Origin: Verrucomicrobiota bacterium
Lineage (GTDB): Bacteria; Verrucomicrobiota; Verrucomicrobiae; Limisphaerales; UBA11358
NCBI GenBank assembly: GCA_014860005.1
Contig: JACZKP010000076.1
Coordinates: 62,001 to 126,000, forward strand
DNA length: 64,000 nt
Reading direction: 5' to 3'
This document shows positions 1 through 64,000 of the stretch, piece by piece. Position 1 is the first letter of the stretch. The number at the start of each line of letters is the position of its first letter. A program made the position numbers and the translations under genes. Under the pieces are notes generated by a model. That model saw nothing but the letters and a program-made list of their open reading frames with translations. It was not told where the DNA came from and did no database searches.

Positions 1-2
1 CA

Positions 3-683
3 TTCCGTTTCGAGGCGAATGACACCCCCGCCTACGCTCCTGAGCGCGTGGAACAGATGCAAGTGCTCGGGTTCAGCAAAATGCCGGACGAGCATGGATT
101 TTTGCAGACCTACGCCTTCATCACCAAGACCACAGAAGGAGCGCACGTTCAAGGCAGTAAGTTGGAGACAAAAATCACGAAAGACGTGTATGTCCTCCGC
201 GCGCTGCCCGAGAAACTTGACGAGCAGACGGTCACCACCGAGGAGCAGATAGAAGAGAGTTCGATTGCGCTCGGCAGCGAGCAGCTTTGGTTCTTGGGCA
301 CTATCCAGACCAACAGCCAGACACTGGCAATCTTCATCCCTGACAACGCGACCTACCCGATCAAAGAGGAGGAATTGCGGCCATTTGAAATCCAGGATTC
401 TCTCAAGGACCTGCATGTGCGCATCACCAAAGCCGGGGAAAAGATCAGCACCGAGGCACACGCTCCAAGAATCTTTCCGCGCCCCAAGACCAAGAGCACC
501 CCGGCCAAGCCGGACACAACAGCGGCAGCGGCAGTCAGCAATTCCGCAGCCACCTCGTCCGTTCCAAAGCCAGAGGAGAAACCCACCCTTCACGGGAATC
601 CTGCCAAGGCAGTCGATGACGCGCTCAAGGGGGAAGGCGCACAACAACCGATATCGGGAACTGCTGCTGGCAACAAATTATAG
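3..683 (+). CDS. Hypothetical protein, 5' end outside the window
   Basis: The frame is open from the first complete codon of the window, so the gene almost certainly starts upstream; a GTG at 48 is only an internal possibility. The visible 226 residues consist of a mixed alpha/beta part of about 140 residues, then a tail of about 70 residues rich in Pro, Ala, Lys, Ser and Thr that looks disordered. I recognise no catalytic motif, signal peptide or membrane segment. It converges on the AAA+ gene at 733-2085 with 49 bp between the two stops. It runs opposite to the polymerase operon, so it probably belongs to a different unit that marks that operon's left edge. Function unknown. Confidence 0.6.
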   Translation, partial: FRFEANDTPAYAPERVEQMQVLGFSKMPDEHGFLQTYAFITKTTEGAHVQGSKLETKITKDVYVLRALPEKLDEQTVTTEEQIEESSIALGSEQLWFLGTIQTNSQTLAIFIPDNATYPIKEEELRPFEIQDSLKDLHVRITKAGEKISTEAHAPRIFPRPKTKSTPAKPDTTAAAAVSNSAATSSVPKPEEKPTLHGNPAKAVDDALKGEGAQQPISGTAAGNKL

Positions 684-732
684 CCCGCTACCCGAAGAAG
701 CCCTGTGGTTCTGGCCCCTTTGTCTTGGGCCT

Positions 733-2085
733 TCATGTTCCCGAGATCACGAGATCCGATTTACACATGAAGTAGCGGTCCTCTCTGGTCGTGCGCAAAC
801 ACGCCATGCGGAGCAGGTTTTCAAGTTCGCGGAAGTTGCCTTTGAACTCATGATCTTTGATTGCTTGGAAAGCGTCACAGCCGATCTCGGTAACCTCGGG
901 AACCTTGCGTTTAGAATCGTTAGGGTTTATGTCCGGGTTCTGGAGCAGGCAATCGAGTATGAAAGGCAAATCGTCCATTCTTTTCCGCAAGGGAGGGACT
1001 TCCTCAATGTCGGTGAATCTAGCCAGCAAATCTGGCCGGAAATTGGCTTCGCTTTGAAGGTCACTCAAAGAGAGATTCGTCGCGGCGACCACCAGCACCG
1101 GACATTCAAATGAACTGTCTTTTGTCCAACCGCGTGGTTCGACTTTGTAATCATCCATGAAGCCGAGTAATTTCGCTTGGATTGCGGGGCTGGCAGTCCC
1201 AATTTCATCCAAAAAGATCACCCCTCCGACCACGTTTAGAAGTTTGCCGATGTCGCCTTCACCTTTGCCGTCGGTGTAGGCCCCCCGCGCATAGCCGAAG
1301 AGGTCATATTCGAGCATGTCTTCTTTGTGAAGCCATTCCGGAATGAAAATCTTTCTAAAATTGCTCGCGGCACCAGTAGGGTGTTTTTCGGTCTTAGCAA
1401 GGTGCTTTGCGAACAACGTTTTTCCCACCCCCGTCTCGCCCACGAGCAGGACTCGCGGCAGGCGCTCGATAGGCACGCCCAACGCGGGAAGCCTCGAGGG
1501 ATTACCCGACCCGGCGCTTAACATTTTGTGAATGGCTTCCTTGTGTCCTCTTTTGGTTTTGTCATCAAGGTCGCATGCGTTGTGAAACCGACGGGATATC
1601 AAATCCATTCGGGTGAGCAATTCTCCCATGCTGCCGAACATCATGCTGAGCAGCGAAGGATCATGCTTCCCAGGTGATCCGCTCAGTTGGACCCAGGTGC
1701 CCTTCTCGACTTTGGGAGTCTCTCGCACGGGCACCGGCTGGAGCCATGTCGAGCAGCGCTGTGTGATCAATTGCCGCAAAGCTCCTTCAGTCGCTTCGCC
1801 CTCAATGAACCCAATTTTAAAGTCGGTGACGTTTTGCCGTCCTGCCTCCTCCCGCCAAGCCTCCAAGTGGCCCGTGTAAATCGGCAACCCTTGGACAATC
1901 ACAAGGCAACGCGTCGAATTGATTTCAGGCAAGCCATCGCAGTCACGTGGAGACTCCTCATTTGTGACCCACGCCACGAAAAACGATAAGCCATTTGCCA
2001 TTGCGGGGAGCACGGACTCCAAGAGTCTCTGGCGACCTTCATTGCTACCGAAGCAATTTTCGGAGGATTTAGTCTTTTTTGCCAT
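733..2085 (-). CDS. AAA+ ATPase of the sigma54-activator/RtcR type without a DNA-binding domain
   Basis: The 450-aa protein has an N-terminal part of about 200 residues with an alpha/beta (Rossmann-like) pattern around 60-110, then an AAA+ module. Seen directly: Walker A GETGVGKT (216-223), Walker B IFLDE (290-294), an arginine-finger region FRPDLLARF (349-357) and a sensor II GNFRELEN (416-423). These are the landmarks of bacterial enhancer-binding proteins. The GAFTGA loop that contacts sigma54 reads GAYTDG (268-273), and the protein ends soon after sensor II with no Fis-type helix-turn-helix. Its start overlaps the 340-aa gene by 17 bp, and it is the last gene of the polymerase operon. Inference: it remodels the neighbouring polymerase or its partner rather than opening classical sigma54 promoters. 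A CARF-like N-terminus, as in RtcR, is possible but not shown. Confidence 0.85.
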   Translation of the reverse strand: MAKKTKSSENCFGSNEGRQRLLESVLPAMANGLSFFVAWVTNEESPRDCDGLPEINSTRCLVIVQGLPIYTGHLEAWREEAGRQNVTDFKIGFIEGEATEGALRQLITQRCSTWLQPVPVRETPKVEKGTWVQLSGSPGKHDPSLLSMMFGSMGELLTRMDLISRRFHNACDLDDKTKRGHKEAIHKMLSAGSGNPSRLPALGVPIERLPRVLLVGETGVGKTLFAKHLAKTEKHPTGAASNFRKIFIPEWLHKEDMLEYDLFGYARGAYTDGKGEGDIGKLLNVVGGVIFLDEIGTASPAIQAKLLGFMDDYKVEPRGWTKDSSFECPVLVVAATNLSLSDLQSEANFRPDLLARFTDIEEVPPLRKRMDDLPFILDCLLQNPDINPNDSKRKVPEVTEIGCDAFQAIKDHEFKGNFRELENLLRMACLRTTREDRYFMCKSDLVISGT

Positions 2086-3091
2086 GGTCGTTTTCGTGGA
2101 GCATTGTGGTCTCGTAATTACTTAATACTTCTTGCCAGCTAGTGTCAGCTGTTTCGTTGACCCGCCGGATGAATTTCTCAAAAGGCATTGTTCCGCGAAT
2201 CGCAGAAGACTTGTCACCAGCAGCGTCTCGTCGTCTGGTGACATCGCGTAATTTGTCCAGACGTTCGCGCAACGGCTTGGATGATTTGCGGGCGAAAAGC
2301 ACCACGGATCGTGCCACCCAAGCCAGCCGGACTTGCTTTGAAAAGAGGATTTGCAGCGACGCGGAACCGTCATCAGCCCATGCTAACTCACACCGCTGCA
2401 CATAGCGGGAAAAGGTTTCCTCGGTCAGCGAAGCAATTCCCAATATGGCCGGCATCTCTTTCTGCATAACGGCGCAATAGCGCTCCACTTCTTCAAGGCT
2501 CGCGGGACCGAGATGCCAGAAATCACCCGATTTCAGAAAATCGGGTCTGTGCAAGTTGAGCCAGGCTGCCAATTGACGGAAAACGCGGCAGCGAGTTGCA
2601 ATTTCACTCAACTGCTTCTCGGCGCGCTGGGACTCCGGCTTATATGACCACGCCCATTCTAAACTGTGAAACGCACAAACACCGTCAGAAATAACGAGTT
2701 CAAATTTGTCATTCTCGCCCGAGATCTCGTGCGGATTTGCGCCACCCCCCAGGACAACTTCATTCATACCTTGGTTGCTCGCCGCTCTCCACAACTCAAT
2801 CGGCTCGACATCCTCATCCTCCGGGTAGGGCTCGATGTCTTCGGTTTCTTCCGGATTGACGGCGCGCTCCCCTGCTTCGGGCGACGGGCGGTCAATAGCC
2901 ACGATCTCGCCTTTAGCTTCAAGGCGGGCAAAATGTTCGGCGATCGCTTTGGGTCCCGCTTCGCGCACGAAGTCCACTTCCGCCCCCAAGAGCGCTTTAG
3001 AAGATCGATCGGGAATCCTATCCCTCCGTCGATCCCGTTTATTGAGGTGCGCGGGACCGGTGCCTCGCCGAATTGAGGGTCTTTGACTCAT
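2069..3091 (-). CDS. Unknown protein encoded directly after the fused RNA polymerase
   Basis: The 340-aa protein starts within the stop codon of the polymerase gene (ATGA overlap at 3088-3091) and overlaps the AAA+ gene by 17 bp, so the three are probably translated together. The first 35 residues are very basic and rich in Arg; residues about 75-100 form an acidic stretch (EETEDIEPYPEDEDVE); the remainder looks mostly helical with several conserved-looking Trp residues. I see no zinc ribbon, helix-turn-helix signature, RpoN box or sigma70 region. From its position it could be an assembly, initiation or specificity factor for the polymerase, or the client of the AAA+ ATPase. That is inference from neighbourhood only. 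Confidence 0.8.
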   Translation of the reverse strand: MSQRPSIRRGTGPAHLNKRDRRRDRIPDRSSKALLGAEVDFVREAGPKAIAEHFARLEAKGEIVAIDRPSPEAGERAVNPEETEDIEPYPEDEDVEPIELWRAASNQGMNEVVLGGGANPHEISGENDKFELVISDGVCAFHSLEWAWSYKPESQRAEKQLSEIATRCRVFRQLAAWLNLHRPDFLKSGDFWHLGPASLEEVERYCAVMQKEMPAILGIASLTEETFSRYVQRCELAWADDGSASLQILFSKQVRLAWVARSVVLFARKSSKPLRERLDKLRDVTRRRDAAGDKSSAIRGTMPFEKFIRRVNETADTSWQEVLSNYETTMLHENDHGKKD

Positions 3092-6000
3092 TTTGATTTC
3101 CTTTCATCTTCGCGTGTTCGGCTTCCGAACAAATTGAAAAGAACGCGCGCGGCCGGTTCGTTGGTAGAAGCAGACTCATTCTTGCAGGCCGCGAGCAGAA
3201 TGTGCCGACGCTGTCGTTCAAAGGCAATCCGTGTAAGGAGCCCGCCCGACTTTGTAACAGAGCTAAGCGATTTTTCCGGGCTTTTGTGAATTGCCCGCCA
3301 AAGGATTTCCAGATGCCGGTCGTCCAGGCCTTTGTAAGCGTTCGCCTCTTTCATGCGTTGGACGAATTCCGGCGCGAACCGCGGGTGATAAAAGAACCTG
3401 GGTTTTTCCGCAAGCTCGCGCGGATATGCACATTCCAGCAGCATCCTGTTAAGACCGGCACTAGGAAGCTTTTTAGGAGTCTCCGGTTGCTTGGCGTGGT
3501 CCGGCTTTTGCGGCCTGCGCGTGGCTTCAATCAACTCCACAATTTCTGGGGGCAGTGTGATGCCCTCAAACCGCTGCGGATCATAGATTACCTTCTTAAG
3601 AGCCCGATTTAGTATTCCCAGGACGGCGCGCTCGACCCTCCGATTCTCACCGCCAGTAAACTCCTTGAGTAACTGTTTAGTTTGACCCTTCAACTTCGCA
3701 GTCAGGTATTGGGAAAGTTTGTCCGATTCACTCGGTTGTTTGAACCTGGCGACCAGCGCCTCCAGATCAAGGAGGTCTTCCCTTGTGAATACCGCACCGA
3801 TGTCTCCAGTGTGATCCAGAGACCGCTGCACATCCTGCATGCTGAAGACCCTTTGGGTCGTGTGGAAGCTTTGCATGGAAAGCTGCGTTCCGCGTTCACC
3901 AATTGATTGGGCTGCGATCAGCCCGGCAGGAAAACCGATTGCCGGCCTGGCTGCCCCCGGCAAATCGCCATAGCAGGCGGCGCAGATGCCCTCGGTGCAT
4001 AGGCAGGTGACTGGACTTCGCGATTCGCTGGGGTTCCCGCAGTCATCTTCCACCACACCAACCGGCCAAAGCGCCGTAACTAAGCGGCGTGTTAGGTAAC
4101 CGGCCTTCCTTGTCCCCAGCTTCTTATCGCACATCGAACTCCTCGAATTCATTGCTCCAAAGAATGCCTCTTCCGACGACATGCCATTGGCCAAGGCGCT
4201 CTGAACCAGGAACCGGTCGGTGGGACAATCAAAGTCCAGCTTGCCTGGGTCGAGAACACCCCGAGCACCTATGAGTTGTCGGACCTGTTGCTTTCCCCGA
4301 GCACCGGAGAAAGCCATGGCTGCGAAATGCAGACCGGGACGCTCGAAGATGTCTTTGCCGCCATCGAGCGAACCCTGCTTGACCAGATCCAGCAAGGGTT
4401 TCTGAACGAGCTTGTTTAATTGCGCGTGGAGGTCGGCTTTCACGTCGTCCTTGACGCCTTTCAACGCAGCAGTGCTTTGCTCGCGGCACTGGCTTGCAAG
4501 CTTAGTAAGTTCGTAAAACCCAAACGAAACACCGAGCTTGGAACAACACTCGTAAGCAAGGTTGCTTAGCTTCCAGATCACCTCTGCGGCTGCGTCGCGG
4601 TGAGCTTTCACCAGATGTTCCAGCAGGTCGGATCCGTTCTTCTGATCGAGAACGTGGCCTCCAACCCACTCGCGACAGCACGCCTCGGGCAGGATTTCGA
4701 GCAATCGTTCCCTGAACCCAGATTCTTTCCGGCTCGCCCAATATAATCCCAATACAAAATCCTGTTCGTATTGGGCCAGCACTCCAAAACTCTTTTCTGG
4801 AAGTCCCAATTCATACCGCGATTTGATCCGGGACTTGTCGTCATCATTCTCGGCTGGCAAAACCTCTCCAGTGGCGAGGGAGAGCATGTTCCTGGAAGGA
4901 AGCATCGTTGCCGCGTCGGCACGGGACGCGGCTGAGAGTGGAACATGAATCGCCATCTCATCACCGTCAAAATCCGCGCCGAATCCTTTGCAGACCAAAG
5001 GACTTAACTGCAGGACTTCGCCGACCTCGGGCAGCAAAGGCTTCGGACGAAATGCCTGGATGCTGTTACGATGAAGCGACGGTTGCCGGTTGAGGACGAT
5101 CAACACCTCAGGATGGTCTTTCAGAAAACGTGAAAGCAACCTGTGCCCCTGATCGAGAAGCGCTCGGTCTTTTCCGGATTTTCGCCAAGACCAACCTTCC
5201 AGGATAGCGGCATCGCTATTGTCGGCAGTCAGAACGGACGCCATCTCTATCAGGTCGCCGCTCTCTCGCTTCTCCTTCATCCAGCGCTTCAGCTCGGGTC
5301 CCATCAATTCAAGGAGGACGGCTGTCGGCACGCCGGCTTCATCCCAGCGGAGTTCAGGATTTGGGATGATAACCAAACGCGCTGAACAATCCACGCGCCG
5401 TCCCAAACCATCGCGACGGATCAGTCCCTCTTTTCCACTCAACCGCCTGGCAACAAGGCGGAACAAGTCCTCCACCGCATTGGTCAGCACCCTCAGCGCT
5501 TCAGCCTTCTTGGCATCGTCCGCCGCCATTTCGTATTGCTGGGTGGCGCGCAGAATCGGAGCATAGCCGTCCTGGATCAGCGGGTCGCGCGTGGCCGAAT
5601 TCGAACCGAGGAAGAGCATGCGATAGCGGGGGGGCAGGACTGGGATCACTCGGACGGGAGGCAGCTTCTCCCTTGGCACCTCGTGCTTCTCAAGAAACTT
5701 ATTTACTTCTTCATTCGGGCCAAGGAAGGCAGCCACCGGATAAGGCACTTCTACTGGCAACTCGATATAGGCCCAGTTCTTCTTGTCGTCGATTGTGCCA
5801 GCGGCTTTGAATGACCCGAATAGGCTCTCGTCAAAAAACCCTCCAGCAGCGATCCCCAGCTTCTCACCGAACGGGGCCTTGCCTTTAAGCGGGGTGGTAT
5901 TGTGTCCATTCGGACAAGCGACGCTCATCTGGCCAAAACGTCGTGTTCCCGTGTGCTTCAAGAACGCGCGCAACACCAAGCTTCCGTCCATGTTGGATGC

Positions 6001-9000
6001 TTCCGGTCCGCTCTTGCCTCGCGCGAGCATATCCGGGAAGGCGTCTTCGAGGAGCATGCGGTTCAACTTTCGTAATCCCTTGCGCCGTGGATTCGAGTTC
6101 AGGAGTTGACTGGTCTCCGGACGCAGGCGTACAGAGCCAAACCGCTGCTCCTCATAAATACTTTCGCCGGAAACTACTTCATTAAGGTCCGCGACCAGGC
6201 TTTCGAGCAAATGAGTCGCCTCTGGCCCAACGTCTAAGCAACGTTTAGTTTCATCAGATAATCGACTGACCAAAAAGGCTGCTATGGCATCGAGTGTTTT
6301 CTTTTTGAGTCTCGCGATGAATCTGGGCACATCCACAATATCACCAACCGAAAATGTCGAGGAGGGACGGGTAAACTGTGCGTAAAGCGGCAGCTCCTTC
6401 ACCGAGTCCGGCCAATTGGCTGGTTTATCTTTTGGATCAATTGCAATGGTTGCTTTGACCTGGTCGTTGGTCGGGGTGATCGAGACCTTAAGGAGACCAG
6501 CCGGCCGGGCAAAACCTTGCGCGTGTGCAATCCGATCTTTTTCCAAATCGAAGGCTTTCGTGAGCGTGCCATCAGAAGACGGCTCGGCTTTGAAGCAAAG
6601 CCGAACATAATAGCCGCTACCTTTGCGTCGGAGCGGTCCGTCAATCACTAAACCCAAATGGTCGAGAAATTCTTCCAAGTTGAGGGATACTTGGTTGCTC
6701 TTGGCGAAAGGTTCTTCGACGGCAATACGTGCTCCATCCAGGAGTTCAAACGGGCATCCACCTTTCATCTTTGATTGGCAGGAAAACGATGCGAGAACCA
6801 ATTTCTTTACGGACGCGGAATTAATAACCTTTTTGCGTTCTCCAATCCGCTTACGCGCAGAGGCCGCATCCATAAAAGAAAAGCCGAATCGCCGATCTTC
6901 CGCCCGGAGGTCGATCAGGAGTGAGAAAAGCCAGTCCTTGAGTCGCTGCGGGAATCCTTCAAATGTCTTCTGCGTCACCTTTGGTTCAGCCCCGGGAAGA
7001 TGGCCGGCAAGGATCGAGTCGGCCTTAACACCCAACATTTCCTCCAGGATGTGATCAGCTTGGTAGCCGGCCAAAGCCCACACTTCCATTTCACCAACGC
7101 GCTGGCCGCCCCCAATCAGGCGTCCGTGGATCGCCTGGCCTGTATCGCGGGAATAGATCGCTCCTTCGCCACCTCGTCGAGCCTGGGACTTCAACTCCGG
7201 AACGTGCTTCAGCCGGACGATGTGCTGAAACCCAACGACGACCGGCGCAAGGGTCCTGGTCCCATCGGGGAGAACAAGCTGAATCCGGCCGAAACGATCC
7301 AAGCCGGTATCGCCCAGTAGTTGCTGGACTTTGGCGTGATCCAGGGCCTGCAAGAACGGTTGACCGATGGGTTCGTCCGGTTGCACTCCGTTCTTGAGTA
7401 GCTGCTCAGGCTTGCAGCCGGCTTTCAACAACCAGCCAACGTGAGTCTCAAGCAACTGGCCCAGATTCATGCGAGAAATCACTCCGTGCGGATTAAGCAC
7501 GATATCAATGGGCCGGTCCTGCAGCTCGGCCGGTAGCCTCTTGTCTTTGGGCAATCTTGGCATCTGGTTTGCCGGTAGAATGGCCCCGACAACCCCCTTG
7601 TTCCCATGCCGTCCCATCAGCTTGTCGCCTACGCCCAAGTTCAAGTATTTGACCAATTCGTAATTGAGCGTGCCCCGCATCCATTCGGGCACATTGGGAG
7701 GCCGGATTGATTTGACTCTCGCGGGGGAACGATCCTGATAGAGCACTTCCCGCTTGATATCCTTCTTGCCGCCCTGCAACTCAAAACGGGCGATCAAGTC
7801 GCCGCCAAACAACACGGAACCTTCAGGCGCAAGCCAGCTTATTTTCCAGCCCGGTTCGACCGGCACCTTGAATCGTTGCGAAATTTGGATATCCAGCAAG
7901 CCCTCTTGGAAATCGGTTTGCTCACGCCGAAAAAGCGATCTGTCGTCCGACACTGCGCGACCCACCACCTGCTGCCCGACGACGATCGCATCGTCCACGT
8001 TCATGCCTTTCCAAGGCAGATACGCCACGAGCAAATCGACCCCAAGGGCAGGTGCACCTTTCTCGTCGACAGCCGCAGGACAAGCGCCGATTTCAACCAA
8101 CGGGTTTACGAGCTGCTGTACAGCCTCTTCCCCTCCGGTCTTCACCAGAGGAGATTGGCGTCCGGCGACGGGTACCGCCTGGCGCAGATTCTTCGCTCCC
8201 ATCATGCAGCGGGCACCATCGTTATGCTCGTAAAATGGGACCAAGCCGGCACCCAATCCCAATTCCCCAATGGGTTTCGTGCGATCAGCGGGCGAAATTA
8301 TACCTTCCCAGTTTACCTTTGCGCCCCGCGCCAGTTGGAGTGAAAGTCCGACCAACTCCGACTCAGGGCTCTGCACCGGGCAAATGCATCCGCGGAATGA
8401 GGGATGATTCTGGCGGTAATTCGCCGGCAAATTGGCCAAGACACTGTGCGCCATCGGATAGCGGCGCACCTGAGTCAGCAACGCAGCCAGGTCAACCGGA
8501 TTGGTTGGGTCGACCCATTGCAGCGGGGCGAAGCGGTTTTTCCCCTCGTCTTCCGAACCACGGGACCAGTTGCGAGGTCGGAGTCGCATGGCCAGGGCTT
8601 CCGAGGGGTTCATCTGCAAAAGACTTTGCCACAGGCTTCTCGCCAATTCATTGTCGATCGCAGTCCTATGTTTTATTGCTTGAAGCAATGCCTTGGTATT
8701 GACTCCAGAAACCTCGAGCAAGGTGGTCACTAATGCCCTTGCAAGCGTGGCCTGCAACCAGACCGGGAAGGTCACTAATACCCGATGATTGAGTTCGTCC
8801 TCATCGGTTTCTTGAGCGTCCCGCGCTTGAGCGTCGGTGTGGGCCTTCGTGGCCAGATCATTAATCAGCCTCCAGAAGCCACCGCTTTCTTCTTCTTTTT
8901 CTTCACCAAGAGTAAAATCCACCAAACCGTTCAGGTCATAAGCTCGTTGCAAAAAGCTGGGCCAAGCCTCACGGGATGGGAGGATGCAAATGTTCTCTGG

Positions 9001-9456
9001 AAAAGCGTGGCCCTTTTCTTTGTTGCTCAACGGTCCACAGGGGGACTGGACGTAACTGCCGCCCGGCAAACCCACGCGCCAGAATACTTCCTTGGCCTCC
9101 CCATGCTTGCGAAAATATCGGAAGCCGGTTCGCTCACCCAGCCAAGAACCCCAAACCGCAAATCCGGCTAAGCCAGTTTTTTCCTGGCGCTTAATAAATA
9201 GTCCGTGATACGGCAATGGAATCTCAAGCGTCACCGCCTCCGCAGGCATTTCGTTCCATTTCAAGATGACTTTTCCGAGAAGGTCGAGGTTGGCTGTGGC
9301 GTGGTGCTTCGCAGTAATGGCATCAGGCACAAGCAATCCCACGGACAGGTTCTCGAATATGGCGCCGAGCACACTCTTCAAATGTGCCGTGGCAGCTACC
9401 GACCATGACTCTATTTCAGCATCAGTCTGCCAAAAAATACCAGACGGCTGTTTCAT
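3088..9456 (-). CDS. Single-chain DNA-directed RNA polymerase, beta/beta-prime fusion
   Basis: One 2122-aa polypeptide carries both catalytic subunits. Beta landmarks in order (numbered from ATG 9456): CPVQSPE (359-365), EHNDGARCMMG (410-420), GDKLMGRHGNKGVV with both catalytic lysines (about 610-622), DIVLNPHG..SRMN (about 651), GGQRVGEMEVW (783-793). Beta-prime landmarks: GLGRRVDCSAR (1350-1360), NRQPSLHR (1456-1463), the catalytic ADFDGDE with Asp 1495, 1497 and 1499, bridge helix SGARGKQQVRQL (from 1717), YLTRRLV (1787-1793), the second zinc site CTEGICAACYG, and trigger-loop flank AAQSIGERGTQ (1848-1858). It is far shorter than the E. coli subunits combined (about 2750 aa). The four-Cys N-terminal zinc ribbon of beta-prime seems lost; only CPNGH remains near 1181. 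ATG 9456 has AAAAAGG upstream and lies 45 nt after a conserved motif; ATG 9492 is the alternative. The core is catalytically plausible. Confidence 0.95.
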   Translation of the reverse strand: MKQPSGIFWQTDAEIESWSVAATAHLKSVLGAIFENLSVGLLVPDAITAKHHATANLDLLGKVILKWNEMPAEAVTLEIPLPYHGLFIKRQEKTGLAGFAVWGSWLGERTGFRYFRKHGEAKEVFWRVGLPGGSYVQSPCGPLSNKEKGHAFPENICILPSREAWPSFLQRAYDLNGLVDFTLGEEKEEESGGFWRLINDLATKAHTDAQARDAQETDEDELNHRVLVTFPVWLQATLARALVTTLLEVSGVNTKALLQAIKHRTAIDNELARSLWQSLLQMNPSEALAMRLRPRNWSRGSEDEGKNRFAPLQWVDPTNPVDLAALLTQVRRYPMAHSVLANLPANYRQNHPSFRGCICPVQSPESELVGLSLQLARGAKVNWEGIISPADRTKPIGELGLGAGLVPFYEHNDGARCMMGAKNLRQAVPVAGRQSPLVKTGGEEAVQQLVNPLVEIGACPAAVDEKGAPALGVDLLVAYLPWKGMNVDDAIVVGQQVVGRAVSDDRSLFRREQTDFQEGLLDIQISQRFKVPVEPGWKISWLAPEGSVLFGGDLIARFELQGGKKDIKREVLYQDRSPARVKSIRPPNVPEWMRGTLNYELVKYLNLGVGDKLMGRHGNKGVVGAILPANQMPRLPKDKRLPAELQDRPIDIVLNPHGVISRMNLGQLLETHVGWLLKAGCKPEQLLKNGVQPDEPIGQPFLQALDHAKVQQLLGDTGLDRFGRIQLVLPDGTRTLAPVVVGFQHIVRLKHVPELKSQARRGGEGAIYSRDTGQAIHGRLIGGGQRVGEMEVWALAGYQADHILEEMLGVKADSILAGHLPGAEPKVTQKTFEGFPQRLKDWLFSLLIDLRAEDRRFGFSFMDAASARKRIGERKKVINSASVKKLVLASFSCQSKMKGGCPFELLDGARIAVEEPFAKSNQVSLNLEEFLDHLGLVIDGPLRRKGSGYYVRLCFKAEPSSDGTLTKAFDLEKDRIAHAQGFARPAGLLKVSITPTNDQVKATIAIDPKDKPANWPDSVKELPLYAQFTRPSSTFSVGDIVDVPRFIARLKKKTLDAIAAFLVSRLSDETKRCLDVGPEATHLLESLVADLNEVVSGESIYEEQRFGSVRLRPETSQLLNSNPRRKGLRKLNRMLLEDAFPDMLARGKSGPEASNMDGSLVLRAFLKHTGTRRFGQMSVACPNGHNTTPLKGKAPFGEKLGIAAGGFFDESLFGSFKAAGTIDDKKNWAYIELPVEVPYPVAAFLGPNEEVNKFLEKHEVPREKLPPVRVIPVLPPRYRMLFLGSNSATRDPLIQDGYAPILRATQQYEMAADDAKKAEALRVLTNAVEDLFRLVARRLSGKEGLIRRDGLGRRVDCSARLVIIPNPELRWDEAGVPTAVLLELMGPELKRWMKEKRESGDLIEMASVLTADNSDAAILEGWSWRKSGKDRALLDQGHRLLSRFLKDHPEVLIVLNRQPSLHRNSIQAFRPKPLLPEVGEVLQLSPLVCKGFGADFDGDEMAIHVPLSAASRADAATMLPSRNMLSLATGEVLPAENDDDKSRIKSRYELGLPEKSFGVLAQYEQDFVLGLYWASRKESGFRERLLEILPEACCREWVGGHVLDQKNGSDLLEHLVKAHRDAAAEVIWKLSNLAYECCSKLGVSFGFYELTKLASQCREQSTAALKGVKDDVKADLHAQLNKLVQKPLLDLVKQGSLDGGKDIFERPGLHFAAMAFSGARGKQQVRQLIGARGVLDPGKLDFDCPTDRFLVQSALANGMSSEEAFFGAMNSRSSMCDKKLGTRKAGYLTRRLVTALWPVGVVEDDCGNPSESRSPVTCLCTEGICAACYGDLPGAARPAIGFPAGLIAAQSIGERGTQLSMQSFHTTQRVFSMQDVQRSLDHTGDIGAVFTREDLLDLEALVARFKQPSESDKLSQYLTAKLKGQTKQLLKEFTGGENRRVERAVLGILNRALKKVIYDPQRFEGITLPPEIVELIEATRRPQKPDHAKQPETPKKLPSAGLNRMLLECAYPRELAEKPRFFYHPRFAPEFVQRMKEANAYKGLDDRHLEILWRAIHKSPEKSLSSVTKSGGLLTRIAFERQRRHILLAACKNESASTNEPAARVLFNLFGSRTREDERKSK

Positions 9457-9501
9457 ATTGTGGCTACCTTTTTCCGGGTTTTTGATGTTCATTCAAATTG
9501 A

Positions 9502-9517
9502 TACTGCAACCCACAAA
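9502..9517 (-). promoter_or_regulatory. Conserved upstream motif, copy 1 (before the RNA polymerase)
   Basis: The minus strand reads TTTGTGGGTTGCAGTA, 45 nt upstream of the polymerase start at 9456 and inside the gap after the CYTH gene. It matches three other intergenic copies at 32315, 49017 and 49980 at most positions. The consensus is TTTGTGG(G/A)TT(T/G)CA(A/G)TA. I see no good sigma70 -35/-10 pair attached to it. It may be a promoter element or an operator; which one is not resolved by sequence. Confidence 0.6.
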
Positions 9518-9646
9518 TGAACTGCTGAGATTCATCGCGTCTCACTCGTCGTGCATCCCCCGGGGGAATAAAGCCCAAGTCCGAATTTGTAACAGCATTG
9601 GTACCGACAACCTTTACTTTTTCGGTTTTGCCATGCCGGACGGCAG

Positions 9647-10291
9647 TCAAGTGATTGTTTTATGGGCACTTGCTCCCAAAAGACGATCCAATTTGCTCTC
9701 ATACACCCTTTCGAGCTTTACCTCGTGCGCCATCAGAGCGGCGCAGTTCTCGAAATCTCGCCGCTCGCCGGAAACCAGCTCCACTTCGACTTCCGATATC
9801 GTGGCTCCAGATTCCAGAGAACTTAGAACATCCCAAGACACCTCAAGTTCCAGGGCCGGTCCCCGGAGCAAGGCCTTCTGGTGTTTCCCGACCAACGCAA
9901 GGACCATCCGTGCGGTGGCTCGCACGTCCGCTAGTCGCTGGCGCGCCTCGCCTTCAGGGACTTTCTCAACAAGCTGATCAATGACCTCCGGGAGTGCAGC
10001 GGGCATGTCTTTCTTTATCGAAACCTCCAATGTTGCCCCCGAATTATCATCAGCTTTGAAATCGTAGCGACACCACTCGCCGGGGGCGATTACGCAACGG
10101 AAGCGGCAACCAATTTCCTTTAGTCTGCTTCCATCATCAAAGTAAACATGAATTCGATGAACCACCGCTTTCCTAACGCACTCGAAACCTTTCTGTCCAC
10201 TCAGCCAACTCAGAATTCGCCCGAACTCGGCGTATCCGCCTAGAAATTTGGCTTCCACCTCAATGGGAGGGTTGGTTAGATTGAATGTCAT
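9647..10291 (-). CDS. CYTH-domain (triphosphate tunnel) protein
   Basis: The 214-aa protein has the family-defining ExExK near its N-terminus (EVEAK, residues 11-15), then alternating charged strands typical of the tunnel barrel: IHVYFDD, FRCVIAP, YDFKADD, LEVSI and finally ISEVEVELVSG. CYTH/TTM enzymes bind metal and hydrolyse or transfer phosphates of triphosphorylated substrates such as thiamine triphosphate, tripolyphosphate and RNA 5' ends (fungal Cet1), or make cAMP (class IV cyclase). Its start overlaps the kinase stop (ATGA at 10288-10291) and the next gene downstream is the polymerase. Removal of 5' triphosphates from the polymerase's transcripts, or hydrolysis of a signalling nucleotide, are attractive roles, but the substrate cannot be read from sequence. 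Confidence 0.85.
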   Translation of the reverse strand: MTFNLTNPPIEVEAKFLGGYAEFGRILSWLSGQKGFECVRKAVVHRIHVYFDDGSRLKEIGCRFRCVIAPGEWCRYDFKADDNSGATLEVSIKKDMPAALPEVIDQLVEKVPEGEARQRLADVRATARMVLALVGKHQKALLRGPALELEVSWDVLSSLESGATISEVEVELVSGERRDFENCAALMAHEVKLERVYESKLDRLLGASAHKTIT

Positions 10292-13200
10292 AGCGTGCTC
10301 ACTTTGGTGTTACCGAAGCCGTCGCGCAGCACCCGCCAACACCAGGCTTGCAGATCCGGGGGCAGGTCGGAACGGGGCCGGAGGACGACCAGCCAATTCT
10401 TTCCAAAAAGGATGGAGGCCATTGGATGACTGCTCTTGGCGATCTCGGAATAGAGCCCGTCAAAGTAGGGCACATGCACCTCGGGAAAAATGTCCTCATA
10501 CTTTAAACGGAAGAGGAAGGCCGCCATATCGTGGAAGCCATCTGTATCAGCCAGACATTTGAGTTCCTTGCATTGCACTCCTTTCAAGTATTGCGGAGAA
10601 ACGATGCGGGAAAGATTCAGGATGAAATCATCGTGCGAACAGCTTCCCGCTACGGTAGGGGCAGATGTTGCGGCAGTCTCAATTCGCTTCAGCGCTTCGC
10701 GGAGTTTTCCCATCTGTTCGTAAAACTCGGTTGGAAGCCTCCCTTGGAGAACCTTGCGTTCGTCATCGCTGAGATCCGACCAGACTTTTGCGGCTAGTAA
10801 CTTCTGGCCGAATACAATCGTCGGCGCATCACCGTTATTTTTCCAAGATATAAGCTGGCTGCTGTCGAAGGGCGAAACCTCGACCTCGCCATCGGCAAAA
10901 ACGTTCTTCCACATTGCTGACCACTTGCCTGAAATATCTGTTACATCCGCAGCCCCCAGCAGCGTGTGAAACTTGGAATCATAGCCGGTAACGACCTGAA
11001 CGTCGAAGCTAGGGATACCCATCACGGCTTTCTTGGCCGAGATGGACGTCATCGTGAGATGGTTCACTTTCATGCAGCCGCACTCCTTGCGGAGCTTCAT
11101 GAGGATTTTATCCACCTCGCCAAGGGCTTCGGAGGTTTCAACCAGTGCCCATCCGTGGGTATCCAGTGAGGTATTGGCCGCTTCCTCGCTCCGGCACAGC
11201 GGGATTCCAGCCTTTTCGAGAATATCAATGGTGCCTCCCGACTCGCCCCTTGATGAAATCTTGATAAGCGGTTTGTCGGGCTGATCCGGATCCGCCAGGT
11301 GCTTGAGCATCTCGAAGGAAGGATACGTGTTCCCAGGACGGCCGGTAGAGGCGTAGTCGATGTAGTTTTTCTCAGTCTTATCTTTGCGAGCCTCCGGGAA
11401 TTGGGGGGCCATGTCGGTCGGGCGCGAGGCCTGAACCATCGCCTTCGTGAACACAGCCAGTGGCACGGCTTCCTCGGCCTTCTTGGCCAAGTCAAAATCT
11501 CTTACATACCAGAGCAACTCGTGCATCCAGCGATTGCGACCTGGCAGATGCTTGTCGCGCAATAGCCGCAGCAATGCAGTCCAATCGTCGTTGTTTTTAT
11601 AGTCGGGAAGCTTTTTTAATGGGGTGAACGCACCTTTGGAGAGCACATCAGAGAGGACTTTCATCAACGGCTGAGAGCTTCCCTCGGAACGTGCTTTCCG
11701 CACCGCATTAACTGCCTCCCATACGGCCTGCTGTTGGACCGAGCGCGTATCCGATTTCGTATCGGATATTGCATTCGGTTTCGTATCCGCCGAGGCGATG
11801 ATCCCGTTCTCGGCATCCAAAGCTTCGAGTAGTGCCTCCAGCTTCCAAAGAATCACCTTTGCCGGGAAAGGCGCGTTCGGATGCTTTCCGGACTGGTAGA
11901 GGTGCTTGAACTTGAGGCAGCACATGGCGTAAACCACCCGTCCTAGCAGGAACTCCCGACCGCCGATCCCGAGGTCTTCAACCCGCTTGTGGACTTGCTT
12001 CAAGTAGGCAACCAACCCCTCGAATCGCTCCTTCAAGCTCTCGGGGACAGCCGTGGGCTTCTTCTCAAATTCCTCCCAAAGGTGGCTGACATCCGAAACC
12101 CTGCGAAGGTTGAGCGTGTCCTCGAATCGGCGGAGCATGCGGCGGGAATCCTGATCATTTTCAACGCATCCAATCTGTCTCAACTCCCAGAACAATTCTT
12201 GGGCGATTTTGTGGTAGGCCTCGATTTCTAGCTTGGCGAGGTCGAAGACAACCGGACGGTCGTCCTCCGCTTTGTCAAAATCGATGAGCCACGGGAATAG
12301 GCCGTCCCCTTTCTCGTGCAGGAGGATGTTCCCGAGGTTCAGGTCGCCATGGGTTGGGCCGATATGGAATTCCTCGCTCCAGTCAATCGGATGCCACGGA
12401 TGGAAATAATCACGACACCGCTGCCAAGCGGCGTTGTTCGGTTTCACACCGTTGCCAGATTCGAGAATCCCGTTTGCCTCAAGCAGCTTCTCAATGCCGT
12501 TTGTCCAGCCAGCGAGCAAATACTTGCGGGATTCGTTCTGTTGGTCGCCGCCATTTTTTCTCTTTCGTGTGATTTTGAATGAAACTGGCAGTCCAACCAG
12601 TTTGATTGGGCTATGCGCTAGCGATGCCCATCGCTTTGCTATTGCGGCTTTTGTTTTCTTGGCATCGGGTTCCTTGCCGTAGCCAATTTTCAAATCTACT
12701 TTAACGCCAAGAGTGTGCTCCAATAGCCGCAAGCGTGATTCGTTCGGATTGATTTCGTCGATTTCCAAGCTCTCGATGGCCAACCCTGTGATGTCACGGC
12801 AGTCTCCTTCGCCCTCGCCATTCCACCAATCCTCCACCGTTTTCCAGCGTCGATAGGCCATCTCCCGGCGCGATCGCGCGTCCTTTCTGCTCAATGCGTT
12901 TTGCGTAAAATCAAACGGCTCCACGCCCGAATTTCCTGGCGCTTCAAAGTTGATCTCGATATGCGCCGGGCTAACTCGATCGAATGCCTTGAACACGCTC
13001 TTCGCCCGTTTGGTAAGGTTTCCTTGATAAAGCGGGTCGAGCACGCCGTCGAAAATTTCATCCACGAGCTGCACGCACTTGTCGGGTTCGGAAAGTCGTT
13101 TCCTCAGCCAATCCTCTAGGCTGCGGGTTGATTTTGCAGCAATATCGCGAATCGCCTCCTCGGGTGCGGCGAAGCTTTGGGACATCCCGCACCACTCTTC

Positions 13201-14259
13201 GTAGCGGTAGGGACCGGTGAGGACGTGGGCAACCGACGGTCCGAGACAGCCTGCAAAGACGTCGCGGTAACCCTTTCCTTCCCTGGCCAGAGCCCGCCAA
13301 TCCTTGCTCAATTTGATTTGGACTGGCCGAAGCCAACGGCCATTGGCAGTCTGGCCGCGCACAACGAAAGGGCGTTCCGTTCTGGATTGGCCCTCGCCAA
13401 AGAAGCGCAGAATCTCGATCCCGGTGGCATCCGGCACCAAGGCCCGGAGCAGGCGCTCAACAGGCGGCTCGGACTTGCCTAGCAGATCAGTTTCGGTCAG
13501 TTCGAAGGCATCAAGAAATTTCTTCCGGCATTCCCGAGCATCCGGAGTCGTGGCGAGGATGAAATCGCCATCGGAAGAGCCCACCGGGGGACAGTGATAA
13601 CGGGCAAATTCCCATTCGAGGAGGCGGAACCACAATTTTCCCGCATCGAGAATATTGTCCTCCTTGGGGTTCCAATCGTCTGGCAGATCATGGTTGAACC
13701 GCAAGCCTTCCGGCTTGTCGAAGCAGCTTGATGCGCCTAGCTGCATCGCCCTTTGGAGAACGTGTTTGTCCTGGATCGGCGACCAGACAAAGATTGGCAG
13801 ACTGGGCTTGGCACGTTTGATCAGGCGGATCAATTCCAGCCCGAACCAAGGCGCTTTGTTAGTAGCCTTCTCCTCCCGGTCGCAAAACTCCCACTGCATA
13901 TCCACAATCGCAGCCAAGGGGCGACGCAGCCGCCGGATTTCCGCTTTGATGATCGGCAGCAGATCATCGGCGCTGCTGCCTCCCTTGGTATGACGCTCAT
14001 GCACGGGCAAGACCGGGCGGCCGACATCGAAGAACTTCTCAAGCCCTTCCATGCGGTTCTTCCATTCGGTTGCTATCTTCTCGTTCGCGATCCCTTCCAA
14101 ATCGTCCAGGACCAAAATGCCTGGTTTGCCGCGAATCTGAGTCAGCGCATCCAATGCCCTCATCGCCTCGGTTGGCTCGACCCAACGGGATTTGCCCTCA
14201 CCGTCACCGGCGAGGGCCTTCCATTGGTCATTCGGAGATTTAAGCTTTGGTTGATTCAT
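10288..14259 (-). CDS. Receiver domain fused to an aminoglycoside-phosphotransferase-like kinase
   Basis: The 1323-aa protein opens with a CheY-like receiver: acidic pair LDD (51-53), phospho-acceptor VD120, switch Ser160 and KP at 182-183 are all in place. A kinase-fold region follows: a VQIK-type lysine at 316, a catalytic HGDLNLGN (637-644) and a metal-binding IDFD (659-662), the order seen in APH/choline-kinase-like phosphotransferases. A large insert of about 250 residues separates the two lobes. Residues about 830-1323 are unrecognised. It overlaps its upstream neighbour by 20 bp and the CYTH gene by 4 bp. Family knowledge suggests phosphorylation of a protein or small molecule; coupling to receiver phosphorylation is inference. 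APH-like domains are known in bacterial conflict 'ternary complex' systems, which may be relevant. Confidence 0.85.
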   Translation of the reverse strand: MNQPKLKSPNDQWKALAGDGEGKSRWVEPTEAMRALDALTQIRGKPGILVLDDLEGIANEKIATEWKNRMEGLEKFFDVGRPVLPVHERHTKGGSSADDLLPIIKAEIRRLRRPLAAIVDMQWEFCDREEKATNKAPWFGLELIRLIKRAKPSLPIFVWSPIQDKHVLQRAMQLGASSCFDKPEGLRFNHDLPDDWNPKEDNILDAGKLWFRLLEWEFARYHCPPVGSSDGDFILATTPDARECRKKFLDAFELTETDLLGKSEPPVERLLRALVPDATGIEILRFFGEGQSRTERPFVVRGQTANGRWLRPVQIKLSKDWRALAREGKGYRDVFAGCLGPSVAHVLTGPYRYEEWCGMSQSFAAPEEAIRDIAAKSTRSLEDWLRKRLSEPDKCVQLVDEIFDGVLDPLYQGNLTKRAKSVFKAFDRVSPAHIEINFEAPGNSGVEPFDFTQNALSRKDARSRREMAYRRWKTVEDWWNGEGEGDCRDITGLAIESLEIDEINPNESRLRLLEHTLGVKVDLKIGYGKEPDAKKTKAAIAKRWASLAHSPIKLVGLPVSFKITRKRKNGGDQQNESRKYLLAGWTNGIEKLLEANGILESGNGVKPNNAAWQRCRDYFHPWHPIDWSEEFHIGPTHGDLNLGNILLHEKGDGLFPWLIDFDKAEDDRPVVFDLAKLEIEAYHKIAQELFWELRQIGCVENDQDSRRMLRRFEDTLNLRRVSDVSHLWEEFEKKPTAVPESLKERFEGLVAYLKQVHKRVEDLGIGGREFLLGRVVYAMCCLKFKHLYQSGKHPNAPFPAKVILWKLEALLEALDAENGIIASADTKPNAISDTKSDTRSVQQQAVWEAVNAVRKARSEGSSQPLMKVLSDVLSKGAFTPLKKLPDYKNNDDWTALLRLLRDKHLPGRNRWMHELLWYVRDFDLAKKAEEAVPLAVFTKAMVQASRPTDMAPQFPEARKDKTEKNYIDYASTGRPGNTYPSFEMLKHLADPDQPDKPLIKISSRGESGGTIDILEKAGIPLCRSEEAANTSLDTHGWALVETSEALGEVDKILMKLRKECGCMKVNHLTMTSISAKKAVMGIPSFDVQVVTGYDSKFHTLLGAADVTDISGKWSAMWKNVFADGEVEVSPFDSSQLISWKNNGDAPTIVFGQKLLAAKVWSDLSDDERKVLQGRLPTEFYEQMGKLREALKRIETAATSAPTVAGSCSHDDFILNLSRIVSPQYLKGVQCKELKCLADTDGFHDMAAFLFRLKYEDIFPEVHVPYFDGLYSEIAKSSHPMASILFGKNWLVVLRPRSDLPPDLQAWCWRVLRDGFGNTKVSTL

Positions 14260-14683
14260 TGAAGCAGAGGCCCATGATCTTATTAGACTGCAGAATCAGC
14301 GCTGTTTCTGGATCGTTCGGGTCGAAAGGGATCGGTGTTTTGCCCAAACGCTTGAGATCGGTGATCCGGCAGCAGCCGTCGCGGGAGGCAGTATCCCGGC
14401 CCAGCAGACGGAAGATGAGAGGCAGTCGGTCGCCGCCATCCCTACCCAGCATTTCATCAACGCTGGAACCAAAGAACGTGATCAGCGCGCGGGCCGTGAT
14501 TCTCTTCTTCTCCACGCATTGAATTACCTTAGCAAGCCTGCGCCAGTAATGAGTCGAGCCAACCCAACCCTCGTGCCGGATCACGACGATGACTTTGGGG
14601 TCGCCTTTCCATTCGAAAATCTGTCGGCAGGCTTTTCGGAGAGGTCCATCGGCACCAATGTAAACTACGGTGTTCTGTTTCAT
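14240..14683 (-). CDS. Small alpha/beta protein of unknown function
   Basis: The 147-aa protein is read from ATG 14683, 7 bp after the stop of the receiver-domain gene; an upstream frame extension would overlap that gene by almost 100 bp and is less likely. The sequence alternates hydrophobic strands and helices (NTVVYIGADG, KVIVVIRHEGW, RALITFFGSS), like a reduced Rossmannoid or receiver-like fold, but no receiver acidic pair or phospho-acceptor can be assigned. The C-terminus overlaps the start of the kinase gene by 20 bp, so translation is probably coupled. It may be an adaptor for the kinase; I do not recognise a family. Confidence 0.75.
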   Translation of the reverse strand: MKQNTVVYIGADGPLRKACRQIFEWKGDPKVIVVIRHEGWVGSTHYWRRLAKVIQCVEKKRITARALITFFGSSVDEMLGRDGGDRLPLIFRLLGRDTASRDGCCRITDLKRLGKTPIPFDPNDPETALILQSNKIMGLCFNESTKA

Positions 14684-14690
14684 ATTGCGT

Positions 14691-15983
14691 TCAAGACGTC
14701 GTCCATTCCACGCCTTCGGGCGGATTGTAGCTCCAGTTTGCGCCAGTGGACTGGACGTAGTCCTCAATATGCTGCGCAAAGTCGGCGAAGCCGTTCTCGC
14801 GAAGACAATCTTTCACTCGCTTCATCCGTGCCCGAAAAAGTTGGGCGGCGGGAGAGTCCTTACCTCGACGATCTTCACCGAGCTGATCGTAGTTGCCGCC
14901 TGCCGCGTGGAGGTCGTCTTGAGCGAATGCACTCGGAGTCAAGCTGCCGCCTTCTTCAGACGCGTTCTCGCTTGGCTTCATCCGCTGGTAAGCGGTTTCG
15001 GCTGCGTCAGCAAGCGGACCCAGTTCTCGAACAATTCGGGCGATTTCGGATTCCTCCGCCGTGGTCAGGTCTTCGTCATCCTCGAATTTGCGCAATTCAC
15101 AATACCGGCTGAACTTCAAAGACAGCGCTGCGCGGATCAGTTTCTCTTGTTCCTGTGTGGTAAGTTCCTTCCATCCAATTCCTTGAGCCTCAAAGTAGGC
15201 CGCCACCGGGTCTTCACCTTGTTCCGGGCGGGCAGGCGTCCTTTCCGATTTCGGTTCGATGGCGAGGGCTTCCTCCGGTGTCACTGAGACATTCCGGTCT
15301 CGGGAAAGAAGATAATGCAGGGTTTTGAACCCGGATAAACTGGGCAGTGTCCGGATTTCACCGCAATCGAAGCGGATTTGCCAATGCACAGCAGAGGTTT
15401 CGATGAATGTGCGCTTCCGTTTCTGGCCTTTCGGCTGTATCACCCGTTCAAGGCTCGCCACCTCAATTGGACGGAATATGTAACGCAATCGGCTGACCTC
15501 ATCATAGACCAGCGCGATCTGTTCAATGCGGTTGGAGAGCAACGTTTCCGCCTGGCTCTTTTCAGTCGATGCCGATGGTTTCTCGACAACCAGGAGTCGT
15601 TCAGCGGGAAACCGGGCATAGGCGTCCCGTCGGAGCTGCTTGCGCAGCCGTTCCCCAGTCAAGCTTCCCATCGTCCCATCCACCGTGACATCCAATTCAA
15701 CGCCAGTCAGCAAAGCAACCATCCACGCCGAGTGAAAGCGCTTGAGAGTATCCAAAACGTCAAGTCCGCTCAAGATTGCGTCCCCAAGGTTCACATCCAA
15801 TGAGACAAAGTCGTATGGACTCGATTTCGCATCTTTCGCCAAACGCCTCGCTGCTTCGGCCGTCACGGCCTGCTCGATGAGCGGTTGATAGCCGTGATTG
15901 GTAAATACTGTGCGATACAAGCCGGTGAGCTTGGCAAGAAGCTGCGGCTCGTCTTCGACGATTAATATGCGGAGAGATTTCAT
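14691..15983 (-). CDS. Response-regulator-like protein with a non-standard output region
   Basis: The 430-aa protein begins at ATG 15983, inside the stop of the preceding gene (ATGA overlap). Residues 1-140 form a receiver: VEDE (acidic residues 10-12), phospho-acceptor Asp63 in SLDVNLGD, Thr93 in LLTG and Lys135 in VEKPS. The rest has no recognisable DNA-binding domain. It contains a basic linker (PKGQKRKR), then a mainly helical C-terminal half rich in Glu, Arg and Lys with a Pro/Ser-rich break. Family knowledge says the receiver should be switched by phosphorylation. No histidine kinase is identifiable in this operon, so the phosphate source is unknown. It probably acts through protein contacts with its neighbours. 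Confidence 0.85.
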   Translation of the reverse strand: MKSLRILIVEDEPQLLAKLTGLYRTVFTNHGYQPLIEQAVTAEAARRLAKDAKSSPYDFVSLDVNLGDAILSGLDVLDTLKRFHSAWMVALLTGVELDVTVDGTMGSLTGERLRKQLRRDAYARFPAERLLVVEKPSASTEKSQAETLLSNRIEQIALVYDEVSRLRYIFRPIEVASLERVIQPKGQKRKRTFIETSAVHWQIRFDCGEIRTLPSLSGFKTLHYLLSRDRNVSVTPEEALAIEPKSERTPARPEQGEDPVAAYFEAQGIGWKELTTQEQEKLIRAALSLKFSRYCELRKFEDDEDLTTAEESEIARIVRELGPLADAAETAYQRMKPSENASEEGGSLTPSAFAQDDLHAAGGNYDQLGEDRRGKDSPAAQLFRARMKRVKDCLRENGFADFAQHIEDYVQSTGANWSYNPPEGVEWTTS

Positions 15984-16759
15984 TTGGGGGTCTCGGCCCG
16001 GTGGGGAGACAGCCACTCGGCAAGCTGCTTCGTCCCATCCATCCACTCCTGCGGCGTGACAGATTCGGTCCCGGCTGCCTTGAGCCAACTGCGCAGAAGG
16101 TTGCCATTTCGATGACTGGGGGGGCGACAAAAAATATCCAGTAAGTATTCACAGCCCGAAAACGCAGCCACAACCGCACGGACCGCCTCGCGGAGCGTAT
16201 TTTCATCCCTTACCGCTGCCGCAGTACGGAGACTTGCCAGCGAGGCGTGCTTTGCATCTGCTGCCCGATGCGCCCAAAGGGGAACTAAATCCATCGGCGG
16301 CACGCTGGCCAGCAGTTCGAGTAGATCCGTGAAGGACCCCGAGCGCCGCCACACCGCATGGCCTGTGTTTCCGGGATCAATCCGAGGAAGACCAAAACCA
16401 GCGGCAAGAGCCGTTTCAAATTCCTTCGAAGCGTGCGCTGGAAGGACGAAAATAAAGGCCAATTCATGCTGATCACCGGCCGGCGACAGTTTGCCAACCC
16501 AATCCCAAACCGCCTGATGGCATTCAAGGGCATCGGCGGCGGACATGCTCCCAGACACCGCAAGAATAGCTCGCGAGAGTCGGTCCAAGACTTGGGGATA
16601 TCCTCTGTCATTGTTCGCCTCTGGTCCGGCTTGAAGCTGTCTCAAAGGAAGGGCCGCCGCTCCCAGCACGGATGACAGTGCTAACGCATATAGACCGTCA
16701 CCAGTCAGCAACGTCTCTGGTTTGTCGGCGAACCATTCATTTGGAATAGGGGTAGGCAT
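15980..16759 (-). CDS. Unknown protein of the receiver/kinase operon
   Basis: The 259-aa protein starts 7 bp after the receiver-DUF3800 gene and overlaps the receiver gene by ATGA. It is rich in Ala and Leu and looks largely helical, with one strand-like stretch (LAFIFVLPAHAS, about 100-111) that might be the core of a small alpha/beta domain. There is no signal peptide, membrane segment, metal site or nucleotide-binding motif. Tight packing between two receiver-domain genes suggests a partner or scaffold role. I cannot name a family. Confidence 0.8.
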   Translation of the reverse strand: MPTPIPNEWFADKPETLLTGDGLYALALSSVLGAAALPLRQLQAGPEANNDRGYPQVLDRLSRAILAVSGSMSAADALECHQAVWDWVGKLSPAGDQHELAFIFVLPAHASKEFETALAAGFGLPRIDPGNTGHAVWRRSGSFTDLLELLASVPPMDLVPLWAHRAADAKHASLASLRTAAAVRDENTLREAVRAVVAAFSGCEYLLDIFCRPPSHRNGNLLRSWLKAAGTESVTPQEWMDGTKQLAEWLSPHRAETPK

Positions 16760-16766
16760 TCTGGGC

Positions 16767-19700
16767 TTACTCCTGAACCGCTGGAACAGGGTTCTGAATG
16801 CGGTAGCTTTGTGGCAGAGTTACGTCGGTCGCCGCAACCCGCGCTCCACTGATCTCGATGGGATTCTTTATAAACTTCAGAACCGCTTCGGCTGAGGCCA
16901 AATCAAGGATGAACTCCACCTTTTCATCACTCACGAACATCCGTATGGCCATTGGCTGAGGAATGGAGATATTCGATTGGAGGGCGGTTAAGAGCCTTGA
17001 TTTGTCGCACCCCACAGATGCCTTGATCAAAACCCGCCAGCGAATTTGCGAAGATTCAGATTTTTGCGTCGCAGGATCAATTCGCGCAGGCACGGACGCC
17101 GCGGGGGCTGTTTGGCGCGGACGAGTTGCTACAGATCGTGTCTTGGATTCACGGAACAAACCACGTAGGTCATCACTTAATAATTTCTCCGGCCAGGTGC
17201 TCGCCTTCTGCCGCAAATACTTTTCAGCGCGCAATCCTTTCCGGACTGAGTCCTCCTGGGATAGATTGATCTTGGCCAACCGCCGTATGGATTTTCCCGG
17301 ACTGGCATGCCGACAGGCATCCAAAAGGGCGAGAAATTCATCCGTCAGTGGTTGAATATATCCGGCTTCGAACCAGTCTCCCACACACAAAGGGATCTGA
17401 TTGCATTGCCGGTAAAGAGCCATCCGCACGATCCAGTCTGCTAAGTAATGAATTTGCTTTGGATCAAGCCGGGTAGGGTCATAGAGTTGGCTATTAATCC
17501 GAGGCGTCTGGCCTTCCTTTTGCCATTTGGAGACGATATCCTCGTAGTCGTTTAAGGTTACCCCCCTAGCCATTACTATGTCTGGCTGATTATCCAGGCT
17601 GGCCCGGGACTGAAGAAGTTCCCTCACCAAGCGATATACAGACCCCATCTCCAAACTTGTGTATTGCCATTCCCCTTTCCGTTCTTTGAATTCAATGCCA
17701 TAGGCCTGTTGCCAAATTCTTTGTGTGTTGGGGTCGTGTACGGTCTGCTGTCTAGTCGCGACGTGAATAAAAAGTGAATCTGCTTTCAGATCAATCCAAG
17801 GATGCTCAAAAAAAAGGGTCTCGAGGTTCGTTCGCAGAAGAAAGTGATAGACGTTATCGAGCGAGTTTCGGTCGAAAAGGATGGCGCTATCCAGCCGGGT
17901 GTCTCTACTAAAACGGAGGAGATCAGGCTCTATGAGCGCGAACGCCGCTATCCGGCTCTTTCCCCCCAACGCACAAGCCACAAAATCCAGTGCCTCTGCC
18001 TCCTGCTGACCGTTCGGCGTGGGCTTCTTTGGGTAAAAGGAAATACGCGGAAGCTTGTCATCCACTTCATCGGCCCTGATGCGATCGGGCGCATAATCGG
18101 ACACACCCCACTTTGCCGGCGCTTGATTTATTTGTTTGTGGAACATTTGCTGCGCTTCAGCATTATCATGCTGCAGCATTATCCCACCAACGGCGAATCC
18201 GGGATCGCGTTGGTTGAACGGATCCCCAGACTCATCAATGTAAATCTCGATGATGCCACCTTTACGGCTCACAGACTCTCGAGGTGACGCAACAGGTTTT
18301 GAGATCGTCAAGCGGGCAAGTTCACGGCGAACTCGCAGAATACTTGCCGCCTTTTCAAGCGCTGCGCAGAAGTTCGCATGGAGGTCCATGACCAGATGGT
18401 TCCAATTCTGAGCCATACCGGTGAGAATCGGCTTCCGGAACGTCGTGATGATGTTGCCGTAGTCGTGAAATGGATCAATCAATTCGGTGCGATGGGTTGA
18501 AGAAAAGATCACGATTGGCAGCGTGGGATCCAAGAGACTGAGAATCCTGGGAAGTAGCGTCTCGCGGGGCTGCCCGGCGATTGCGTCACCCTCAAGTTCC
18601 CGCTCGAAGTCAATGAAACGGTTCGCGTCGTCGTCCAACCAAGGAAGCGGACGAGTCTTCTGCGCGAGCAATTGATTCCCAAACGCAACCAACTTCTCGT
18701 TGAACTGATCGGCGGTTTGCGTGGCGTTGGCATCAAACATTCGGAGGTCAAGAAAGAGCACAAACTCGTTATCAAAGTGATGACTGCCGGGGAGCAGGTC
18801 TGCCGCTGTGAGAGTGCGCCGGTCCTCCTTTAGCACTTTGGCCAGACGATCGGGGAGGCCTAGCATCGTCTGGTCAAATACGCTGGAGTTAGAGATTATC
18901 AAGCTCTCGCGGAAGGTGCGGCCTGTATTACGTAGCTCCACGTCGCCGACAAAACCAAGTGCGCCACGGACAAAGAATTCCCAAATATCCGCCATGTCGT
19001 CGATCAACACCGCCGCTCCGATGTCTCTTTGGAGTTGTGGGTTAACCCAGCATTGGAACCCACGGTGATCCTTGAGCCTCACCTGTCCAGTCTTAGCGCC
19101 AACTCCGCATGCCTGCACCAGGGCGAGAAGGAAATCCTGCGCCCAAGGGTCGCCTGGATGCGGGGATCCTTTGCCCACCTGGGAACCGAGCAGGAAGGCC
19201 CCCAGCACATTGCTCAGGGCGTGATGCTGCTCGCGGTCGGAGGTCAGCTCGTTCCAGATGGTCGCTTTGAGCAGGTCGGGAAGATGGGGGGCGGCCTTGG
19301 GAACGACCCGGTGGTCGGTTTTGGAATCGTGGAGCCACTGGCAGATGCCGTCGAGACTGGGAGCGTTCAGGACAGTGGCGCGCGGGACGAGGGTCTGGCC
19401 GGAGGCGTCGCGGGCACCGAGGATCGTCTGGAGCGCATGCGCAGCACCGCTGGCAAGGTTTGGCTCGCGGGGATCAATGACGGCAATAGCGGTTTTCGCG
19501 CCCGGAAACTTTACCTTCCAAGCCGCCAGCCACGAGGTGGCGGTGAAGTGGCTGCGGAAGTTAATGCCCTTGAGGCCGGGAGCACGGTTCTGAAAAACTT
19601 CGTCAGGCGGGTCGTTGCCGATGATCAGGATTTGCTTGCTCCCGTCGGTCCAGTCGCATTGCTGCGCGTTTATCGTGGGCAATGACGATTCAAGACCTTT

Positions 19701-19832
19701 GAGCCAGAGGTCGGAGAAGTTTGCTGGATTCCGGTAGTCGAGGAAGAGGACTTCGCAGTTCGCCGATTTTTGCGGACCGTGCAGAATCCCGTCCAGAGCC
19801 TTGGTCGGGGCGGGTTCCAGTTGTGCGGGCAT
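16767..19832 (-). CDS. Receiver-like domain fused to a DUF3800 domain
   Basis: The 1021-aa protein has an N-terminal alpha/beta region (about 25-220) that I cannot name. A receiver-like domain follows at about 270-475, with acidic pair IDD (277-279), phospho-acceptor Asp362 in LFLDLRM, FSS at 443-445 and RKP at 466-468; an insert of about 60 residues precedes the acceptor strand. From 527 a DUF3800 domain begins with its hallmark YIDESGD (531-537) and ends with LADWIVRMALYRQ. A C-terminal segment of about 170 residues is unassigned. DUF3800 proteins occur widely in defence and mobile regions and have been suggested to be RNase-H-like nucleases; activity here is untested. Four bp separate it from the upstream gene. 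A phospho-switched effector nuclease is my working hypothesis. Confidence 0.8.
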   Translation of the reverse strand: MPAQLEPAPTKALDGILHGPQKSANCEVLFLDYRNPANFSDLWLKGLESSLPTINAQQCDWTDGSKQILIIGNDPPDEVFQNRAPGLKGINFRSHFTATSWLAAWKVKFPGAKTAIAVIDPREPNLASGAAHALQTILGARDASGQTLVPRATVLNAPSLDGICQWLHDSKTDHRVVPKAAPHLPDLLKATIWNELTSDREQHHALSNVLGAFLLGSQVGKGSPHPGDPWAQDFLLALVQACGVGAKTGQVRLKDHRGFQCWVNPQLQRDIGAAVLIDDMADIWEFFVRGALGFVGDVELRNTGRTFRESLIISNSSVFDQTMLGLPDRLAKVLKEDRRTLTAADLLPGSHHFDNEFVLFLDLRMFDANATQTADQFNEKLVAFGNQLLAQKTRPLPWLDDDANRFIDFERELEGDAIAGQPRETLLPRILSLLDPTLPIVIFSSTHRTELIDPFHDYGNIITTFRKPILTGMAQNWNHLVMDLHANFCAALEKAASILRVRRELARLTISKPVASPRESVSRKGGIIEIYIDESGDPFNQRDPGFAVGGIMLQHDNAEAQQMFHKQINQAPAKWGVSDYAPDRIRADEVDDKLPRISFYPKKPTPNGQQEAEALDFVACALGGKSRIAAFALIEPDLLRFSRDTRLDSAILFDRNSLDNVYHFLLRTNLETLFFEHPWIDLKADSLFIHVATRQQTVHDPNTQRIWQQAYGIEFKERKGEWQYTSLEMGSVYRLVRELLQSRASLDNQPDIVMARGVTLNDYEDIVSKWQKEGQTPRINSQLYDPTRLDPKQIHYLADWIVRMALYRQCNQIPLCVGDWFEAGYIQPLTDEFLALLDACRHASPGKSIRRLAKINLSQEDSVRKGLRAEKYLRQKASTWPEKLLSDDLRGLFRESKTRSVATRPRQTAPAASVPARIDPATQKSESSQIRWRVLIKASVGCDKSRLLTALQSNISIPQPMAIRMFVSDEKVEFILDLASAEAVLKFIKNPIEISGARVAATDVTLPQSYRIQNPVPAVQE

Positions 19833-19836
19833 GGGA

Positions 19837-20724
19837 TCAGGAATTCTGGATTACGGAGGGGTTCAAGAACTTGGTAATGGCTTCCGATAAGTTTCCATCC
19901 TCATTCACTGCCTTTAGAACATTCTCAGCCGCCGTTTTCACATCGCCGCTGCCAATCATGCCTGCCACCTGCGGAATCTCCTCCGACTCGCTCTTGCCAA
20001 AGGGGGCCAGCCATTCGCCAAGGTCCTTCGGAGCGTGAATGATGATGCCGGACAGTTCAACGGTGTTGGACGTTTGTTCACCCTTGGCGCTTCGCCTGGT
20101 GTTTTCCTCCGCGACCACTTTCGCTGCCTCGCAGAGCAGACGGAAGGCGAGGCGGTTCTCGATGCAGGCGGGAAGGATGATGTCCAAGAACCTTGCGGAC
20201 TGGTTCTCAATTGCAATCGGCACATCCGATCGGTCTCCACTTTTCAACAGTTCTTCGGCTTGTTCGGGCGTGAGCTTGAGAAACTCGCCAAGCCATTTTT
20301 CGGATTCCCGTTCGTAAGAAGAACGATCCTTCATGGAGAGCCAGTAAAAAGTTGGGCCATCTTTTATTTCCAATTTCTTGGATGGACATTCATCCTTAAG
20401 GGGCTCATTGGCGACATGCAAGATGATGACTTTCTTGTTTGCTGCGGTGCCATCAAAGAAATTCCTCATGAAATCTTCAGACCTTGTTGCTTTGTCCGTG
20501 TGGGCAACGCAATGAACGACATCCGGCGACTCACCGCAGAACTCTGGAACATCGCAAGCTATCGCTACACGCGACACGTTTGCGTCATACTTAGATTGTC
20601 CGTCGGAATCAGGCCTCTGGGGAATTGGATAAGCGTGGTCGCTGACAACCAAAGCTTTGGAATCAATCTGAAGGGCAATGCGCTTCGTTTTACCTTCGTG
20701 AACGTTCTTTTTAATACTCGTCAT
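19837..20724 (-). CDS. Unknown alpha/beta protein
   Basis: The 295-aa protein is read from ATG 20724, 7 bp after the upstream stop; the open frame continues upstream but would overlap that gene. It has Rossmannoid-looking strands (KALVVSDHAY, VVHCVAHTD, KVIILHVANE) in the first half and a helical second half. I see no intact receiver motif, Walker motif or metal site. It could be a degenerate receiver-like or phosphoesterase-like fold, but this is not supportable from motifs. It sits between the 544-aa protein and the receiver-DUF3800 gene with very short spacers, so it is certainly part of the same operon. Confidence 0.75.
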   Translation of the reverse strand: MTSIKKNVHEGKTKRIALQIDSKALVVSDHAYPIPQRPDSDGQSKYDANVSRVAIACDVPEFCGESPDVVHCVAHTDKATRSEDFMRNFFDGTAANKKVIILHVANEPLKDECPSKKLEIKDGPTFYWLSMKDRSSYERESEKWLGEFLKLTPEQAEELLKSGDRSDVPIAIENQSARFLDIILPACIENRLAFRLLCEAAKVVAEENTRRSAKGEQTSNTVELSGIIIHAPKDLGEWLAPFGKSESEEIPQVAGMIGSGDVKTAAENVLKAVNEDGNLSEAITKFLNPSVIQNS

Positions 20725-20731
20725 ATTGGGC

Positions 20732-22366
20732 CTAGTCGGGGGAGGGGTTGAATTTGGAAAACAGAAATATAAATTTGTCATTCTCGAATTTCACGGGAAC
20801 AGGTCCATTGTTCTCCGATTTCAACTTACAACTCATTTTGCAACCATGAAGCGTCAGGTCCAGTTCGTCTTTCAGGATGTCCGTAATGACATCTACCCCC
20901 GCATTCTTTAGTTCTACGAGAGCTGACGATGAGCCGTGATCATCGGAGTTTCCATTGTCATAGACCGTTTTAAGTTTGTTGACGCACTCAGGATTGACCG
21001 TAACTGTTACCGTGAATTGCCCCTCTGAACAAGTTGCCATCAATTTCGGATCAACATCAGTCGGCCTCTTCTTTTTGCTCAACTGATGAAAGAAGTGAAC
21101 AATTCCAATCAGGACTGCGATTCCGGGGCGGCTGGGTAGAGAATATCGTATATTGCCATGCCCGTTTACAACGACATTGCATTCGGGAATCGAATAACGG
21201 AAGAAATCGCACAACGTAGTCCCGGTAACTGAAAGGCAGTCACGCTTGTCTAAATGGTAAAGTCCGCAGAGGTCCATCAGGAAATCTTCGTTCTCCACTG
21301 GACTGATCCAATCGGCCCATTTCAGCCGAGGGATGAGATTCTCTCTCTTATCGCCGCATGTTAGATGCCCCCACTGCTTCTCCTTCCACAACCAAAGCAT
21401 GTCTTCTTTGAGCATCGCCAGCTTGTTGTCCCATGAGGCCGCGTACCGAAAGCTGTTGCTGAAAATGTTCAACGCTGTGGTAAAACGGACGTCGGTAAAC
21501 ACCTTGGGCAACGGTGCGAATGTGAAGTGACCCGGTCGGATGCCGGTCGAATTCGCGCCGAGCTTTGTCCAGATGGCGTTTTGGATTTGAAGGTATTCGC
21601 CGATGGCATCGCGACCGTTCTGGGCATCACCAGCAATAGCCGATGAAATGATCAGAATATGATCAGAATAAAGGCGGCTTTGGAGGCGCGACCCGTCGCC
21701 ATTCCCATTTCCCGCTTTGCCGAATTTGAGCGCATAATGGAGATACCACCCCAGGCGGGTCATATCGTATTCGTTCCTTTCTGTCGTGAATAAATCACAA
21801 CCGTTGAGAAGCGCTTCCCAGTCCTTCGCAACGTTTAGTCGGCTCCCGTTGTCGGTTCCGTTTTGTGCCAACTGGTGGCTGAGGTCGAAGAAAACGGCAT
21901 TGTGAGGGAGATCGATGGATGCGGCATTTTTCCAAAAATACTCGAAACTACAGAAGCAAAGCCCGTAGCTCATGCCGGCTTCAGAGCTGCGTTGAATAAA
22001 TTCGATCAACTTCTTTGCCGTCGTGGCATCGTCGATGTTTGGTTTATTTAGAGACGCTTTTAGTATTGAGAGATCATCTCCTTCTGCCGCAGAAGATACA
22101 ATTAATGGAGTCACACTCCCGGCCTTCCTGGCTACAAGATGGCTTTCTTCAGAAATGGATGTTGTTCCGATCGCAACCTCCTTATCACTAAGCCTTTCAT
22201 CAATGACGGATTTCCATTCCGTTTCGCTAATCTTCAAACTCCAATTGCTTGGCCAAAACCAACTGTCGTCCACGGCGTAAATCCACTGAAATGGGCGTTT
22301 CTCTTGATGGACGAATATTCTCAGATGCATCTTCGCCAACGTCTCAAAATGTTCGCTCATAGTCAT
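20732..22366 (-). CDS. Unknown 544-aa protein
   Basis: No family is recognised. The N-terminal half is mixed, with many aromatic residues. The C-terminal 130 residues contain a hydrophobic helix (GIAVLIGIVHFFHQL) followed by a strand pair ending FTVTVTVNP. The neighbouring 839-aa protein also ends with a hydrophobic helix followed by strands, so the two could share a distant domain. ATG 22366 or ATG 22360 are both possible starts. It lies 16 bp after the 839-aa gene and 7 bp before the 295-aa gene. By eye this gene and its upstream neighbour look more AT-rich than the rest of the operon. Confidence 0.75.
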   Translation of the reverse strand: MTMSEHFETLAKMHLRIFVHQEKRPFQWIYAVDDSWFWPSNWSLKISETEWKSVIDERLSDKEVAIGTTSISEESHLVARKAGSVTPLIVSSAAEGDDLSILKASLNKPNIDDATTAKKLIEFIQRSSEAGMSYGLCFCSFEYFWKNAASIDLPHNAVFFDLSHQLAQNGTDNGSRLNVAKDWEALLNGCDLFTTERNEYDMTRLGWYLHYALKFGKAGNGNGDGSRLQSRLYSDHILIISSAIAGDAQNGRDAIGEYLQIQNAIWTKLGANSTGIRPGHFTFAPLPKVFTDVRFTTALNIFSNSFRYAASWDNKLAMLKEDMLWLWKEKQWGHLTCGDKRENLIPRLKWADWISPVENEDFLMDLCGLYHLDKRDCLSVTGTTLCDFFRYSIPECNVVVNGHGNIRYSLPSRPGIAVLIGIVHFFHQLSKKKRPTDVDPKLMATCSEGQFTVTVTVNPECVNKLKTVYDNGNSDDHGSSSALVELKNAGVDVITDILKDELDLTLHGCKMSCKLKSENNGPVPVKFENDKFIFLFSKFNPSPD

Positions 22367-22382
22367 GGTGGTTTTATGTTGT

Positions 22383-24902
22383 TCAGAGTTTTGCTTCCAG
22401 AAACAGTTCTAGCCTGTCAATCGGTAATGGCGTGATGGCGTCAGTCACGCTCCACGGATAGACCTTACCGCCGCGATAATGATCCAGTTGTCGCTTCCAT
22501 TCGAGGCAGTAAGGGATGCGATTCACATCAATTCCTGAATGCACAATTGGGGCGGGGAATTGAATGTGAATTCGATAGGCACTTTTGTCCTCAACATATT
22601 CCGGCTGAATTTCAATCGCGTGTTCACATTTTTCCTCCATCAGCGTTCGGGACCAAGCGCACTGATAGGCCAGTCTCAGGGAAAAGACGAGCAGGGGCAG
22701 CAACCCAATAACCGGCTTGAGATGCGCTGAATGACCTCCGGCAGGCCACTTGCTCCAGATTATATCACCGTCCATTCCCAGAGATCGGTTGATGACCGGA
22801 ACCGGGAATCTTTCCCAGAATTGATTCTGGGTTATTTTCTCATTGAGAATCAATTTGCTGATACGCCGCCCCAGTTTTTCGTGAATCGCGGAGCCGGGTT
22901 CCGCGCCTGTGTCATACTGGAACAGATTCGCCCATGTGAGAGGATTATCGAGCTTGTCCGGTGCATGACGGCGGCTTGTTTCCTCGATACCCTTATAGCC
23001 TTCATAGTCCAGAGGGAGCCATACCAGCCTGTTGATCAACGCATAGAGCGATCGTTTTGTGCCTTGTTCCACAAATCCCACACAGGACGCGGGAGAATTG
23101 AGAGGTTGTGCGCCTTGGGTTCTGGCGTGGAGGTGGTCCAGATTGAATTGAACAACGTCAAACCACTCCACGCGGCTGTCATGGAGGTCGCGCACTGCGG
23201 CATCTATCCGAACCGCCAGTTCCTTGGCGTCGCCGAGAGATGCGGTCGATTGAATTTTCCCAGAGCATTCCTCCACCCATTTTTTGACCTTCGTAAGCCT
23301 TTCATCGTACTCGTAGAGACGTGTTCCGGCGGCTCCGACCTGTTTGGAATAATCATGCGCGGAGGCGAGGAAGCCGAACAGCCGCAACGCCTCTCTCTGT
23401 TTCTCAACGGCCAGACAGCGGTCGCAGTAGAAGTAGCGGGCGTGTTCCGCCACGGAGGTGAGGTAGGCTGTTCTAGCTGTTTCATCATCCGGTATGATGC
23501 AGAGGCTGTTGGGCTTCAAGTAGGCGACGAGAGACTGTGATGCTGATTGGTTTGCACCGCCAGTTGGGACTTTGCGGCTCAGGTTGACTTTCAAAGACTG
23601 TTCATTGGCATCCCATTCTCCAACATAGGTGCTCATTTCCGCCGACTTGAACTCCTTGCAGTCCCAGCCACACGAATGGAAATAGTTCTTTATCATGTAG
23701 GAGGCGGCTGTGTCGTCGGACTTCCACTCCCGTTCCAACGCCCATTCGGTTTCACCTGAAAGATAATTCTCCGCGAACCGTTCGACACGGAGGCTGAGGT
23801 TTGAAACGAGATCCATCACGCTCAGGGTCTTCTCAACGGTCTTGGCCGCTCCGGGCCACCACGGAGGTTTCTCAAGGGAGCGTTGAAAAATCCATCCCAG
23901 CAGGATTCCTCCTCGATGATGAGCCTTAGCACCTGTGTTCTTCGCGCGTTGGGACAAAGACCAACGAAAAACCGGAATGACGATGTGATGAATTTCTCGA
24001 GTCATACCCATGCTTTTAGTCTCGGGAGACGCTAAACTTTCATTGAAGAAAGTGAACAGTGTAGACCAGAGCGTAAAGTAAACATGAAGATCGTCATCCC
24101 CAGAACCAATGATCCATTCGAGCTTTTGATCTTTGTGATCGGAGATCTCCGAAAAAATATCTTCAGGGCTATGTCCACCAGCTGTAATCCTCCAGACTTC
24201 CTTGATCTTAGGAAGCTCGTTAACTTGAGCATCTGGCTGCGTTACAATGAGATACCCATTAGTTGAATTGATGGGATTGGTTTTGCTCTCCTTGGATGTG
24301 CTTTGTTTGAAAATCCATTCGTCCAGATTATCGGCAAGAAAGCCTTTGTGGCTAGTATGAATGAAAATCTGATAAATGCTTCCAATCAAGGCGGGTTTTT
24401 TCTCGGGATCTACCCTTTCCCAGTCTTTTGGCTTAGCCAGAAGCGCGAAATCGATTTCTTCTTCCACGAAGGATCTGGCCGAATCTTTGACGGCCTTCAA
24501 AAGGCCCTCCCAGGCCACCATGCGCTGGGGGTTGTTTACATCGGTAAGAAAAGCAACCAAGGCACCGACATTTTTCTCCAAATCAGCAACGGCTTTGGCT
24601 TGGGTCTCAGGGGAGAATAATTTTCCGAAAGTGGCGCTCTGTGTGAACTGCTGTAATGCGACTCGCTTTTCAGCAGGAAAGAGCTGCTCATGCTCTTTGC
24701 GAAAGTTTTCTTCCTCTTTGGTCGAAAGTAGCGGATGGCGAACGAGAATCACTGATTCAGTCTCCGGGGGAAGCCCGAAGTCGTTGATCCAAGCAGTTGT
24801 GAGCCGCTCAAGCTCTTCGGAAATGCGGTAGGACGTTTGATTGGAGAAGCGCCAGTGCTCCATCCATTGCTTCCAGTGATCATGGTCTTCCTGCTCTTTC
24901 AT
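22383..24902 (-). CDS. Unknown 839-aa protein, first gene after the ABC transporter
   Basis: The start codon lies inside the stop of the last permease gene (ATGA at 24899-24902), which ties the signalling genes to the transporter genes. The protein looks soluble: no signal peptide or clear membrane segment. Features seen: a possible CxxC (CDRC, about 500), a His-rich helix (REIHHIVIPVFRW, about 310) and, near 760-810, a hydrophobic helix followed by strands (HAIEIQPEY.., AYRIHIQFP). That C-terminal layout loosely recalls a histidine-kinase ATPase domain, and three receiver-domain proteins follow in the operon. I cannot find the N, G1 or G2 boxes, so I leave it as unknown. Confidence 0.75.
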   Translation of the reverse strand: MKEQEDHDHWKQWMEHWRFSNQTSYRISEELERLTTAWINDFGLPPETESVILVRHPLLSTKEEENFRKEHEQLFPAEKRVALQQFTQSATFGKLFSPETQAKAVADLEKNVGALVAFLTDVNNPQRMVAWEGLLKAVKDSARSFVEEEIDFALLAKPKDWERVDPEKKPALIGSIYQIFIHTSHKGFLADNLDEWIFKQSTSKESKTNPINSTNGYLIVTQPDAQVNELPKIKEVWRITAGGHSPEDIFSEISDHKDQKLEWIIGSGDDDLHVYFTLWSTLFTFFNESLASPETKSMGMTREIHHIVIPVFRWSLSQRAKNTGAKAHHRGGILLGWIFQRSLEKPPWWPGAAKTVEKTLSVMDLVSNLSLRVERFAENYLSGETEWALEREWKSDDTAASYMIKNYFHSCGWDCKEFKSAEMSTYVGEWDANEQSLKVNLSRKVPTGGANQSASQSLVAYLKPNSLCIIPDDETARTAYLTSVAEHARYFYCDRCLAVEKQREALRLFGFLASAHDYSKQVGAAGTRLYEYDERLTKVKKWVEECSGKIQSTASLGDAKELAVRIDAAVRDLHDSRVEWFDVVQFNLDHLHARTQGAQPLNSPASCVGFVEQGTKRSLYALINRLVWLPLDYEGYKGIEETSRRHAPDKLDNPLTWANLFQYDTGAEPGSAIHEKLGRRISKLILNEKITQNQFWERFPVPVINRSLGMDGDIIWSKWPAGGHSAHLKPVIGLLPLLVFSLRLAYQCAWSRTLMEEKCEHAIEIQPEYVEDKSAYRIHIQFPAPIVHSGIDVNRIPYCLEWKRQLDHYRGGKVYPWSVTDAITPLPIDRLELFLEAKL

Positions 24903-25711
24903 GAATGGGAGGCTCGCTCAGAAGATTGGATTGTCCGCTGCATGACCATGTAAAGCAGCAGGAAGAACGTGACGAGAACCAGTGCCGGAAGGAGGGAAAT
25001 CCACCATGCCGTCCGGAGGTAACCCAAGCCGTCAAAAATAAGGCGTCCCAAAGTCGGTGTGGGTGGCTGCGCTCCTAGACCGAAATATGAGAGACCAACA
25101 TCAAGCCCAACTAATTCGGGCAACAGGTATAGCAAACTGATGAACGGGGCCAAAACGGCTGTTGGCAGAATCGAGCGCAGGAATATCGTGACCGGAGGCA
25201 CCCCGTAAGCCCTTTCCGCTATGACGAAGCGGGCACCGCGCATCCGGGCCACCTCTGCGCGAACAATTCGTGCCGGAGGCGCCCAGGCGATCCCGCCAAC
25301 GATCAGGTAGATCACTTCCAAACTGGCCTGAAGGACAGCAGCCAGAGCGACAGCTAACAGGATGAAAGGCACCGTATGAATGACCGAAATGATATAAGTA
25401 ATGAGGCGATCCGGCCAGCGGCCTTTGCAAAGACCCGCAATTGAACCCAGCAGGAGAGCGAGAACAAAAGCGAGAACGAAGGCCCGTCCAGCCACCCTCA
25501 AAGAGAGTCCGGTGGCCAGCATCGTGCGGGCGAAGTGGTCGCGGCCAAGCGAATCAGTTCCGAACAAATTGTCTCCTCCTGGCGGTTGGAGGCGATTGCC
25601 GATCGCAGTGGTAAAAGGATCATTCGTCCCGCCAATCCGCACGAGCAATTCCGGCAACAACCCGAGGGCGACTGCCAGAAACAGTGCGAGAATGAGCAGT
25701 TGGCGTTTCAT
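24899..25711 (-). CDS. Peptide-type ABC transporter permease (DppC/OppC-like)
   Basis: The 270-aa inner-membrane protein belongs to the binding-protein-dependent transport permease family. It starts at ATG 25711, overlapping the stop of the first permease by ATGA. It shows an N-terminal membrane helix, the DppC-typical region FGTDSLGRDHFARTM, several further hydrophobic segments, and a cytoplasmic coupling loop ERAYGVPPVTIFLRSILP that corresponds to the EAA loop. DppC-like proteins pair with DppB-like proteins to form the translocation path for oligopeptides, dipeptides or nickel. Its stop overlaps the start of the unknown 839-aa gene, a link between transporter and signalling genes that is unusual for this family. 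Confidence 0.9.
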   Translation of the reverse strand: MKRQLLILALFLAVALGLLPELLVRIGGTNDPFTTAIGNRLQPPGGDNLFGTDSLGRDHFARTMLATGLSLRVAGRAFVLAFVLALLLGSIAGLCKGRWPDRLITYIISVIHTVPFILLAVALAAVLQASLEVIYLIVGGIAWAPPARIVRAEVARMRGARFVIAERAYGVPPVTIFLRSILPTAVLAPFISLLYLLPELVGLDVGLSYFGLGAQPPTPTLGRLIFDGLGYLRTAWWISLLPALVLVTFFLLLYMVMQRTIQSSERASHS

Positions 25712-26655
25712 GAGCGAAGGCGTGGATCCAGGGCTACATAAGCCCATTCAGCGAACAGGGAGATGGCCACAAAAAATGCGGCGTTAACGAGAATCACCCC
25801 TTGCAGAACCGGGTAGTCGCGGGTCTGAATTGCCGTGAGTAAAAGATTCCCCGTTCCGGGGATTGAAAAAATGACTTCCAATACTAGCGTTGCAAAAAAA
25901 ACAAGGCTGAGTTGGTTGATCCATGCAGCCAACCAAGGCACCATCGATGGACGGAAGAGACTGCGATGGAACAATTGCCATCCGCTCATCCCGGATGCTC
26001 TCGCCGCGCGATATCCCGGATGCTCCATGGTCGAGGCAACACCATCGCGCAACACCGTGGTCATCACGGCCAGCGGATAAAGACAGGCGATCAGCGATGG
26101 CAGAACCTGAGTGAAAGGTCCCCACGTGGCTCCCGCGCGACTTAGAGAAACATGTGGCAACAATAATCCAACGGTCATCGCTCCCAAGACAGCGAGTAAG
26201 AAAACTGGCATGAGGACACCAAACCGGAGCAGGCCGAGGCCGAGAAGGGTGGATGGAACTTGGTGGAAAAGGAGATTGAGACCGTAGCTGACGAAGAGGG
26301 AGAGTAATGCGGCCTGAAGGCCAATCGTGGCCGTGATGGCAAATTTTTCCAATACATAGCCCAGCACGGGGCGGCCGTTGCTGATCGAGGTGCCGAAGTT
26401 GAGAGTGCCAATTCGAGTCAGATGACCAGCGGCCTGTTTCAAGAGCGGCTGATCAAGCCCCATCTGGTGACGCAAGACCGCGACGCTTTCCTCGGAAGCC
26501 TGCGGACCCAAGATGACGCGCGCCGGATCCCCCGGTGCAATTACGAAGAGGACAAAGGAAAGAACTACAGCACCCAGCAGCAGCAAGCAGGCACTAACCA
26601 ATGAACTGGCGATGTGCCGCCAGGGGAGCGCTTGCGTTTGGGTTGCTGACACCAT
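25708..26655 (-). CDS. Peptide-type ABC transporter permease (DppB/OppB-like)
   Basis: The 315-aa integral membrane protein begins with a hydrophobic helix (LVSACLLLLGAVVLSFVLF) followed by APGDPARVILG, the DppB-typical segment after the first membrane span. Later come the periplasmic and transmembrane segments and an EAA-like loop GYRAARASGMSGWQLFHRSL. It starts 6 bp after the solute-binding protein gene and overlaps the second permease by ATGA. Length and motifs fit the family. The substrate class (peptide, nickel or other) cannot be read from the permease alone. Confidence 0.92.
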   Translation of the reverse strand: MVSATQTQALPWRHIASSLVSACLLLLGAVVLSFVLFVIAPGDPARVILGPQASEESVAVLRHQMGLDQPLLKQAAGHLTRIGTLNFGTSISNGRPVLGYVLEKFAITATIGLQAALLSLFVSYGLNLLFHQVPSTLLGLGLLRFGVLMPVFLLAVLGAMTVGLLLPHVSLSRAGATWGPFTQVLPSLIACLYPLAVMTTVLRDGVASTMEHPGYRAARASGMSGWQLFHRSLFRPSMVPWLAAWINQLSLVFFATLVLEVIFSIPGTGNLLLTAIQTRDYPVLQGVILVNAAFFVAISLFAEWAYVALDPRLRS

Positions 26656-26661
26656 ATCGGT

Positions 26662-28287
26662 TCATTTTACGTTCACTTTCCAAAACAGCGGGACACTCTG
26701 GCCATTGATGGGAACCTCAGAAACATTGCCGGAGTAAAGCACGAGCATCTTATTGTGGATGAGGAATGCAGCGGGCGGGTCTTCCGCGGTCGCTGCGTCA
26801 ATTCGATCCACCAAAGAACGAACCTGATTCTTGTCGGCTGTGGTTTGAAACTCTTTCAAGAAAGCGGTGACGCTATCGTTCCGATAACGCCAGAAATTCG
26901 GCACCGGGATCTTGGCGGGATTGTAGTTCATTTCCAGAATCGGAGGTGCCGCCGGGAAGGTAAACTCAAAGCCTATGATGAAAGTGGTAAATTCTCCGGA
27001 GATCATGCGGCCAATCACAGTGTTGTAATCCAACTTGGTTAACTTTGTCGCGATGCCAACGTCCTGAAGTTGGGACTGAATCAACTGCCCCAAATCTTCC
27101 GAGGAGTCCTTCTCGTGAACCAAGATTTCAATCGGCGTGGTTTTGATAGTGGAGGTAGAAGCTGCGAAAGCCTTCCTCGAATTATCCGCAGAATAGGGAT
27201 CAGGCGTTTTGCTCGGATCTGCCCCTGAAATGGCCGGGGGAAGGATGCTGGTGGCAGGAACCGCCAAGCCTTCCGGGATGAGCTTGACCAAATCGGTGCG
27301 TCTCAATCCAGCATTGATGGCCTGACGCAATGGACGATCCATCTTGTCGGAATTAAAACCGAGCGCGACCACATTGAATGTATCCACTGCTGATGCGTTT
27401 AGCTTGGCCCATGCACCAGCAGTCTTAACTCCTCCGGAGGGTTGTTGAGTCACCACCCCTTTAGCCATGGACGAAGGCACCCGGGCGAAGTTGACCTGGC
27501 CATTCTGGAGTTCCTGCAATCGAATTTGATCGTTCTTGATCAGACGGAAAATCAATGTTGATAAATTTCCCGCGCGAGTTTCCCAATGAGCCGGGTTGGC
27601 TTCGAGCACAACCTCCGCGTCATTACGGGATTTGACGAGGAATGGCCCAGTGCCGACCGTCGTCTTCACCCCAAAATCACCTTCCGGAATCGAGGCGAGT
27701 TCCCTGGGCATGATCACGAGTGGGGTGGAAGTAAGCCGATGGACAAAAAATGGATCTGGAGCGGTCAGTTCGATTTCGATTTCCGATTCCGAAACCGCCT
27801 TGATCGCAGGTGACCCCTGTTTTTCGTCAGCGTTCGTCGGTGGGAGACGTTTGATCACGCCCTCAACTATCCAACCGATTGAAGACCCCTTACCCATGAT
27901 TCGGTTGAAACTGAATACCACATCCTCGGCGGTCACATTGCGGGTATTTGCTGTTCCAAAGATCGGTGAAGAATGGAATTTGACCCCAGGACGAATCTTG
28001 AAACGCCAGCGATCGAATCCCCCAACTGGCTCCCAACTTTGGGCAATACGGGGCATGATTTCATTCTGTTCGTCCAGCCCCACCAACCCCTCGAAAATCT
28101 GGGCCTCAATGCGAATCAAATGGGGATCAAGATTCTTGATCGGATCCAAAGTTGTTATTTCAGTTTCAGTCGCAACAACGAAGGGCGCAGCGCTATTTCC
28201 CCGATGAGGGTTTTGCCGACTAACCAACCAGACAACGGCCGCGATTACAGCCAATGTGATTACCAGAAGGACAGTTTTTTGTTTCAT
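26662..28287 (-). CDS. Family 5 extracellular solute-binding protein
   Basis: The 541-aa protein begins at ATG 28287 with a basic n-region and a strong hydrophobic helix (MKQKTVLLVITLAVIAA), which is a signal peptide or membrane anchor; no lipobox Cys is visible. The mature part matches DppA/OppA-type proteins: ITTLDPIKNLDP, an IFEGL strand, WRFKIRPGVKFHS and NVTAEDVVFSFNRIM. Such proteins capture peptides or similar ligands outside the membrane and deliver them to DppBC-like permeases. It lies 28 bp after the radical SAM gene and 6 bp before the permease genes. Confidence 0.92.
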   Translation of the reverse strand: MKQKTVLLVITLAVIAAVVWLVSRQNPHRGNSAAPFVVATETEITTLDPIKNLDPHLIRIEAQIFEGLVGLDEQNEIMPRIAQSWEPVGGFDRWRFKIRPGVKFHSSPIFGTANTRNVTAEDVVFSFNRIMGKGSSIGWIVEGVIKRLPPTNADEKQGSPAIKAVSESEIEIELTAPDPFFVHRLTSTPLVIMPRELASIPEGDFGVKTTVGTGPFLVKSRNDAEVVLEANPAHWETRAGNLSTLIFRLIKNDQIRLQELQNGQVNFARVPSSMAKGVVTQQPSGGVKTAGAWAKLNASAVDTFNVVALGFNSDKMDRPLRQAINAGLRRTDLVKLIPEGLAVPATSILPPAISGADPSKTPDPYSADNSRKAFAASTSTIKTTPIEILVHEKDSSEDLGQLIQSQLQDVGIATKLTKLDYNTVIGRMISGEFTTFIIGFEFTFPAAPPILEMNYNPAKIPVPNFWRYRNDSVTAFLKEFQTTADKNQVRSLVDRIDAATAEDPPAAFLIHNKMLVLYSGNVSEVPINGQSVPLFWKVNVK

Positions 28288-28315
28288 AACAAATGAACGA
28301 TCTAAGCTTGTGCAT

Positions 28316-29557
28316 TCAAACACCAACCGCGACCAGGGATTCGGAATCAACAAGGGTGGAGTTGCATAATCCATCCCTATAGCCAGCCTGCAATTGCGGC
28401 AGGGTTTTGTGGAAATAAATGTCGTTAATTTCTTTCAAGCGTGGAGCATTCGAGGCATGAACCTGAAGCCGGGCGAGATCGAAATCGAAGTCCCGGATGT
28501 TCCCGAGCGAATGCTTGCCGTAGAGCTTCGTGTTAACCGTATCCTCAGCTGCGATATAATTTCCTTCGGGCGTTATTCGAACTGACTTGAACGCCAGCAG
28601 AGGGAATGGAGAGAACCGAACCTGCAACCGCAGTCCGTTAGGCAAAAGGTGTTCGCAGTAAAATTCGCCGTGTTTGTCCACGGAGATGTCTTGGGGCACA
28701 AACCAATCCGACCGAAGGAACGCGAGCATTGCGGGCAGCGAAAGGAGATCAACTTCCACAAGAACTGTCAGAGGACGCTTGAGCGTGATAGTTCCGAGTG
28801 CTTGCAGGCTTGTGAGTATTGAGTCATAGTCCTCACTCCGCAGTTCGAGGGCAGGATCTGTATATGGCAACTGGTGGTAGAAACTGCACCCCACAGTTGA
28901 GACTCCAGCATCGTGCAGTTCGGCGACGGCCTGGGAGAGGCTTCGGAAGTTCCGCTGTTGCAGCGTCATGTTTACAAAAAGTCGCTCATGCAGATGTTCG
29001 GCAGCCCACTTCAAGTTTGGCAGCATCTGGTCGTAAGCGCTGGGACCGCGATTGAAATCATGATCGGCCCGAACACCATCTACACTTATGTCGAGGTAGT
29101 CGAGTCGCGAGGCAAGCACGGCATCTTGATGAAGATGAAGAAGCGTGCCATTGGTAATGGCGCCGATGCGCGTTGAAACTCCACGCCGATCGCGGGCAGC
29201 ACACAGCCAAGAGAGAAGTTCGCTACCGCGGCTTCCTAGGAAAATTTCCTTGCCGCTTAGGCAGATAAGATCGGGGGATCTGTCTAGTGCCGAGTTGAGC
29301 AACCGCTTGGATTCCTCCAGGGAAAGCGCTTCTCCAGTGAGTTTGTCCACCTGTAAGTAGCAGTGTTTGCAGGCGAGATTGCAGGCGTTATTGATCACGA
29401 ATGTGATGCCTTGGTGAACAACCGCCTTGCGGATCTCGGCTTCGATTGCTGCCCGGGATTCAAGTCCCGAGAGGGCACGGTGAAGAAAGAATAGCCGCTG
29501 ATCAACTATGAGCTTTCCTTCGATGCCCCCGCGAACTCCTGACAAGAATGATGGCAT
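28316..29557 (-). CDS. Radical SAM protein
   Basis: The 413-aa protein carries the [4Fe-4S]-binding CxxxCxxC as CNLACKHC (Cys59, 63, 66) directly after a strand (TFVINNA), then radical-SAM barrel features: LICLSGKEIF, IGAITNGT and LDYLDISVDG. The C-terminal part has few Cys, so a SPASM or twitch auxiliary-cluster domain is not obvious. Radical SAM enzymes cleave S-adenosylmethionine to start radical chemistry on peptides, cofactors or RNA. Its place between the ABC ATPase and the solute-binding protein (20 and 28 bp spacers) is unusual. It may modify the imported ligand or produce a modified peptide signal. No small precursor-peptide gene was identified next to it. Confidence 0.9.
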   Translation of the reverse strand: MPSFLSGVRGGIEGKLIVDQRLFFLHRALSGLESRAAIEAEIRKAVVHQGITFVINNACNLACKHCYLQVDKLTGEALSLEESKRLLNSALDRSPDLICLSGKEIFLGSRGSELLSWLCAARDRRGVSTRIGAITNGTLLHLHQDAVLASRLDYLDISVDGVRADHDFNRGPSAYDQMLPNLKWAAEHLHERLFVNMTLQQRNFRSLSQAVAELHDAGVSTVGCSFYHQLPYTDPALELRSEDYDSILTSLQALGTITLKRPLTVLVEVDLLSLPAMLAFLRSDWFVPQDISVDKHGEFYCEHLLPNGLRLQVRFSPFPLLAFKSVRITPEGNYIAAEDTVNTKLYGKHSLGNIRDFDFDLARLQVHASNAPRLKEINDIYFHKTLPQLQAGYRDGLCNSTLVDSESLVAVGV

Positions 29558-29577
29558 ATGTGTATTTGGTTTACTGG

Positions 29578-30423
29578 TTATGTTGCGGGTGCAAATTCAG
29601 CGGTGTTTGAGCCAAGCTTAAACTCTGGGACCGCAATTGACTGTAGGAGCTTTTGCGTATAGGGCGCTTGGGGGGATTCAAATACTGCGCGCGTCGCGCC
29701 ACGCTCTACAACTTTCCCTTGTTGCAAAACTACCACATGCCGGCATAGCCGGGCAGCAACTGCGAGATTGTGGGTGATGAAGAGCATCGTCATTTGAAAC
29801 TTCTCCAAGACCTCCGAAAGCAGTTCGACTATTTCTGCCTGAACAGTCATGTCCAGCGCGCTGGTTGGTTCGTCGGCGATAAGAAGCTTCGGACGACAAG
29901 CGAGGGCCATGGCAATCATAACGCGCTGACACATGCCGCCACTCAATTGGTGGGGAAAGCTTCTGAAGCAGCGTTCCGGATCTCGCAATTGAACGGCGTC
30001 GAACAGACGGAGAATTTCTGATTTGGCCTCGCCTCCGGTCAAGCCACGGTGCAACTTTAGAACCCACTCAACCTGCCTCCCGACTCTATAGACAGGGTTC
30101 AAGGACGCTTGGGGATCTTGGAAAATCATGGCTATTTCCTTGCCGCGAATGTTTCGCAATTTTGTCTCGGAGAGACCTAGCAACTCACAATCCCGCCAAG
30201 CGATGGAGCCGGACGCTACTCGTCCATTTCTAGGCAGAAGGCCCATTATTGAATGTGCAAGAACCGTCTTGCCGGAGCCAGATTCCCCGACCAACCCCAC
30301 AACTGCACCTTGGGCAATCGAAAGAGACACAGAGTCCAAGGCACGATGTTCCGTGGGCTTGCCCGCGTCGAAATCGACGGTCAAGCCCTCTACCCGAAGC
30401 AGGCCATTTGTGGATTCTATCAT
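29578..30423 (-). CDS. ABC transporter ATPase (DppD/OppD-like)
   Basis: The 281-aa protein begins at ATG 30423; a longer frame exists but would run into the palindrome at 30461-30477. Walker A GESGSGKT, Q-loop, signature LSGGMCQRV and Walker B LLIADEPTSALD are all intact. It resembles DppD/OppD but is shorter than the usual 320-330 residues, so the C-terminal oligopeptide extension seems reduced. No second ATPase (DppF/OppF) is encoded nearby, so a homodimer or a partner elsewhere must be assumed. It is the first gene of the minus-strand run that ends with the polymerase and AAA+ genes. Confidence 0.92.
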   Translation of the reverse strand: MIESTNGLLRVEGLTVDFDAGKPTEHRALDSVSLSIAQGAVVGLVGESGSGKTVLAHSIMGLLPRNGRVASGSIAWRDCELLGLSETKLRNIRGKEIAMIFQDPQASLNPVYRVGRQVEWVLKLHRGLTGGEAKSEILRLFDAVQLRDPERCFRSFPHQLSGGMCQRVMIAMALACRPKLLIADEPTSALDMTVQAEIVELLSEVLEKFQMTMLFITHNLAVAARLCRHVVVLQQGKVVERGATRAVFESPQAPYTQKLLQSIAVPEFKLGSNTAEFAPAT

Positions 30424-30460
30424 TATTCGTCCAGCATGATCATCCGAACACAAGGTTGGC

Positions 30461-30477
30461 GTGACGCAATGTGTCAC
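30461..30477. promoter_or_regulatory. Candidate operator palindrome upstream of the ABC/signalling operon
   Basis: GTGACGCAATGTGTCAC is a near-perfect 17-bp palindrome, with five matching bases in each arm plus further symmetric positions. It is 37-53 bp upstream of the ABC ATPase start, in the 196-bp gap after the phosphatase gene. A helix-turn-helix regulator could bind it. The rest of the gap (30478-30619) shows no convincing -35/-10 pair that I can defend. Confidence 0.35.
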
Positions 30478-30619
30478 GGCCAGTGTTGCCCTGACGAAAA
30501 TTAGTTAGGATTCTTTCCATCAATGACTTGCAGTGTATCCAAATGCCATTTCGACACAAGAAACGTTCTTGCACCAGTCCTACGGAAACCGACTCTGGGT
30601 TGAAGCCCATTGTGGTCTT

Positions 30620-31198
30620 TCATTTATCAATTTGGCCGCCCTCCGCAGGCAAAGCCTTAAAGCGGTTCTCAAAGAGCACTGGGTGATTCAGCATTTTGGT
30701 CACCAAGCTGCCAGCCTCAACTGTCGTCAAGAACTGCTCTAAACCGACCAGCAGGACGAGCGCGTTGGGACGGGATTTAGGCCGAATCTTGAGCAGCAAG
30801 GTAACCGCCTTTTCCACCAACGCTGGCTGAACATCCAATTGAGATCGGTGTGTCAGCAGCCCTCGAACGATTAGCGCCAAGGCCACGGCCGGACTGCGCG
30901 AGAGCCCCGCCAGACAATGAATCAAAACTGGTTCCCCAGGATGAGCATCAACGAACCGAAAGATATCGGCTAGATGTTCCCGGCGGGGTGGCGAGCCGGG
31001 GTCACTGGGATCAACAACTTCCCGGTCTTCAAATATCACTTCATGCACTAGCTTGGCGTGGCGGAGAGAAACAGGTCGCGGAACGGATGGCTCACGGATG
31101 GAAACCACGTTCCAGAACCCTGCATCCATTTTCAACGACCGCTCCAGTTCGGGAATCGAACTGACGGCGAGGTGACGGCCCAATTCTTTGATGTACAT
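30620..31198 (-). CDS. Dual-specificity protein phosphatase-like protein
   Basis: The 192-aa reading from ATG 31198 contains the Cys-dependent phosphatase loop HCLAGLSRS, that is HC(X5)R with nucleophile Cys95 and Arg101, preceded by strand VLIH and followed by the typical helix. This is the tyrosine/dual-specificity phosphatase family. The general-acid Asp probably lies in the segment around 59-67 (DREVVDPSD). The open frame continues upstream to 31348, overlapping the vWA gene, but that part looks noncoding. Lying 50 bp after the vWA gene and between the tubulin/vWA cluster and the ABC operon, it is a candidate to reverse phosphorylation by the kinase encoded at 10288-14259; that pairing is inference. 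Confidence 0.82.
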   Translation of the reverse strand: MYIKELGRHLAVSSIPELERSLKMDAGFWNVVSIREPSVPRPVSLRHAKLVHEVIFEDREVVDPSDPGSPPRREHLADIFRFVDAHPGEPVLIHCLAGLSRSPAVALALIVRGLLTHRSQLDVQPALVEKAVTLLLKIRPKSRPNALVLLVGLEQFLTTVEAGSLVTKMLNHPVLFENRFKALPAEGGQIDK

Positions 31199-31247
31199 TT
31201 TTAGCTGGGTCCATTTCGACCTGTTGACGGCCCTTGTGTCGGGCGCG

Positions 31248-32231
31248 TCAAGATGCCGAGCTCGGCGACCACTCGTAAGAACAGTCGCGATTGAACGAAG
31301 GACTGCTGGAACGTGGCAGGGGATGTTTGTCCCGGACTGATTGACCATTGTGCCTGCGATTGTTCTTTTCTGTCACCGGTTGGTTGCGGCCCAAGGGTGC
31401 ATTCAGAAACTCTTGAATCGAGGAAATCACCATCTCAATGCGGGTCGTGCCTTGGAACGCTTCCACCATGGTCTCGGAGCAATCCAGGAGGATCACGGCC
31501 CTGTTCCTGCCCCTCATTCCAAACGCTGGGATGAGTTTCTCAAAAGAATCGCGAATTGCCGCGGAGAGTTGCGCTTGCGTGTCGGCCCAATGAAAACCGC
31601 CGTAGCCAAGTCGCGATTTCGTGCTGATCCGAGGCCCTCCAATGCCGTCCCCGGGCCTGCTGCCAAAGCAGATCACGTGGATGCCTATACGCCTCGCCAC
31701 GGCTTGCTCTGCCAAATCCTGAAGGGATGCCTGTTGCGCGGACGAATCACCCGAAGTGATCAGAACGATGCTTTTGCGGCCTGTGTCGGGGTCATCCAGC
31801 ATCGCCAGAGCCTTGTCCAAGCCTGCGACGATGTTGCGTTCGGCGACCATCTTGGCCCGGCAAGGCAGGTCGGCAACGGCTGCTGCCAACTGCGGGGAAT
31901 CGTGGCGTGCCAGAATTTTGACGGTGAACGCTGTGTCATTAAAGCCTGTGATGCCGATCTGGAGGCGACCGTCACGGAGCAGTCGTGAATTCTGATGGTA
32001 GCAAGGTTCATCTCGATGCCAGCGGTGGCTCTGCCCATTCCCGTTCCGGCGTGAGTCGGGGAGTGGAGCTGCCGATGTTCGCGCCACCCTGTTGCTTTGG
32101 TTCGCTGCTTCGCCAGCCCTCGCATTTCGGGTCGGGCCTGGCTCGGTTGAGTGCGTCCTGTCACCGCTGCACGGGGAGGTTCGCTGATTTGTGAATAGTT
32201 GCGTGATTCCTTGGATGATTCGATTGAGCAT
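31248..32231 (-). CDS. vWA-domain protein with halves in permuted order (possibly decayed)
   Basis: The 327-aa frame contains vWA signatures in an unexpected order. Residues about 85-235 match the middle and end of a vWA domain (QIGITGFND, SIVLITSGDSS, GIHVICFGS, then the last helix). Residues 244-280 match its beginning: AVILLDCSETM, with metal-site Asp250-x-Ser-x-Thr, and the first helix. The first 80 residues are low in hydrophobics and contain no MIDAS motif in any of the three frames, and the last 45 are unlike vWA sequence. Either the domain is circularly permuted or this is the remnant of a tandem-vWA gene truncated at both ends. The start is uncertain; a conserved upstream motif is centred about 90 bp before ATG 32231. 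Confidence 0.6.
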   Translation of the reverse strand: MLNRIIQGITQLFTNQRTSPCSGDRTHSTEPGPTRNARAGEAANQSNRVARTSAAPLPDSRRNGNGQSHRWHRDEPCYHQNSRLLRDGRLQIGITGFNDTAFTVKILARHDSPQLAAAVADLPCRAKMVAERNIVAGLDKALAMLDDPDTGRKSIVLITSGDSSAQQASLQDLAEQAVARRIGIHVICFGSRPGDGIGGPRISTKSRLGYGGFHWADTQAQLSAAIRDSFEKLIPAFGMRGRNRAVILLDCSETMVEAFQGTTRIEMVISSIQEFLNAPLGRNQPVTEKNNRRHNGQSVRDKHPLPRSSSPSFNRDCSYEWSPSSAS

Positions 32232-32314
32232 ACGTTCCTTTTGGTTGCGCGTTTGCCGTGTTGGTTTCTACTGGGCAGTGCCACGGCAAACGCTTTCTTC
32301 GGCCTGCCGGATGA

Positions 32315-32330
32315 TATTGAAACCCACAAA
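32315..32330 (-). promoter_or_regulatory. Conserved upstream motif, copy 2 (before the permuted vWA gene)
   Basis: The minus strand reads TTTGTGGGTTTCAATA, identical over 16 bases to the copy at 49017. It lies 83 nt upstream of the vWA reading start, within the 223-bp gap after the interrupted TraG-like gene. Nothing else is recognisable in that gap (32232-32454). Confidence 0.6.
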
Positions 32331-32454
32331 CGGGGAAGGGGCACTATTGCGAGTGCTTTCGGGTTACGATTCCTCCGTCTATGGAGCAAAAAAGGTCGTT
32401 CTTAACCCACCCGAGACGTAAGTGGCCGAGGGCAGCAGAGGAGTCCGGCGGTTC

Positions 32455-33194
32455 TCATCTGCCAGAAAGACCGCCGAGGATCTCCGTTACGGTGGCCTTG
32501 CCGCGGGAATTCGGATCTTTTTTGCCTTTGTGCACCGTCTGCCTCTCCAATATCTGGGCTTCCACCTCGGCCACCGGTTTTGTGTAGTGATTCTCTCGCA
32601 ACTGCCACACCTCCGGTTTGGCTCGCATGTAACCGCCGTCTGCATTGGGTGCAAGCGTCCTGAATACGAACGGTCGGGTGGGGCCTTGCGGCGTCATAAG
32701 TCGTCCGAGCGCATGAAAATTGGGAAGGCCTTGAAGATCCAAGCTGCCAAACTCGGGTTCCGTGTAGGGCAACAGCTTTTCCGCATCCCCGGGTCCCACC
32801 CTGAAGGTGACCAGATTTGCGATGTTTCCGAGCACGGCATCCAGGATGTTCTGGCGCCCAAAGTTAGCTTTGAGTTGACTGAGGTTCTGATTGGCGAGCG
32901 TCAGGTAAAGCCCATACTTGCGCGCTTCTGATAGCATGTGGGCGACAGAGTCATTGGTGAAATTCTGGAACTCATCGACATAAAGGTGAAAACTACTGCG
33001 CCGATCCGCCTTAACCTGTGCCCGTCCCATCGCAGCGACGAAAATCTTCGAGAGGATGAAAGAACCGAGCAACTCGGTGTCCAATTCGCCGAGCACACCC
33101 TTGGACAGTTTGATCAACAGGATTTGACGGTTATCGAGCACCCGCCGAAAATCAATGGTGCTCTTCGCCTGGCCGACAATCGGCCTGATCAGTG
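32455..33194 (-). pseudogene. TraG/VirD4-like ATPase, 3' part (split by IS21-family element)
   Basis: This piece encodes the C-terminal 246 residues of the ATPase whose 5' part is at 36093-37959. It resumes with ALIRPIVGQ and carries the Walker B region SSFHLYVDEFQNF and later ATPase elements (LTLANQNLSQL, FRVGPGDAEKL), as in TraG/TraD/VirD4-type coupling ATPases. The open frame extends into the insertion element up to 33330, but those residues are element sequence. Removing the element and one copy of the 6-bp target duplication joins the two parts in frame (FTSN then ALIRPIV), giving 868 residues. No other damage is visible, so the insertion is probably recent. Confidence 0.88.
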
Positions 33195-33200
33195 CGTTAC
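33195..33200. repeat. Target-site duplication, left copy
   Basis: CGTTAC immediately precedes the element's TGCGGATTCC end and is repeated at 36093-36098 directly after the other end. A 6-bp duplication is within the range reported for the IS21 family (4-8 bp). Confidence 0.9.
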
Positions 33201-33270
33201 TGCGGATTCCGATGAAAGCGGACAGCTGTTCCAATCCATATCGGACAGGTATTCCGATTGATATCGGACA
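33201..33270. repeat. IS21 left-end iterated binding sites (three)
   Basis: Three copies of a unit of the form TTCC(G/A)AT...CGGACA end at 33224, 33247 and 33270, a strict 23-bp period. They are inverted relative to the five units at the right end. Multiple terminal repeats are a known feature of IS21 elements and are thought to bind IstA. Confidence 0.8.
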
Positions 33271-33411
33271 GCAGTCGGAGCGAAGCGACGCTCGGGGTTG
33301 ATTCATAAAAGAGTGTCCGATCACAGTCAAGTGTCAGCGTTGATTCAGGGGCAAGTTTCGGAGCCCCCGGAGGGCGACGCTTCCCGTGGACCTGAGGTAT
33401 GACCGCGCCGT

Positions 33412-33513
33412 CTATTCGGGCGGGCGGGCGAGCAGTGGCGACGAGCTGGCGAGCTACAGCTCGCGTCGCCACTGGTCGCCACGCGTAACGGACTCGCCCC
33501 GCCCGCCCGAATA
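33412..33513. repeat. Long inverted repeat downstream of istB
   Basis: Outer arms CTATTCGGGCGGGC and GCCCGCCCGAATAG enclose inner arms GCAGTGGCGACGAGCTGGCG...GCTCGCGTCGCCACTG, with a second GTCGCC copy. Transcribed after istB this would fold into a large GC-rich hairpin, plausible as a terminator or as protection against read-through transcription. There is no T-run directly after it. Confidence 0.55.
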
Positions 33514-33535
33514 GGCGCGCCGATGGGGTGGTGGT

Positions 33536-34297
33536 TCATTGCTCCGGAGGCTCCGGTTGTGCGGCCACCGGGCCGCCGGGTTTGCGGAGGGACTCGCCTT
33601 TGAGTTCGAGCCGATAAGCGTTATGCACCAATCGGTCCAGGATGGCATCGGCCACGGTGGCATCGGCGATGATCTCGTGCCACTGGCTGACGAGGAACTG
33701 GCTGGTGATGAGGGTGGCGGCCTGACCTTGGCGGTCGTCGAGGATTTCCAGCAGGTCGCGGTATTGTTTGCCGACGACGCTGGCGATGCCCAGATCATCG
33801 ATGATCAGCAGGGACACACGCGCCAGTTTCTTGAGCAGTGGCAGGAGGCTGCCATCGGCTTGGGCGGTTTGCAGGGCGCGAAAGAGTTTGGGGGCGTAGT
33901 AGTAGAGGGTGCGGTGGCCGTCCCGGCAGGCTTGCTGGCCCAAGGCGCAGGCGAGAAAAGTTTTGCCCGAACCCGTGGGCCCGGTGATCAGGCAATGACG
34001 GTGTTCGGCCACCCACGGCGTCGCGCGCAACTGTTCGATCTGCGCCCGCTTGAGGCCGCGGGGATGCCGGTAGTTGATGTCTTCCAGGCTGGCGGCGATT
34101 TTGAGTTGGGCGCTGTTGAGCCGGGTGGCGAGGGCCCGATTTTCTTTCCACAGCCATTGGCGTTCGGTGAGCAGGCCGAGCCGGGTTTCAAAATCCAACT
34201 GGGTGATGTCCGGCTGGCGGCGTTGTTCTTCCAAGGCCTGCGCCATGCCTTCCAGGCGGAGGGCGTGGAGTTTATCGAGGGTTTGCGTCGGTAACAT
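33536..34297 (-). CDS. istB: IS21-family helper ATPase IstB
   Basis: The 253-aa protein is read from ATG 34297, 10 bp after the istA stop. It has the AAA+ motifs of IstB/DnaC-like ATPases: Walker A GPTGSGKT, Walker B LLIIDDLG, the helper-specific N-terminal helix (LDKLHALRLEGMAQAL) and the arginine-rich sensor region LDRLVHNAYRLEL. IstB assembles on DNA and stimulates IstA to select the target site. Length matches the family (about 250). The open frame continues upstream into istA, but that part is antisense-like noise. Confidence 0.95.
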   Translation of the reverse strand: MLPTQTLDKLHALRLEGMAQALEEQRRQPDITQLDFETRLGLLTERQWLWKENRALATRLNSAQLKIAASLEDINYRHPRGLKRAQIEQLRATPWVAEHRHCLITGPTGSGKTFLACALGQQACRDGHRTLYYYAPKLFRALQTAQADGSLLPLLKKLARVSLLIIDDLGIASVVGKQYRDLLEILDDRQGQAATLITSQFLVSQWHEIIADATVADAILDRLVHNAYRLELKGESLRKPGGPVAAQPEPPEQ

Positions 34298-34307
34298 AAA
34301 GCGTGAG

Positions 34308-35852
34308 TCAGTGGTAATAGTGGTGGCCGCGGAGGTTGGGATGGACGGGACTGGGCAGGGCCAACTCCGGTTCCCGCGCCTGTGCTTCCAGATGATTTTC
34401 CAGGATGGATTTGATGCTGACGTAGGTGCAGGTGCCGAAGTGCAGCGCCCGTTCACAAGCGGCCTCCAATCGTTCCGCGCTGGTGGCCTTGCCCAGCCGC
34501 ATAATGCCGAGGCAGGAGCGGTAGCCCTGTTCGGGATGGGGGCGGCTGGCGAGGATCTGCGCGACGACCTGGGCACAAAAGGGCCCGGTCTTTTGCGCCC
34601 ACTCCACCAGCCGCCCGGGCGTCCATTGCAGATAGCGTTGATGGGCCTTGGGCCGATGTTCCTCCACGGTGGTAAACTTCCCGCGTTGGTGACTGCGGAC
34701 GTGTGCGGCCACGCGTTTGCCGCGTTGAAACAACTCGACGGTGTGCTCGGTCAGGCGCACGTCGAGCCGTTGATGGATCAGGGGATGGGGCACGCTGTAG
34801 TAGTGATGATCGACCACCACATGGTAGTCGATGTTGGCCGTCGCCACGGACCACGTGGCCAGTTCAAACGGCTGGGCCGGCAAGGGCAGCAATAAGCTTT
34901 TTTCCTGCGCTTCAAACCATTGGTCGCGCGAGCCGTCGAGTTTTTGAAACGGTTGGGCATTGAGCTGGGTCAGCAGCGGCAGCATGGCCTGGTTCAACGC
35001 AGCGACACTGAAGAAGCGTTGATGGCGCAAGACCGCCAGGATCTGGCGCTCCACAATCTGGACGCCCGTTTCCACTTTCGCTTTGTCGCGAGGTTTTTTT
35101 ATTCGCGCCGGCAGGATCACGGTGCCGTAATGCTCGGCCAGTTCCTGGTACGTGCGATGCATTTGGGGTTCGTATCGGCACGGCCGCACGACCGCCGTCC
35201 TGGTGTTGTCGGGCACCGTGGCTTTGGTAACCCCACCAAAAAAATTAAAAGCCTGGACGTGGCCGGTGATCCAGGACGCCAACTGCTCGTTCGGAAACGC
35301 CGCCACAAAGGTCTTGTTGCTCGCGCCGAGCACGGCCACGAACACATGTGCAGTGGTAATCGCACCGCTGGCCGAATCGTGAAGCGGTACCGTTTGCCCG
35401 GCCCAGTCCACAAACAACTTCTCGCCGGGCCCATGCACCTGCCGCAACACCGGATCGAGTTTGGCCGCCCATTCCCGATACAACTCGCAGAAGCGGCTGT
35501 AGGCATAACCCGTCGGCTCCGTCTGCCGATACTCCTGCCAGAGCAACTGCAGCGTCACCCCCTTGCGGCGGAGTTCTTCCCGCAGGTGCGGCCAGTTCGG
35601 CACCGCTTTAGGAGTCGGGCTGGTCACGGGGACCGTCGCTCCGCCCAGCAGCTTGGCCTGGAGTTGCTCCTCGCTGAGTTCCGTGGGCAACGGCCAACCC
35701 AGCCCCGCGGCGGTCGCGCGTTGCAGATAATCGCCCACGGTACTGGCGGGCAGGCCGCAACTGCGGGCCACCTCCCGCACCGAAAGCCCGTGCTGATGTT
35801 TGAGGCGGAGAATGTCTTTGATCGGACGCATGGATAATAGTGTTCGTGCCAT
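34308..35852 (-). CDS. istA: IS21-family transposase IstA
   Basis: The 514-aa protein is read from ATG 35852. It begins with an N-terminal helix-turn-helix (IKDILRLKHQHGLSVREVARSCGL), followed by a DDE integrase core: FVDWAGQTVPL carries the first Asp, TVPDNTRTAV the second, and the downstream KVETGVQIVERQI the Glu. A C-terminal Mu-transposase-like region follows. It catalyses cut and strand transfer of the element together with IstB. Sequence upstream of 35852 in the same frame belongs to the element end and has no coding character. Confidence 0.95.
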   Translation of the reverse strand: MARTLLSMRPIKDILRLKHQHGLSVREVARSCGLPASTVGDYLQRATAAGLGWPLPTELSEEQLQAKLLGGATVPVTSPTPKAVPNWPHLREELRRKGVTLQLLWQEYRQTEPTGYAYSRFCELYREWAAKLDPVLRQVHGPGEKLFVDWAGQTVPLHDSASGAITTAHVFVAVLGASNKTFVAAFPNEQLASWITGHVQAFNFFGGVTKATVPDNTRTAVVRPCRYEPQMHRTYQELAEHYGTVILPARIKKPRDKAKVETGVQIVERQILAVLRHQRFFSVAALNQAMLPLLTQLNAQPFQKLDGSRDQWFEAQEKSLLLPLPAQPFELATWSVATANIDYHVVVDHHYYSVPHPLIHQRLDVRLTEHTVELFQRGKRVAAHVRSHQRGKFTTVEEHRPKAHQRYLQWTPGRLVEWAQKTGPFCAQVVAQILASRPHPEQGYRSCLGIMRLGKATSAERLEAACERALHFGTCTYVSIKSILENHLEAQAREPELALPSPVHPNLRGHHYYH

Positions 35853-35974
35853 TGTGATTACCGGGGCGTTGGTTTGATTTTGCCCCGGCCATCTTACTGG
35901 CAGTTGCTCCAGCGTCGCTCCCCTCCTCGCTCCTTCCCATCCATACCGGACACCGTTACGACCGTCCGGAAAAC

Positions 35975-36092
35975 TGTCCGATCTCAAATCGGAATCCCTG
36001 TCCGATCTCAATCGGAACAGGTGTCCGATCTGAATCGTAATGCCTGTCCGACTTGAATCGTAACGGGTGTCCGATTTGCGTCGGAATACGCA
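35975..36092. repeat. IS21 right-end iterated binding sites (five)
   Basis: Five tandem units beginning TGTCCGA start at 35975, 35999, 36022, 36045 and 36068 (period 24, then 23). Each has the form TGTCCGA-N4-AATCG-N-AA with small variations. The last unit runs into the terminal inverted repeat. They probably bind the transposase. Confidence 0.85.
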
Positions 36093-36098
36093 CGTTAC
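36093..36098. repeat. Target-site duplication, right copy
   Basis: CGTTAC directly follows the element end ...GGAATACGCA and matches 33195-33200. Confidence 0.9.
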
Positions 36099-37959
36099 TG
36101 GTGAACGCGTTGATTTTACTGGCGATATAAGGCGTCATATTTTCAAGCGTCAAATCGCCCTTGGCCTTTTCCGCCTGGTTATTCCAGAAATTCACAACCA
36201 GAGCATTCTTGCACCGATTCTTTAGGAATTTCCGAAATTCGCTGTCCTCGAACACCAAAGCAAATTCAGTCAGGGCAACCTCCTCCAAGCCGCTCTCCAT
36301 CAGCAAGAGCATGGCATTGCGGAAATACATCTCAAACACCGGCCCGCCGCAGTGGCGCATATCATAAAGCCGCTCGAAAGTTTTGAGGAGTTCATTGATG
36401 ATAAAGTTGACCTGAAGAGAGCGGTTCGGCCCGCTGCATTCCAACGGGTTGATTCCAGGGGAACAATCGAGGTTGCCTGGATTAAATAGCACGACATCGT
36501 TGGACCGTGAAAGCGGCATGGCTTCCAGCAGTTGGTCATAAAGATCCCCGTGCGGATCGACCAGTCCGACACCTCGGCCTGAGCTAATATCCTGTAGAAT
36601 CATATTGAAAATCAGGGTGGATTTGCCCGTCCCGGTGGCTCCTAAAATGTAAACGTGCTGGGAACGACACGCTTCACTCAAACGGACAGGTTCCTGTGAA
36701 CCCTCAGCAACCTCGCCCAAGACGACACCTGCTTTGCCGAAGTCGGGAACTTCGTTATTGAACAACCTGCGCACGCGGGCATTGGCGATTGATTCGAAGC
36801 TGGGGAAAAGCGAAGGCCACCGTGCGTCGGCATGCAGGCAAGACCCCAAATCCAATTCGTGATTGCCGACCTCGGTTGGGCTGGCCTCCACCAACCCATT
36901 TCCCGAGACTGGCAAACAGCCGACAGCCTCCACACGAGCACCAAAGACATCTCCACCCAGAATTGCCACGAAACATGGAGAGGGGCGACTGGGTGAAATG
37001 ATGGAGCACCGGACCCGCGCGCCCATTGGATTCTCCAGCCAATTGTGGAGATAATCTTGAATATGCTCCGCGAGCTCAGATGCGATGTGTGTCGTCCTCA
37101 ATTGCGCCCGGAACTGAGCCGGGTGGCGCTGAATCCAGTCCACGGCATCCCTAATACCGGCTTGCGCCAGGTCATCCAGAGTAAAACCGGCGAAGTTGAC
37201 CTGCAGAGAGACGGGTTCGGCGTTTAGAACAACAGCTTCTGCCAGGGAACGAAAGGCGTTTTTCTCAGCGCGTGGAACCGAGAATCGCAGGGTTCTCGAT
37301 ATCACGTCTGTTCTCTGGTCGGTACTGGCGAAGCCAAGAGTGGTCTGGCATGGGATGTTCAGCGACAAAGTCAGGGGGGCCACGCGAGTTCGCCATGAGG
37401 CGATGGATTTTCCCGCGCGCTCGATCTTGGCGACTTCCCTTGGCACGAAACAAAAGCTCGGCTCGCTCGCGAGAAGCATTTGTACGTTCTGCTGAAGGAC
37501 AACGGCTTGAGCAATCGCGTCTTCTTTGGAACGAGCCTCTCGAATTGCACCAGCGATTGACCAGCCGAAGTTTGTTTCTTCTCCACCCTTAAACGTGAAA
37601 CAAGCCTCGGCGTTCGTTCCAAGCAACGGAATCAACCTCGATGCAAGGCGATCTCCGTTCGTGCTGATCGCTTCACGAGTGACGGTGAGGTTGTTGGGCG
37701 TCTGTCCGTTGCAGATGACGCCCGCCAGTTCCAAAACGAACTCGGCATCGGAAGTTCCTCTCTCTCGGTTCTCAACGACCCGCAGGAACTTACTCTCTCC
37801 GACTTCGGCGCGGAAATTTGGAGGCGAGCCTTCCTGCGCATGTCGAGGCGACCTTGGCGCGGCAATTCTCTCGCGCCGGGGCCGCCGGGCTCGATGATCG
37901 CTCGGAGCAGAAAGTAAAGGCTTCGCTTCACTAGTATGGATGCTTTCGAGATTGGGCAT
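36093..37959 (-). pseudogene. TraG/VirD4-like ATPase, 5' part (split by IS21-family element)
   Basis: This part encodes residues 1-622 of an 868-aa ATPase. A basic, Pro-rich N-terminus and about 380 residues of unassigned alpha/beta sequence precede Walker A GATGTGKST (440-448) in the context VYILGATGTGKSTL. Then come VGLVDPHGDLYDQLL and SPGINPLE, which match TraG/TraD/VirD4-like type IV coupling ATPases and related proteins. Without the insertion it would be a membrane-associated or soluble DNA/protein pump; no clear N-terminal membrane helices are seen. It lies downstream of the HerA-like ATPase gene, so the intact cluster had two different FtsK/HerA-superfamily motors. The 218 bp between its start and the next gene (37960-38177) show nothing recognisable. 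Confidence 0.9.
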
Positions 37960-38177
37960 AATGGTTGGGATGATTGGAGTCAGTAGTACGTGAATGTTAA
38001 CGAGGAGAAAGGCCCGTATGTTTGCAGGTCCACACCTCTCCGTTTTGAGGCAGTAACTGCGCGAGAACTCAGGAATGGCTCCGCCTCATCGCCGTCTGGT
38101 CGCGTTCGCGGGACGGCGGCACCTCGTTACGCGACCGCCCACCGCCAATGCACGTGCATCGGCAAGTTCCTGATGAG

Positions 38178-38837
38178 TTAGCGGGACCACTGATTCGAAG
38201 CGGCATTTTCAGGTTCTCTTCGCACCGGTAGGGGTTTGAACCGTATGCCAACTGAGAAGTCTTCGGCCGGACGGTGATCCTGGTGAGTAGCGGTGGGGCG
38301 AGGTTCATAAATACGGCCATGCTCCCACCCATCGTTTACGAGGACCGACCGATGCCTTTCAATTTCCAGAACAAGTGTGTTGCCGTCGGGACTCAACGTT
38401 GCCGTTCCTCTTGCCCGAAGGAACTGGCGGTCCTGACATGCAAACTCCAAATCACGCCTCTCTCCCTTGAACAAGTCGAAAGCGACAGGTTCGAATTGGC
38501 GTGGTTGTCCATTGAACGCAATTGATCCGCCTTGGATGACCACGCAGACCACATCTCCGTAGCGGGCGTTTCGATATGCGGCAAGGATGCGTTCCTTTTC
38601 CAATCGTGCGTTCTCATCGACAATTTCTTGCTGTCGTATTCGTTCGGCTTGCCAATCCCGGCGGCGCTGCTCATCAATGGCGTATTGCTGCACGCGGTAA
38701 CCGGCTTGTTGTTCGGGTGTTAATGCATGCCACTCCGATTTCGTGAAGTTCATTGGGTATCGACAGCCAACGCAAAACAACCAGACGAGCAAAGAAAGAC
38801 GATTCATAAGACTCCGTTGCCGTTTGCTGGTTTCCAT
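38178..38837 (-). CDS. Possible lipoprotein or secreted protein
   Basis: The 219-aa reading from ATG 38837 (ATG 38807 is an alternative) starts with a basic n-region and a short hydrophobic stretch LSLLVWLFCVGC. The Cys could be a lipidation site, though the -3 Cys makes it a weak lipobox. Then comes a highly charged helical segment, probably coiled coil (about 45-95, rich in Arg, Gln and Glu), and a C-terminal beta-rich domain (DVVCVVIQGGSIAFNGQ, TLSPDGNTLVLEIERH). I recognise no family. Spacing is 40 bp after the HExxH gene. It probably acts at the cell envelope alongside the vWA/PKD protein. Confidence 0.65.
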   Translation of the reverse strand: METSKRQRSLMNRLSLLVWLFCVGCRYPMNFTKSEWHALTPEQQAGYRVQQYAIDEQRRRDWQAERIRQQEIVDENARLEKERILAAYRNARYGDVVCVVIQGGSIAFNGQPRQFEPVAFDLFKGERRDLEFACQDRQFLRARGTATLSPDGNTLVLEIERHRSVLVNDGWEHGRIYEPRPTATHQDHRPAEDFSVGIRFKPLPVRREPENAASNQWSR

Positions 38838-38877
38838 AGGATGAGTGGGTGTTTGGGTTAGCTCTTGCTTCAACGGT

Positions 38878-39498
38878 TTAGGACGAAGCGAGGTCACCTG
38901 GTTTTGATGCTCGCGGTGTCTCATCGTTTTCCAGAATTGAACTCAGTTTTTCGCCCAGTTTTGTTGGATCGCCTTTGAAATAGGCTTCGTCCACCGCAAC
39001 GTCGCCAACCCTGCTCCGTAACGAGTTGGCGGCCGCTCGCTCCTCCGGATAAGCAACTCGATCTCCTGGGAGCGGCTCCTGCTCCGCGGCCTTCAACGCC
39101 AGATCTTCCGTGACGCCTTCGTATCGCTGATCACCGAAAATCTCCGGCGCTTTTTCATCCGACATCTGGTGGAGGCGCTCATGAATGGTAGTTTCCGGAA
39201 CACCGGCCATATCTTCCGTGCTGACGTGGGCGGGCTGCCCTGGTTGGGTGTAACCCACGACGCCGGGTTCCGGCCGTTCACCAAATGTCTCACGATAATT
39301 CTTCACGAAATCTTTTGGGGTTTCGAATTCCGTTGGCTGGTTGGCCATGCGCTCCAGGCGTTCTGGTGGGACCAAATGACCGTACTTCTCGGTCAATATT
39401 TTGACGGTCTGTTCGTCCACGTCTTGGAAATACGTGCGCAGTTTCCGGGTGTCAGCCCCTTCGGTGCTGGCTGTTCCTTCCACGGGACCTCTAGACAT
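38878..39498 (-). CDS. Small protein with an HExxH motif (candidate zinc peptidase)
   Basis: The 206-aa protein has HERLH at residues 106-110, a perfect HExxH, in the helical context ETTIHERLHQMSD, followed about 20 residues later by GVTEDLA, whose Glu could be the third zinc ligand. The N-terminal third is charged and helical; no signal peptide is seen. It overlaps the HerA-like ATPase gene by 8 bp, so the two are co-translated. The arrangement recalls small metallopeptidase domains found in polymorphic toxins and conflict systems, but no family can be assigned and the motif could be fortuitous. Confidence 0.7.
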   Translation of the reverse strand: MSRGPVEGTASTEGADTRKLRTYFQDVDEQTVKILTEKYGHLVPPERLERMANQPTEFETPKDFVKNYRETFGERPEPGVVGYTQPGQPAHVSTEDMAGVPETTIHERLHQMSDEKAPEIFGDQRYEGVTEDLALKAAEQEPLPGDRVAYPEERAAANSLRSRVGDVAVDEAYFKGDPTKLGEKLSSILENDETPRASKPGDLASS

Positions 39499-42097
39499 GG
39501 CTAACCTCCGGCTCGTCCGCAGCAGCAGGAGAGCGGCCGCGATATGCGCTGAGCGCAGTTCTCATCTGCTGAAGCAGGGTGTGATCGAACCGCCCGAAGC
39601 CAGCAATGTTCATGAGCAGGCAATAGGCTGTTTGCGGCTTGTCATTGATGGGTACTGCTGAGACGCTCGATAAACCGAAATCCCATAGCGCGCTCCAACC
39701 CTTGTTGAACGCTAGTTGAAATCCGGGAGCAAAATCTTTCACGACCATAACGCGAAGAACCTGTGACCGGTAAGCGCACGATTGCTGCGCACAGCCGGGG
39801 CACGGCGGAATGTTGGGACGAATGGTTGCTCTTGCCGCTGTCACCGGTTGCTCTGCCACCGTGGACACTTGTGGTAGTCGCGTCTCCATGTGTTTGACGA
39901 CTTCCTGCTTTGTTGGCACCCCGCAGTTTCGCTGGAATTGAATTGAGGTGTTGGGCATAGCCACGTGACACGACGTCTCTCGTCCTTCCGCAAAGACCAC
40001 CGCCTGGCCGGCGGGCAAAGTTGCCAGGAATCGTTCTTGAGCTGGCGTCATGTTCATGGTGCCGCCGACCAAGGTTCGATCCTCTTGGGCGGGCAGGCGA
40101 TGAACAATCTTCAGGTTTACGTTCTTGAGGAGGTCACTTACCAGCTTGCTGGGGATCTGTTCGGCGGCGATGACTCCTTGACCATAAGCGCGAACTTCCG
40201 CGAGGAGATTGCAGAATGTTTCCACTGCTTTTGCGCGAGGATTGCCCACATCGCAGACCGAAGTCGCGGACGGGGCAGCGAGCAGCCGGTGGGCCTCCTC
40301 AATCAGCAGGACGTGCTGCAGCCGGCCATCGGTTAGTCCGGCAGATTGACGGTGATGAGCCAGGCGCATCAGTATCGCGCCGAGGATAAATGCTTTTTCC
40401 TCGTCATTTCCGATGGCCGCCAGCTCCAAGATTGCAGGTTTTGCCAGCAAATCATCGAACGGCATCGAGACTCCTGAATTGAGCATTCGTCCCTTCCCGC
40501 CGGAAGTCAGGCTGGACAGGCGCGTGATGAGCCCGGCCCGAATCGTCGAGGAGATTTCGGCGTTGTAGCCCAATTCTTCGACAAAAGCCGGAATCATTCT
40601 CAGCAAGTCCGATAGTGTGGGCTGTGCCCCCGGCGCGCGGCCCGCGGGATGAATTCCCTGGACCAAATCCCACCCGCAGTTGAGGTAGAGCCGATGCACG
40701 GCCAGACTCAAGACCTCGGGCATGGGAGACACCCAGCCGAAAGCAGCACCAAAGAGGGAGAGCACGCCATCAATTTGCGTCTGAACATGCATCCCTGGCA
40801 CGACCTCGAGGGGATTTAACCGAAACGGCACACCGCTCTCGTCGCCCAGCGTGAAAATGCGCAAATCTTCGGCCATGCTCGATCTCAGAAGCCGGCGGTA
40901 CTCCGATTTCATGGACGGCTCAATGACCAGCCAGGGCGTGCGATGCTCAAGCCACAGTTGCGACAAAATGTGCTGACAAGTGTTGGTTTTGCCCGAACCG
41001 CTCGTGCCAACAACCAGGGCGTGGCGGGTGAGGTCTGCCGCTGGAATAGAGAACCAATTCGAGGTGCGCTGGCCGCTATCGAGCACCGTGCCAAGGTCAA
41101 CCTTGGTGGTCGTCGGAATAACAGGCACGGAGACCGCGAATCGCACGAACTCACGCACTTGGTAGCCGGGGACCTCTTGCTCTGGCAACTTGGTGAGCGC
41201 GACGGTTTCGATGGTGTTCAATCGCGTACTCAAAGCAGTGGTTTGAGCCTGGGCTTGAGCAGCACAGGGCTGGATCCGAATGGGCTGCGGTCGATTCTCC
41301 GCTCCCGAGAAAGCCGAGTGCAACGCTTGGCCCCCGAGGAAGAGATCCGCAGCCGTGCGCGTGCGCAGGTAAACTTGCACGTCCCACATCCCCAGGCCCA
41401 AGCCAAGTTGATGATTGTTCCGCGCTGCCCGAAGCAGCTCGACGCAATGTTTGGCTTGCGGATTGTTGTTCTCCTCGACCGACCCGCGGCGTTGAAACAT
41501 TGCGACCAACTCACGCTCCTCCGCTGCGAACCTGTTGAAGGAATCTTGGATGGTATTCTGGTGGACGGGTTGGGCGAGCACCACATACGCGAAGTGGCGA
41601 CCGCGCATGTCTCGAAACAAAGTCTCCAGCGAGGCTCCCATCAGCGGCTGCGATCGTGACGGTCCGCCGCCTGTTGTGCCGACGGCCGGATTACCCGTAA
41701 CCGTAAGCACGTGAGCCAGTGCCAAGGCCCGCTGTTCGATGTCCTTCGCGGCTTCAACCCTGGAAAACTCAGAACCGGGAAAGCAGGCAGCCAGTCGTGA
41801 CTCCCACATCGAACACATGTCACCGTAGTCTGGAAGCGCCAAATAGACCGACGTGCTCGCAGGATTGCCCGCAACGAGGAATCCCCAAGGACAACCCGCC
41901 GCAGCCAGCCCGGAAAAAAAGGCCTGCTGGGCTTGAAACACACTGCTGGGCGGTCCTGCCGGCTGTTCCCCGGCTCGTGACAGGCTCAGAACTTTGACGA
42001 AGCCCCACCGTGCCCCAAAATGCTGCGTCGGCCGCAGTGGTGTGGCGATCCCAAACTGCCTGCCTTCGAGTAGTTGGATGCGTTGCGTGAGGTTCAT
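39491..42097 (-). CDS. HerA/VirB4-like ATPase (DUF87-type)
   Basis: The 868-aa protein has about 340 unassigned N-terminal residues, then a HerA/FtsK-superfamily motor: Walker A VVGTSGSGKTNT (about 363-374), the family-typical WLVIEPSMKSEYRRLL, RLNPLEV, Walker B HVLLIEEAHRLL (about 600), QGVIAAEQIPSKL and VVFAEGRE near the end. Such ATPases translocate DNA or protein, as in HerA-NurA, conjugation and phage-defence complexes. A late CPGCAQQSC motif suggests a metal site near residue 780. It overlaps its neighbours on both sides (4 bp and 8 bp). No NurA-like nuclease is found in the window, so its cargo is unknown. Confidence 0.9.
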   Translation of the reverse strand: MNLTQRIQLLEGRQFGIATPLRPTQHFGARWGFVKVLSLSRAGEQPAGPPSSVFQAQQAFFSGLAAAGCPWGFLVAGNPASTSVYLALPDYGDMCSMWESRLAACFPGSEFSRVEAAKDIEQRALALAHVLTVTGNPAVGTTGGGPSRSQPLMGASLETLFRDMRGRHFAYVVLAQPVHQNTIQDSFNRFAAEERELVAMFQRRGSVEENNNPQAKHCVELLRAARNNHQLGLGLGMWDVQVYLRTRTAADLFLGGQALHSAFSGAENRPQPIRIQPCAAQAQAQTTALSTRLNTIETVALTKLPEQEVPGYQVREFVRFAVSVPVIPTTTKVDLGTVLDSGQRTSNWFSIPAADLTRHALVVGTSGSGKTNTCQHILSQLWLEHRTPWLVIEPSMKSEYRRLLRSSMAEDLRIFTLGDESGVPFRLNPLEVVPGMHVQTQIDGVLSLFGAAFGWVSPMPEVLSLAVHRLYLNCGWDLVQGIHPAGRAPGAQPTLSDLLRMIPAFVEELGYNAEISSTIRAGLITRLSSLTSGGKGRMLNSGVSMPFDDLLAKPAILELAAIGNDEEKAFILGAILMRLAHHRQSAGLTDGRLQHVLLIEEAHRLLAAPSATSVCDVGNPRAKAVETFCNLLAEVRAYGQGVIAAEQIPSKLVSDLLKNVNLKIVHRLPAQEDRTLVGGTMNMTPAQERFLATLPAGQAVVFAEGRETSCHVAMPNTSIQFQRNCGVPTKQEVVKHMETRLPQVSTVAEQPVTAARATIRPNIPPCPGCAQQSCAYRSQVLRVMVVKDFAPGFQLAFNKGWSALWDFGLSSVSAVPINDKPQTAYCLLMNIAGFGRFDHTLLQQMRTALSAYRGRSPAAADEPEVSHV

Positions 42098-42987
42098 GGC
42101 CGAGATCCCAGTTCATGCATTCTTTCCATGAGTGCGTGCGTTGGCCCCCAAAAGTAGGAGACAAGGAAGAAAACAATGCACAGCGTCAAGACGAACCCAA
42201 TCCAGGAATAGCCGGTGCGAACTGCAATGCGGCTGCGGGTGCCGTGGTTGTAACCACTCGTGACGAACAGGGTGCCACCTCGCCATGTTCCCTTCAACGA
42301 AACCAAGTCATCCGTCGAAATATTTCCAAGGCAGAGATCTCCCTTCAGGCGAGCGACCCATTCTACCTCTTCATCATCACGGATTCGGAAGTAGCGAACG
42401 GGAACCATTTCTCTTTCCTGCCGGCGCAGGGGATTGAGCATCGCACTCAGGAACACCATTGAGAGCAGATTGCTTGGGCTGATAAACCGAAGGAGATAAA
42501 ACATCCCGGCAACGGCTAACAGGGCTGGTAAAACTCCGAGTTTTAGGAGGATTCCATGAAGCAGCAGAACTGGCGAGGCAACAATCAGCAAGAACCACAT
42601 CAGCTTAGTCAGGCATTTAAACCAATCGAAATCGGCTCTCTCCTGATGCGCCGATTCCATGATAATCACACGCCCGGTGAGATCGAATTTGGATTTCGAG
42701 CTTCCTCGTGACGTACGCTCCAAAGCCGACGGCTTATTGATTTGAGCATCCTTAGAGGCAGTATTGTCGGCAGGGACATCCGAAGGCCACGGCCACAGGC
42801 CCTCCATTTGGGGTGATCCCCTTCCCTTATCCTTGGACGCAGGCCAGTGCGAAGCGGGATCACACGCCTCTGGGAACAGGGGCAACATTGTGCCGCAGGT
42901 TTTGCATGATGGATCGCTGATCGGATTATTCAGACCACATGCTGGGCATCTCACCTCGATCGCACGGGTGTTGGCGACAGAGTTCAT
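42094..42987 (-). CDS. Zinc-ribbon membrane protein
   Basis: The 297-aa protein starts with a zinc ribbon (Cys14, 17, 28, 31: CPAC...CKTC). A polar linker follows to about residue 120. Two hydrophobic segments at about 128-170 (FLLIVASPVLLLHGILL and LPALLAVAGMFYLLRF) and another near 270 (IGFVLTLCIVFFLVSYFW) predict three membrane spans. A soluble segment between them contains RIRDDEEVEWVARLKGDL. No family recognised. It overlaps the HerA-like ATPase start by ATGA, suggesting it anchors the ATPase or the tubulin-like protein at the membrane. Confidence 0.82.
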   Translation of the reverse strand: MNSVANTRAIEVRCPACGLNNPISDPSCKTCGTMLPLFPEACDPASHWPASKDKGRGSPQMEGLWPWPSDVPADNTASKDAQINKPSALERTSRGSSKSKFDLTGRVIIMESAHQERADFDWFKCLTKLMWFLLIVASPVLLLHGILLKLGVLPALLAVAGMFYLLRFISPSNLLSMVFLSAMLNPLRRQEREMVPVRYFRIRDDEEVEWVARLKGDLCLGNISTDDLVSLKGTWRGGTLFVTSGYNHGTRSRIAVRTGYSWIGFVLTLCIVFFLVSYFWGPTHALMERMHELGSRP

Positions 42988-43064
42988 AGAGGGGATTTGT
43001 TGTTTCTGAGGGCAGTTATAGTTTTTGGTGTTGTGAATTACGATCGCGCTTGCAGAAATTCAGA

Positions 43065-43111
43065 GCCGCGAGAGGCAGGACCATCCTCAAGCCCCGTCCT
43101 CCCCTCGCGGC
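43065..43111. terminator. Hairpin between the tubulin-like and zinc-ribbon genes
   Basis: GCCGCGAG (43065-43072) pairs with CTCGCGGC (43104-43111), and part of the interior (GGAC with GTCC) extends the stem. It sits directly after the tubulin-like gene stop in the direction of transcription. No U-run follows on the minus strand, so it may attenuate or stabilise the transcript rather than end it. The remaining gap to 42988 shows nothing else. Confidence 0.4.
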
Positions 43112-43120
43112 CTGAGGCGC

Positions 43121-46100
43121 TTAGTGACCGAACCCGTCGGCCCTAATCTGGAAGCGCTGCGCGCCTGACAGCACCTCCTCCCCACTCCCAACCGTCAGCG
43201 CATGCTTCTGCATGAAGACACGAATACGATCGCGTTCGGTGGCGTAAGCGGGGTTGCTCTGTGGATCACAGGCCGACGATTCAGCCCGCAGCGCATCGGC
43301 TTTTCGATTGAGGTATTGGCGCAATTGCCCGGCGAACTTGGACCGATCAGCTGCGCTGGCCGTTCCCATGGCCGCCTCAATCGCTCCCTCAATTTCGGTT
43401 AGAAGCTCGAGGTTGTTCGCCAATTTGATCCCAACCGCCTCCACCGTCTTGCCCAATGGCACCGGCTGCTGTTCTCCCAGTTCCTTGATTTGGCGCAGGA
43501 ACGCGTAGAGCCGGTTCGCACCTTCATTTCCGCCCGCACCGGGGAAGTCATGCTGGGAGATGAATCCCAGTGGAATGGCCACTGTTTGCGCGATGCGTGC
43601 CCGTTCCAAAATCTCCGGCTGGGGTGGGAACAGGTCGGGATATCGCTCAGCCATTTCGTCTTTCATGATGTGAAGGGGCGTCGTATTCGGCTGTTTCCGG
43701 TGTTGCTCATAGGCCTCCTTCATCTCCAGCACGCCCTGCAAAGCTCGCAGCGGGAATCCACCGCACTCCTGGAAGAACATGATCTGGCTTCCGTCCTCCA
43801 CGGACTGGACTCCGTTGCGAACATTCCAGCCATTTCTGGCCAGGCTCGCAATGACCCGCGCGTGGTCCTTGTCCGGGTCGTTTTCCTTCATGCCGCCTCC
43901 GCGCAAACCGGCACCGTCAATTGAGCGCAGGTCATTTCCCGGATTCCATCCGCCGTCTTCCACGGCTGGTGTCAGGCGGATATATGGGGCGCTCTTACGG
44001 ATCACTTCACGAACAGAACTGTCGAGCGTATCATCGCCCCTATGCGCCGCCGAGAGCAGATCGTGGGCTGCAAATTCGGTGTCTTCGAGACCGGTTTCAG
44101 CCAGATCCCCGACAGCTTCCAGTGCTGCTGCCACCAGCTTGCCCATCAAGGCAGGCACATCCGCGGATTGGAGATCTCTGAGGTTTTTGCCCGTTGCTTC
44201 CAGAGCTTTCTGCGCGACCATTGATGCCGCATATTGGTCGCCCCGGCGCTGCCGCAACTTGGCTTCCAACATTTCCAGCAAATCGGCGTCATAAAGCAGC
44301 GTGCCCACGTTCTGGCTCTGCGCAGCCTTCTGATTCCAGGCCCGCGCCTGTTTGAGCAGTTCACCCTCCAGGTTGGCAAGAGTCGCCGCGTGGCTGATTA
44401 GTTCCTCCTCCAACTCGCTCAGGAACTGCACCACCTGATCCATCAACTCTGCTGCCTCACGGCGCGCCCGTTCTTCCACCTTGGCCCGGCACCAGAGGGC
44501 ACAGGTTCGCAAATATCGGTAGGCCGCGTCGCCGACCTCCTTCCGCTTCCCGATGAGGTTCCACCTTCTGACGATTTCGTCGAGAATCGCCAGATCCTTG
44601 CTGGCCTTCGCCTCGATCGTGGCGGAGAGCGACGGTCCCGAATTGCTTCTGGCCGCATCAATGACGCAAACGTCACCCAGTGCGTTGGCAATCAAATTGG
44701 AGTTCCCGGCCTCGCTGATGAAGATCTGCTTTAGTTGTCCGAGGCCAGACTTGAGGAGCTGTGTGGTGCAGAGAGCCCACGCGGGGCCGAACCGCTCCGA
44801 ATCCTCAAAAAGCCGGTAAACTTCCTCGCGGAGGAGCTTCTGATTGCGCTTCAGCGCGGTGGCCTTGTATGCCTCCAGCTTGCGAATTCTCTCGCCCCAT
44901 TGCATCCGGTCCGCGGGTTCATCATTGAAGTCAGTGCGCCACTTTTCCCAAGCGTTCTTGACGCGACTGACATACAGGTCAAAAGACCAGTTTTCGGTGA
45001 TCCACTCCTGCTTCACTGCTTCCAATAAGGAGTAAGGCGTATCTGTCAGCCGTTCCTGATGTTCTTGAACAACACTCGCAAAGACGCCCGCCTGATTCAG
45101 CCCGTTGGCCGGCATGAAATCGCGCACAAGCCACCCACGAACGCGGCCGATCAAAGACGATTCCTTGGCCTTGTCGCGAATGGAGCCCACGACCGATTCC
45201 GCCAAATCTTCGCCATCTTCCTGGCCGGTTGAAATAAGCGCTTTGACCGGTTCGGCGTTCTTATCGATCCAACCTTGCACCGATTGGAGAGCAAGTTGGT
45301 GAGCGAGCACTTGCCGGATTTCAGGCAACGGAACGTGCGCTGACGACTGGCCGAAGCTCATGAAGCAAATCGGACAATCGGCCTGATCGTTTTGGGTGAG
45401 CCGGTTACCGATGTTCGCCCGGAGCGACCGCTTGAACGGAGCAAAGCTGCCGGTGAATTCGTGGAAAATGGCGCGGTCAATCATGTGGTAAATGTCTTTG
45501 CGATGGAGGTCCACGTATTCGTTGCGAGAGTCCACCAGGTAACAGTACTTGAAGGGCGGCTGACGCTTGAACGTGACGCGGTTCACGGTGTCCCGCAGGT
45601 AATCTGCGTCCCATGTCGGTTCACCATATACGGTCGCGAGTTGGTTGGTCGGCGAATACAGGTAGCTATAGTAATTCAACTCCTTCAGGACCGCGTAACC
45701 GTTCGCCAACGCATTGGCCCCGCTCAAGTCCTTGTAGGCCTGCGGCAGTACGCCGTAGCCGACAATCTGGTTTGATCCGGTAATTCCTTTATCCAGCAGG
45801 ATCTTTTGCACCAGATACGCTGTTTCGAGCCAGAGCGCCGAACCCGTTCCACCGCCCAACCCGGCCACGATGTAAATATTGATCCCTTCAACCAGCTGTG
45901 TTCCGTGTCGGGTGCGCATGTAGGTGGCGACCGAGTCAGGGCGAAGGGCGTCGAGCTGGCGCTCGATCGCATCGCGGATCTTGGAATAGTGGAACCAGAA
46001 AGCGAGGCGCGCCATTTGCCGTACCGTTCCTGCTCCATCCGTGACGCTCTTCAGATTCTCCAGCTTTTGTAAGTCGAACCAGGAATAGTGCGGGTAGCTG

Positions 46101-46390
46101 CCGCGCTTTATTCCGCGATACAACTCCGCTGCGCCGGGGAATTGGATGTCTACGAAATCTTCGTCTGAGAGGCGGATGCTCTTCTCGACTTGCGATTGTT
46201 GATTCTTATACCACCTGGGATCGGTGTCGATATACAGGTGGCGGATCATGGGAACATTCTCCATGCTGCCAAACTCATCGATGGTTCGCCTCCGGTTAGG
46301 CGCCAGAATTTCGGCTCCCGTCCCGCCGATTACAATGACGAGGCCTCGTTGATGGTTTTCCAGTTTGATGCTGTATTCAGTCTGTTTCAT
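43121..46390 (-). CDS. Tubulin-like (Tubulin_2/FtsZ-like) protein
   Basis: The 1089-aa protein has the tubulin/FtsZ nucleotide-binding signature GLGGGTGSA (178-186), preceded by an N-terminal GGTGAEIL strand-loop (22-29) and IDTDPRW. This fits the bacterial 'Tubulin like' family (Pfam Tubulin_2), whose members have a very long C-terminal part after the GTPase domain. Residues about 400-1089 are largely helical with coiled-coil-like stretches. Makarova and Koonin (2010) described FtsZ-like families linked to vWA proteins and predicted a membrane-remodelling role; here the gene is 61 bp downstream of a vWA membrane protein, matching that context. GTP binding is likely; polymerisation is inference. 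Confidence 0.92.
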   Translation of the reverse strand: MKQTEYSIKLENHQRGLVIVIGGTGAEILAPNRRRTIDEFGSMENVPMIRHLYIDTDPRWYKNQQSQVEKSIRLSDEDFVDIQFPGAAELYRGIKRGSYPHYSWFDLQKLENLKSVTDGAGTVRQMARLAFWFHYSKIRDAIERQLDALRPDSVATYMRTRHGTQLVEGINIYIVAGLGGGTGSALWLETAYLVQKILLDKGITGSNQIVGYGVLPQAYKDLSGANALANGYAVLKELNYYSYLYSPTNQLATVYGEPTWDADYLRDTVNRVTFKRQPPFKYCYLVDSRNEYVDLHRKDIYHMIDRAIFHEFTGSFAPFKRSLRANIGNRLTQNDQADCPICFMSFGQSSAHVPLPEIRQVLAHQLALQSVQGWIDKNAEPVKALISTGQEDGEDLAESVVGSIRDKAKESSLIGRVRGWLVRDFMPANGLNQAGVFASVVQEHQERLTDTPYSLLEAVKQEWITENWSFDLYVSRVKNAWEKWRTDFNDEPADRMQWGERIRKLEAYKATALKRNQKLLREEVYRLFEDSERFGPAWALCTTQLLKSGLGQLKQIFISEAGNSNLIANALGDVCVIDAARSNSGPSLSATIEAKASKDLAILDEIVRRWNLIGKRKEVGDAAYRYLRTCALWCRAKVEERARREAAELMDQVVQFLSELEEELISHAATLANLEGELLKQARAWNQKAAQSQNVGTLLYDADLLEMLEAKLRQRRGDQYAASMVAQKALEATGKNLRDLQSADVPALMGKLVAAALEAVGDLAETGLEDTEFAAHDLLSAAHRGDDTLDSSVREVIRKSAPYIRLTPAVEDGGWNPGNDLRSIDGAGLRGGGMKENDPDKDHARVIASLARNGWNVRNGVQSVEDGSQIMFFQECGGFPLRALQGVLEMKEAYEQHRKQPNTTPLHIMKDEMAERYPDLFPPQPEILERARIAQTVAIPLGFISQHDFPGAGGNEGANRLYAFLRQIKELGEQQPVPLGKTVEAVGIKLANNLELLTEIEGAIEAAMGTASAADRSKFAGQLRQYLNRKADALRAESSACDPQSNPAYATERDRIRVFMQKHALTVGSGEEVLSGAQRFQIRADGFGH

Positions 46391-46451
46391 GGTGATGTCC
46401 TTTCTTTTGGTTGGTTGGTTTAAGTGTTGTTAGGAGGAGTTCTAGTGGGGC

Positions 46452-48887
46452 TCAGTTATGTTTCGCCGGGCTGCCTGTCTCCCATCCCCAGTCAAATTCG
46501 CTATTCTTAGTTGCTTCGTGCAACTGGGTGCTCTCGGCGAATGGCTCGCATTCCCCGGAGGCCGGCAAAGGCCGTCCCGGTTTCTGAACCGTCGAAATCG
46601 TCACGGCTCTCGGGGCTCGTGAACCGCTACGGATCACAATGCGGGCGCCTTCAGCAATGTCTTGGGTTTTCAGCTCCTGTCCACTGGAGCCGAGGATGAC
46701 CGCATCACTGACCGCTTCAACGATGACCCGGTTGGACTTGCCGATGCGCTTGATCCGAAGCGGCACATCGGGGGTCAACTCTCGGACCTCGTCCGCGCGT
46801 ATGAGCAGGAGGCTGCGACAAGCCGACGAGTCTTCTGGCCAGACGTAAACGGGCAGCCTGAGTGCCTTCTGCCGCTTGTGCCTGGCTAGGAGCGCTGCGA
46901 TACCTGCCACGAGAATAGTGCAACCCATAAACGGTAGAGCCTTCTTCCAACCTGGCACCGGCTTCCGGACGCTGACCACGAAACGACTCTCAACCGGCGG
47001 CTGGGCTGCATCACTGGGGTAAGCGACCAACTTAACAGTGTAGTTCGTCGCCTGCGTAAATGTGTGAGAAGGCGAAACATTCGTGGAGGTTTGGCCATCG
47101 CCGAACTCCCATTGCACTGAGCGCACATCTCCCGAAATCCCACCTGCCAATTGGACCACAAGGGGCGCTGTACCCGATTGTGGGTTTGATGAGGCTTTGG
47201 TCGCCACGGCGCTGTAGCGCGGCTTGACCACGATACTGTTGGTAACGGCCGCCGTTCCGCCAGGTCCATTGACCTCCAATTGAACTATCTTGTGGCCGGC
47301 GGTTTTGACCTGAATGGCCGGGTTGCGGTCGTGGCTGGTCGCTTCACCGATGACTTCCCATTTCCACGCTTCCACCAACCCTTGGCTGTCGTCCACGAGC
47401 TGGAGGACATCGCCGGCTTTGAGATTCTGATTGAGTACACGGAATGCAGCTCTTGGAGGTTGCGCTTTCTTCTCCGCCCAAACCCGAACGGTGTGGGGCG
47501 CTGCCTGAACCACCTTGCCTGACGGGCTGGCTCCGCGCAGCGTCACTTGGAAGTCGCTGAAATCTGCCGCACTGTTCGTAAAAGTATGTAGTGGGTTCTT
47601 CTCCCGGCTAGTCGTGCCATCTCCAAAGTCCCACTCCACACCAGCGCAAGGACCCGTAATTTCGCTTGCGAGCTGTACCGGGTGACCGGCAGTGACTTCA
47701 TTCACCCCCTTTATACTCACGACGACGCCTTTCTCGCGGACATTGACCCTCTGGCTCTGCTTCCCCGTCCTGCCCGTGGCGTCCCACGCAGTGAGTTCGA
47801 CTTCGTATTGTCCATCGGCCTCGAAGCGGAAGACAAAATCCTGGTTGGTCGCGACAAGGTTGGAATTCACTAGCCAGGCAAACTTCGTGGCGCGACTGCT
47901 GCAGCGTGCAACAAGCCTGACTTCTTGTTGCGGCTCCGGCGCGGAAGGGGTCATCAAGAAGCCCACGTCGAACCTGTCCTGTTCTTTCACACGGATCAGT
48001 ACCGTGGTTGAGTTCCTGGTTCCTTGGAGCCCATTCACCTTCAGCACCACACTGTGGACACCCGGAGTTTCAAACTGCGAAGTCAGCACTTTATCACGGC
48101 TCACCACTGTTCCGTCCACCGACCATTCGTAATCCTTGTAGATGGCCTTTGTGTTCTCAAACATGCGCACTTGTTCACCGATGCGTGGTTCCTGTGGCGA
48201 CGCCAGAACCACCGGTGGAAATAGATCCTCCCAAGCAACGCTCTTCGTGGTTGTAAAGGCGCCTTCAGGCACATTGAGCTTTGTCTTCAATTCAAGGTCG
48301 CCCAAGAGCACAAGGTTTCCCCGAATGTGCTCTCCATCGACCAGCGGGAATTGACCCAACACCTTCTCGAGAGACGTGACTCCCTGATTGTCCTGCCCGT
48401 CCGTCAATACTCGCACCACCACCGGCTGGCTGGGATTCTCCTGGGAATAATGGGTTGCCACCTGCAACGCGCGCCGGAGCGTTGTCCACAGGTGCGTTTG
48501 GCCGTCACTCCTAGTTAGACGGTCAAGGTCCGTCACCCAGGTTGTTGCTTTCTGCAGGTCGGTGCTGTCGTTCAGCTCTATCTCCCGCTCGGAGACGATC
48601 CCGGTGTTGAAAGCGATCAAGCAAACGCGCGAGGGATGCGGCAGCGCAGGGAGGTATTCGCGTAAAGCGTTTTGCACGACCGTAATGCGGATTCGATTAT
48701 CCTTGGCATTTACTCGCTCCCTCATCGAGCCGCTCGTATCAACGACGATTACGTAATCGACCGCACTCGCCAAAGTGATTGAAGCCACGAGGAGCAGCAG
48801 CCAGATCCACTGGCGAAGCCAGAGGCCGCACCGCGACGGTCCGTTATTGTTGCTGATGACTTTCCGCTTACTGTTGATGGTTTTCAT
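46452..48887 (-). CDS. Membrane-anchored vWA protein with PKD-like repeats
   Basis: The 811-aa protein is read from ATG 48887: an N-terminal hydrophobic helix (WIWLLLLVASITLASA), then a vWA domain with an intact MIDAS (VVDTSGSM, Asp50; later VLTDGQD). Four or five PKD/Ig-like repeats follow, two with the hallmark WDFGDGT / WEFGDGQT. A transmembrane helix near 650 (PFMGCTILVAGIAALLA) is followed by a basic stop-transfer and a cytoplasmic beta-rich tail of about 150 residues. The vWA and PKD parts should face the periplasm or outside, binding a protein partner in a metal-dependent way, while the tail faces the tubulin-like protein. The longer upstream frame is excluded by the conserved motif at 49017. 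Confidence 0.92.
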   Translation of the reverse strand: MKTINSKRKVISNNNGPSRCGLWLRQWIWLLLLVASITLASAVDYVIVVDTSGSMRERVNAKDNRIRITVVQNALREYLPALPHPSRVCLIAFNTGIVSEREIELNDSTDLQKATTWVTDLDRLTRSDGQTHLWTTLRRALQVATHYSQENPSQPVVVRVLTDGQDNQGVTSLEKVLGQFPLVDGEHIRGNLVLLGDLELKTKLNVPEGAFTTTKSVAWEDLFPPVVLASPQEPRIGEQVRMFENTKAIYKDYEWSVDGTVVSRDKVLTSQFETPGVHSVVLKVNGLQGTRNSTTVLIRVKEQDRFDVGFLMTPSAPEPQQEVRLVARCSSRATKFAWLVNSNLVATNQDFVFRFEADGQYEVELTAWDATGRTGKQSQRVNVREKGVVVSIKGVNEVTAGHPVQLASEITGPCAGVEWDFGDGTTSREKNPLHTFTNSAADFSDFQVTLRGASPSGKVVQAAPHTVRVWAEKKAQPPRAAFRVLNQNLKAGDVLQLVDDSQGLVEAWKWEVIGEATSHDRNPAIQVKTAGHKIVQLEVNGPGGTAAVTNSIVVKPRYSAVATKASSNPQSGTAPLVVQLAGGISGDVRSVQWEFGDGQTSTNVSPSHTFTQATNYTVKLVAYPSDAAQPPVESRFVVSVRKPVPGWKKALPFMGCTILVAGIAALLARHKRQKALRLPVYVWPEDSSACRSLLLIRADEVRELTPDVPLRIKRIGKSNRVIVEAVSDAVILGSSGQELKTQDIAEGARIVIRSGSRAPRAVTISTVQKPGRPLPASGECEPFAESTQLHEATKNSEFDWGWETGSPAKHN

Positions 48888-49016
48888 TTTGTTTTCATTG
48901 TTTGGGTTTATTTCGTTGATGCTCGTAAGGTGGGGACTATGCGTGGATTCCCGTCCAGCGGCCTTTGCCCATGCTCTCTCCCCCCGCTGTGTCCACGCGG
49001 AATGCCGCCCTTCGTT

Positions 49017-49032
49017 TATTGAAACCCACAAA
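49017..49032 (-). promoter_or_regulatory. Conserved upstream motif, copy 3 (before the vWA/PKD gene)
   Basis: The minus strand reads TTTGTGGGTTTCAATA, 129 nt upstream of ATG 48887 in the 231-bp gap after the SprT-like gene. Like copy 4 it is preceded by CAGAAGG (here 3 nt before GTTTGTGG). It suggests a separate transcription start for the vWA-tubulin-HerA block. Confidence 0.6.
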
Positions 49033-49118
49033 CCAACCTTCTGAATTACGGATCGCAGCCCTGTCCAAATCTGGACTTCATTCCTTTGAGTTATTCTTAC
49101 CTCCAAAGCGCTTTCGCC

Positions 49119-49877
49119 TCATGATCCAGTCGATAACTTGACTGCTTGCATGGCAATGCCGCAGCAACCACAGACCAGGTTTGCTGCTGGCTTCGCCCAG
49201 GCATTCTGGGCGCAACCGGGACAGGTGAACTTTGTCTTGCTCACATTGGTCCGCCCACCCCTGCCAGCCCCAGTATCGCCGAGCTTCTTTCTCTCCAGCG
49301 CGACGTGCCAATCCAGTTTCCAGCCCCTATCGAGCAGCTTACGGCAGACTTGCTCGAACGAGGCGCCGGTCAGGATGTAATGCGTCATTTGTTGCCCGGT
49401 ACGTCTGCCGCCCGGGGCTCCAGTGTTCGACGGCATGAGTCCGATCTCCTCCATTTTCTGAGCCCACTCGCGATTGTGGTAACCACCACGTGATCGAGTG
49501 CCAAAAAAGTCCTGCCAAAGATGAACCATTTCATGCACGAACGTGCTTAAGACCTCCATATCGGAGCGTCCTTCCATGGCTCTCGGGTTCAAACTAATTT
49601 CTGGAAGTTTTGAAGCGGCGACGGGGCTTAAATGCCTGCGGGAAAATCGTTCCTTGTGATAATACCCACAGAAATTAGCGGCACCATGGTTCAGCGTTAT
49701 GAGCGCCGGCGGCAGAACCCCCTCGAAGAGCCAAGCGTTAAAGTAATCGAAGGAATCCGCTAGAGAGCCATACTCTGCACGAGAGGGATCGTCTGAAGAG
49801 TTGTTTCGTACGATACAAGCCCGCCCAAGAATGGGAGCATCCGCTGCTGGGTGGATGCTCCCGGCACAGGTTTTCAT
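49119..49877 (-). CDS. SprT-like zinc metalloprotease
   Basis: The 252-aa protein has the SprT/Spartan hallmark HEMVH (115-119) in a helix TFVHEMVHLWQ, with a probable third His in GGYHNREW. It has the preceding family features FNAWLFEGVLP and NFCGYYH, and a C-terminal zinc ribbon (CPGC...CGCC). Eukaryotic Spartan cleaves DNA-protein crosslinks; bacterial SprT homologues are little characterised. ATG 49877 is chosen because the longer frame (to 49994) would overlap the conserved motif at 49980-49995. It is the first gene of the minus-strand cluster and diverges from the SbcD/SbcC-like genes, which also suggests DNA-related work. Confidence 0.88.
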   Translation of the reverse strand: MKTCAGSIHPAADAPILGRACIVRNNSSDDPSRAEYGSLADSFDYFNAWLFEGVLPPALITLNHGAANFCGYYHKERFSRRHLSPVAASKLPEISLNPRAMEGRSDMEVLSTFVHEMVHLWQDFFGTRSRGGYHNREWAQKMEEIGLMPSNTGAPGGRRTGQQMTHYILTGASFEQVCRKLLDRGWKLDWHVALERKKLGDTGAGRGGRTNVSKTKFTCPGCAQNAWAKPAANLVCGCCGIAMQAVKLSTGS

Positions 49878-49979
49878 GAATCCTGATGAGTGAATGGTGT
49901 GCGTAAAACGGCTAAGCTTGCCATGACGCGAGGATGCTCGTTCAAAGACCCTTTCTTCGCGCCTTTCCTTTCGAATGAT

Positions 49980-49995
49980 TATTGCAATCCACAAA
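49980..49995 (-). promoter_or_regulatory. Conserved upstream motif, copy 4 (before the SprT-like gene)
   Basis: The minus strand reads TTTGTGGATTGCAATA, 102 nt upstream of ATG 49877, with CAGAAGG just before it. It lies in the divergent region between the SprT-like and SbcD-like genes. The rest of that region (49996-50132) shows no clear sigma70 promoter for the plus strand. Confidence 0.55.
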
Positions 49996-50132
49996 CGCCT
50001 TCTGGGATGAACCCTACCTGTGCTAGCGGAAGTCTAATTCCAAAGGCCCCTCCACAAACCCCAGCAATCACAGCCATCCCGTGAGTTTCGCTGGTCGGAT
50101 GGTCGGAATCGAACAGTGCCAAACTCATCATC

Positions 50133-51248
50133 ATGGATCCATATTACGTGGTGACAGGCGACTTCCACTTGGAGCGCTCGCAATACGGCTTACCGATTCG
50201 CCACCAGGACAATCAACAGTGCATCGAAGCGATTCTACGGGAAGGTTGCACGAATCCAGAGTGCCTGGCAGTCATCCTTACCGGCGACACGTTTCACAGG
50301 AAGAGCCTGCTGCCGAAATATCAGATCCAACTCCAGAACATCGCTCAACGACTCCGCAACGCTGGAAAGGCATTCCTGGCGATTGACGGCAACCACGACG
50401 GCAGCGACGCCTCGTGGCTGGACACCGTCGGCCCTGAAATCAACGCCAACGGCCGGATTGTAAAGCTCGGCGAAATCGCCGCGGCATTTCTTTCGTTTCA
50501 ACCGCGGGAAACGCTCTACGAGAAGATCAAGCAGTTGCCGGAGAACACCCGCTGCCTTTTCCTGCATGGCCGGCTCTTGGAGCTGATGGCTTGGGCGATT
50601 CACGTGCCCGAGCCAGAGTACGATTTCAGCGCGGAGGAATTCAGGGGGTTGGGGTTGAAGAACTGCACCGTGTTCATGGGAAATCTGCACACGTACAGCG
50701 ATTTTCACGATCCAATCGGGAATAACTGGTTCGTGTACGGCGGCTCGACTGAGATGACAGAAATCTCCGAAGGCAACATCGTCAGTGATCGCTTCGGCGG
50801 ACGTTACGACCCGGTCAAAAAGTATCTCCGCTTTTATCCTGGCCGGGAGCATGGAAAGAATTGGGAGACCGTCGACCTGCCCAATCGGCCGTACTTGAGA
50901 CGGGTGATCAGTCCCGAGGAAGACCCCGAACTGGCTGTTCAATCCGTGGATCAGTGGGTTGCGAAACATCCGGGAGGAATACTCGCGTTGCACTATCCCG
51001 AAAGGCTTCGCGCGAATCTCAAACCACATTTGCCTCGCTGGCGCGCGAAACTTCTCGTGTTTTCCGAAGTGCCCCTGTCGCGAGGCATGGCCAAGCCGCT
51101 GCACGACATGAAGGAAGCCGACATTTTGGAGATTGCTCAGAAGGAACTCACCGAACGCCAACTCCAACTCCTCGCCGTGGTTCTCACGCAAGACCCTTTT
51201 GACCAAACTTTGTCCGGGTTGCTGACGCTCCCCGAAAAGCCCGCATGA
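50133..51248 (+). CDS. SbcD/Mre11-like metallophosphoesterase
   Basis: The 371-aa protein has the phosphoesterase signature series GDFH (9-12), LTGDTFHR, GNHDGS and a late HGRLLEL / GNLHTY pair, binding two metal ions. Mre11/SbcD nucleases trim DNA ends with the help of a Rad50/SbcC ATPase, and exactly such a gene follows with an ATGA overlap (51245-51248). The capping domain after 250 is divergent from E. coli SbcD. It could be a specialised pair rather than the housekeeping one. No clear ribosome-binding site precedes the ATG. Confidence 0.88.
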   Translation: MDPYYVVTGDFHLERSQYGLPIRHQDNQQCIEAILREGCTNPECLAVILTGDTFHRKSLLPKYQIQLQNIAQRLRNAGKAFLAIDGNHDGSDASWLDTVGPEINANGRIVKLGEIAAAFLSFQPRETLYEKIKQLPENTRCLFLHGRLLELMAWAIHVPEPEYDFSAEEFRGLGLKNCTVFMGNLHTYSDFHDPIGNNWFVYGGSTEMTEISEGNIVSDRFGGRYDPVKKYLRFYPGREHGKNWETVDLPNRPYLRRVISPEEDPELAVQSVDQWVAKHPGGILALHYPERLRANLKPHLPRWRAKLLVFSEVPLSRGMAKPLHDMKEADILEIAQKELTERQLQLLAVVLTQDPFDQTLSGLLTLPEKPA

Positions 51249-54010
51249 AACTCCTCCGACTTGAATTGCAGCATTGGTGTCAGCATTCGCGGTTGGACCT
51301 GACGTTCCCGGACGAACCGATCATCCTGTTGAGCGGGCCAAACAATTCCGGCAAGAGCAACCTCGTCCGGGCAATCGGCCGGGTGCTCGCCTTGGGACGG
51401 AGCGAATTCGGCGATGCATCGGCGATCCAGTACGGAGCGAAGCAGGCATCTCTGCGACTCACGGCTCTGACCCACGAGCGGACGCAGTTCACCATTTCGC
51501 GAGAGATCAAGCCGCGCCAAACCCGAGCCAAGCTGGAATTCGCGGACAAAACGCTGACCAACGCGGACGAAATCCAAAGGCAGTTTCAGGAATGGTTCGG
51601 TCGCCAGGAAACCCTCCTGGAATTGTTCATCGCGCCCCAGGGACAAATCGCCAGTCTCCTCAAAGAGCGCGGAAAGGAGCGGCTGACCAAGTTCATTGAA
51701 ATTTGCGGGTTCAAAGGATTCCTGCAAAAGCAGGCAACCCTCAACAAATTCGTTCGCGCTTACCCGACCGTCCTCGACCCAAGTCCACTGATGCAGGATG
51801 TCGAAGGCAAACTGCAGCAGCTTGAAAAGCGGACCGAAGAGAAGAAAGCCACCGCTCAGGCCTTGCCGCCAGCGGAGGAGTTGCAACGCGAACTCAACAG
51901 CCTCCAGGAGATCAAAACGCTCCGTGAGAGCGCCGAAAAAGAACTCACCGCCAAGAAGGGAAAACTCGCCCAGACACAGGCAGGGATCTCGCAACCGCTG
52001 CCGGATTTGGATGAGTTGCAAAAACGGATTCAAACCATTCGTGTGGCACTGGCGCGAAGTCAGATTGCTCTGCAGCACCAAAAAGTCGAGAAAGCTCGGC
52101 GGGAACTGGGCCGCACGCAAGAGGAGTTGGCGGGAACACCAGAGGACAACACCAATTACACTGAACAGATTCAGGAGAGCAGCGACACGCTCCAGAAAAA
52201 GATCAATCGCAGGAATGAAATCGCCTGCGCTCGCCAGGCGCTGGAACAACTCCGCAGCGAACTCGGGAAGCTGGAGAAAATCATTGTCGACAGTCAGAAG
52301 ACCGTCTCGGAACTCAAACACAGCCCGAATTGGTACCGGCTGACGCTCGACCAAATATCCCAGCTTCACACCGCAAGTCATCAACTCCTGGCACAGGAAC
52401 ATGCCTTGAGCCAGCAGAAGGAACGACTGGCGCAGTATGAGCAGCTTCGGTCTCCGTCGCCAGCAGTGCTAAAGGCATGCAAGGCCAGTGAGGCAAAGCT
52501 GCAGGAACTCGTCAGCCTTCATCGCCACGCCACCGTTGCCACGGAACAGTGTCCGCTCTGCCAACGTGCCTGGGAAAAGCCTGCCCTGGTTCAGCGCCGC
52601 GACGAACTCAACGCGTTGGTGAAAGAGCTGCAAGCCGACCTGAAGAAATCGCCGCAGGCTGCAACGGAGTATCAAAGATGGACTCAGGCTCAAACGGAAA
52701 TTCCGAAACTGCGCCAGCAGATTCAACAAGACGAAACGGCCTGCGCCGGGAAGCGCCGGGAGTTGAACGCCCAGATGGCGGCTTTCCAACTTCCGGAAAG
52801 TGAGGATGGCCAGATCCAGATTGTGCTCGCGGGCTACCAGAAGGTCACGGCGGCCCTGACTCCGCCGACAAAGGAGGCAAATGCTCTGCGCGAGAAAATC
52901 GTATCCGAGTCACCGGCAGAGCAAGGGCGTGCGGCCGAAGACGCTCGACTGGCCCATGAAATCGAACAGGGAAGCGTGCGAATACGCGAACTGCTGGGGA
53001 AGCAGACGACAGCGCACGAAAATGCCAGGAAACGCGCCCGGCTCAAACAGCAAGCCGAGATGATCCAAGGGCAGATCGGCGAGTTGGAACACGGCCTCAA
53101 AGCCAAACCGGAGGATTACCGAAACGACACCGATTACACTGAGCTTTGCCGGGGTCAGGAAGAAGAGTTGAATCAGGCACAGGACGCGTTTCAAAAGGTG
53201 AGCGGCGACTGGACCAACCGCTTTGAGAAACTCCGCAACGTGGAAGCTCTGAAGAGCGAGATCGCTTCCGCCAGCCAGAAACTCACGAGTCTGGTCTGGG
53301 GATCACCCCAGGAAGAAAGGTTTGCCGAACTTCAAAAGGCGATCGGCCAAATTCAGCAGTTACGCGCGGAGACGGAACTGCTCCAACAACAAGGCGGCCA
53401 GTTGCGCCAGCAATTGAACGAATTGCGCGCACACAAGGAAAGTTTCGACCAGCAGACGCGAAATGTGACCGATCTGGAGGCCGTCAGCAAATTTCTCTCT
53501 TACGACAACGGGCCGCTGAAGTTTCTCACCAGCTTTTTTCAGGAGGCGCTCAACCAAACCAATCTTCTGCTCACTGAGATGGAATTGCCGGTCAAGCTGC
53601 ACTTGGGCGCGGACTTGGAGATCCTGGTGGAGGATCGGAATACCCAGTCCAGTTCGGCGCTGGCACTCGGGGGCGGTTATTCCAGCCTGGTGGGCATCGC
53701 GTTCCGCATTGCGCTGCAACGAATGATTCTCCCGCGCGTTCATGTGTTGATCCTGGACGAACCCAGCACGCACATCGACGAGGCCAACCTAGATTTGCTG
53801 ATGCCGTTCTTCGACAAGCTCAAGGAGAACATCAGTCATTACGGCATCGAACAATGTCTGATCATCGATCACCAGCCGGGTTGGCGGAACACGACCTCGG
53901 CGGTCATCGAATTGGATAACAAAGGATCGAGTGGTGGGTTGGCCGAGGCTGCCATTGTGTCCACGGAAAACTACGCTCCGGGCGATTCTGAGAAAACCAC
54001 CGCTTCCTGA
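51245..54010 (+). CDS. SbcC/Rad50-like SMC-family ATPase
   Basis: The 921-aa protein shows the SMC/Rad50 order: Walker A SGPNNSGKSN (about 31-40), a long coiled coil, a zinc hook CPLC (about 435-438) at its tip, a second coiled coil, the ABC signature region LALGGGYSSLV and Walker B HVLILDEPSTHID. Paired with the phosphoesterase before it, it should bind and process DNA ends or branched DNA. It is somewhat shorter than E. coli SbcC (about 1050), owing to shorter coiled coils. It starts inside the stop of the SbcD-like gene, so expression is coupled. Confidence 0.92.
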   Translation: MKLLRLELQHWCQHSRLDLTFPDEPIILLSGPNNSGKSNLVRAIGRVLALGRSEFGDASAIQYGAKQASLRLTALTHERTQFTISREIKPRQTRAKLEFADKTLTNADEIQRQFQEWFGRQETLLELFIAPQGQIASLLKERGKERLTKFIEICGFKGFLQKQATLNKFVRAYPTVLDPSPLMQDVEGKLQQLEKRTEEKKATAQALPPAEELQRELNSLQEIKTLRESAEKELTAKKGKLAQTQAGISQPLPDLDELQKRIQTIRVALARSQIALQHQKVEKARRELGRTQEELAGTPEDNTNYTEQIQESSDTLQKKINRRNEIACARQALEQLRSELGKLEKIIVDSQKTVSELKHSPNWYRLTLDQISQLHTASHQLLAQEHALSQQKERLAQYEQLRSPSPAVLKACKASEAKLQELVSLHRHATVATEQCPLCQRAWEKPALVQRRDELNALVKELQADLKKSPQAATEYQRWTQAQTEIPKLRQQIQQDETACAGKRRELNAQMAAFQLPESEDGQIQIVLAGYQKVTAALTPPTKEANALREKIVSESPAEQGRAAEDARLAHEIEQGSVRIRELLGKQTTAHENARKRARLKQQAEMIQGQIGELEHGLKAKPEDYRNDTDYTELCRGQEEELNQAQDAFQKVSGDWTNRFEKLRNVEALKSEIASASQKLTSLVWGSPQEERFAELQKAIGQIQQLRAETELLQQQGGQLRQQLNELRAHKESFDQQTRNVTDLEAVSKFLSYDNGPLKFLTSFFQEALNQTNLLLTEMELPVKLHLGADLEILVEDRNTQSSSALALGGGYSSLVGIAFRIALQRMILPRVHVLILDEPSTHIDEANLDLLMPFFDKLKENISHYGIEQCLIIDHQPGWRNTTSAVIELDNKGSSGGLAEAAIVSTENYAPGDSEKTTAS

Positions 54011-54029
54011 ACTCGGCAGACGACTGTTT

Positions 54030-54536
54030 ATGGCTGACGACATCAAAGAAAAAGTCCCGATCAGTTGCGAGACGTGTCTTTATCTGGCCACGCATGAAAA
54101 GTGCGACGGCTGTCTGACTGACAAATCCGGTCCATGGCCGAGTGGCAAACCGTACCTCTACCGCAACCACCAGCGCGCCACATTCGGCGAGGCAATGGAG
54201 CGCGAGCACCAATTGCAGGTCGAAGGCAAGCGCAACATCGTGATTTCCGGCCAGGGAGAAGCTGAGGTCAACGCTCGGTGGACGGTCACGCAAGCCTACG
54301 AACACTTGGTAAAGGTGAGCGAAGCGTGCGGTTACGTCACCAAAGCGCCGCGATTCGACGGCGACCGGGCCTGCATCCGCATCCTCTGTCACGGTGAATG
54401 GTTTCTCATCTGGAAAAGCGGCGTCTTCGAATGCATCGAGGATCGCCGCGGTGCCTGTCAGTGGGATCGCCATCCGGATTTCGTGAAACTCAAGTACTCG
54501 CACGAGGCTTACACCCGTTACGGCTTCAGAAGATGA
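54030..54536 (+). CDS. Small Cys-rich N-terminus protein, unknown
   Basis: The 168-aa protein begins 19 bp after the SbcC-like gene. Its first 30 residues contain CETC...CDGC, a probable zinc-binding site, followed by an unassigned alpha/beta body. The open frame extends back into the SbcC-like gene, but ATG 54030 is the only start that avoids a long overlap. It ends in an ATGA overlap with the next small gene. Its role in the SbcCD-like unit is unknown. Confidence 0.75.
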   Translation: MADDIKEKVPISCETCLYLATHEKCDGCLTDKSGPWPSGKPYLYRNHQRATFGEAMEREHQLQVEGKRNIVISGQGEAEVNARWTVTQAYEHLVKVSEACGYVTKAPRFDGDRACIRILCHGEWFLIWKSGVFECIEDRRGACQWDRHPDFVKLKYSHEAYTRYGFRR

Positions 54537-54853
54537 AAACGCTTGCCGATTTCAAGCGCCGGCTGGTCGCCGGCGCGAAACTCCGAGTCACATTTCACAT
54601 GCCGCGATTGGTCATTCGCGGCAACGTCGGCAACACGGTGATACCGACTCCGCCACCGGAGGAACGAATTGTCGCCAGGGTGCAGACCAACTCGGTAGCG
54701 TTCGACCGCCAACACATGACGGACAAACCGGCCGGTCCACAACGCTGGTCGTGGCTGGATTATCCGAAGGCAAAGGATTTTGCCGTCGAGGATGGCAAAG
54801 CCGTCATCTACCGGGACGGTAAGAAAATACTCACCTACGAATTCATTGAATGA
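54533..54853 (+). CDS. Small unknown protein (106 aa)
   Basis: Read from ATG 54533, overlapping the preceding stop by ATGA and ending in an ATGA overlap with the next gene. The sequence is basic and beta-rich (KLRVTFHMPRLVIRG, KAVIYRDGKKILTYEF) and looks like a small barrel or a plasmid-type accessory protein. No motif found. The tight overlaps are the main evidence that it is real. Confidence 0.7.
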   Translation: MKTLADFKRRLVAGAKLRVTFHMPRLVIRGNVGNTVIPTPPPEERIVARVQTNSVAFDRQHMTDKPAGPQRWSWLDYPKAKDFAVEDGKAVIYRDGKKILTYEFIE

Positions 54854-55440
54854 AATTGATCCCCTACGAAATGGGCGGCGCAGTCTGCGGCTGGCACAGC
54901 GACGATGCCGCCCGGCTCTACTGGTACAAGAGCGAGCACACGGGAAGCGACCGAACGCCCGCCGCGCCCGAACGACTCAAAGCCTGGGTCATCGGACACA
55001 CCGGCATTGTGATGGGCGAGTACGTGATCGTCGAGGTGGCTGCGCTCGACTTTCTCGGCGCAGGATTGTTCGGCGAAGGACGTCCGTGCTCCTTCAACAG
55101 CGCGACGAAATGGACCGGCGACAGTTACCGCTATGGAATTTACGCCGTGAACGGTCATGCAGGGCGACACGTGATCATTCGAAAGGACGGAGGTGGCATC
55201 TACGTTTACCTCGATGCCGGCCACACGGAGTGGCGCGCATTGTGTTCATCGCTGCCGCCCGAGCGGCTTTGGGATTTGTGCCAGGTCATCGGGCACACTT
55301 ACCACCAGGGACGCGACCACGAACGACAAAGGCTCTATCGCCTGTTTGCCAAAGGTGGAATCAAGCGCGCCAAAATTCGGGGGCAGAACGCGTACCGCGT
55401 CATCGAAACCGCGAACGAGCAACCGCTCCAATTGGCGTGA
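54850..55440 (+). CDS. Unknown protein (196 aa)
   Basis: The 196-aa protein overlaps the previous gene by ATGA. It is rich in Gly, Tyr, His and Trp with no signal peptide, membrane helix or recognised catalytic motif. The C-terminal third is basic. It probably belongs to the SbcCD-like unit. Function unknown. Confidence 0.72.
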   Translation: MKLIPYEMGGAVCGWHSDDAARLYWYKSEHTGSDRTPAAPERLKAWVIGHTGIVMGEYVIVEVAALDFLGAGLFGEGRPCSFNSATKWTGDSYRYGIYAVNGHAGRHVIIRKDGGGIYVYLDAGHTEWRALCSSLPPERLWDLCQVIGHTYHQGRDHERQRLYRLFAKGGIKRAKIRGQNAYRVIETANEQPLQLA

Positions 55441-55444
55441 TCGT

Positions 55445-55873
55445 ATGACCACAGCACAGCTCTTCAATCTCGTCGCGCCCATCGCCATCTACCACGGCGC
55501 AGATGTGTGCTACGGACGCAAGGCCAGACGCGCGATCTGCCGGATGAGAAATCTGGCTGACACCGACCCTGAAATCCGGCGGCGGTTTGGCGCGCGAACG
55601 CGCCGGCAAGACTGGGCTGACTACCACGAACACGCTGAGCCGGAAAATCTGCCGAACATCCTCGACCTCTACAAAGATCTGTTCCGCGAGATTGTCCAGG
55701 GTGAGCGCCCGGAATGGTGCGAGTTTGTGGATCGCTGGGGCGCGTACGGCTATAAAGACAAGCACGGCCAGATCGTGTTCAGCGGCGATGCGTGCTTCTG
55801 TTTTCCCTGGTATGAAACGGCCGAACTGCTCGCTGAACGCATCGAGATGCACTCGGAACCGAAGGCCGCATGA
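55445..55873 (+). CDS. Unknown protein (142 aa)
   Basis: Read from ATG 55445, 4 bp after the preceding stop. The sequence has paired Arg/Lys runs (GRKARRAICR, RRRFGARTRRQDW) in the first half and an acidic second half with several aromatic residues. No family recognised. It is the last gene of the plus-strand unit and converges on the 492-aa gene with 19 bp between stops. Confidence 0.7.
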   Translation: MTTAQLFNLVAPIAIYHGADVCYGRKARRAICRMRNLADTDPEIRRRFGARTRRQDWADYHEHAEPENLPNILDLYKDLFREIVQGERPEWCEFVDRWGAYGYKDKHGQIVFSGDACFCFPWYETAELLAERIEMHSEPKAA

Positions 55874-55892
55874 GCGGCATCTTGTTGGAGAT

Positions 55893-57371
55893 TTATTTGG
55901 ACGGGCCGTTCCCGGCTTGTCTTGACGTTTCCAGCGGCAGGCGATTGTTCGCTGCGTCTTCGAAGCAGAACCGGGCGGCAATCGATCCCCGGTCGCGAAA
56001 TACGGGCGGGATAAATGAGTCCAGTTCACGATCCAGTTTTGTTTGAAAAGGGTTCTGAGCCATCCAGTCCGCCCACCGCGATGCCTGATCTTCCAAAGAT
56101 AAGGCGCAAAATTCATGACGGAAGCTGTCTCCTCCCTCTTCGCCGGTCGCCAAGTGTCCGATTTCGGAAACCACCCGGTCGATAACACGTGGAGGCAACT
56201 CGGTGAATGGTTTGTCTCTGAGCTTCTCTTGAACCTCATAAAATACCTCCGCCCGTTCGCCGAGCGATTTCAGACGGCAGGACACATCGGGGGCGGGATG
56301 GCTGACCTCGTAATCGCCGTCCAGATAGACTGAGCGGCTTAACAGATCGAGCATTGGCCCGAAGGCGAGCACGTTTCCGCGAACGCAATGTTTCGCAAAG
56401 AAATGGTCGATGCCCTCCTGCCGAGCTTCAGATGGAACGACTGCGACGAAAACCGATGCCCCCGCCTCCCGCAAGGTTTTGCACAAACGGAGAAGTGCAT
56501 CCACCGACTCAGCATCAAGCCAGCTATTCTGGCGGAAAACAATCCCCACCCGCCGGCGAGCGCCCTCCGCAGTCATAAAGCGATAGGCCTCGAGTTCAGT
56601 CGCGAGCTTCCAAATGTCCATCTCCCGGTGGCTGCCTCTTGACCAGTTTCCAGGAATGCCAATCACATCCATCTTCAGACCCAGCAGCAGCGGCAGCAGC
56701 GACAAGCACATTGCGCTCTTTTCATCGTCCGTGATCCAAAGATTGTAATCCACGTTGGTCAAGACCGACTGATAGAAGGCGTCCGACCAACGATTGGCGA
56801 TCTTCCCGGCCAAGAACAGTTCGTTGCTGGCGCACCCTACCGGTGCGGCGTATTTCAACTTAACTTCGGGAGGAACGTAACCTGGCTTGATCCGCAAATA
56901 GCCTCGTTCCGCAAAAGGTTGATAGCGGAACATGAGCGCAGGTCGGTTGACCATGCTCCGGTGCAGGCGAGAAGGCCGCGTTTGGCCATCTCCGGAAAGG
57001 ATTTCAAGCATCCGCTCCGACGACCATTCTGTATGGACACCGGAACGCGCCACGGCCAGCACCAGCGGAGACCCGGAACAAGCTTCTTCGTGGTTCCGAA
57101 CGGAGTTCACAATCCCGTAAACCCCGGTTTCGAGAAGCGTGTTTGTGGAGCAGCCCTTCAGGAGTCGATCGGCCGCCGCCATGCCTTGCTGCAGGTTTCG
57201 CCCGGGTGCCAGGATGATGTGCGCTATGCCGTGCGCCGTTTCGTACAGAAATTCCCGGTAGAGGACCCATTGGTCGCGTTCGTGGTCGAACACGCGGTAT
57301 TCGCGGCAAGAATGCAACCCGCGTGGAAGGCTCTCAACCTGCGTGGGGCTGAGATCGACTATCGGATTCAT
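55893..57371 (-). CDS. Unknown 492-aa protein, faint resemblance to primase-associated TOPRIM-like domains
   Basis: No clear family. Around residues 285-345 the order strand-helix-strand ending in a GIDHF-type motif (VGIVFRQNSW, ASVFVAVVPSE, EGIDHFFA) is reminiscent of the DUF3854-type domain of plasmid and phage primases, where a KGIDD motif follows a nucleotide-binding strand. The catalytic acidic residues of that domain are not evident, so I treat this as a weak hint only. It is transcribed away from the GspE-like gene from a promoter with TATAAT 8 bp before its ATG. Confidence 0.75.
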   Translation of the reverse strand: MNPIVDLSPTQVESLPRGLHSCREYRVFDHERDQWVLYREFLYETAHGIAHIILAPGRNLQQGMAAADRLLKGCSTNTLLETGVYGIVNSVRNHEEACSGSPLVLAVARSGVHTEWSSERMLEILSGDGQTRPSRLHRSMVNRPALMFRYQPFAERGYLRIKPGYVPPEVKLKYAAPVGCASNELFLAGKIANRWSDAFYQSVLTNVDYNLWITDDEKSAMCLSLLPLLLGLKMDVIGIPGNWSRGSHREMDIWKLATELEAYRFMTAEGARRRVGIVFRQNSWLDAESVDALLRLCKTLREAGASVFVAVVPSEARQEGIDHFFAKHCVRGNVLAFGPMLDLLSRSVYLDGDYEVSHPAPDVSCRLKSLGERAEVFYEVQEKLRDKPFTELPPRVIDRVVSEIGHLATGEEGGDSFRHEFCALSLEDQASRWADWMAQNPFQTKLDRELDSFIPPVFRDRGSIAARFCFEDAANNRLPLETSRQAGNGPSK

Positions 57372-57379
57372 CCCTATGA

Positions 57380-57385
57380 ATTATA
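57380..57385 (-). promoter_or_regulatory. -10 box for a probably leaderless transcript of the 492-aa gene
   Basis: The minus strand reads TATAAT ending 8 nt before ATG 57371. A normal -10-to-start distance puts transcription start within one or two bases of the start codon. No strong -35 is seen. Confidence 0.55.
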
Positions 57386-57436
57386 GAGCCGGGAAGGCGC
57401 CACCGCGACGATTCCGCCTCTTGTCTTCCTCGAGCC

Positions 57437-57442
57437 TATAAT
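57437..57442 (+). promoter_or_regulatory. -10 box for a probably leaderless transcript of the GspE-like gene
   Basis: TATAAT ends 6 nt before ATG 57449 in the context GAGCCTATAATTAAACGATG. Transcription should begin at or next to the A of the start codon, so no Shine-Dalgarno site is possible. The -35 region is weak. Confidence 0.6.
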
Positions 57443-57448
57443 TAAACG

Positions 57449-59668
57449 ATGACAGGCTCCGAGACCGTCTCCGAAGCATCCGCGCTGATTGTCACGCCAG
57501 GGCTGCAACAACTCCTTGATCGGTTTGCCCAGGAGCATCTCCTGCGTTTTGAGGAGCCAGTTCCAAATCTCTTCGAGTTTCTCACCTCGAATACCATCCG
57601 GTCCAGCGACGAAAACTTTCTCGGCGAGGAGGACCTGACCGGATTCATTGCCGAGGTTCTGGAACTGCCGTTTCTAACCAACGTCCACGTAACGGCTTCC
57701 CCGACACTGTTCGCCCGTTGTCAGGCATTGGGGTTTCAACGGGAGCAAAACGGACACGTGCCGGTGATGACGCAAGGACCAGGAATTCTGTTGGCACATT
57801 ACGATCCACACGTGCCGCTGCCGGCGTGTTTCCACAAGGAGAACCTTCAGATGGTCCTCTGCACCTGGAGTGCATTTCAGAAACTGGCGGAAGCGTGGGA
57901 CGAACGCTATGCCGGCCCGACGGGAAGCGTCTACTCAGCGGACTCCAAGCCGCCCCCATCAGTGCCGAGGGAATGGGCCGAGTGGCAGATAACACACAAC
58001 GCACTGACGGAGGAAGATCGCAATGCTCTCGAGAAGATCAAAGCAACCGACAGCTTTGACGACGTTTCGCCGGAATGGGAATACTGGTTCTCCCGCAAAA
58101 TCAAAGGCGAGTCCTGCATTGGATTGGACATCGTGGACGTGCCGCAGGAGTCCAAGCGCGTAAGTGCCGCCACGTTGAAGGCAGTGGAAGCGGTCATCCT
58201 GTTTGAGAACCATCGATTGATGCAGTTGGGATACGTGCTCAACTGGGACCGTTTCAACAGCGTCGAGACCGTGGCCGAGCAAATCCGCCGCCAGGGACTA
58301 CTTGTGCAATTGGTCCCCGTGTTGCCGCGGGACTACAGTCGTTTCCTGGAGGAGCAGGTTAACAAGACGATCCAGTTGTCCAAGTTCATCAAGCAGGACG
58401 ACGTTATTCCCGACAGCCTCGCTGACAGCATTGACCCCGCCCAATTCACCGACGAGCAACTCGATCCGAAAAACGTCAAGGTCAAGCTGATTGCCGAGGC
58501 GGCGATCTTCGCCGCCTACAAGCGTGGCGCCTCCGACATTCTGGTCGAGCCGCAAATCAACGATTACCGGATACGCTTCACCATTGACGGCATCAACACG
58601 ACATTCTTCGACGGGATGCCCAAGCAGTACGGAACCAATATCGTGCTGCATCTCAAGGTGCGCGCCGGCATGAACATCACCGAGAAGCGCCTGCCCCAGG
58701 ACGGCAAGATCACCCTCAGCATCCGGGGCACGCCCGTGGAAATTCGGGCCGCGACCATGCCGGTACTCGACAGCCAGGAAGAGAAAATCACGTTGCGGTT
58801 GCTGAGTTCCACCGTTCGCTTTCCCAACCTCGACAAGCTGGGGATGTGCCCGGGGCATCTTCAACTCATGCGCAAGGCTCTCAGCATGGTCAACGGCATC
58901 ATCATCGTCACCGGCCCGACCGGGTCGGGTAAGACGACGACGCTGTACTCTGCGATTCAGGAGATGGATCGTGAGCGTCTGAACGTGTGCAGCCTCGAAG
59001 ATCCGATCGAGACTTACATCCCCGGCATCAGCCAGACGCAGGTGAACGAGGTCATCGGGTTGACATTTGCCCGCGGCCTGCGCGCGCTCCTGCGCCAGGC
59101 GCCCCACGTCATTCTCCTGGGCGAAATCCGCGACCGGGAAGTGGCGCAGATCGCCGTTCAGGCCGCCAATACGGGTCATTTGGTTCTAACGACGCTGCAC
59201 ACGAACTCGGCGAGCGGGACGTTCGACCGGTTGCAGGCTTTGGATGTGGAAGCGCACCAGATCGCCGATGCGGTGCGCCTGATTCTGGCCCAGCGCCTGA
59301 TCCCGCGCCTGTGTCCGGTCTGCCGCAAGAGCCGCCGGCCCACCGAACTGGAGATGGTGCGCATCGAGAAGCAAAGCGGCGTGCGATTGAATCCGGCGAT
59401 TTACCATGCCAACACCATCGGCTGCCGCAACTGCCACAAAGGTTACACCGGCCGCAGAATCATCACCGAAATCATTCCCGTGGACGCCGGCATGCGGGAA
59501 CTCCTGCTCAAGGGACAGACTCACGCGGAGATTGTGCGGCACGCCGAGCAACATTCTGCCTTCAGACCGATCATGGCGCAGGCCATGGAACTGGTCAACG
59601 AAGGCCAGGTGGACCTCAAAGACGCCCAGAAACTGTTTCTCGATTTTCAAGCAGAGGACTTCAAATAA
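57449..59668 (+). CDS. GspE/PilB-type secretion ATPase
   Basis: The 739-aa protein is a type II secretion/type IV pilus-class ATPase. It has about 330 N-terminal residues with no clear family, then the N2-like region (RGASDILVEPQINDYRIRF). The catalytic domain carries Walker A GPTGSGKTTT (about 489-498), the Asp box SLEDPIE, Walker B ILLGEIRDREVAQ and the His box LTTLHTN. A C-terminal zinc site CPVC...CRNC follows. Such ATPases power assembly of pseudopili or pili at the inner membrane. The long divergent N-terminus suggests a non-standard partner. It is followed 47 bp later by a secretin gene; no pseudopilin or inner-membrane GspF gene occurs in the window. Confidence 0.93.
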   Translation: MTGSETVSEASALIVTPGLQQLLDRFAQEHLLRFEEPVPNLFEFLTSNTIRSSDENFLGEEDLTGFIAEVLELPFLTNVHVTASPTLFARCQALGFQREQNGHVPVMTQGPGILLAHYDPHVPLPACFHKENLQMVLCTWSAFQKLAEAWDERYAGPTGSVYSADSKPPPSVPREWAEWQITHNALTEEDRNALEKIKATDSFDDVSPEWEYWFSRKIKGESCIGLDIVDVPQESKRVSAATLKAVEAVILFENHRLMQLGYVLNWDRFNSVETVAEQIRRQGLLVQLVPVLPRDYSRFLEEQVNKTIQLSKFIKQDDVIPDSLADSIDPAQFTDEQLDPKNVKVKLIAEAAIFAAYKRGASDILVEPQINDYRIRFTIDGINTTFFDGMPKQYGTNIVLHLKVRAGMNITEKRLPQDGKITLSIRGTPVEIRAATMPVLDSQEEKITLRLLSSTVRFPNLDKLGMCPGHLQLMRKALSMVNGIIIVTGPTGSGKTTTLYSAIQEMDRERLNVCSLEDPIETYIPGISQTQVNEVIGLTFARGLRALLRQAPHVILLGEIRDREVAQIAVQAANTGHLVLTTLHTNSASGTFDRLQALDVEAHQIADAVRLILAQRLIPRLCPVCRKSRRPTELEMVRIEKQSGVRLNPAIYHANTIGCRNCHKGYTGRRIITEIIPVDAGMRELLLKGQTHAEIVRHAEQHSAFRPIMAQAMELVNEGQVDLKDAQKLFLDFQAEDFK

Positions 59669-59681
59669 AAGTGGAACGACC

Positions 59682-59700
59682 AGGCGCATCCTGAGCGCCT
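59682..59700. other. Short hairpin between the ATPase and secretin genes
   Basis: AGGCGC and GCGCCT pair around a 7-base loop in the 47-bp gap. No T-run follows. It may moderate read-through or translation. A GGAG at 59707-59710 lies 5 nt before ATG 59716. Confidence 0.35.
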
Positions 59701-59715
59701 TAGAATGGAGATGTG

Positions 59716-61953
59716 ATGAGATTCCGAATGCAAGCCGGTCTGCGAGCAATGACCCTTTGCTGGTGCCTGATGGGCACGGCGCTCACGGCGCAAACAAATA
59801 CCGAAACCCGGCCGGACCCGGACAAGACAGCCGCCGTCGACATGACAACCGCTGCAACAAATCGCGCGGACAAGCCGGGCCTGCCCTTCACAACCGACAC
59901 CCAGGTTCGGCTCATGGGCTTGTTTGAACCGGCGGGAACCAATAGCCCGATCCTCTCCGTCGCCCCCGAAACGAATGACGCCCCCTATCTGGCCATCGAA
60001 GGTGTTCCGTTGCGATCTGTCTTCAAGTTGCTGGCCCGTTCGTCCGGCCTGAACTATCTGGAACCGGAAGCCGACCAAATCCCCGACGAGGAGATCACCC
60101 TGCAAATGGCCCAGCCGAAGCCGAGGGATTTGATGGAGTTCCTCCTGAAACATCGCGGCCTGGAACTCTACGACGCCGACACTGGACTTTACACCGTCCG
60201 CAAATACACGAACCAGGTCGCCTTCTACAAATTCAAGCTGAAAGACAACTTCATCGATCGGTTCAAAGGCGGGGCTCAGAGCGCGCCGACGGGTGGCGGC
60301 GCCGGCTCTTCTGGTGCGGGCAACGCCGTATCGGCCAGCGCCGGATCGCTCACTGTGGAGAACGGGGGCAAATATGGGGAAATCGAATCGCTGCTGGAGA
60401 AGGTGGCCAACGTGGGTGACGAGAAAAACAACAAGGTCTGGTACTACGAAGAGAAACAGCAAGTGCTGCTCTATGGCACGCGGCACGCGGCCGATCGCAT
60501 CGCGAAGTATCTGGAAATCGCCAATATGCGGAACCCCAATATCCGCATCGACGTCCGCATTTTTGCCACCACTTCGAATCCCATGAGCCGGATGGGAGTG
60601 GATTGGGCCAGCATGCTGTCACCCGGACTCACTTTTGGTTTGGTGCCGCCGGGATCGTCCGCCCAAGGCAGCGGCACCAATTCGTTCGGCGCCATGAGCA
60701 ACTTCCGCCAGCTCGCATCCTCCTTCGGAAATCCGATGAGCTCCATCGTTCTGCGCAACGACATTTCCGCCACCGTCAATTTCTTCGTGAACGATCAGAA
60801 AGGCGAAACGGTCGCCCAACCCTCGACCATTACCGCCAACGGCCGGGAGGTCGCCTTTGCGGCGACGCAACAGATTCCCTACATCTCGGGCAGTTCTGTC
60901 GCGGCCGGCTACTCCGCTGGCGGGTCCGGCGTCGGATACGACAACACCTCGTTCGTAAACGTCGGCACCACGATCAACATCCTGCCGCGCATCCAGGACG
61001 GCGTTCGTCTCAAACTGGGCACCGCGATCAGCGTCAGTCAACTCGACCAGTTCGTCACCGTTTCCTCCGGCACCCAAGGCACTCCACCGCGGCAGGTGCC
61101 GCAGACCTCGGGCCGCGCGTTCAACGGCGAGTTCACCCTGGACAGCGGAGACACCGTGGTCATCGCCGGCTTGCGCACTTCCACGTCCAGCAAGAGCCGG
61201 AACAAGGTGCCCTATTTGGGCGATATTCCCGGTTTGGGGAAATTGTTCCGCAACGAGCAGGACAAAAAGGACGTCAATTATCTGACCATCTTCATCACAG
61301 CGACGATCCTCGACGACCACAACGAACCCAGGATTCCGGAAGGCAAATTGAAGATCGAAGACAGCCAGCCCGACCAGGAATCCACACTCTCAGCGGAAGC
61401 CAATTCGAGCTTCCTGGTCCGAAAGAGTTCGTGGACTGACAAGGCCTTGGTGCATGCCAGGAAAGAGGCGCTTGATCTTCGCACCGAGCAAGCCAACCAA
61501 ATCATCGCCCGGCGAATCGAAACCGAAAACCGAGTCCAGGACCTATCGCAAAAGGCGGCGACGAATTCATTGGAAATCCGGCAACTGGAACAGAAGCGCC
61601 GTACGATGCTGGAACGCGAGGGAGCGATCGAAGACATCGCACCGTCTGAAGCCGAGACCAAGCTGGCGAAGGCAAAGGCCGAGCAAACCCGGCTGCTCAA
61701 AGACTTGCAGGAATCCAGCGATAATTTCACGAAGCTCAAGATCGACGAAGAAGCAGCCAAAACGGCGGTCGAGCGCGCAGAGGAGGAATACACGACCGCG
61801 CTGAAGGCAGGAATTGAACCGGAAACGAAGAACGCACATCCCGCATCCGGGACTTCGAAAGAGACCAAACCGGAGCCAGGAAGGGAGCCATCGAGACCAC
61901 TCGTTGTGGATGAACTCAAACAAAACGCCCGGCTCCTGGAGCAATTGAAGTGA
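59716..61953 (+). CDS. Secretin (GspD/PilQ-type) with a long coiled-coil tail
   Basis: The 745-aa protein is read from ATG 59716 with GGAG upstream. It has a signal peptide (LRAMTLCWCLMGTALTAQ), an N-domain region with VPLRSVFKLLARSSGLNYLEP, and a secretin domain ending in the family hallmark FTLDSGDTVVIAGLRTSTS...KVPYLGDIPGLGKLF...TIFITATI. Secretins form outer-membrane gates for secretion systems and pili. Residues about 565-745 are an unusual extension of charged heptads (coiled coil) with a Pro/Lys-rich end; it lies where other secretins have a short pilotin-binding tail. The next gene also encodes a coiled coil. Confidence 0.92.
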   Translation: MRFRMQAGLRAMTLCWCLMGTALTAQTNTETRPDPDKTAAVDMTTAATNRADKPGLPFTTDTQVRLMGLFEPAGTNSPILSVAPETNDAPYLAIEGVPLRSVFKLLARSSGLNYLEPEADQIPDEEITLQMAQPKPRDLMEFLLKHRGLELYDADTGLYTVRKYTNQVAFYKFKLKDNFIDRFKGGAQSAPTGGGAGSSGAGNAVSASAGSLTVENGGKYGEIESLLEKVANVGDEKNNKVWYYEEKQQVLLYGTRHAADRIAKYLEIANMRNPNIRIDVRIFATTSNPMSRMGVDWASMLSPGLTFGLVPPGSSAQGSGTNSFGAMSNFRQLASSFGNPMSSIVLRNDISATVNFFVNDQKGETVAQPSTITANGREVAFAATQQIPYISGSSVAAGYSAGGSGVGYDNTSFVNVGTTINILPRIQDGVRLKLGTAISVSQLDQFVTVSSGTQGTPPRQVPQTSGRAFNGEFTLDSGDTVVIAGLRTSTSSKSRNKVPYLGDIPGLGKLFRNEQDKKDVNYLTIFITATILDDHNEPRIPEGKLKIEDSQPDQESTLSAEANSSFLVRKSSWTDKALVHARKEALDLRTEQANQIIARRIETENRVQDLSQKAATNSLEIRQLEQKRRTMLEREGAIEDIAPSEAETKLAKAKAEQTRLLKDLQESSDNFTKLKIDEEAAKTAVERAEEEYTTALKAGIEPETKNAHPASGTSKETKPEPGREPSRPLVVDELKQNARLLEQLK

Positions 61954-61957
61954 AGCT

Positions 61958-62560
61958 ATGAATGGACCCCGTATTGGAGGAATCGAGCCTCCGGAACCAA
62001 CGCCGCCCACTCCGCCGCCGCCGAGCGCCGAAACCTCGGCAGCGATACGAGCCGAGTCCCCGCAAGAAGACCGCAAAACCTTTCCAAGAGCCAGCGGGTT
62101 GTCGCTATTGGTTGCCGGCCTGGCGATGGTCGTTGCCAGCGGCGCCGGAATTTACGCGCATCGCCTGCAGGTCCGTGTCGCCCTCCTTCAAACGCAGTTG
62201 ACGCAAACGCGGGCCACCGCTCAAGCCGCATTGGAGAAAGTGGGCGCCCTCAAAATCCCGAAGGATCTCTGCACCGAAGTCGCGAGTCTGGAAGTTACGG
62301 CCAACAAATTGAGGGCCGCCGAAGAAGCGCTGCGCAGGAGTTTCAATGATGAAATTGGGAAAATCCCCGCCCTGGACACCCGCCTTTCCGAGGCGCACAG
62401 GGCCTTGGCGACGAGGCTGGCCGATACCGAACAGGAATCGAAGAAGTATCAGGAGAGAAACGAAGTGCGGCTGACCAACGTCATCGCCGTATTGAAGAAC
62501 CAGGACAAAGTGCTGCGCCGGCTGGCCGAAGCGTCAGCGGCGCCGCAGAATGTGGAATAG
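61958..62560 (+). CDS. Single-pass coiled-coil membrane protein
   Basis: The 200-aa protein begins 4 bp after the secretin stop. A Pro-rich N-terminus (EPPEPTPPTPPPPS) is followed by one membrane helix (LSLLVAGLAMVVASGAGIYA, about 48-67) and a helical, coiled-coil C-terminal part to the end. Orientation is probably cytoplasmic N-terminus, periplasmic coiled coil. It may link the inner membrane to the secretin's own coiled-coil tail, playing a GspC- or PilP-like bridging role, but there is no sequence match to those families that I can see. Confidence 0.8.
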   Translation: MNGPRIGGIEPPEPTPPTPPPPSAETSAAIRAESPQEDRKTFPRASGLSLLVAGLAMVVASGAGIYAHRLQVRVALLQTQLTQTRATAQAALEKVGALKIPKDLCTEVASLEVTANKLRAAEEALRRSFNDEIGKIPALDTRLSEAHRALATRLADTEQESKKYQERNEVRLTNVIAVLKNQDKVLRRLAEASAAPQNVE

Positions 62561-62562
62561 TT

Positions 62563-63903
62563 GTGCGCGTTGAATTCGACATCCTCGACACCGAGCAAAT
62601 CCTCCGCGAGGCCGGCGAGTTTGAACAAGGCCCTCCGTCGGCCGGGAGCGCCTTGGACGCTTACTTTGCTTCACTCCAGAACTGTCCCAGGATTGCGCCC
62701 AAGCAGCAGATTGAACTGGCCCGGGACTATCATCGCGAAGTGATCGCTTGCCGCGACATCCTGGATCGAATTCCCGGCAAGGTCTTCTTTCTGACCCAGG
62801 TTCTGGAGGAACTTCTGAATGGCGAGAGATTGACGAATTTCTTTCTGGCACATAACGAGAAAGGAACCCAACAAGCGAGCCGGCCGACCGACCGCTTTCT
62901 CTTCTTCAAGAACCTGCAAGAGAAGGCTTCGTTGAAGAACCCCAGACTGGCGGACTGGTGCATTCAACCCAAACTTATCCTCGCTTGGAGCCGCGACCTC
63001 ATGCGCCGGTTCGCGGAACTGCCGCAGCGCCCCTGGATCAGCCGCATCATCCCCTCCCAGCGTCGGTCCGTGGCGGAACTCGAACGCTGGGCCGGCGCGG
63101 TCAAGCAACTCGAAACGATCAGCGGCTTGCGAATCAATGAGCTTGCTCACCATATCCGGCAACTCCGACCGCACGCCGAAAACGCCGACTCCCTGTTCGC
63201 CACACTGGCTGAGTGCAATCTGAAGCTGGTGATTCATATCGCCAAGAAATTCCAGAACCGGAGCCTGACACTTGAGGACCTGGTTCAGGAGGGCAACCTC
63301 GGCTTGATGAAAGGCATCGAGCGCTTCGACCCGGAGAAGGGGTTCAATCTCTCGACCTACGCCGTTTGTTGGATCAAAGAAAGCATCATGCGCGCTCTGA
63401 TGACCCAGGGCCACGTGATACGATTCCCGCCCGCCCTGCATGAGATGTTGCGCGAGATCCAGAAGCTCCGCGATGCAGCCTCGGCAGAGGGAAAACCCGA
63501 ACCGACCTCGGAGGACTTGGCCAAACAACTGAAGACTGCCCGGAACAACGTTGAGGCCGCATTGTCTCTCCGCCAGATTTGCAGTCTTCAACAGCCGGTC
63601 CACGGGAGGGAGGAGGAGACGTTCGAGCAGGAGCTGGTCGGCGACGAAGGGATCACGCTCGACGAAAGCGAGACCTTGCGGCAGGCCATCGGCCAACTGC
63701 TCGGCGGTCTGGCGCCAAACGAAAAACAGGTGCTCCGGCTTCGGTACGGACTGGCCAGGGGTCTTACCAAAACCATCGAAGAGGTCGCCGCCAGCCTGAA
63801 ACTCACGCGCGAGCGGGTCCGACAGATCGAGGCCAGGGCCATCGCCAAGATGCGGTCCGATCCCGCCATCCAGAGCGAGAAGGTCCGGTTCCTGGCAACC
63901 TGA
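62563..63903 (+). CDS. Sigma70-family RNA polymerase sigma factor
   Basis: The 446-aa protein (GTG start, 2 bp after the previous stop) has region 1.2 (LDAYFASLQ...QQIELARDYH, 32-57). A non-conserved spacer of about 140 residues follows, then regions 2.1-2.4 (LVIHIAKKF, LEDLVQEGNLGLMKGIERFDPEKGF, STYAVCWIKESIMRAL, HVIRFPP), region 3, and region 4.2 (TIEEVAASLKLTRERVRQIEARA). This is a primary-like (group 2) architecture with a substituted -10-contact helix: YAVCWIKESI in place of YATWWIRQAI. It should recognise -35/-10 promoters with the housekeeping core; partnership with the fused polymerase encoded at the other end of the window is only a possibility. Confidence 0.93.
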   Translation: MRVEFDILDTEQILREAGEFEQGPPSAGSALDAYFASLQNCPRIAPKQQIELARDYHREVIACRDILDRIPGKVFFLTQVLEELLNGERLTNFFLAHNEKGTQQASRPTDRFLFFKNLQEKASLKNPRLADWCIQPKLILAWSRDLMRRFAELPQRPWISRIIPSQRRSVAELERWAGAVKQLETISGLRINELAHHIRQLRPHAENADSLFATLAECNLKLVIHIAKKFQNRSLTLEDLVQEGNLGLMKGIERFDPEKGFNLSTYAVCWIKESIMRALMTQGHVIRFPPALHEMLREIQKLRDAASAEGKPEPTSEDLAKQLKTARNNVEAALSLRQICSLQQPVHGREEETFEQELVGDEGITLDESETLRQAIGQLLGGLAPNEKQVLRLRYGLARGLTKTIEEVAASLKLTRERVRQIEARAIAKMRSDPAIQSEKVRFLAT

Positions 63904-63935
63904 TCCTGAATCGGGCAAAAGGCTTCGCCAAAATC

Positions 63936-63963
63936 AACCACACGGCGTCATGTGGAAGTGGTT
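63936..63963 (+). terminator. Weak candidate terminator after the sigma-factor gene
   Basis: AACCAC and GTGGTT can pair, followed by TTCC, with an alternative inner stem CCACA/TGTGG. The T-run is short. The rest of 63904-64000 shows no further feature. Confidence 0.25.
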
Positions 63964-64000
63964 TTCCCGACGGCATTCCGCCAAGCCGACTGAGAACCCC

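Follow-up and report, generated by a model that had tools for sequence, protein, structure and literature searches.

In a Verrucomicrobiota bacterium, three overlapping genes encode an RNA polymerase made of a single chain, a predicted sigma-54-like factor and an AAA+ ATPase of the sigma-54-activator type. We consider it likely that together they form a self-contained transcription machine that is triggered by a signal and distinct from the host RNA polymerase. The genes lie in a 64,000-nucleotide stretch of contig JACZKP010000076.1, here called the window, and follow each other in the order polymerase, sigma-like gene (4-base overlap), AAA+ gene (17-base overlap). A preliminary description of this DNA had read the polymerase as part of a signalling operon; it overlooked that the two downstream genes belong to a sigma-54-like factor, as predicted here, and to its activator class, and the explanation therefore changes. 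The features concerned, all on the reverse strand, are the following.

733..2085 (-): sigma-54-activator-type AAA+ ATPase, 450 aa (PF00158, E 2e-27, 96.4 bits against a cut-off of 20.2)
2069..3091 (-): predicted sigma-54-like factor, 340 aa, its start overlapping the polymerase stop (ATGA)
9456..3088 (-): single-chain RNA polymerase, a beta-like and then a beta-prime-like half, 2122 aa (Pfam, hhalign)
9457..9646 (-): upstream gap, 190 bases before the polymerase start (from the sequence)
9647..10291 (-): 214-aa protein, co-directional, outside the conserved core (no Pfam hit)
10288..14259 (-): 1323-aa signalling/conflict protein with a TCAD9 domain (PF19974, E 4.2e-18)
14691..15992 (-): receiver-domain protein, 433 aa (PF00072, E 7.9e-7, 29.7 bits against a cut-off of 30.2)

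The product of 9456..3088 is a two-barrel, multisubunit-type RNA polymerase. Its reading frame is uninterrupted from 9492 to 3088; the methionine at 9456 has AAGG 5' of it, and translation could alternatively begin at the in-frame upstream ATG at 9492. Pfam finds Rpb2_3, Rpb2_6, Rpb2_7, Rpb1_2 and Rpb1_5 in the one chain (lowest E 6.8e-36), and Rpb2_6 and Rpb1_2 occur together in 116 of the 120 listed relatives. In hhalign profile alignments, residues 307-859 align with the host RpoB (E 5.3e-67) and residues 1267-1870 with the host RpoC (E 1.4e-67). A Foldseek search with an AF2 model of residues 1-1180 retrieved RNAP beta subunits (best E 3.5e-25). Counted over 115 aligned rows, namely the window protein and 114 of the 120 listed relatives (six of <=1500 aa were excluded), the beta lysines K612 and K620 and the aspartates D1495, D1497 and D1499 are invariant (115/115), as are the four Zn2-type cysteines where aligned (115, 113, 113 and 113 rows). 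The trigger-loop Met is kept in 114/114 rows and the trigger-loop His in 112/114, and the bridge-helix region and the flanks of the trigger loop are likewise conserved. The earlier claim of a 2122-aa chain with the catalytic landmarks of both beta and beta-prime is thus borne out. Compared with the normal enzyme, the profile alignment shows a 17-residue gap at what we take to be the position of the rudder loop, and the trigger-loop position that presumably corresponds to R933 in E. coli numbering is Gln in 98/114 rows and Arg in 10/114. A dN/dS of 0.18-0.22 in three pairs of relatives indicates purifying selection. No polymerase model in PADLOC matched, and Pfam named no alpha or omega gene among the 38 window proteins scanned; the single-chain polymerase may use the host alpha.

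Comparison of genes and genomes supports the view that this polymerase is an extra enzyme and not a housekeeping fusion, because its relatives coexist with separate rpoB and rpoC, form a tree group of their own and are sporadic in their presence. Natural housekeeping fusions have the order beta, then beta-prime, and this shared order speaks for an ordinary fusion as in Helicobacter or Wolbachia, an explanation which we nevertheless find scarcely credible and have rejected on the tree and on the separate genes of the relatives. Among 19 genomes carrying a polymerase relative, rpoB is separate in 17, rpoC in 17 and both in 16, the three exceptions being draft genomes. In a quick tree of 53 rows, including 13 canonical enzymes, 29 single-chain rows and 11 viral single-chain RNAPs, a branch with an SH-aLRT of 100 parts the canonical enzymes from all single-chain rows but one (28 of 29); that one, L017, has a very long branch (L numbers denote related loci, G numbers their genomes). 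The family is found in 5/387, 13/345 and 1/395 sampled genomes (E <= 1e-35), in samples that include genomes previously known to carry it. On the point of an extra polymerase, the preliminary description is therefore supported.

The product of 3091..2069 is predicted to be a sigma-54-like factor by fold and profile tests, not by family thresholds. Its predicted layout runs from N-terminal helices through an acid-rich linker and a helix-turn-helix region to C-terminal helices; the family ranges in length from 178 to 379 aa, and the acid-rich stretch is present in 25/29 of its proteins. In VIA-align, the top 21 of 27 rows for the model are sigma-54 (Z to 10.6; the next is 2.6), and in the first 15 rows the alignment of the N-terminal helices, predicted at residues 29-59, begins at sigma residue 10-20; the profile scores 34.1 against sigma-54 with a maximum of 20.8 in 200 shuffles. 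By hhalign the same comparison gives a probability of 14-18% and an E of 0.0014-0.0021, and Foldseek ranks sigma-54 chains first at a non-significant E of 0.59-2.7. The HTH-like motif 'ExxxSRY...LxWPxGxxPLxxLF' is aligned to 'HESTISR...KYxxTPxGxxElKxFF' of sigma-54. PF04552 matches one of 25 family rows, below its threshold (E 0.0016, 18.6 bits against 22.8), and NCBIfam TIGR02395 likewise only one of the 25 (E 0.0088). The C-terminal RpoN box, a motif that host RpoN does show, was not seen by eye in the alignment, and the compact members stop shortly after the HTH-like motif. A search of the profile against PDB sequences gave no sigma-54 match (best E 0.084, unrelated), and the C-terminus weakly matches restriction enzyme models (E 0.0018 and E 0.036). 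The profile and the AF2 alignment contain rows from L015, L016 and L021 that were placed by position only; none of these three small genes is supported as a sigma-like gene, and that of L016 is probably noise. No single sequence test places the window's protein in the sigma-54 family.

In the third gene product, a motif alignment gives Walker A and B, a GAYTDG loop and an arginine-finger-like motif, and the RtcR/PspF models of PADLOC match the AAA+ part (E 5.5e-36). A GAFTGA-type loop is kept in nine of the 12 polymerase-adjacent AAA+ proteins read; it is exact in L007 and L009, and degenerate in L004, L006 and L013. Pfam finds no C-terminal DNA-binding HTH in the window ATPase, which ends after the lid; some bacterial enhancer-binding proteins (bEBPs) lack this HTH as well. 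In L004, L005, L006 and L093 an RtcR CARF-type N-terminus is combined with the sigma-54-activator AAA+ domain.

The set of three is conserved beyond the window. Sequence searches of 27 further loci found the sigma-like gene in 19, the AAA+ gene in 18 (at E <= 1e-4, a cut-off that alone cannot separate a dedicated from an ordinary activator) and both in 15; in nine of these 15 the two are direct neighbours, on the same strand in L002, L003, L007, L009 and L012 and convergent in L004, L005, L006 and L008. By sequence, no sigma-like gene was detected in L018 or L021, the two loci with the clearest absence of RpoN from their genomes, and no AAA+ gene in the available DNA of L001, L015, L017, L077 and L079; the DNA of L010, L011, L014 and L091 ends early for the AAA+ search. 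The polymerase of L079 has a sigma-like domain fused into it at residues 1823-2011 (18.0 bits, domain E 1.3e-5); among 174 proteins, no other has such a domain at E <= 1. This fusion is one weak-to-moderate match.

One could suppose that the ATPase acts on the ordinary RpoN holoenzyme of the host to switch the operon on, while the polymerase initiates independently of sigma. RpoN scores above the family cut-off in 12 of the 19 host genomes and the loop is intact in L007 and L009, as this would have it, but the sigma-54-like gene adjoins the polymerase and is once fused to it, and in G018 (a single-contig chromosome) and G019, where no RpoN was found, the best sigma-54-activator domain is the one adjoining the polymerase, the others being weak (E 4e-8 or worse); we hold the explanation to be improbable. 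Four draft genomes (G006, G007, G013 and G014) have no clear RpoN, yet 8-11 activator domains each, and RpoN may simply be absent from these assemblies.

The three genes move between phyla as a cassette: between L007 (Bacillota) and L009 (Thermodesulfobacteriota), DNA homology is confined to them (78% and 69%), and the flanks show no match at E <= 1e-3. This transfer, together with the sporadic presence of the family, would also suit the private polymerase of an integrated plasmid- or virus-like element, transcribing the replication and transfer genes of the element and not serving the host. A tRNA-Ser and an integrase stand directly before the polymerase in L001, an integrase beside it and a DNA polymerase A nearby in L079, and viral contigs encode single-chain RNAPs of their own. 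Against this, the viral single-chain RNAPs tested, 11 in number, cluster apart (SH-aLRT 100); among plasmid and phage records, none matches the query over 80% of its length in one place, and the best places all stay below 60% identity; and the neighbours vary by locus, many of those scanned being signalling, restriction or effector-like and not replication genes. We regard such an element as possible but rather unlikely. A search of viral contigs gave 17 loci with matches of 25-55% identity, mostly over short parts of the query, and on these matches and the separate cluster of the 11 viral enzymes a viral origin of the family was rejected.

The cassette often adjoins restriction or conflict genes. 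For the window, the preliminary description had named a kinase, receivers, a CYTH protein and an AAA+ ATPase: the ATPase is confirmed by PF00158, one receiver falls just below its threshold, the 'kinase' is the TCAD9/kinase-like protein, and the 'CYTH' label of the 214-aa protein, which has no Pfam hit, goes back to an ExExK-like start read by eye. The 1323-aa protein also has a receiver-like N-terminus, by eye, and a weak match to Glycos_transf_3 (nucleoside-phosphorylase-type; PF00591, E 4.3e-4, below cut-off), and in L012, the locus of the cultured Methylobacter psychrophilus Z-0021, a TCAD9 protein again lies upstream of the polymerase (PF19974, E 4.7e-18). Proteins with vWA domains occur in the window at 31248-32231 and 46452-49106, and no MoxR was named adjoining the polymerase.

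By analogy with sigma-54 transcription, we propose that the sigma-like protein would attach to the polymerase, position it on a promoter and keep the putative complex closed. A signal would cause the AAA+ protein to assemble and hydrolyse ATP, and its GAFTGA-type loop would shift the sigma-like protein, so that the DNA melts, the complex opens and transcription begins. The signal is probably received either by the variable AAA+ N-terminus, RtcR-type CARF in several relatives, or by the upstream receiver and TCAD9 proteins, and the machine probably serves mobile or conflict functions, transcribing putative target genes independently of the host enzyme. That the cassette, mobile and found in several phyla, is a complete orthogonal system, independent of the host RNAP, of RpoN and possibly of alpha, which in defence or on a mobile element would keep genes switchable when an invader seizes or shuts the host polymerase, is a further proposal to which we give about even chances.

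A different role has also been considered, in which the polymerase would make RNA as an effector or signal, for instance from RNA templates, and would be triggered by the small protein and the ATPase. The polymerases of crAss-phage and of RNA silencing are single-chain RNAP relatives with other roles, and the RtcR/CARF-type N-terminus in L004, L005, L006 and L093 belongs to a class tied to RNA damage. Both halves of a DNA-dependent RNAP are retained, however, as are the Zn2-type cysteines, the bridge-helix region and the sequences that flank the trigger loop, and a sigma-54-like partner argues for promoter DNA, which leaves this role slightly more doubtful still than activation of the host RpoN. 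A fused crAss enzyme is mentioned in the excerpt of PMC7481178.

With sigma-54 (RpoN)/bEBP transcription, as far as the excerpt of PMC7057263 describes it, the cassette shares an activator-type AAA+ protein with a GAFTGA-type loop and a partner for which a sigma-54 fold is predicted and which has an acid-rich linker and an HTH-like motif. Unlike RpoN, the sigma-like protein is small, shows no RpoN box by eye, lies below family thresholds and is predicted to be dedicated to the single-chain polymerase of its own operon; unlike bEBPs, the window ATPase has no detected C-terminal DNA-binding domain. The polymerase resembles cellular RpoB/RpoC and the natural fusions in domain order and catalytic residues, but differs from the cellular enzymes in its separate deep group, its compactness, the rudder gap, the trigger-loop Arg that is mostly Gln, and in being additional to the normal enzyme. 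Jumbo-phage/mReC RNAPs are likewise extra enzymes related to cellular ones, and an alpha-less core is reported for jumbo phages (PMC7598289 and PMC7481178, in excerpt); unlike these phage RNAPs, the present family occurs in cellular genomes; it has a predicted sigma-54-like partner, of a type that the excerpts do not mention, and it is distinct from the 11 viral single-chain enzymes in a tree into which jumbo-phage/mReC proteins were not entered by name. RtcR-RtcAB regulation, as partly described, has its counterpart in the four RtcR CARF-type AAA+ relatives, but these adjoin a private polymerase, and no rtcA or rtcB was recognised among the scanned neighbours. The TCAD9 proteins encoded upstream of the polymerase, in the window as in L012, recall ternary conflict systems, but an RNA polymerase enzyme as a component sets the cassette apart from those described in the excerpts of PMC7159879 and PMC8195603, the RNAP-association module in the latter being GreA/B-C plus a PIN protein.

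No description of such a polymerase/sigma-like/AAA+ system was recognised in searches of open-access papers. Bacteria are taught as using one core RNA polymerase, regulated by the swapping of sigma factors. If our reading is true, a chromosomal, horizontally moving second polymerase with its own sigma-54-like switch is an exception to that rule; its minimal set of one chain of ~1600-2100 aa, one sigma of 220-340 aa and one ATPase would offer a minimal model for polymerase opening by sigma-54 and AAA+ activators as well as an orthogonal ATP-gated expression tool, and would hint at ways in which immunity or mobile elements get round the host enzyme. The same reading is also relevant to the origin of the sigma-54 family and of separate RNAP lineages.

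The cassette's own promoter could lie within 9457..9646. The window as a whole shows no enrichment of -24/-12 sites (27 against 36.5 expected), the upstream alignments of the Kiritimatiellae-type loci gave no defensible sigma-54-type site, and no target gene common to all related loci was found. In several rows of those same alignments an extended -10-like stretch of the TGGTAAAAT type stands before the polymerase, where the host enzyme probably recognises it. The alignments also show a conserved leader of ~60 bases before a downstream 367-aa gene.

The single-chain RNA polymerase of the window is very probably an extra enzyme and not a housekeeping beta/beta-prime fusion, and two neighbouring genes, a predicted sigma-54-like factor and a sigma-54-activator-type ATPase, quite probably form with it one self-contained, signal-triggered transcription machine.

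9456..3088, minus strand: single-chain beta/beta-prime polymerase, 2122 aa
2069..3091, minus strand: predicted sigma-54-like factor, 340 aa, overlapping the end of the polymerase gene
733..2085, minus strand: AAA+ ATPase, 450 aa

The preliminary description had already read the polymerase as additional, and evidence from relatives now supports this. Of 19 genomes bearing a relative, searched for the core domains of beta and beta-prime, 17 proved to have a separate rpoB and 17 a separate rpoC; 16 have both, and the other three are draft genomes. In the tree that the same description had proposed as a check (53 rows, quick IQ-TREE, LG+G4, SH-aLRT support only), a branch with support of 100 places 13 canonical enzymes away from 28 single-chain rows, and 11 viral single-chain enzymes are likewise set off from those 28 by a branch of support 100, with a long-branch warning for the loci L015, L016 and L021 and uneven letter make-up in most rows. 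The viral enzymes, which form a separate group, are encoded by IMG/VR contigs (L028-L044), whose own single-chain RNAPs are about 1800-3200 aa long. The outlier L017 sits elsewhere on a very long branch; this 1155-aa single-chain RNAP (L017:9113-12580, Armatimonadota draft genome) has no recognisable partners, and no smaller chain with the two catalytic motifs was met in the loci examined. Elsewhere in the window, a sigma-70-type protein is 81% identical to one in a Verrucomicrobia draft genome, which makes a verrucomicrobium the probable host.

The description of one 2122-aa chain with the landmarks of both subunits is borne out. The reading frame (9492..3088, minus strand; Met at 9456) is intact, the Pfam domains are Rpb2_3, Rpb2_6 and Rpb2_7 for the first half, with Rpb1_2 and Rpb1_5 following in the second, and profile comparisons align residues 307-859 to RpoB (11 host proteins, E 5.3e-67) and 1267-1870 to RpoC (10 host proteins, E 1.4e-67). 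In an alignment of 115 rows (the window and, after removal of six of <=1500 aa, 114 relatives from the 120 listed), no row departs from the catalytic lysines and aspartates, and four Zn2-type cysteines are likewise invariant wherever aligned. The trigger-loop His is conserved in 112 of 114 rows, while Gln occupies the presumed trigger-loop Arg position in 98 of 114; the profile comparison also shows a 17-residue gap at the presumed rudder location. Three polymerase pairs give dN/dS of 0.18-0.22 and the enzyme is therefore under purifying selection. Fold prediction, also proposed earlier, was run on residues 1-1180; the model is only moderate in quality (pLDDT 65.7), yet the 50 Foldseek matches listed for it come from RNAP beta subunits, the best at E 3.5e-25. 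The best VIA-align row spans model residues 1-783 at an rmsd of about 24 A, so domain content alone was taken from it; the model suggests a compact protrusion/lobe for the divergent N-terminus. Nine relatives (P0101, P0102, P0104, P0105, P0112, P0114, P0115, P0118 and P0120) carry in the same chain a precomputed NUDIX domain (PF00293).

The family spans several phyla and is rare. The protein search scored 7999 candidates, and among the 120 matches listed 116 combine Rpb2_6 and Rpb1_2 in one chain. A locus scan of one genome per species, using family-specific fragments and limited to two peptide patterns, returned 27 loci, about 16 of which clearly belong to the family; the phyla include Verrucomicrobiota, Lentisphaerota, Kiritimatiellota, Bacillota, Thermodesulfobacteriota and Pseudomonadota. 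At E <= 1e-35, which would miss more distant members, the polymerase occurs in 5/387 genomes of one phylum, 13/345 of a class and 1/395 of another phylum, samples that contain genomes already known as carriers.

Searches by sequence detected the sigma-like gene in 19 of the 27 loci and the AAA+ gene in 18; 15 loci have both. Among the misses are contigs cut off too soon (L010, L011, L014, L091) and members that have diverged (L015, L016, L017, L018, L021, L079). The two genes adjoin directly in nine of the 15, on the same strand in L002, L003, L007, L009 and L012 and convergently in L004, L005, L006 and L008; one gene intervenes in L013, and in L078 and L092-L095 they lie 3-5 kb apart. In L001 and L077 the sigma-like gene is present, with no AAA+ gene found within the locus DNA searched. 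In L015 the place of the usual pair after the polymerase is taken by a 296-aa gene, an AAA_5 ATPase and a 495-aa gene (5268-8957). A conserved 367-aa gene with no Pfam match follows the sigma-like gene in six of 11 loci searched (L077, L078, L092-L095).

The small protein is tied to the polymerase by a fusion: in L079 the sigma-like profile finds a match at residues 1823-2011 of the polymerase (18.0 bits, domain E 1.3e-5), the one case among 174 proteins >1100 aa. Against the sigma-54 reading count a low hhalign probability and the placing of some profile rows by gene position only. In activator AAA+ proteins, the GAFTGA loop contacts sigma-54. Among 12 AAA+ proteins read, the loop is exact in L007 and L009, closely varied in seven (GAYTDG in the window) and degenerate in three. 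No sigma-54 was found in two relatives' host genomes, a single-contig chromosome with the record title Micropruina (G018) and a draft (G019), and the best sigma-54-activator domain in each is the AAA+ adjoining the polymerase; against the machine reading, the sigma-like gene is unrecognisable in both polymerase loci. The G018 polymerase frame is broken in the sequence record.

Sigma-54 logic acting on a private polymerase is the most economical reading. We infer, beyond the gene set, that the sigma-like factor would recruit the polymerase, that the complex would be kept closed and that a signal would bring ATP-driven opening. A -24/-12 scan of the window found no promoter. Sigma-54 initiation is already known, as are extra phage RNAPs and natural beta/beta-prime fusions. 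In the open-access literature searched (most subscription papers and bioRxiv fall outside this scope), we recognised no description of a second RNAP that cells carry, that can be transferred and that has a sigma-54-like factor and an activator of its own; we rate the system as categorically new, though each of its parts is a variant of a known family.

L007 and L009, from different phyla, match in DNA from base 8506 to 16870 of L007, inside the three genes and interrupted once, by about 270 bases that do not match; outside these genes no match was found in 20 kb (E <= 1e-3), which thus sets the bounds of the cassette. In L001, tRNA-Ser, an integrase and the polymerase are consecutive, and L079 has an integrase and, farther away, DNA polymerase A. 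The survey, covering part of the flanking genes, met in L005 a PD-(D/E)XK-like gene (weak match, E 0.0035) adjoining an AAA_5 ATPase, in L008 a pair homologous to these two, TCAD9 proteins in the window and L012, receiver/HD-CE/nucleoside hydrolase genes in L003, a Tle1-like lipase in L077, an SbcC-like protein in L094 and ResIII helicases, after the 367-aa gene, in L093 and L095. AAA+ proteins of L004, L005, L006 and L093 bear an RtcR CARF-type domain, a class linked to RNA damage and repair. Because of these neighbours and domains a conflict or stress role is favoured. Plainly metabolic neighbours occur too (BtpA and Fer4 proteins in L002, melibiase in L095), and among the neighbours scanned none outside the set of three turned up in every locus.

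A conserved element of about 120 bases, ending near a TATAAT-like sequence, occurs once in L005, upstream of its AAA_5 gene (4645-4764), and twice in L008 (3470-3589, 4520-4630); Rfam gave no match. In the window, a very long minus-strand cluster (733-49994) includes SprT-like, vWA-PKD and tubulin-like (Tubulin_2) genes, two HerA-type ATPases and an IS21 transposase pair; it also holds TraG/D-like, vWA and DSP phosphatase genes, a radical SAM protein together with an oligopeptide ABC transporter, and a run of four genes (314-1021 aa) with no Pfam match.
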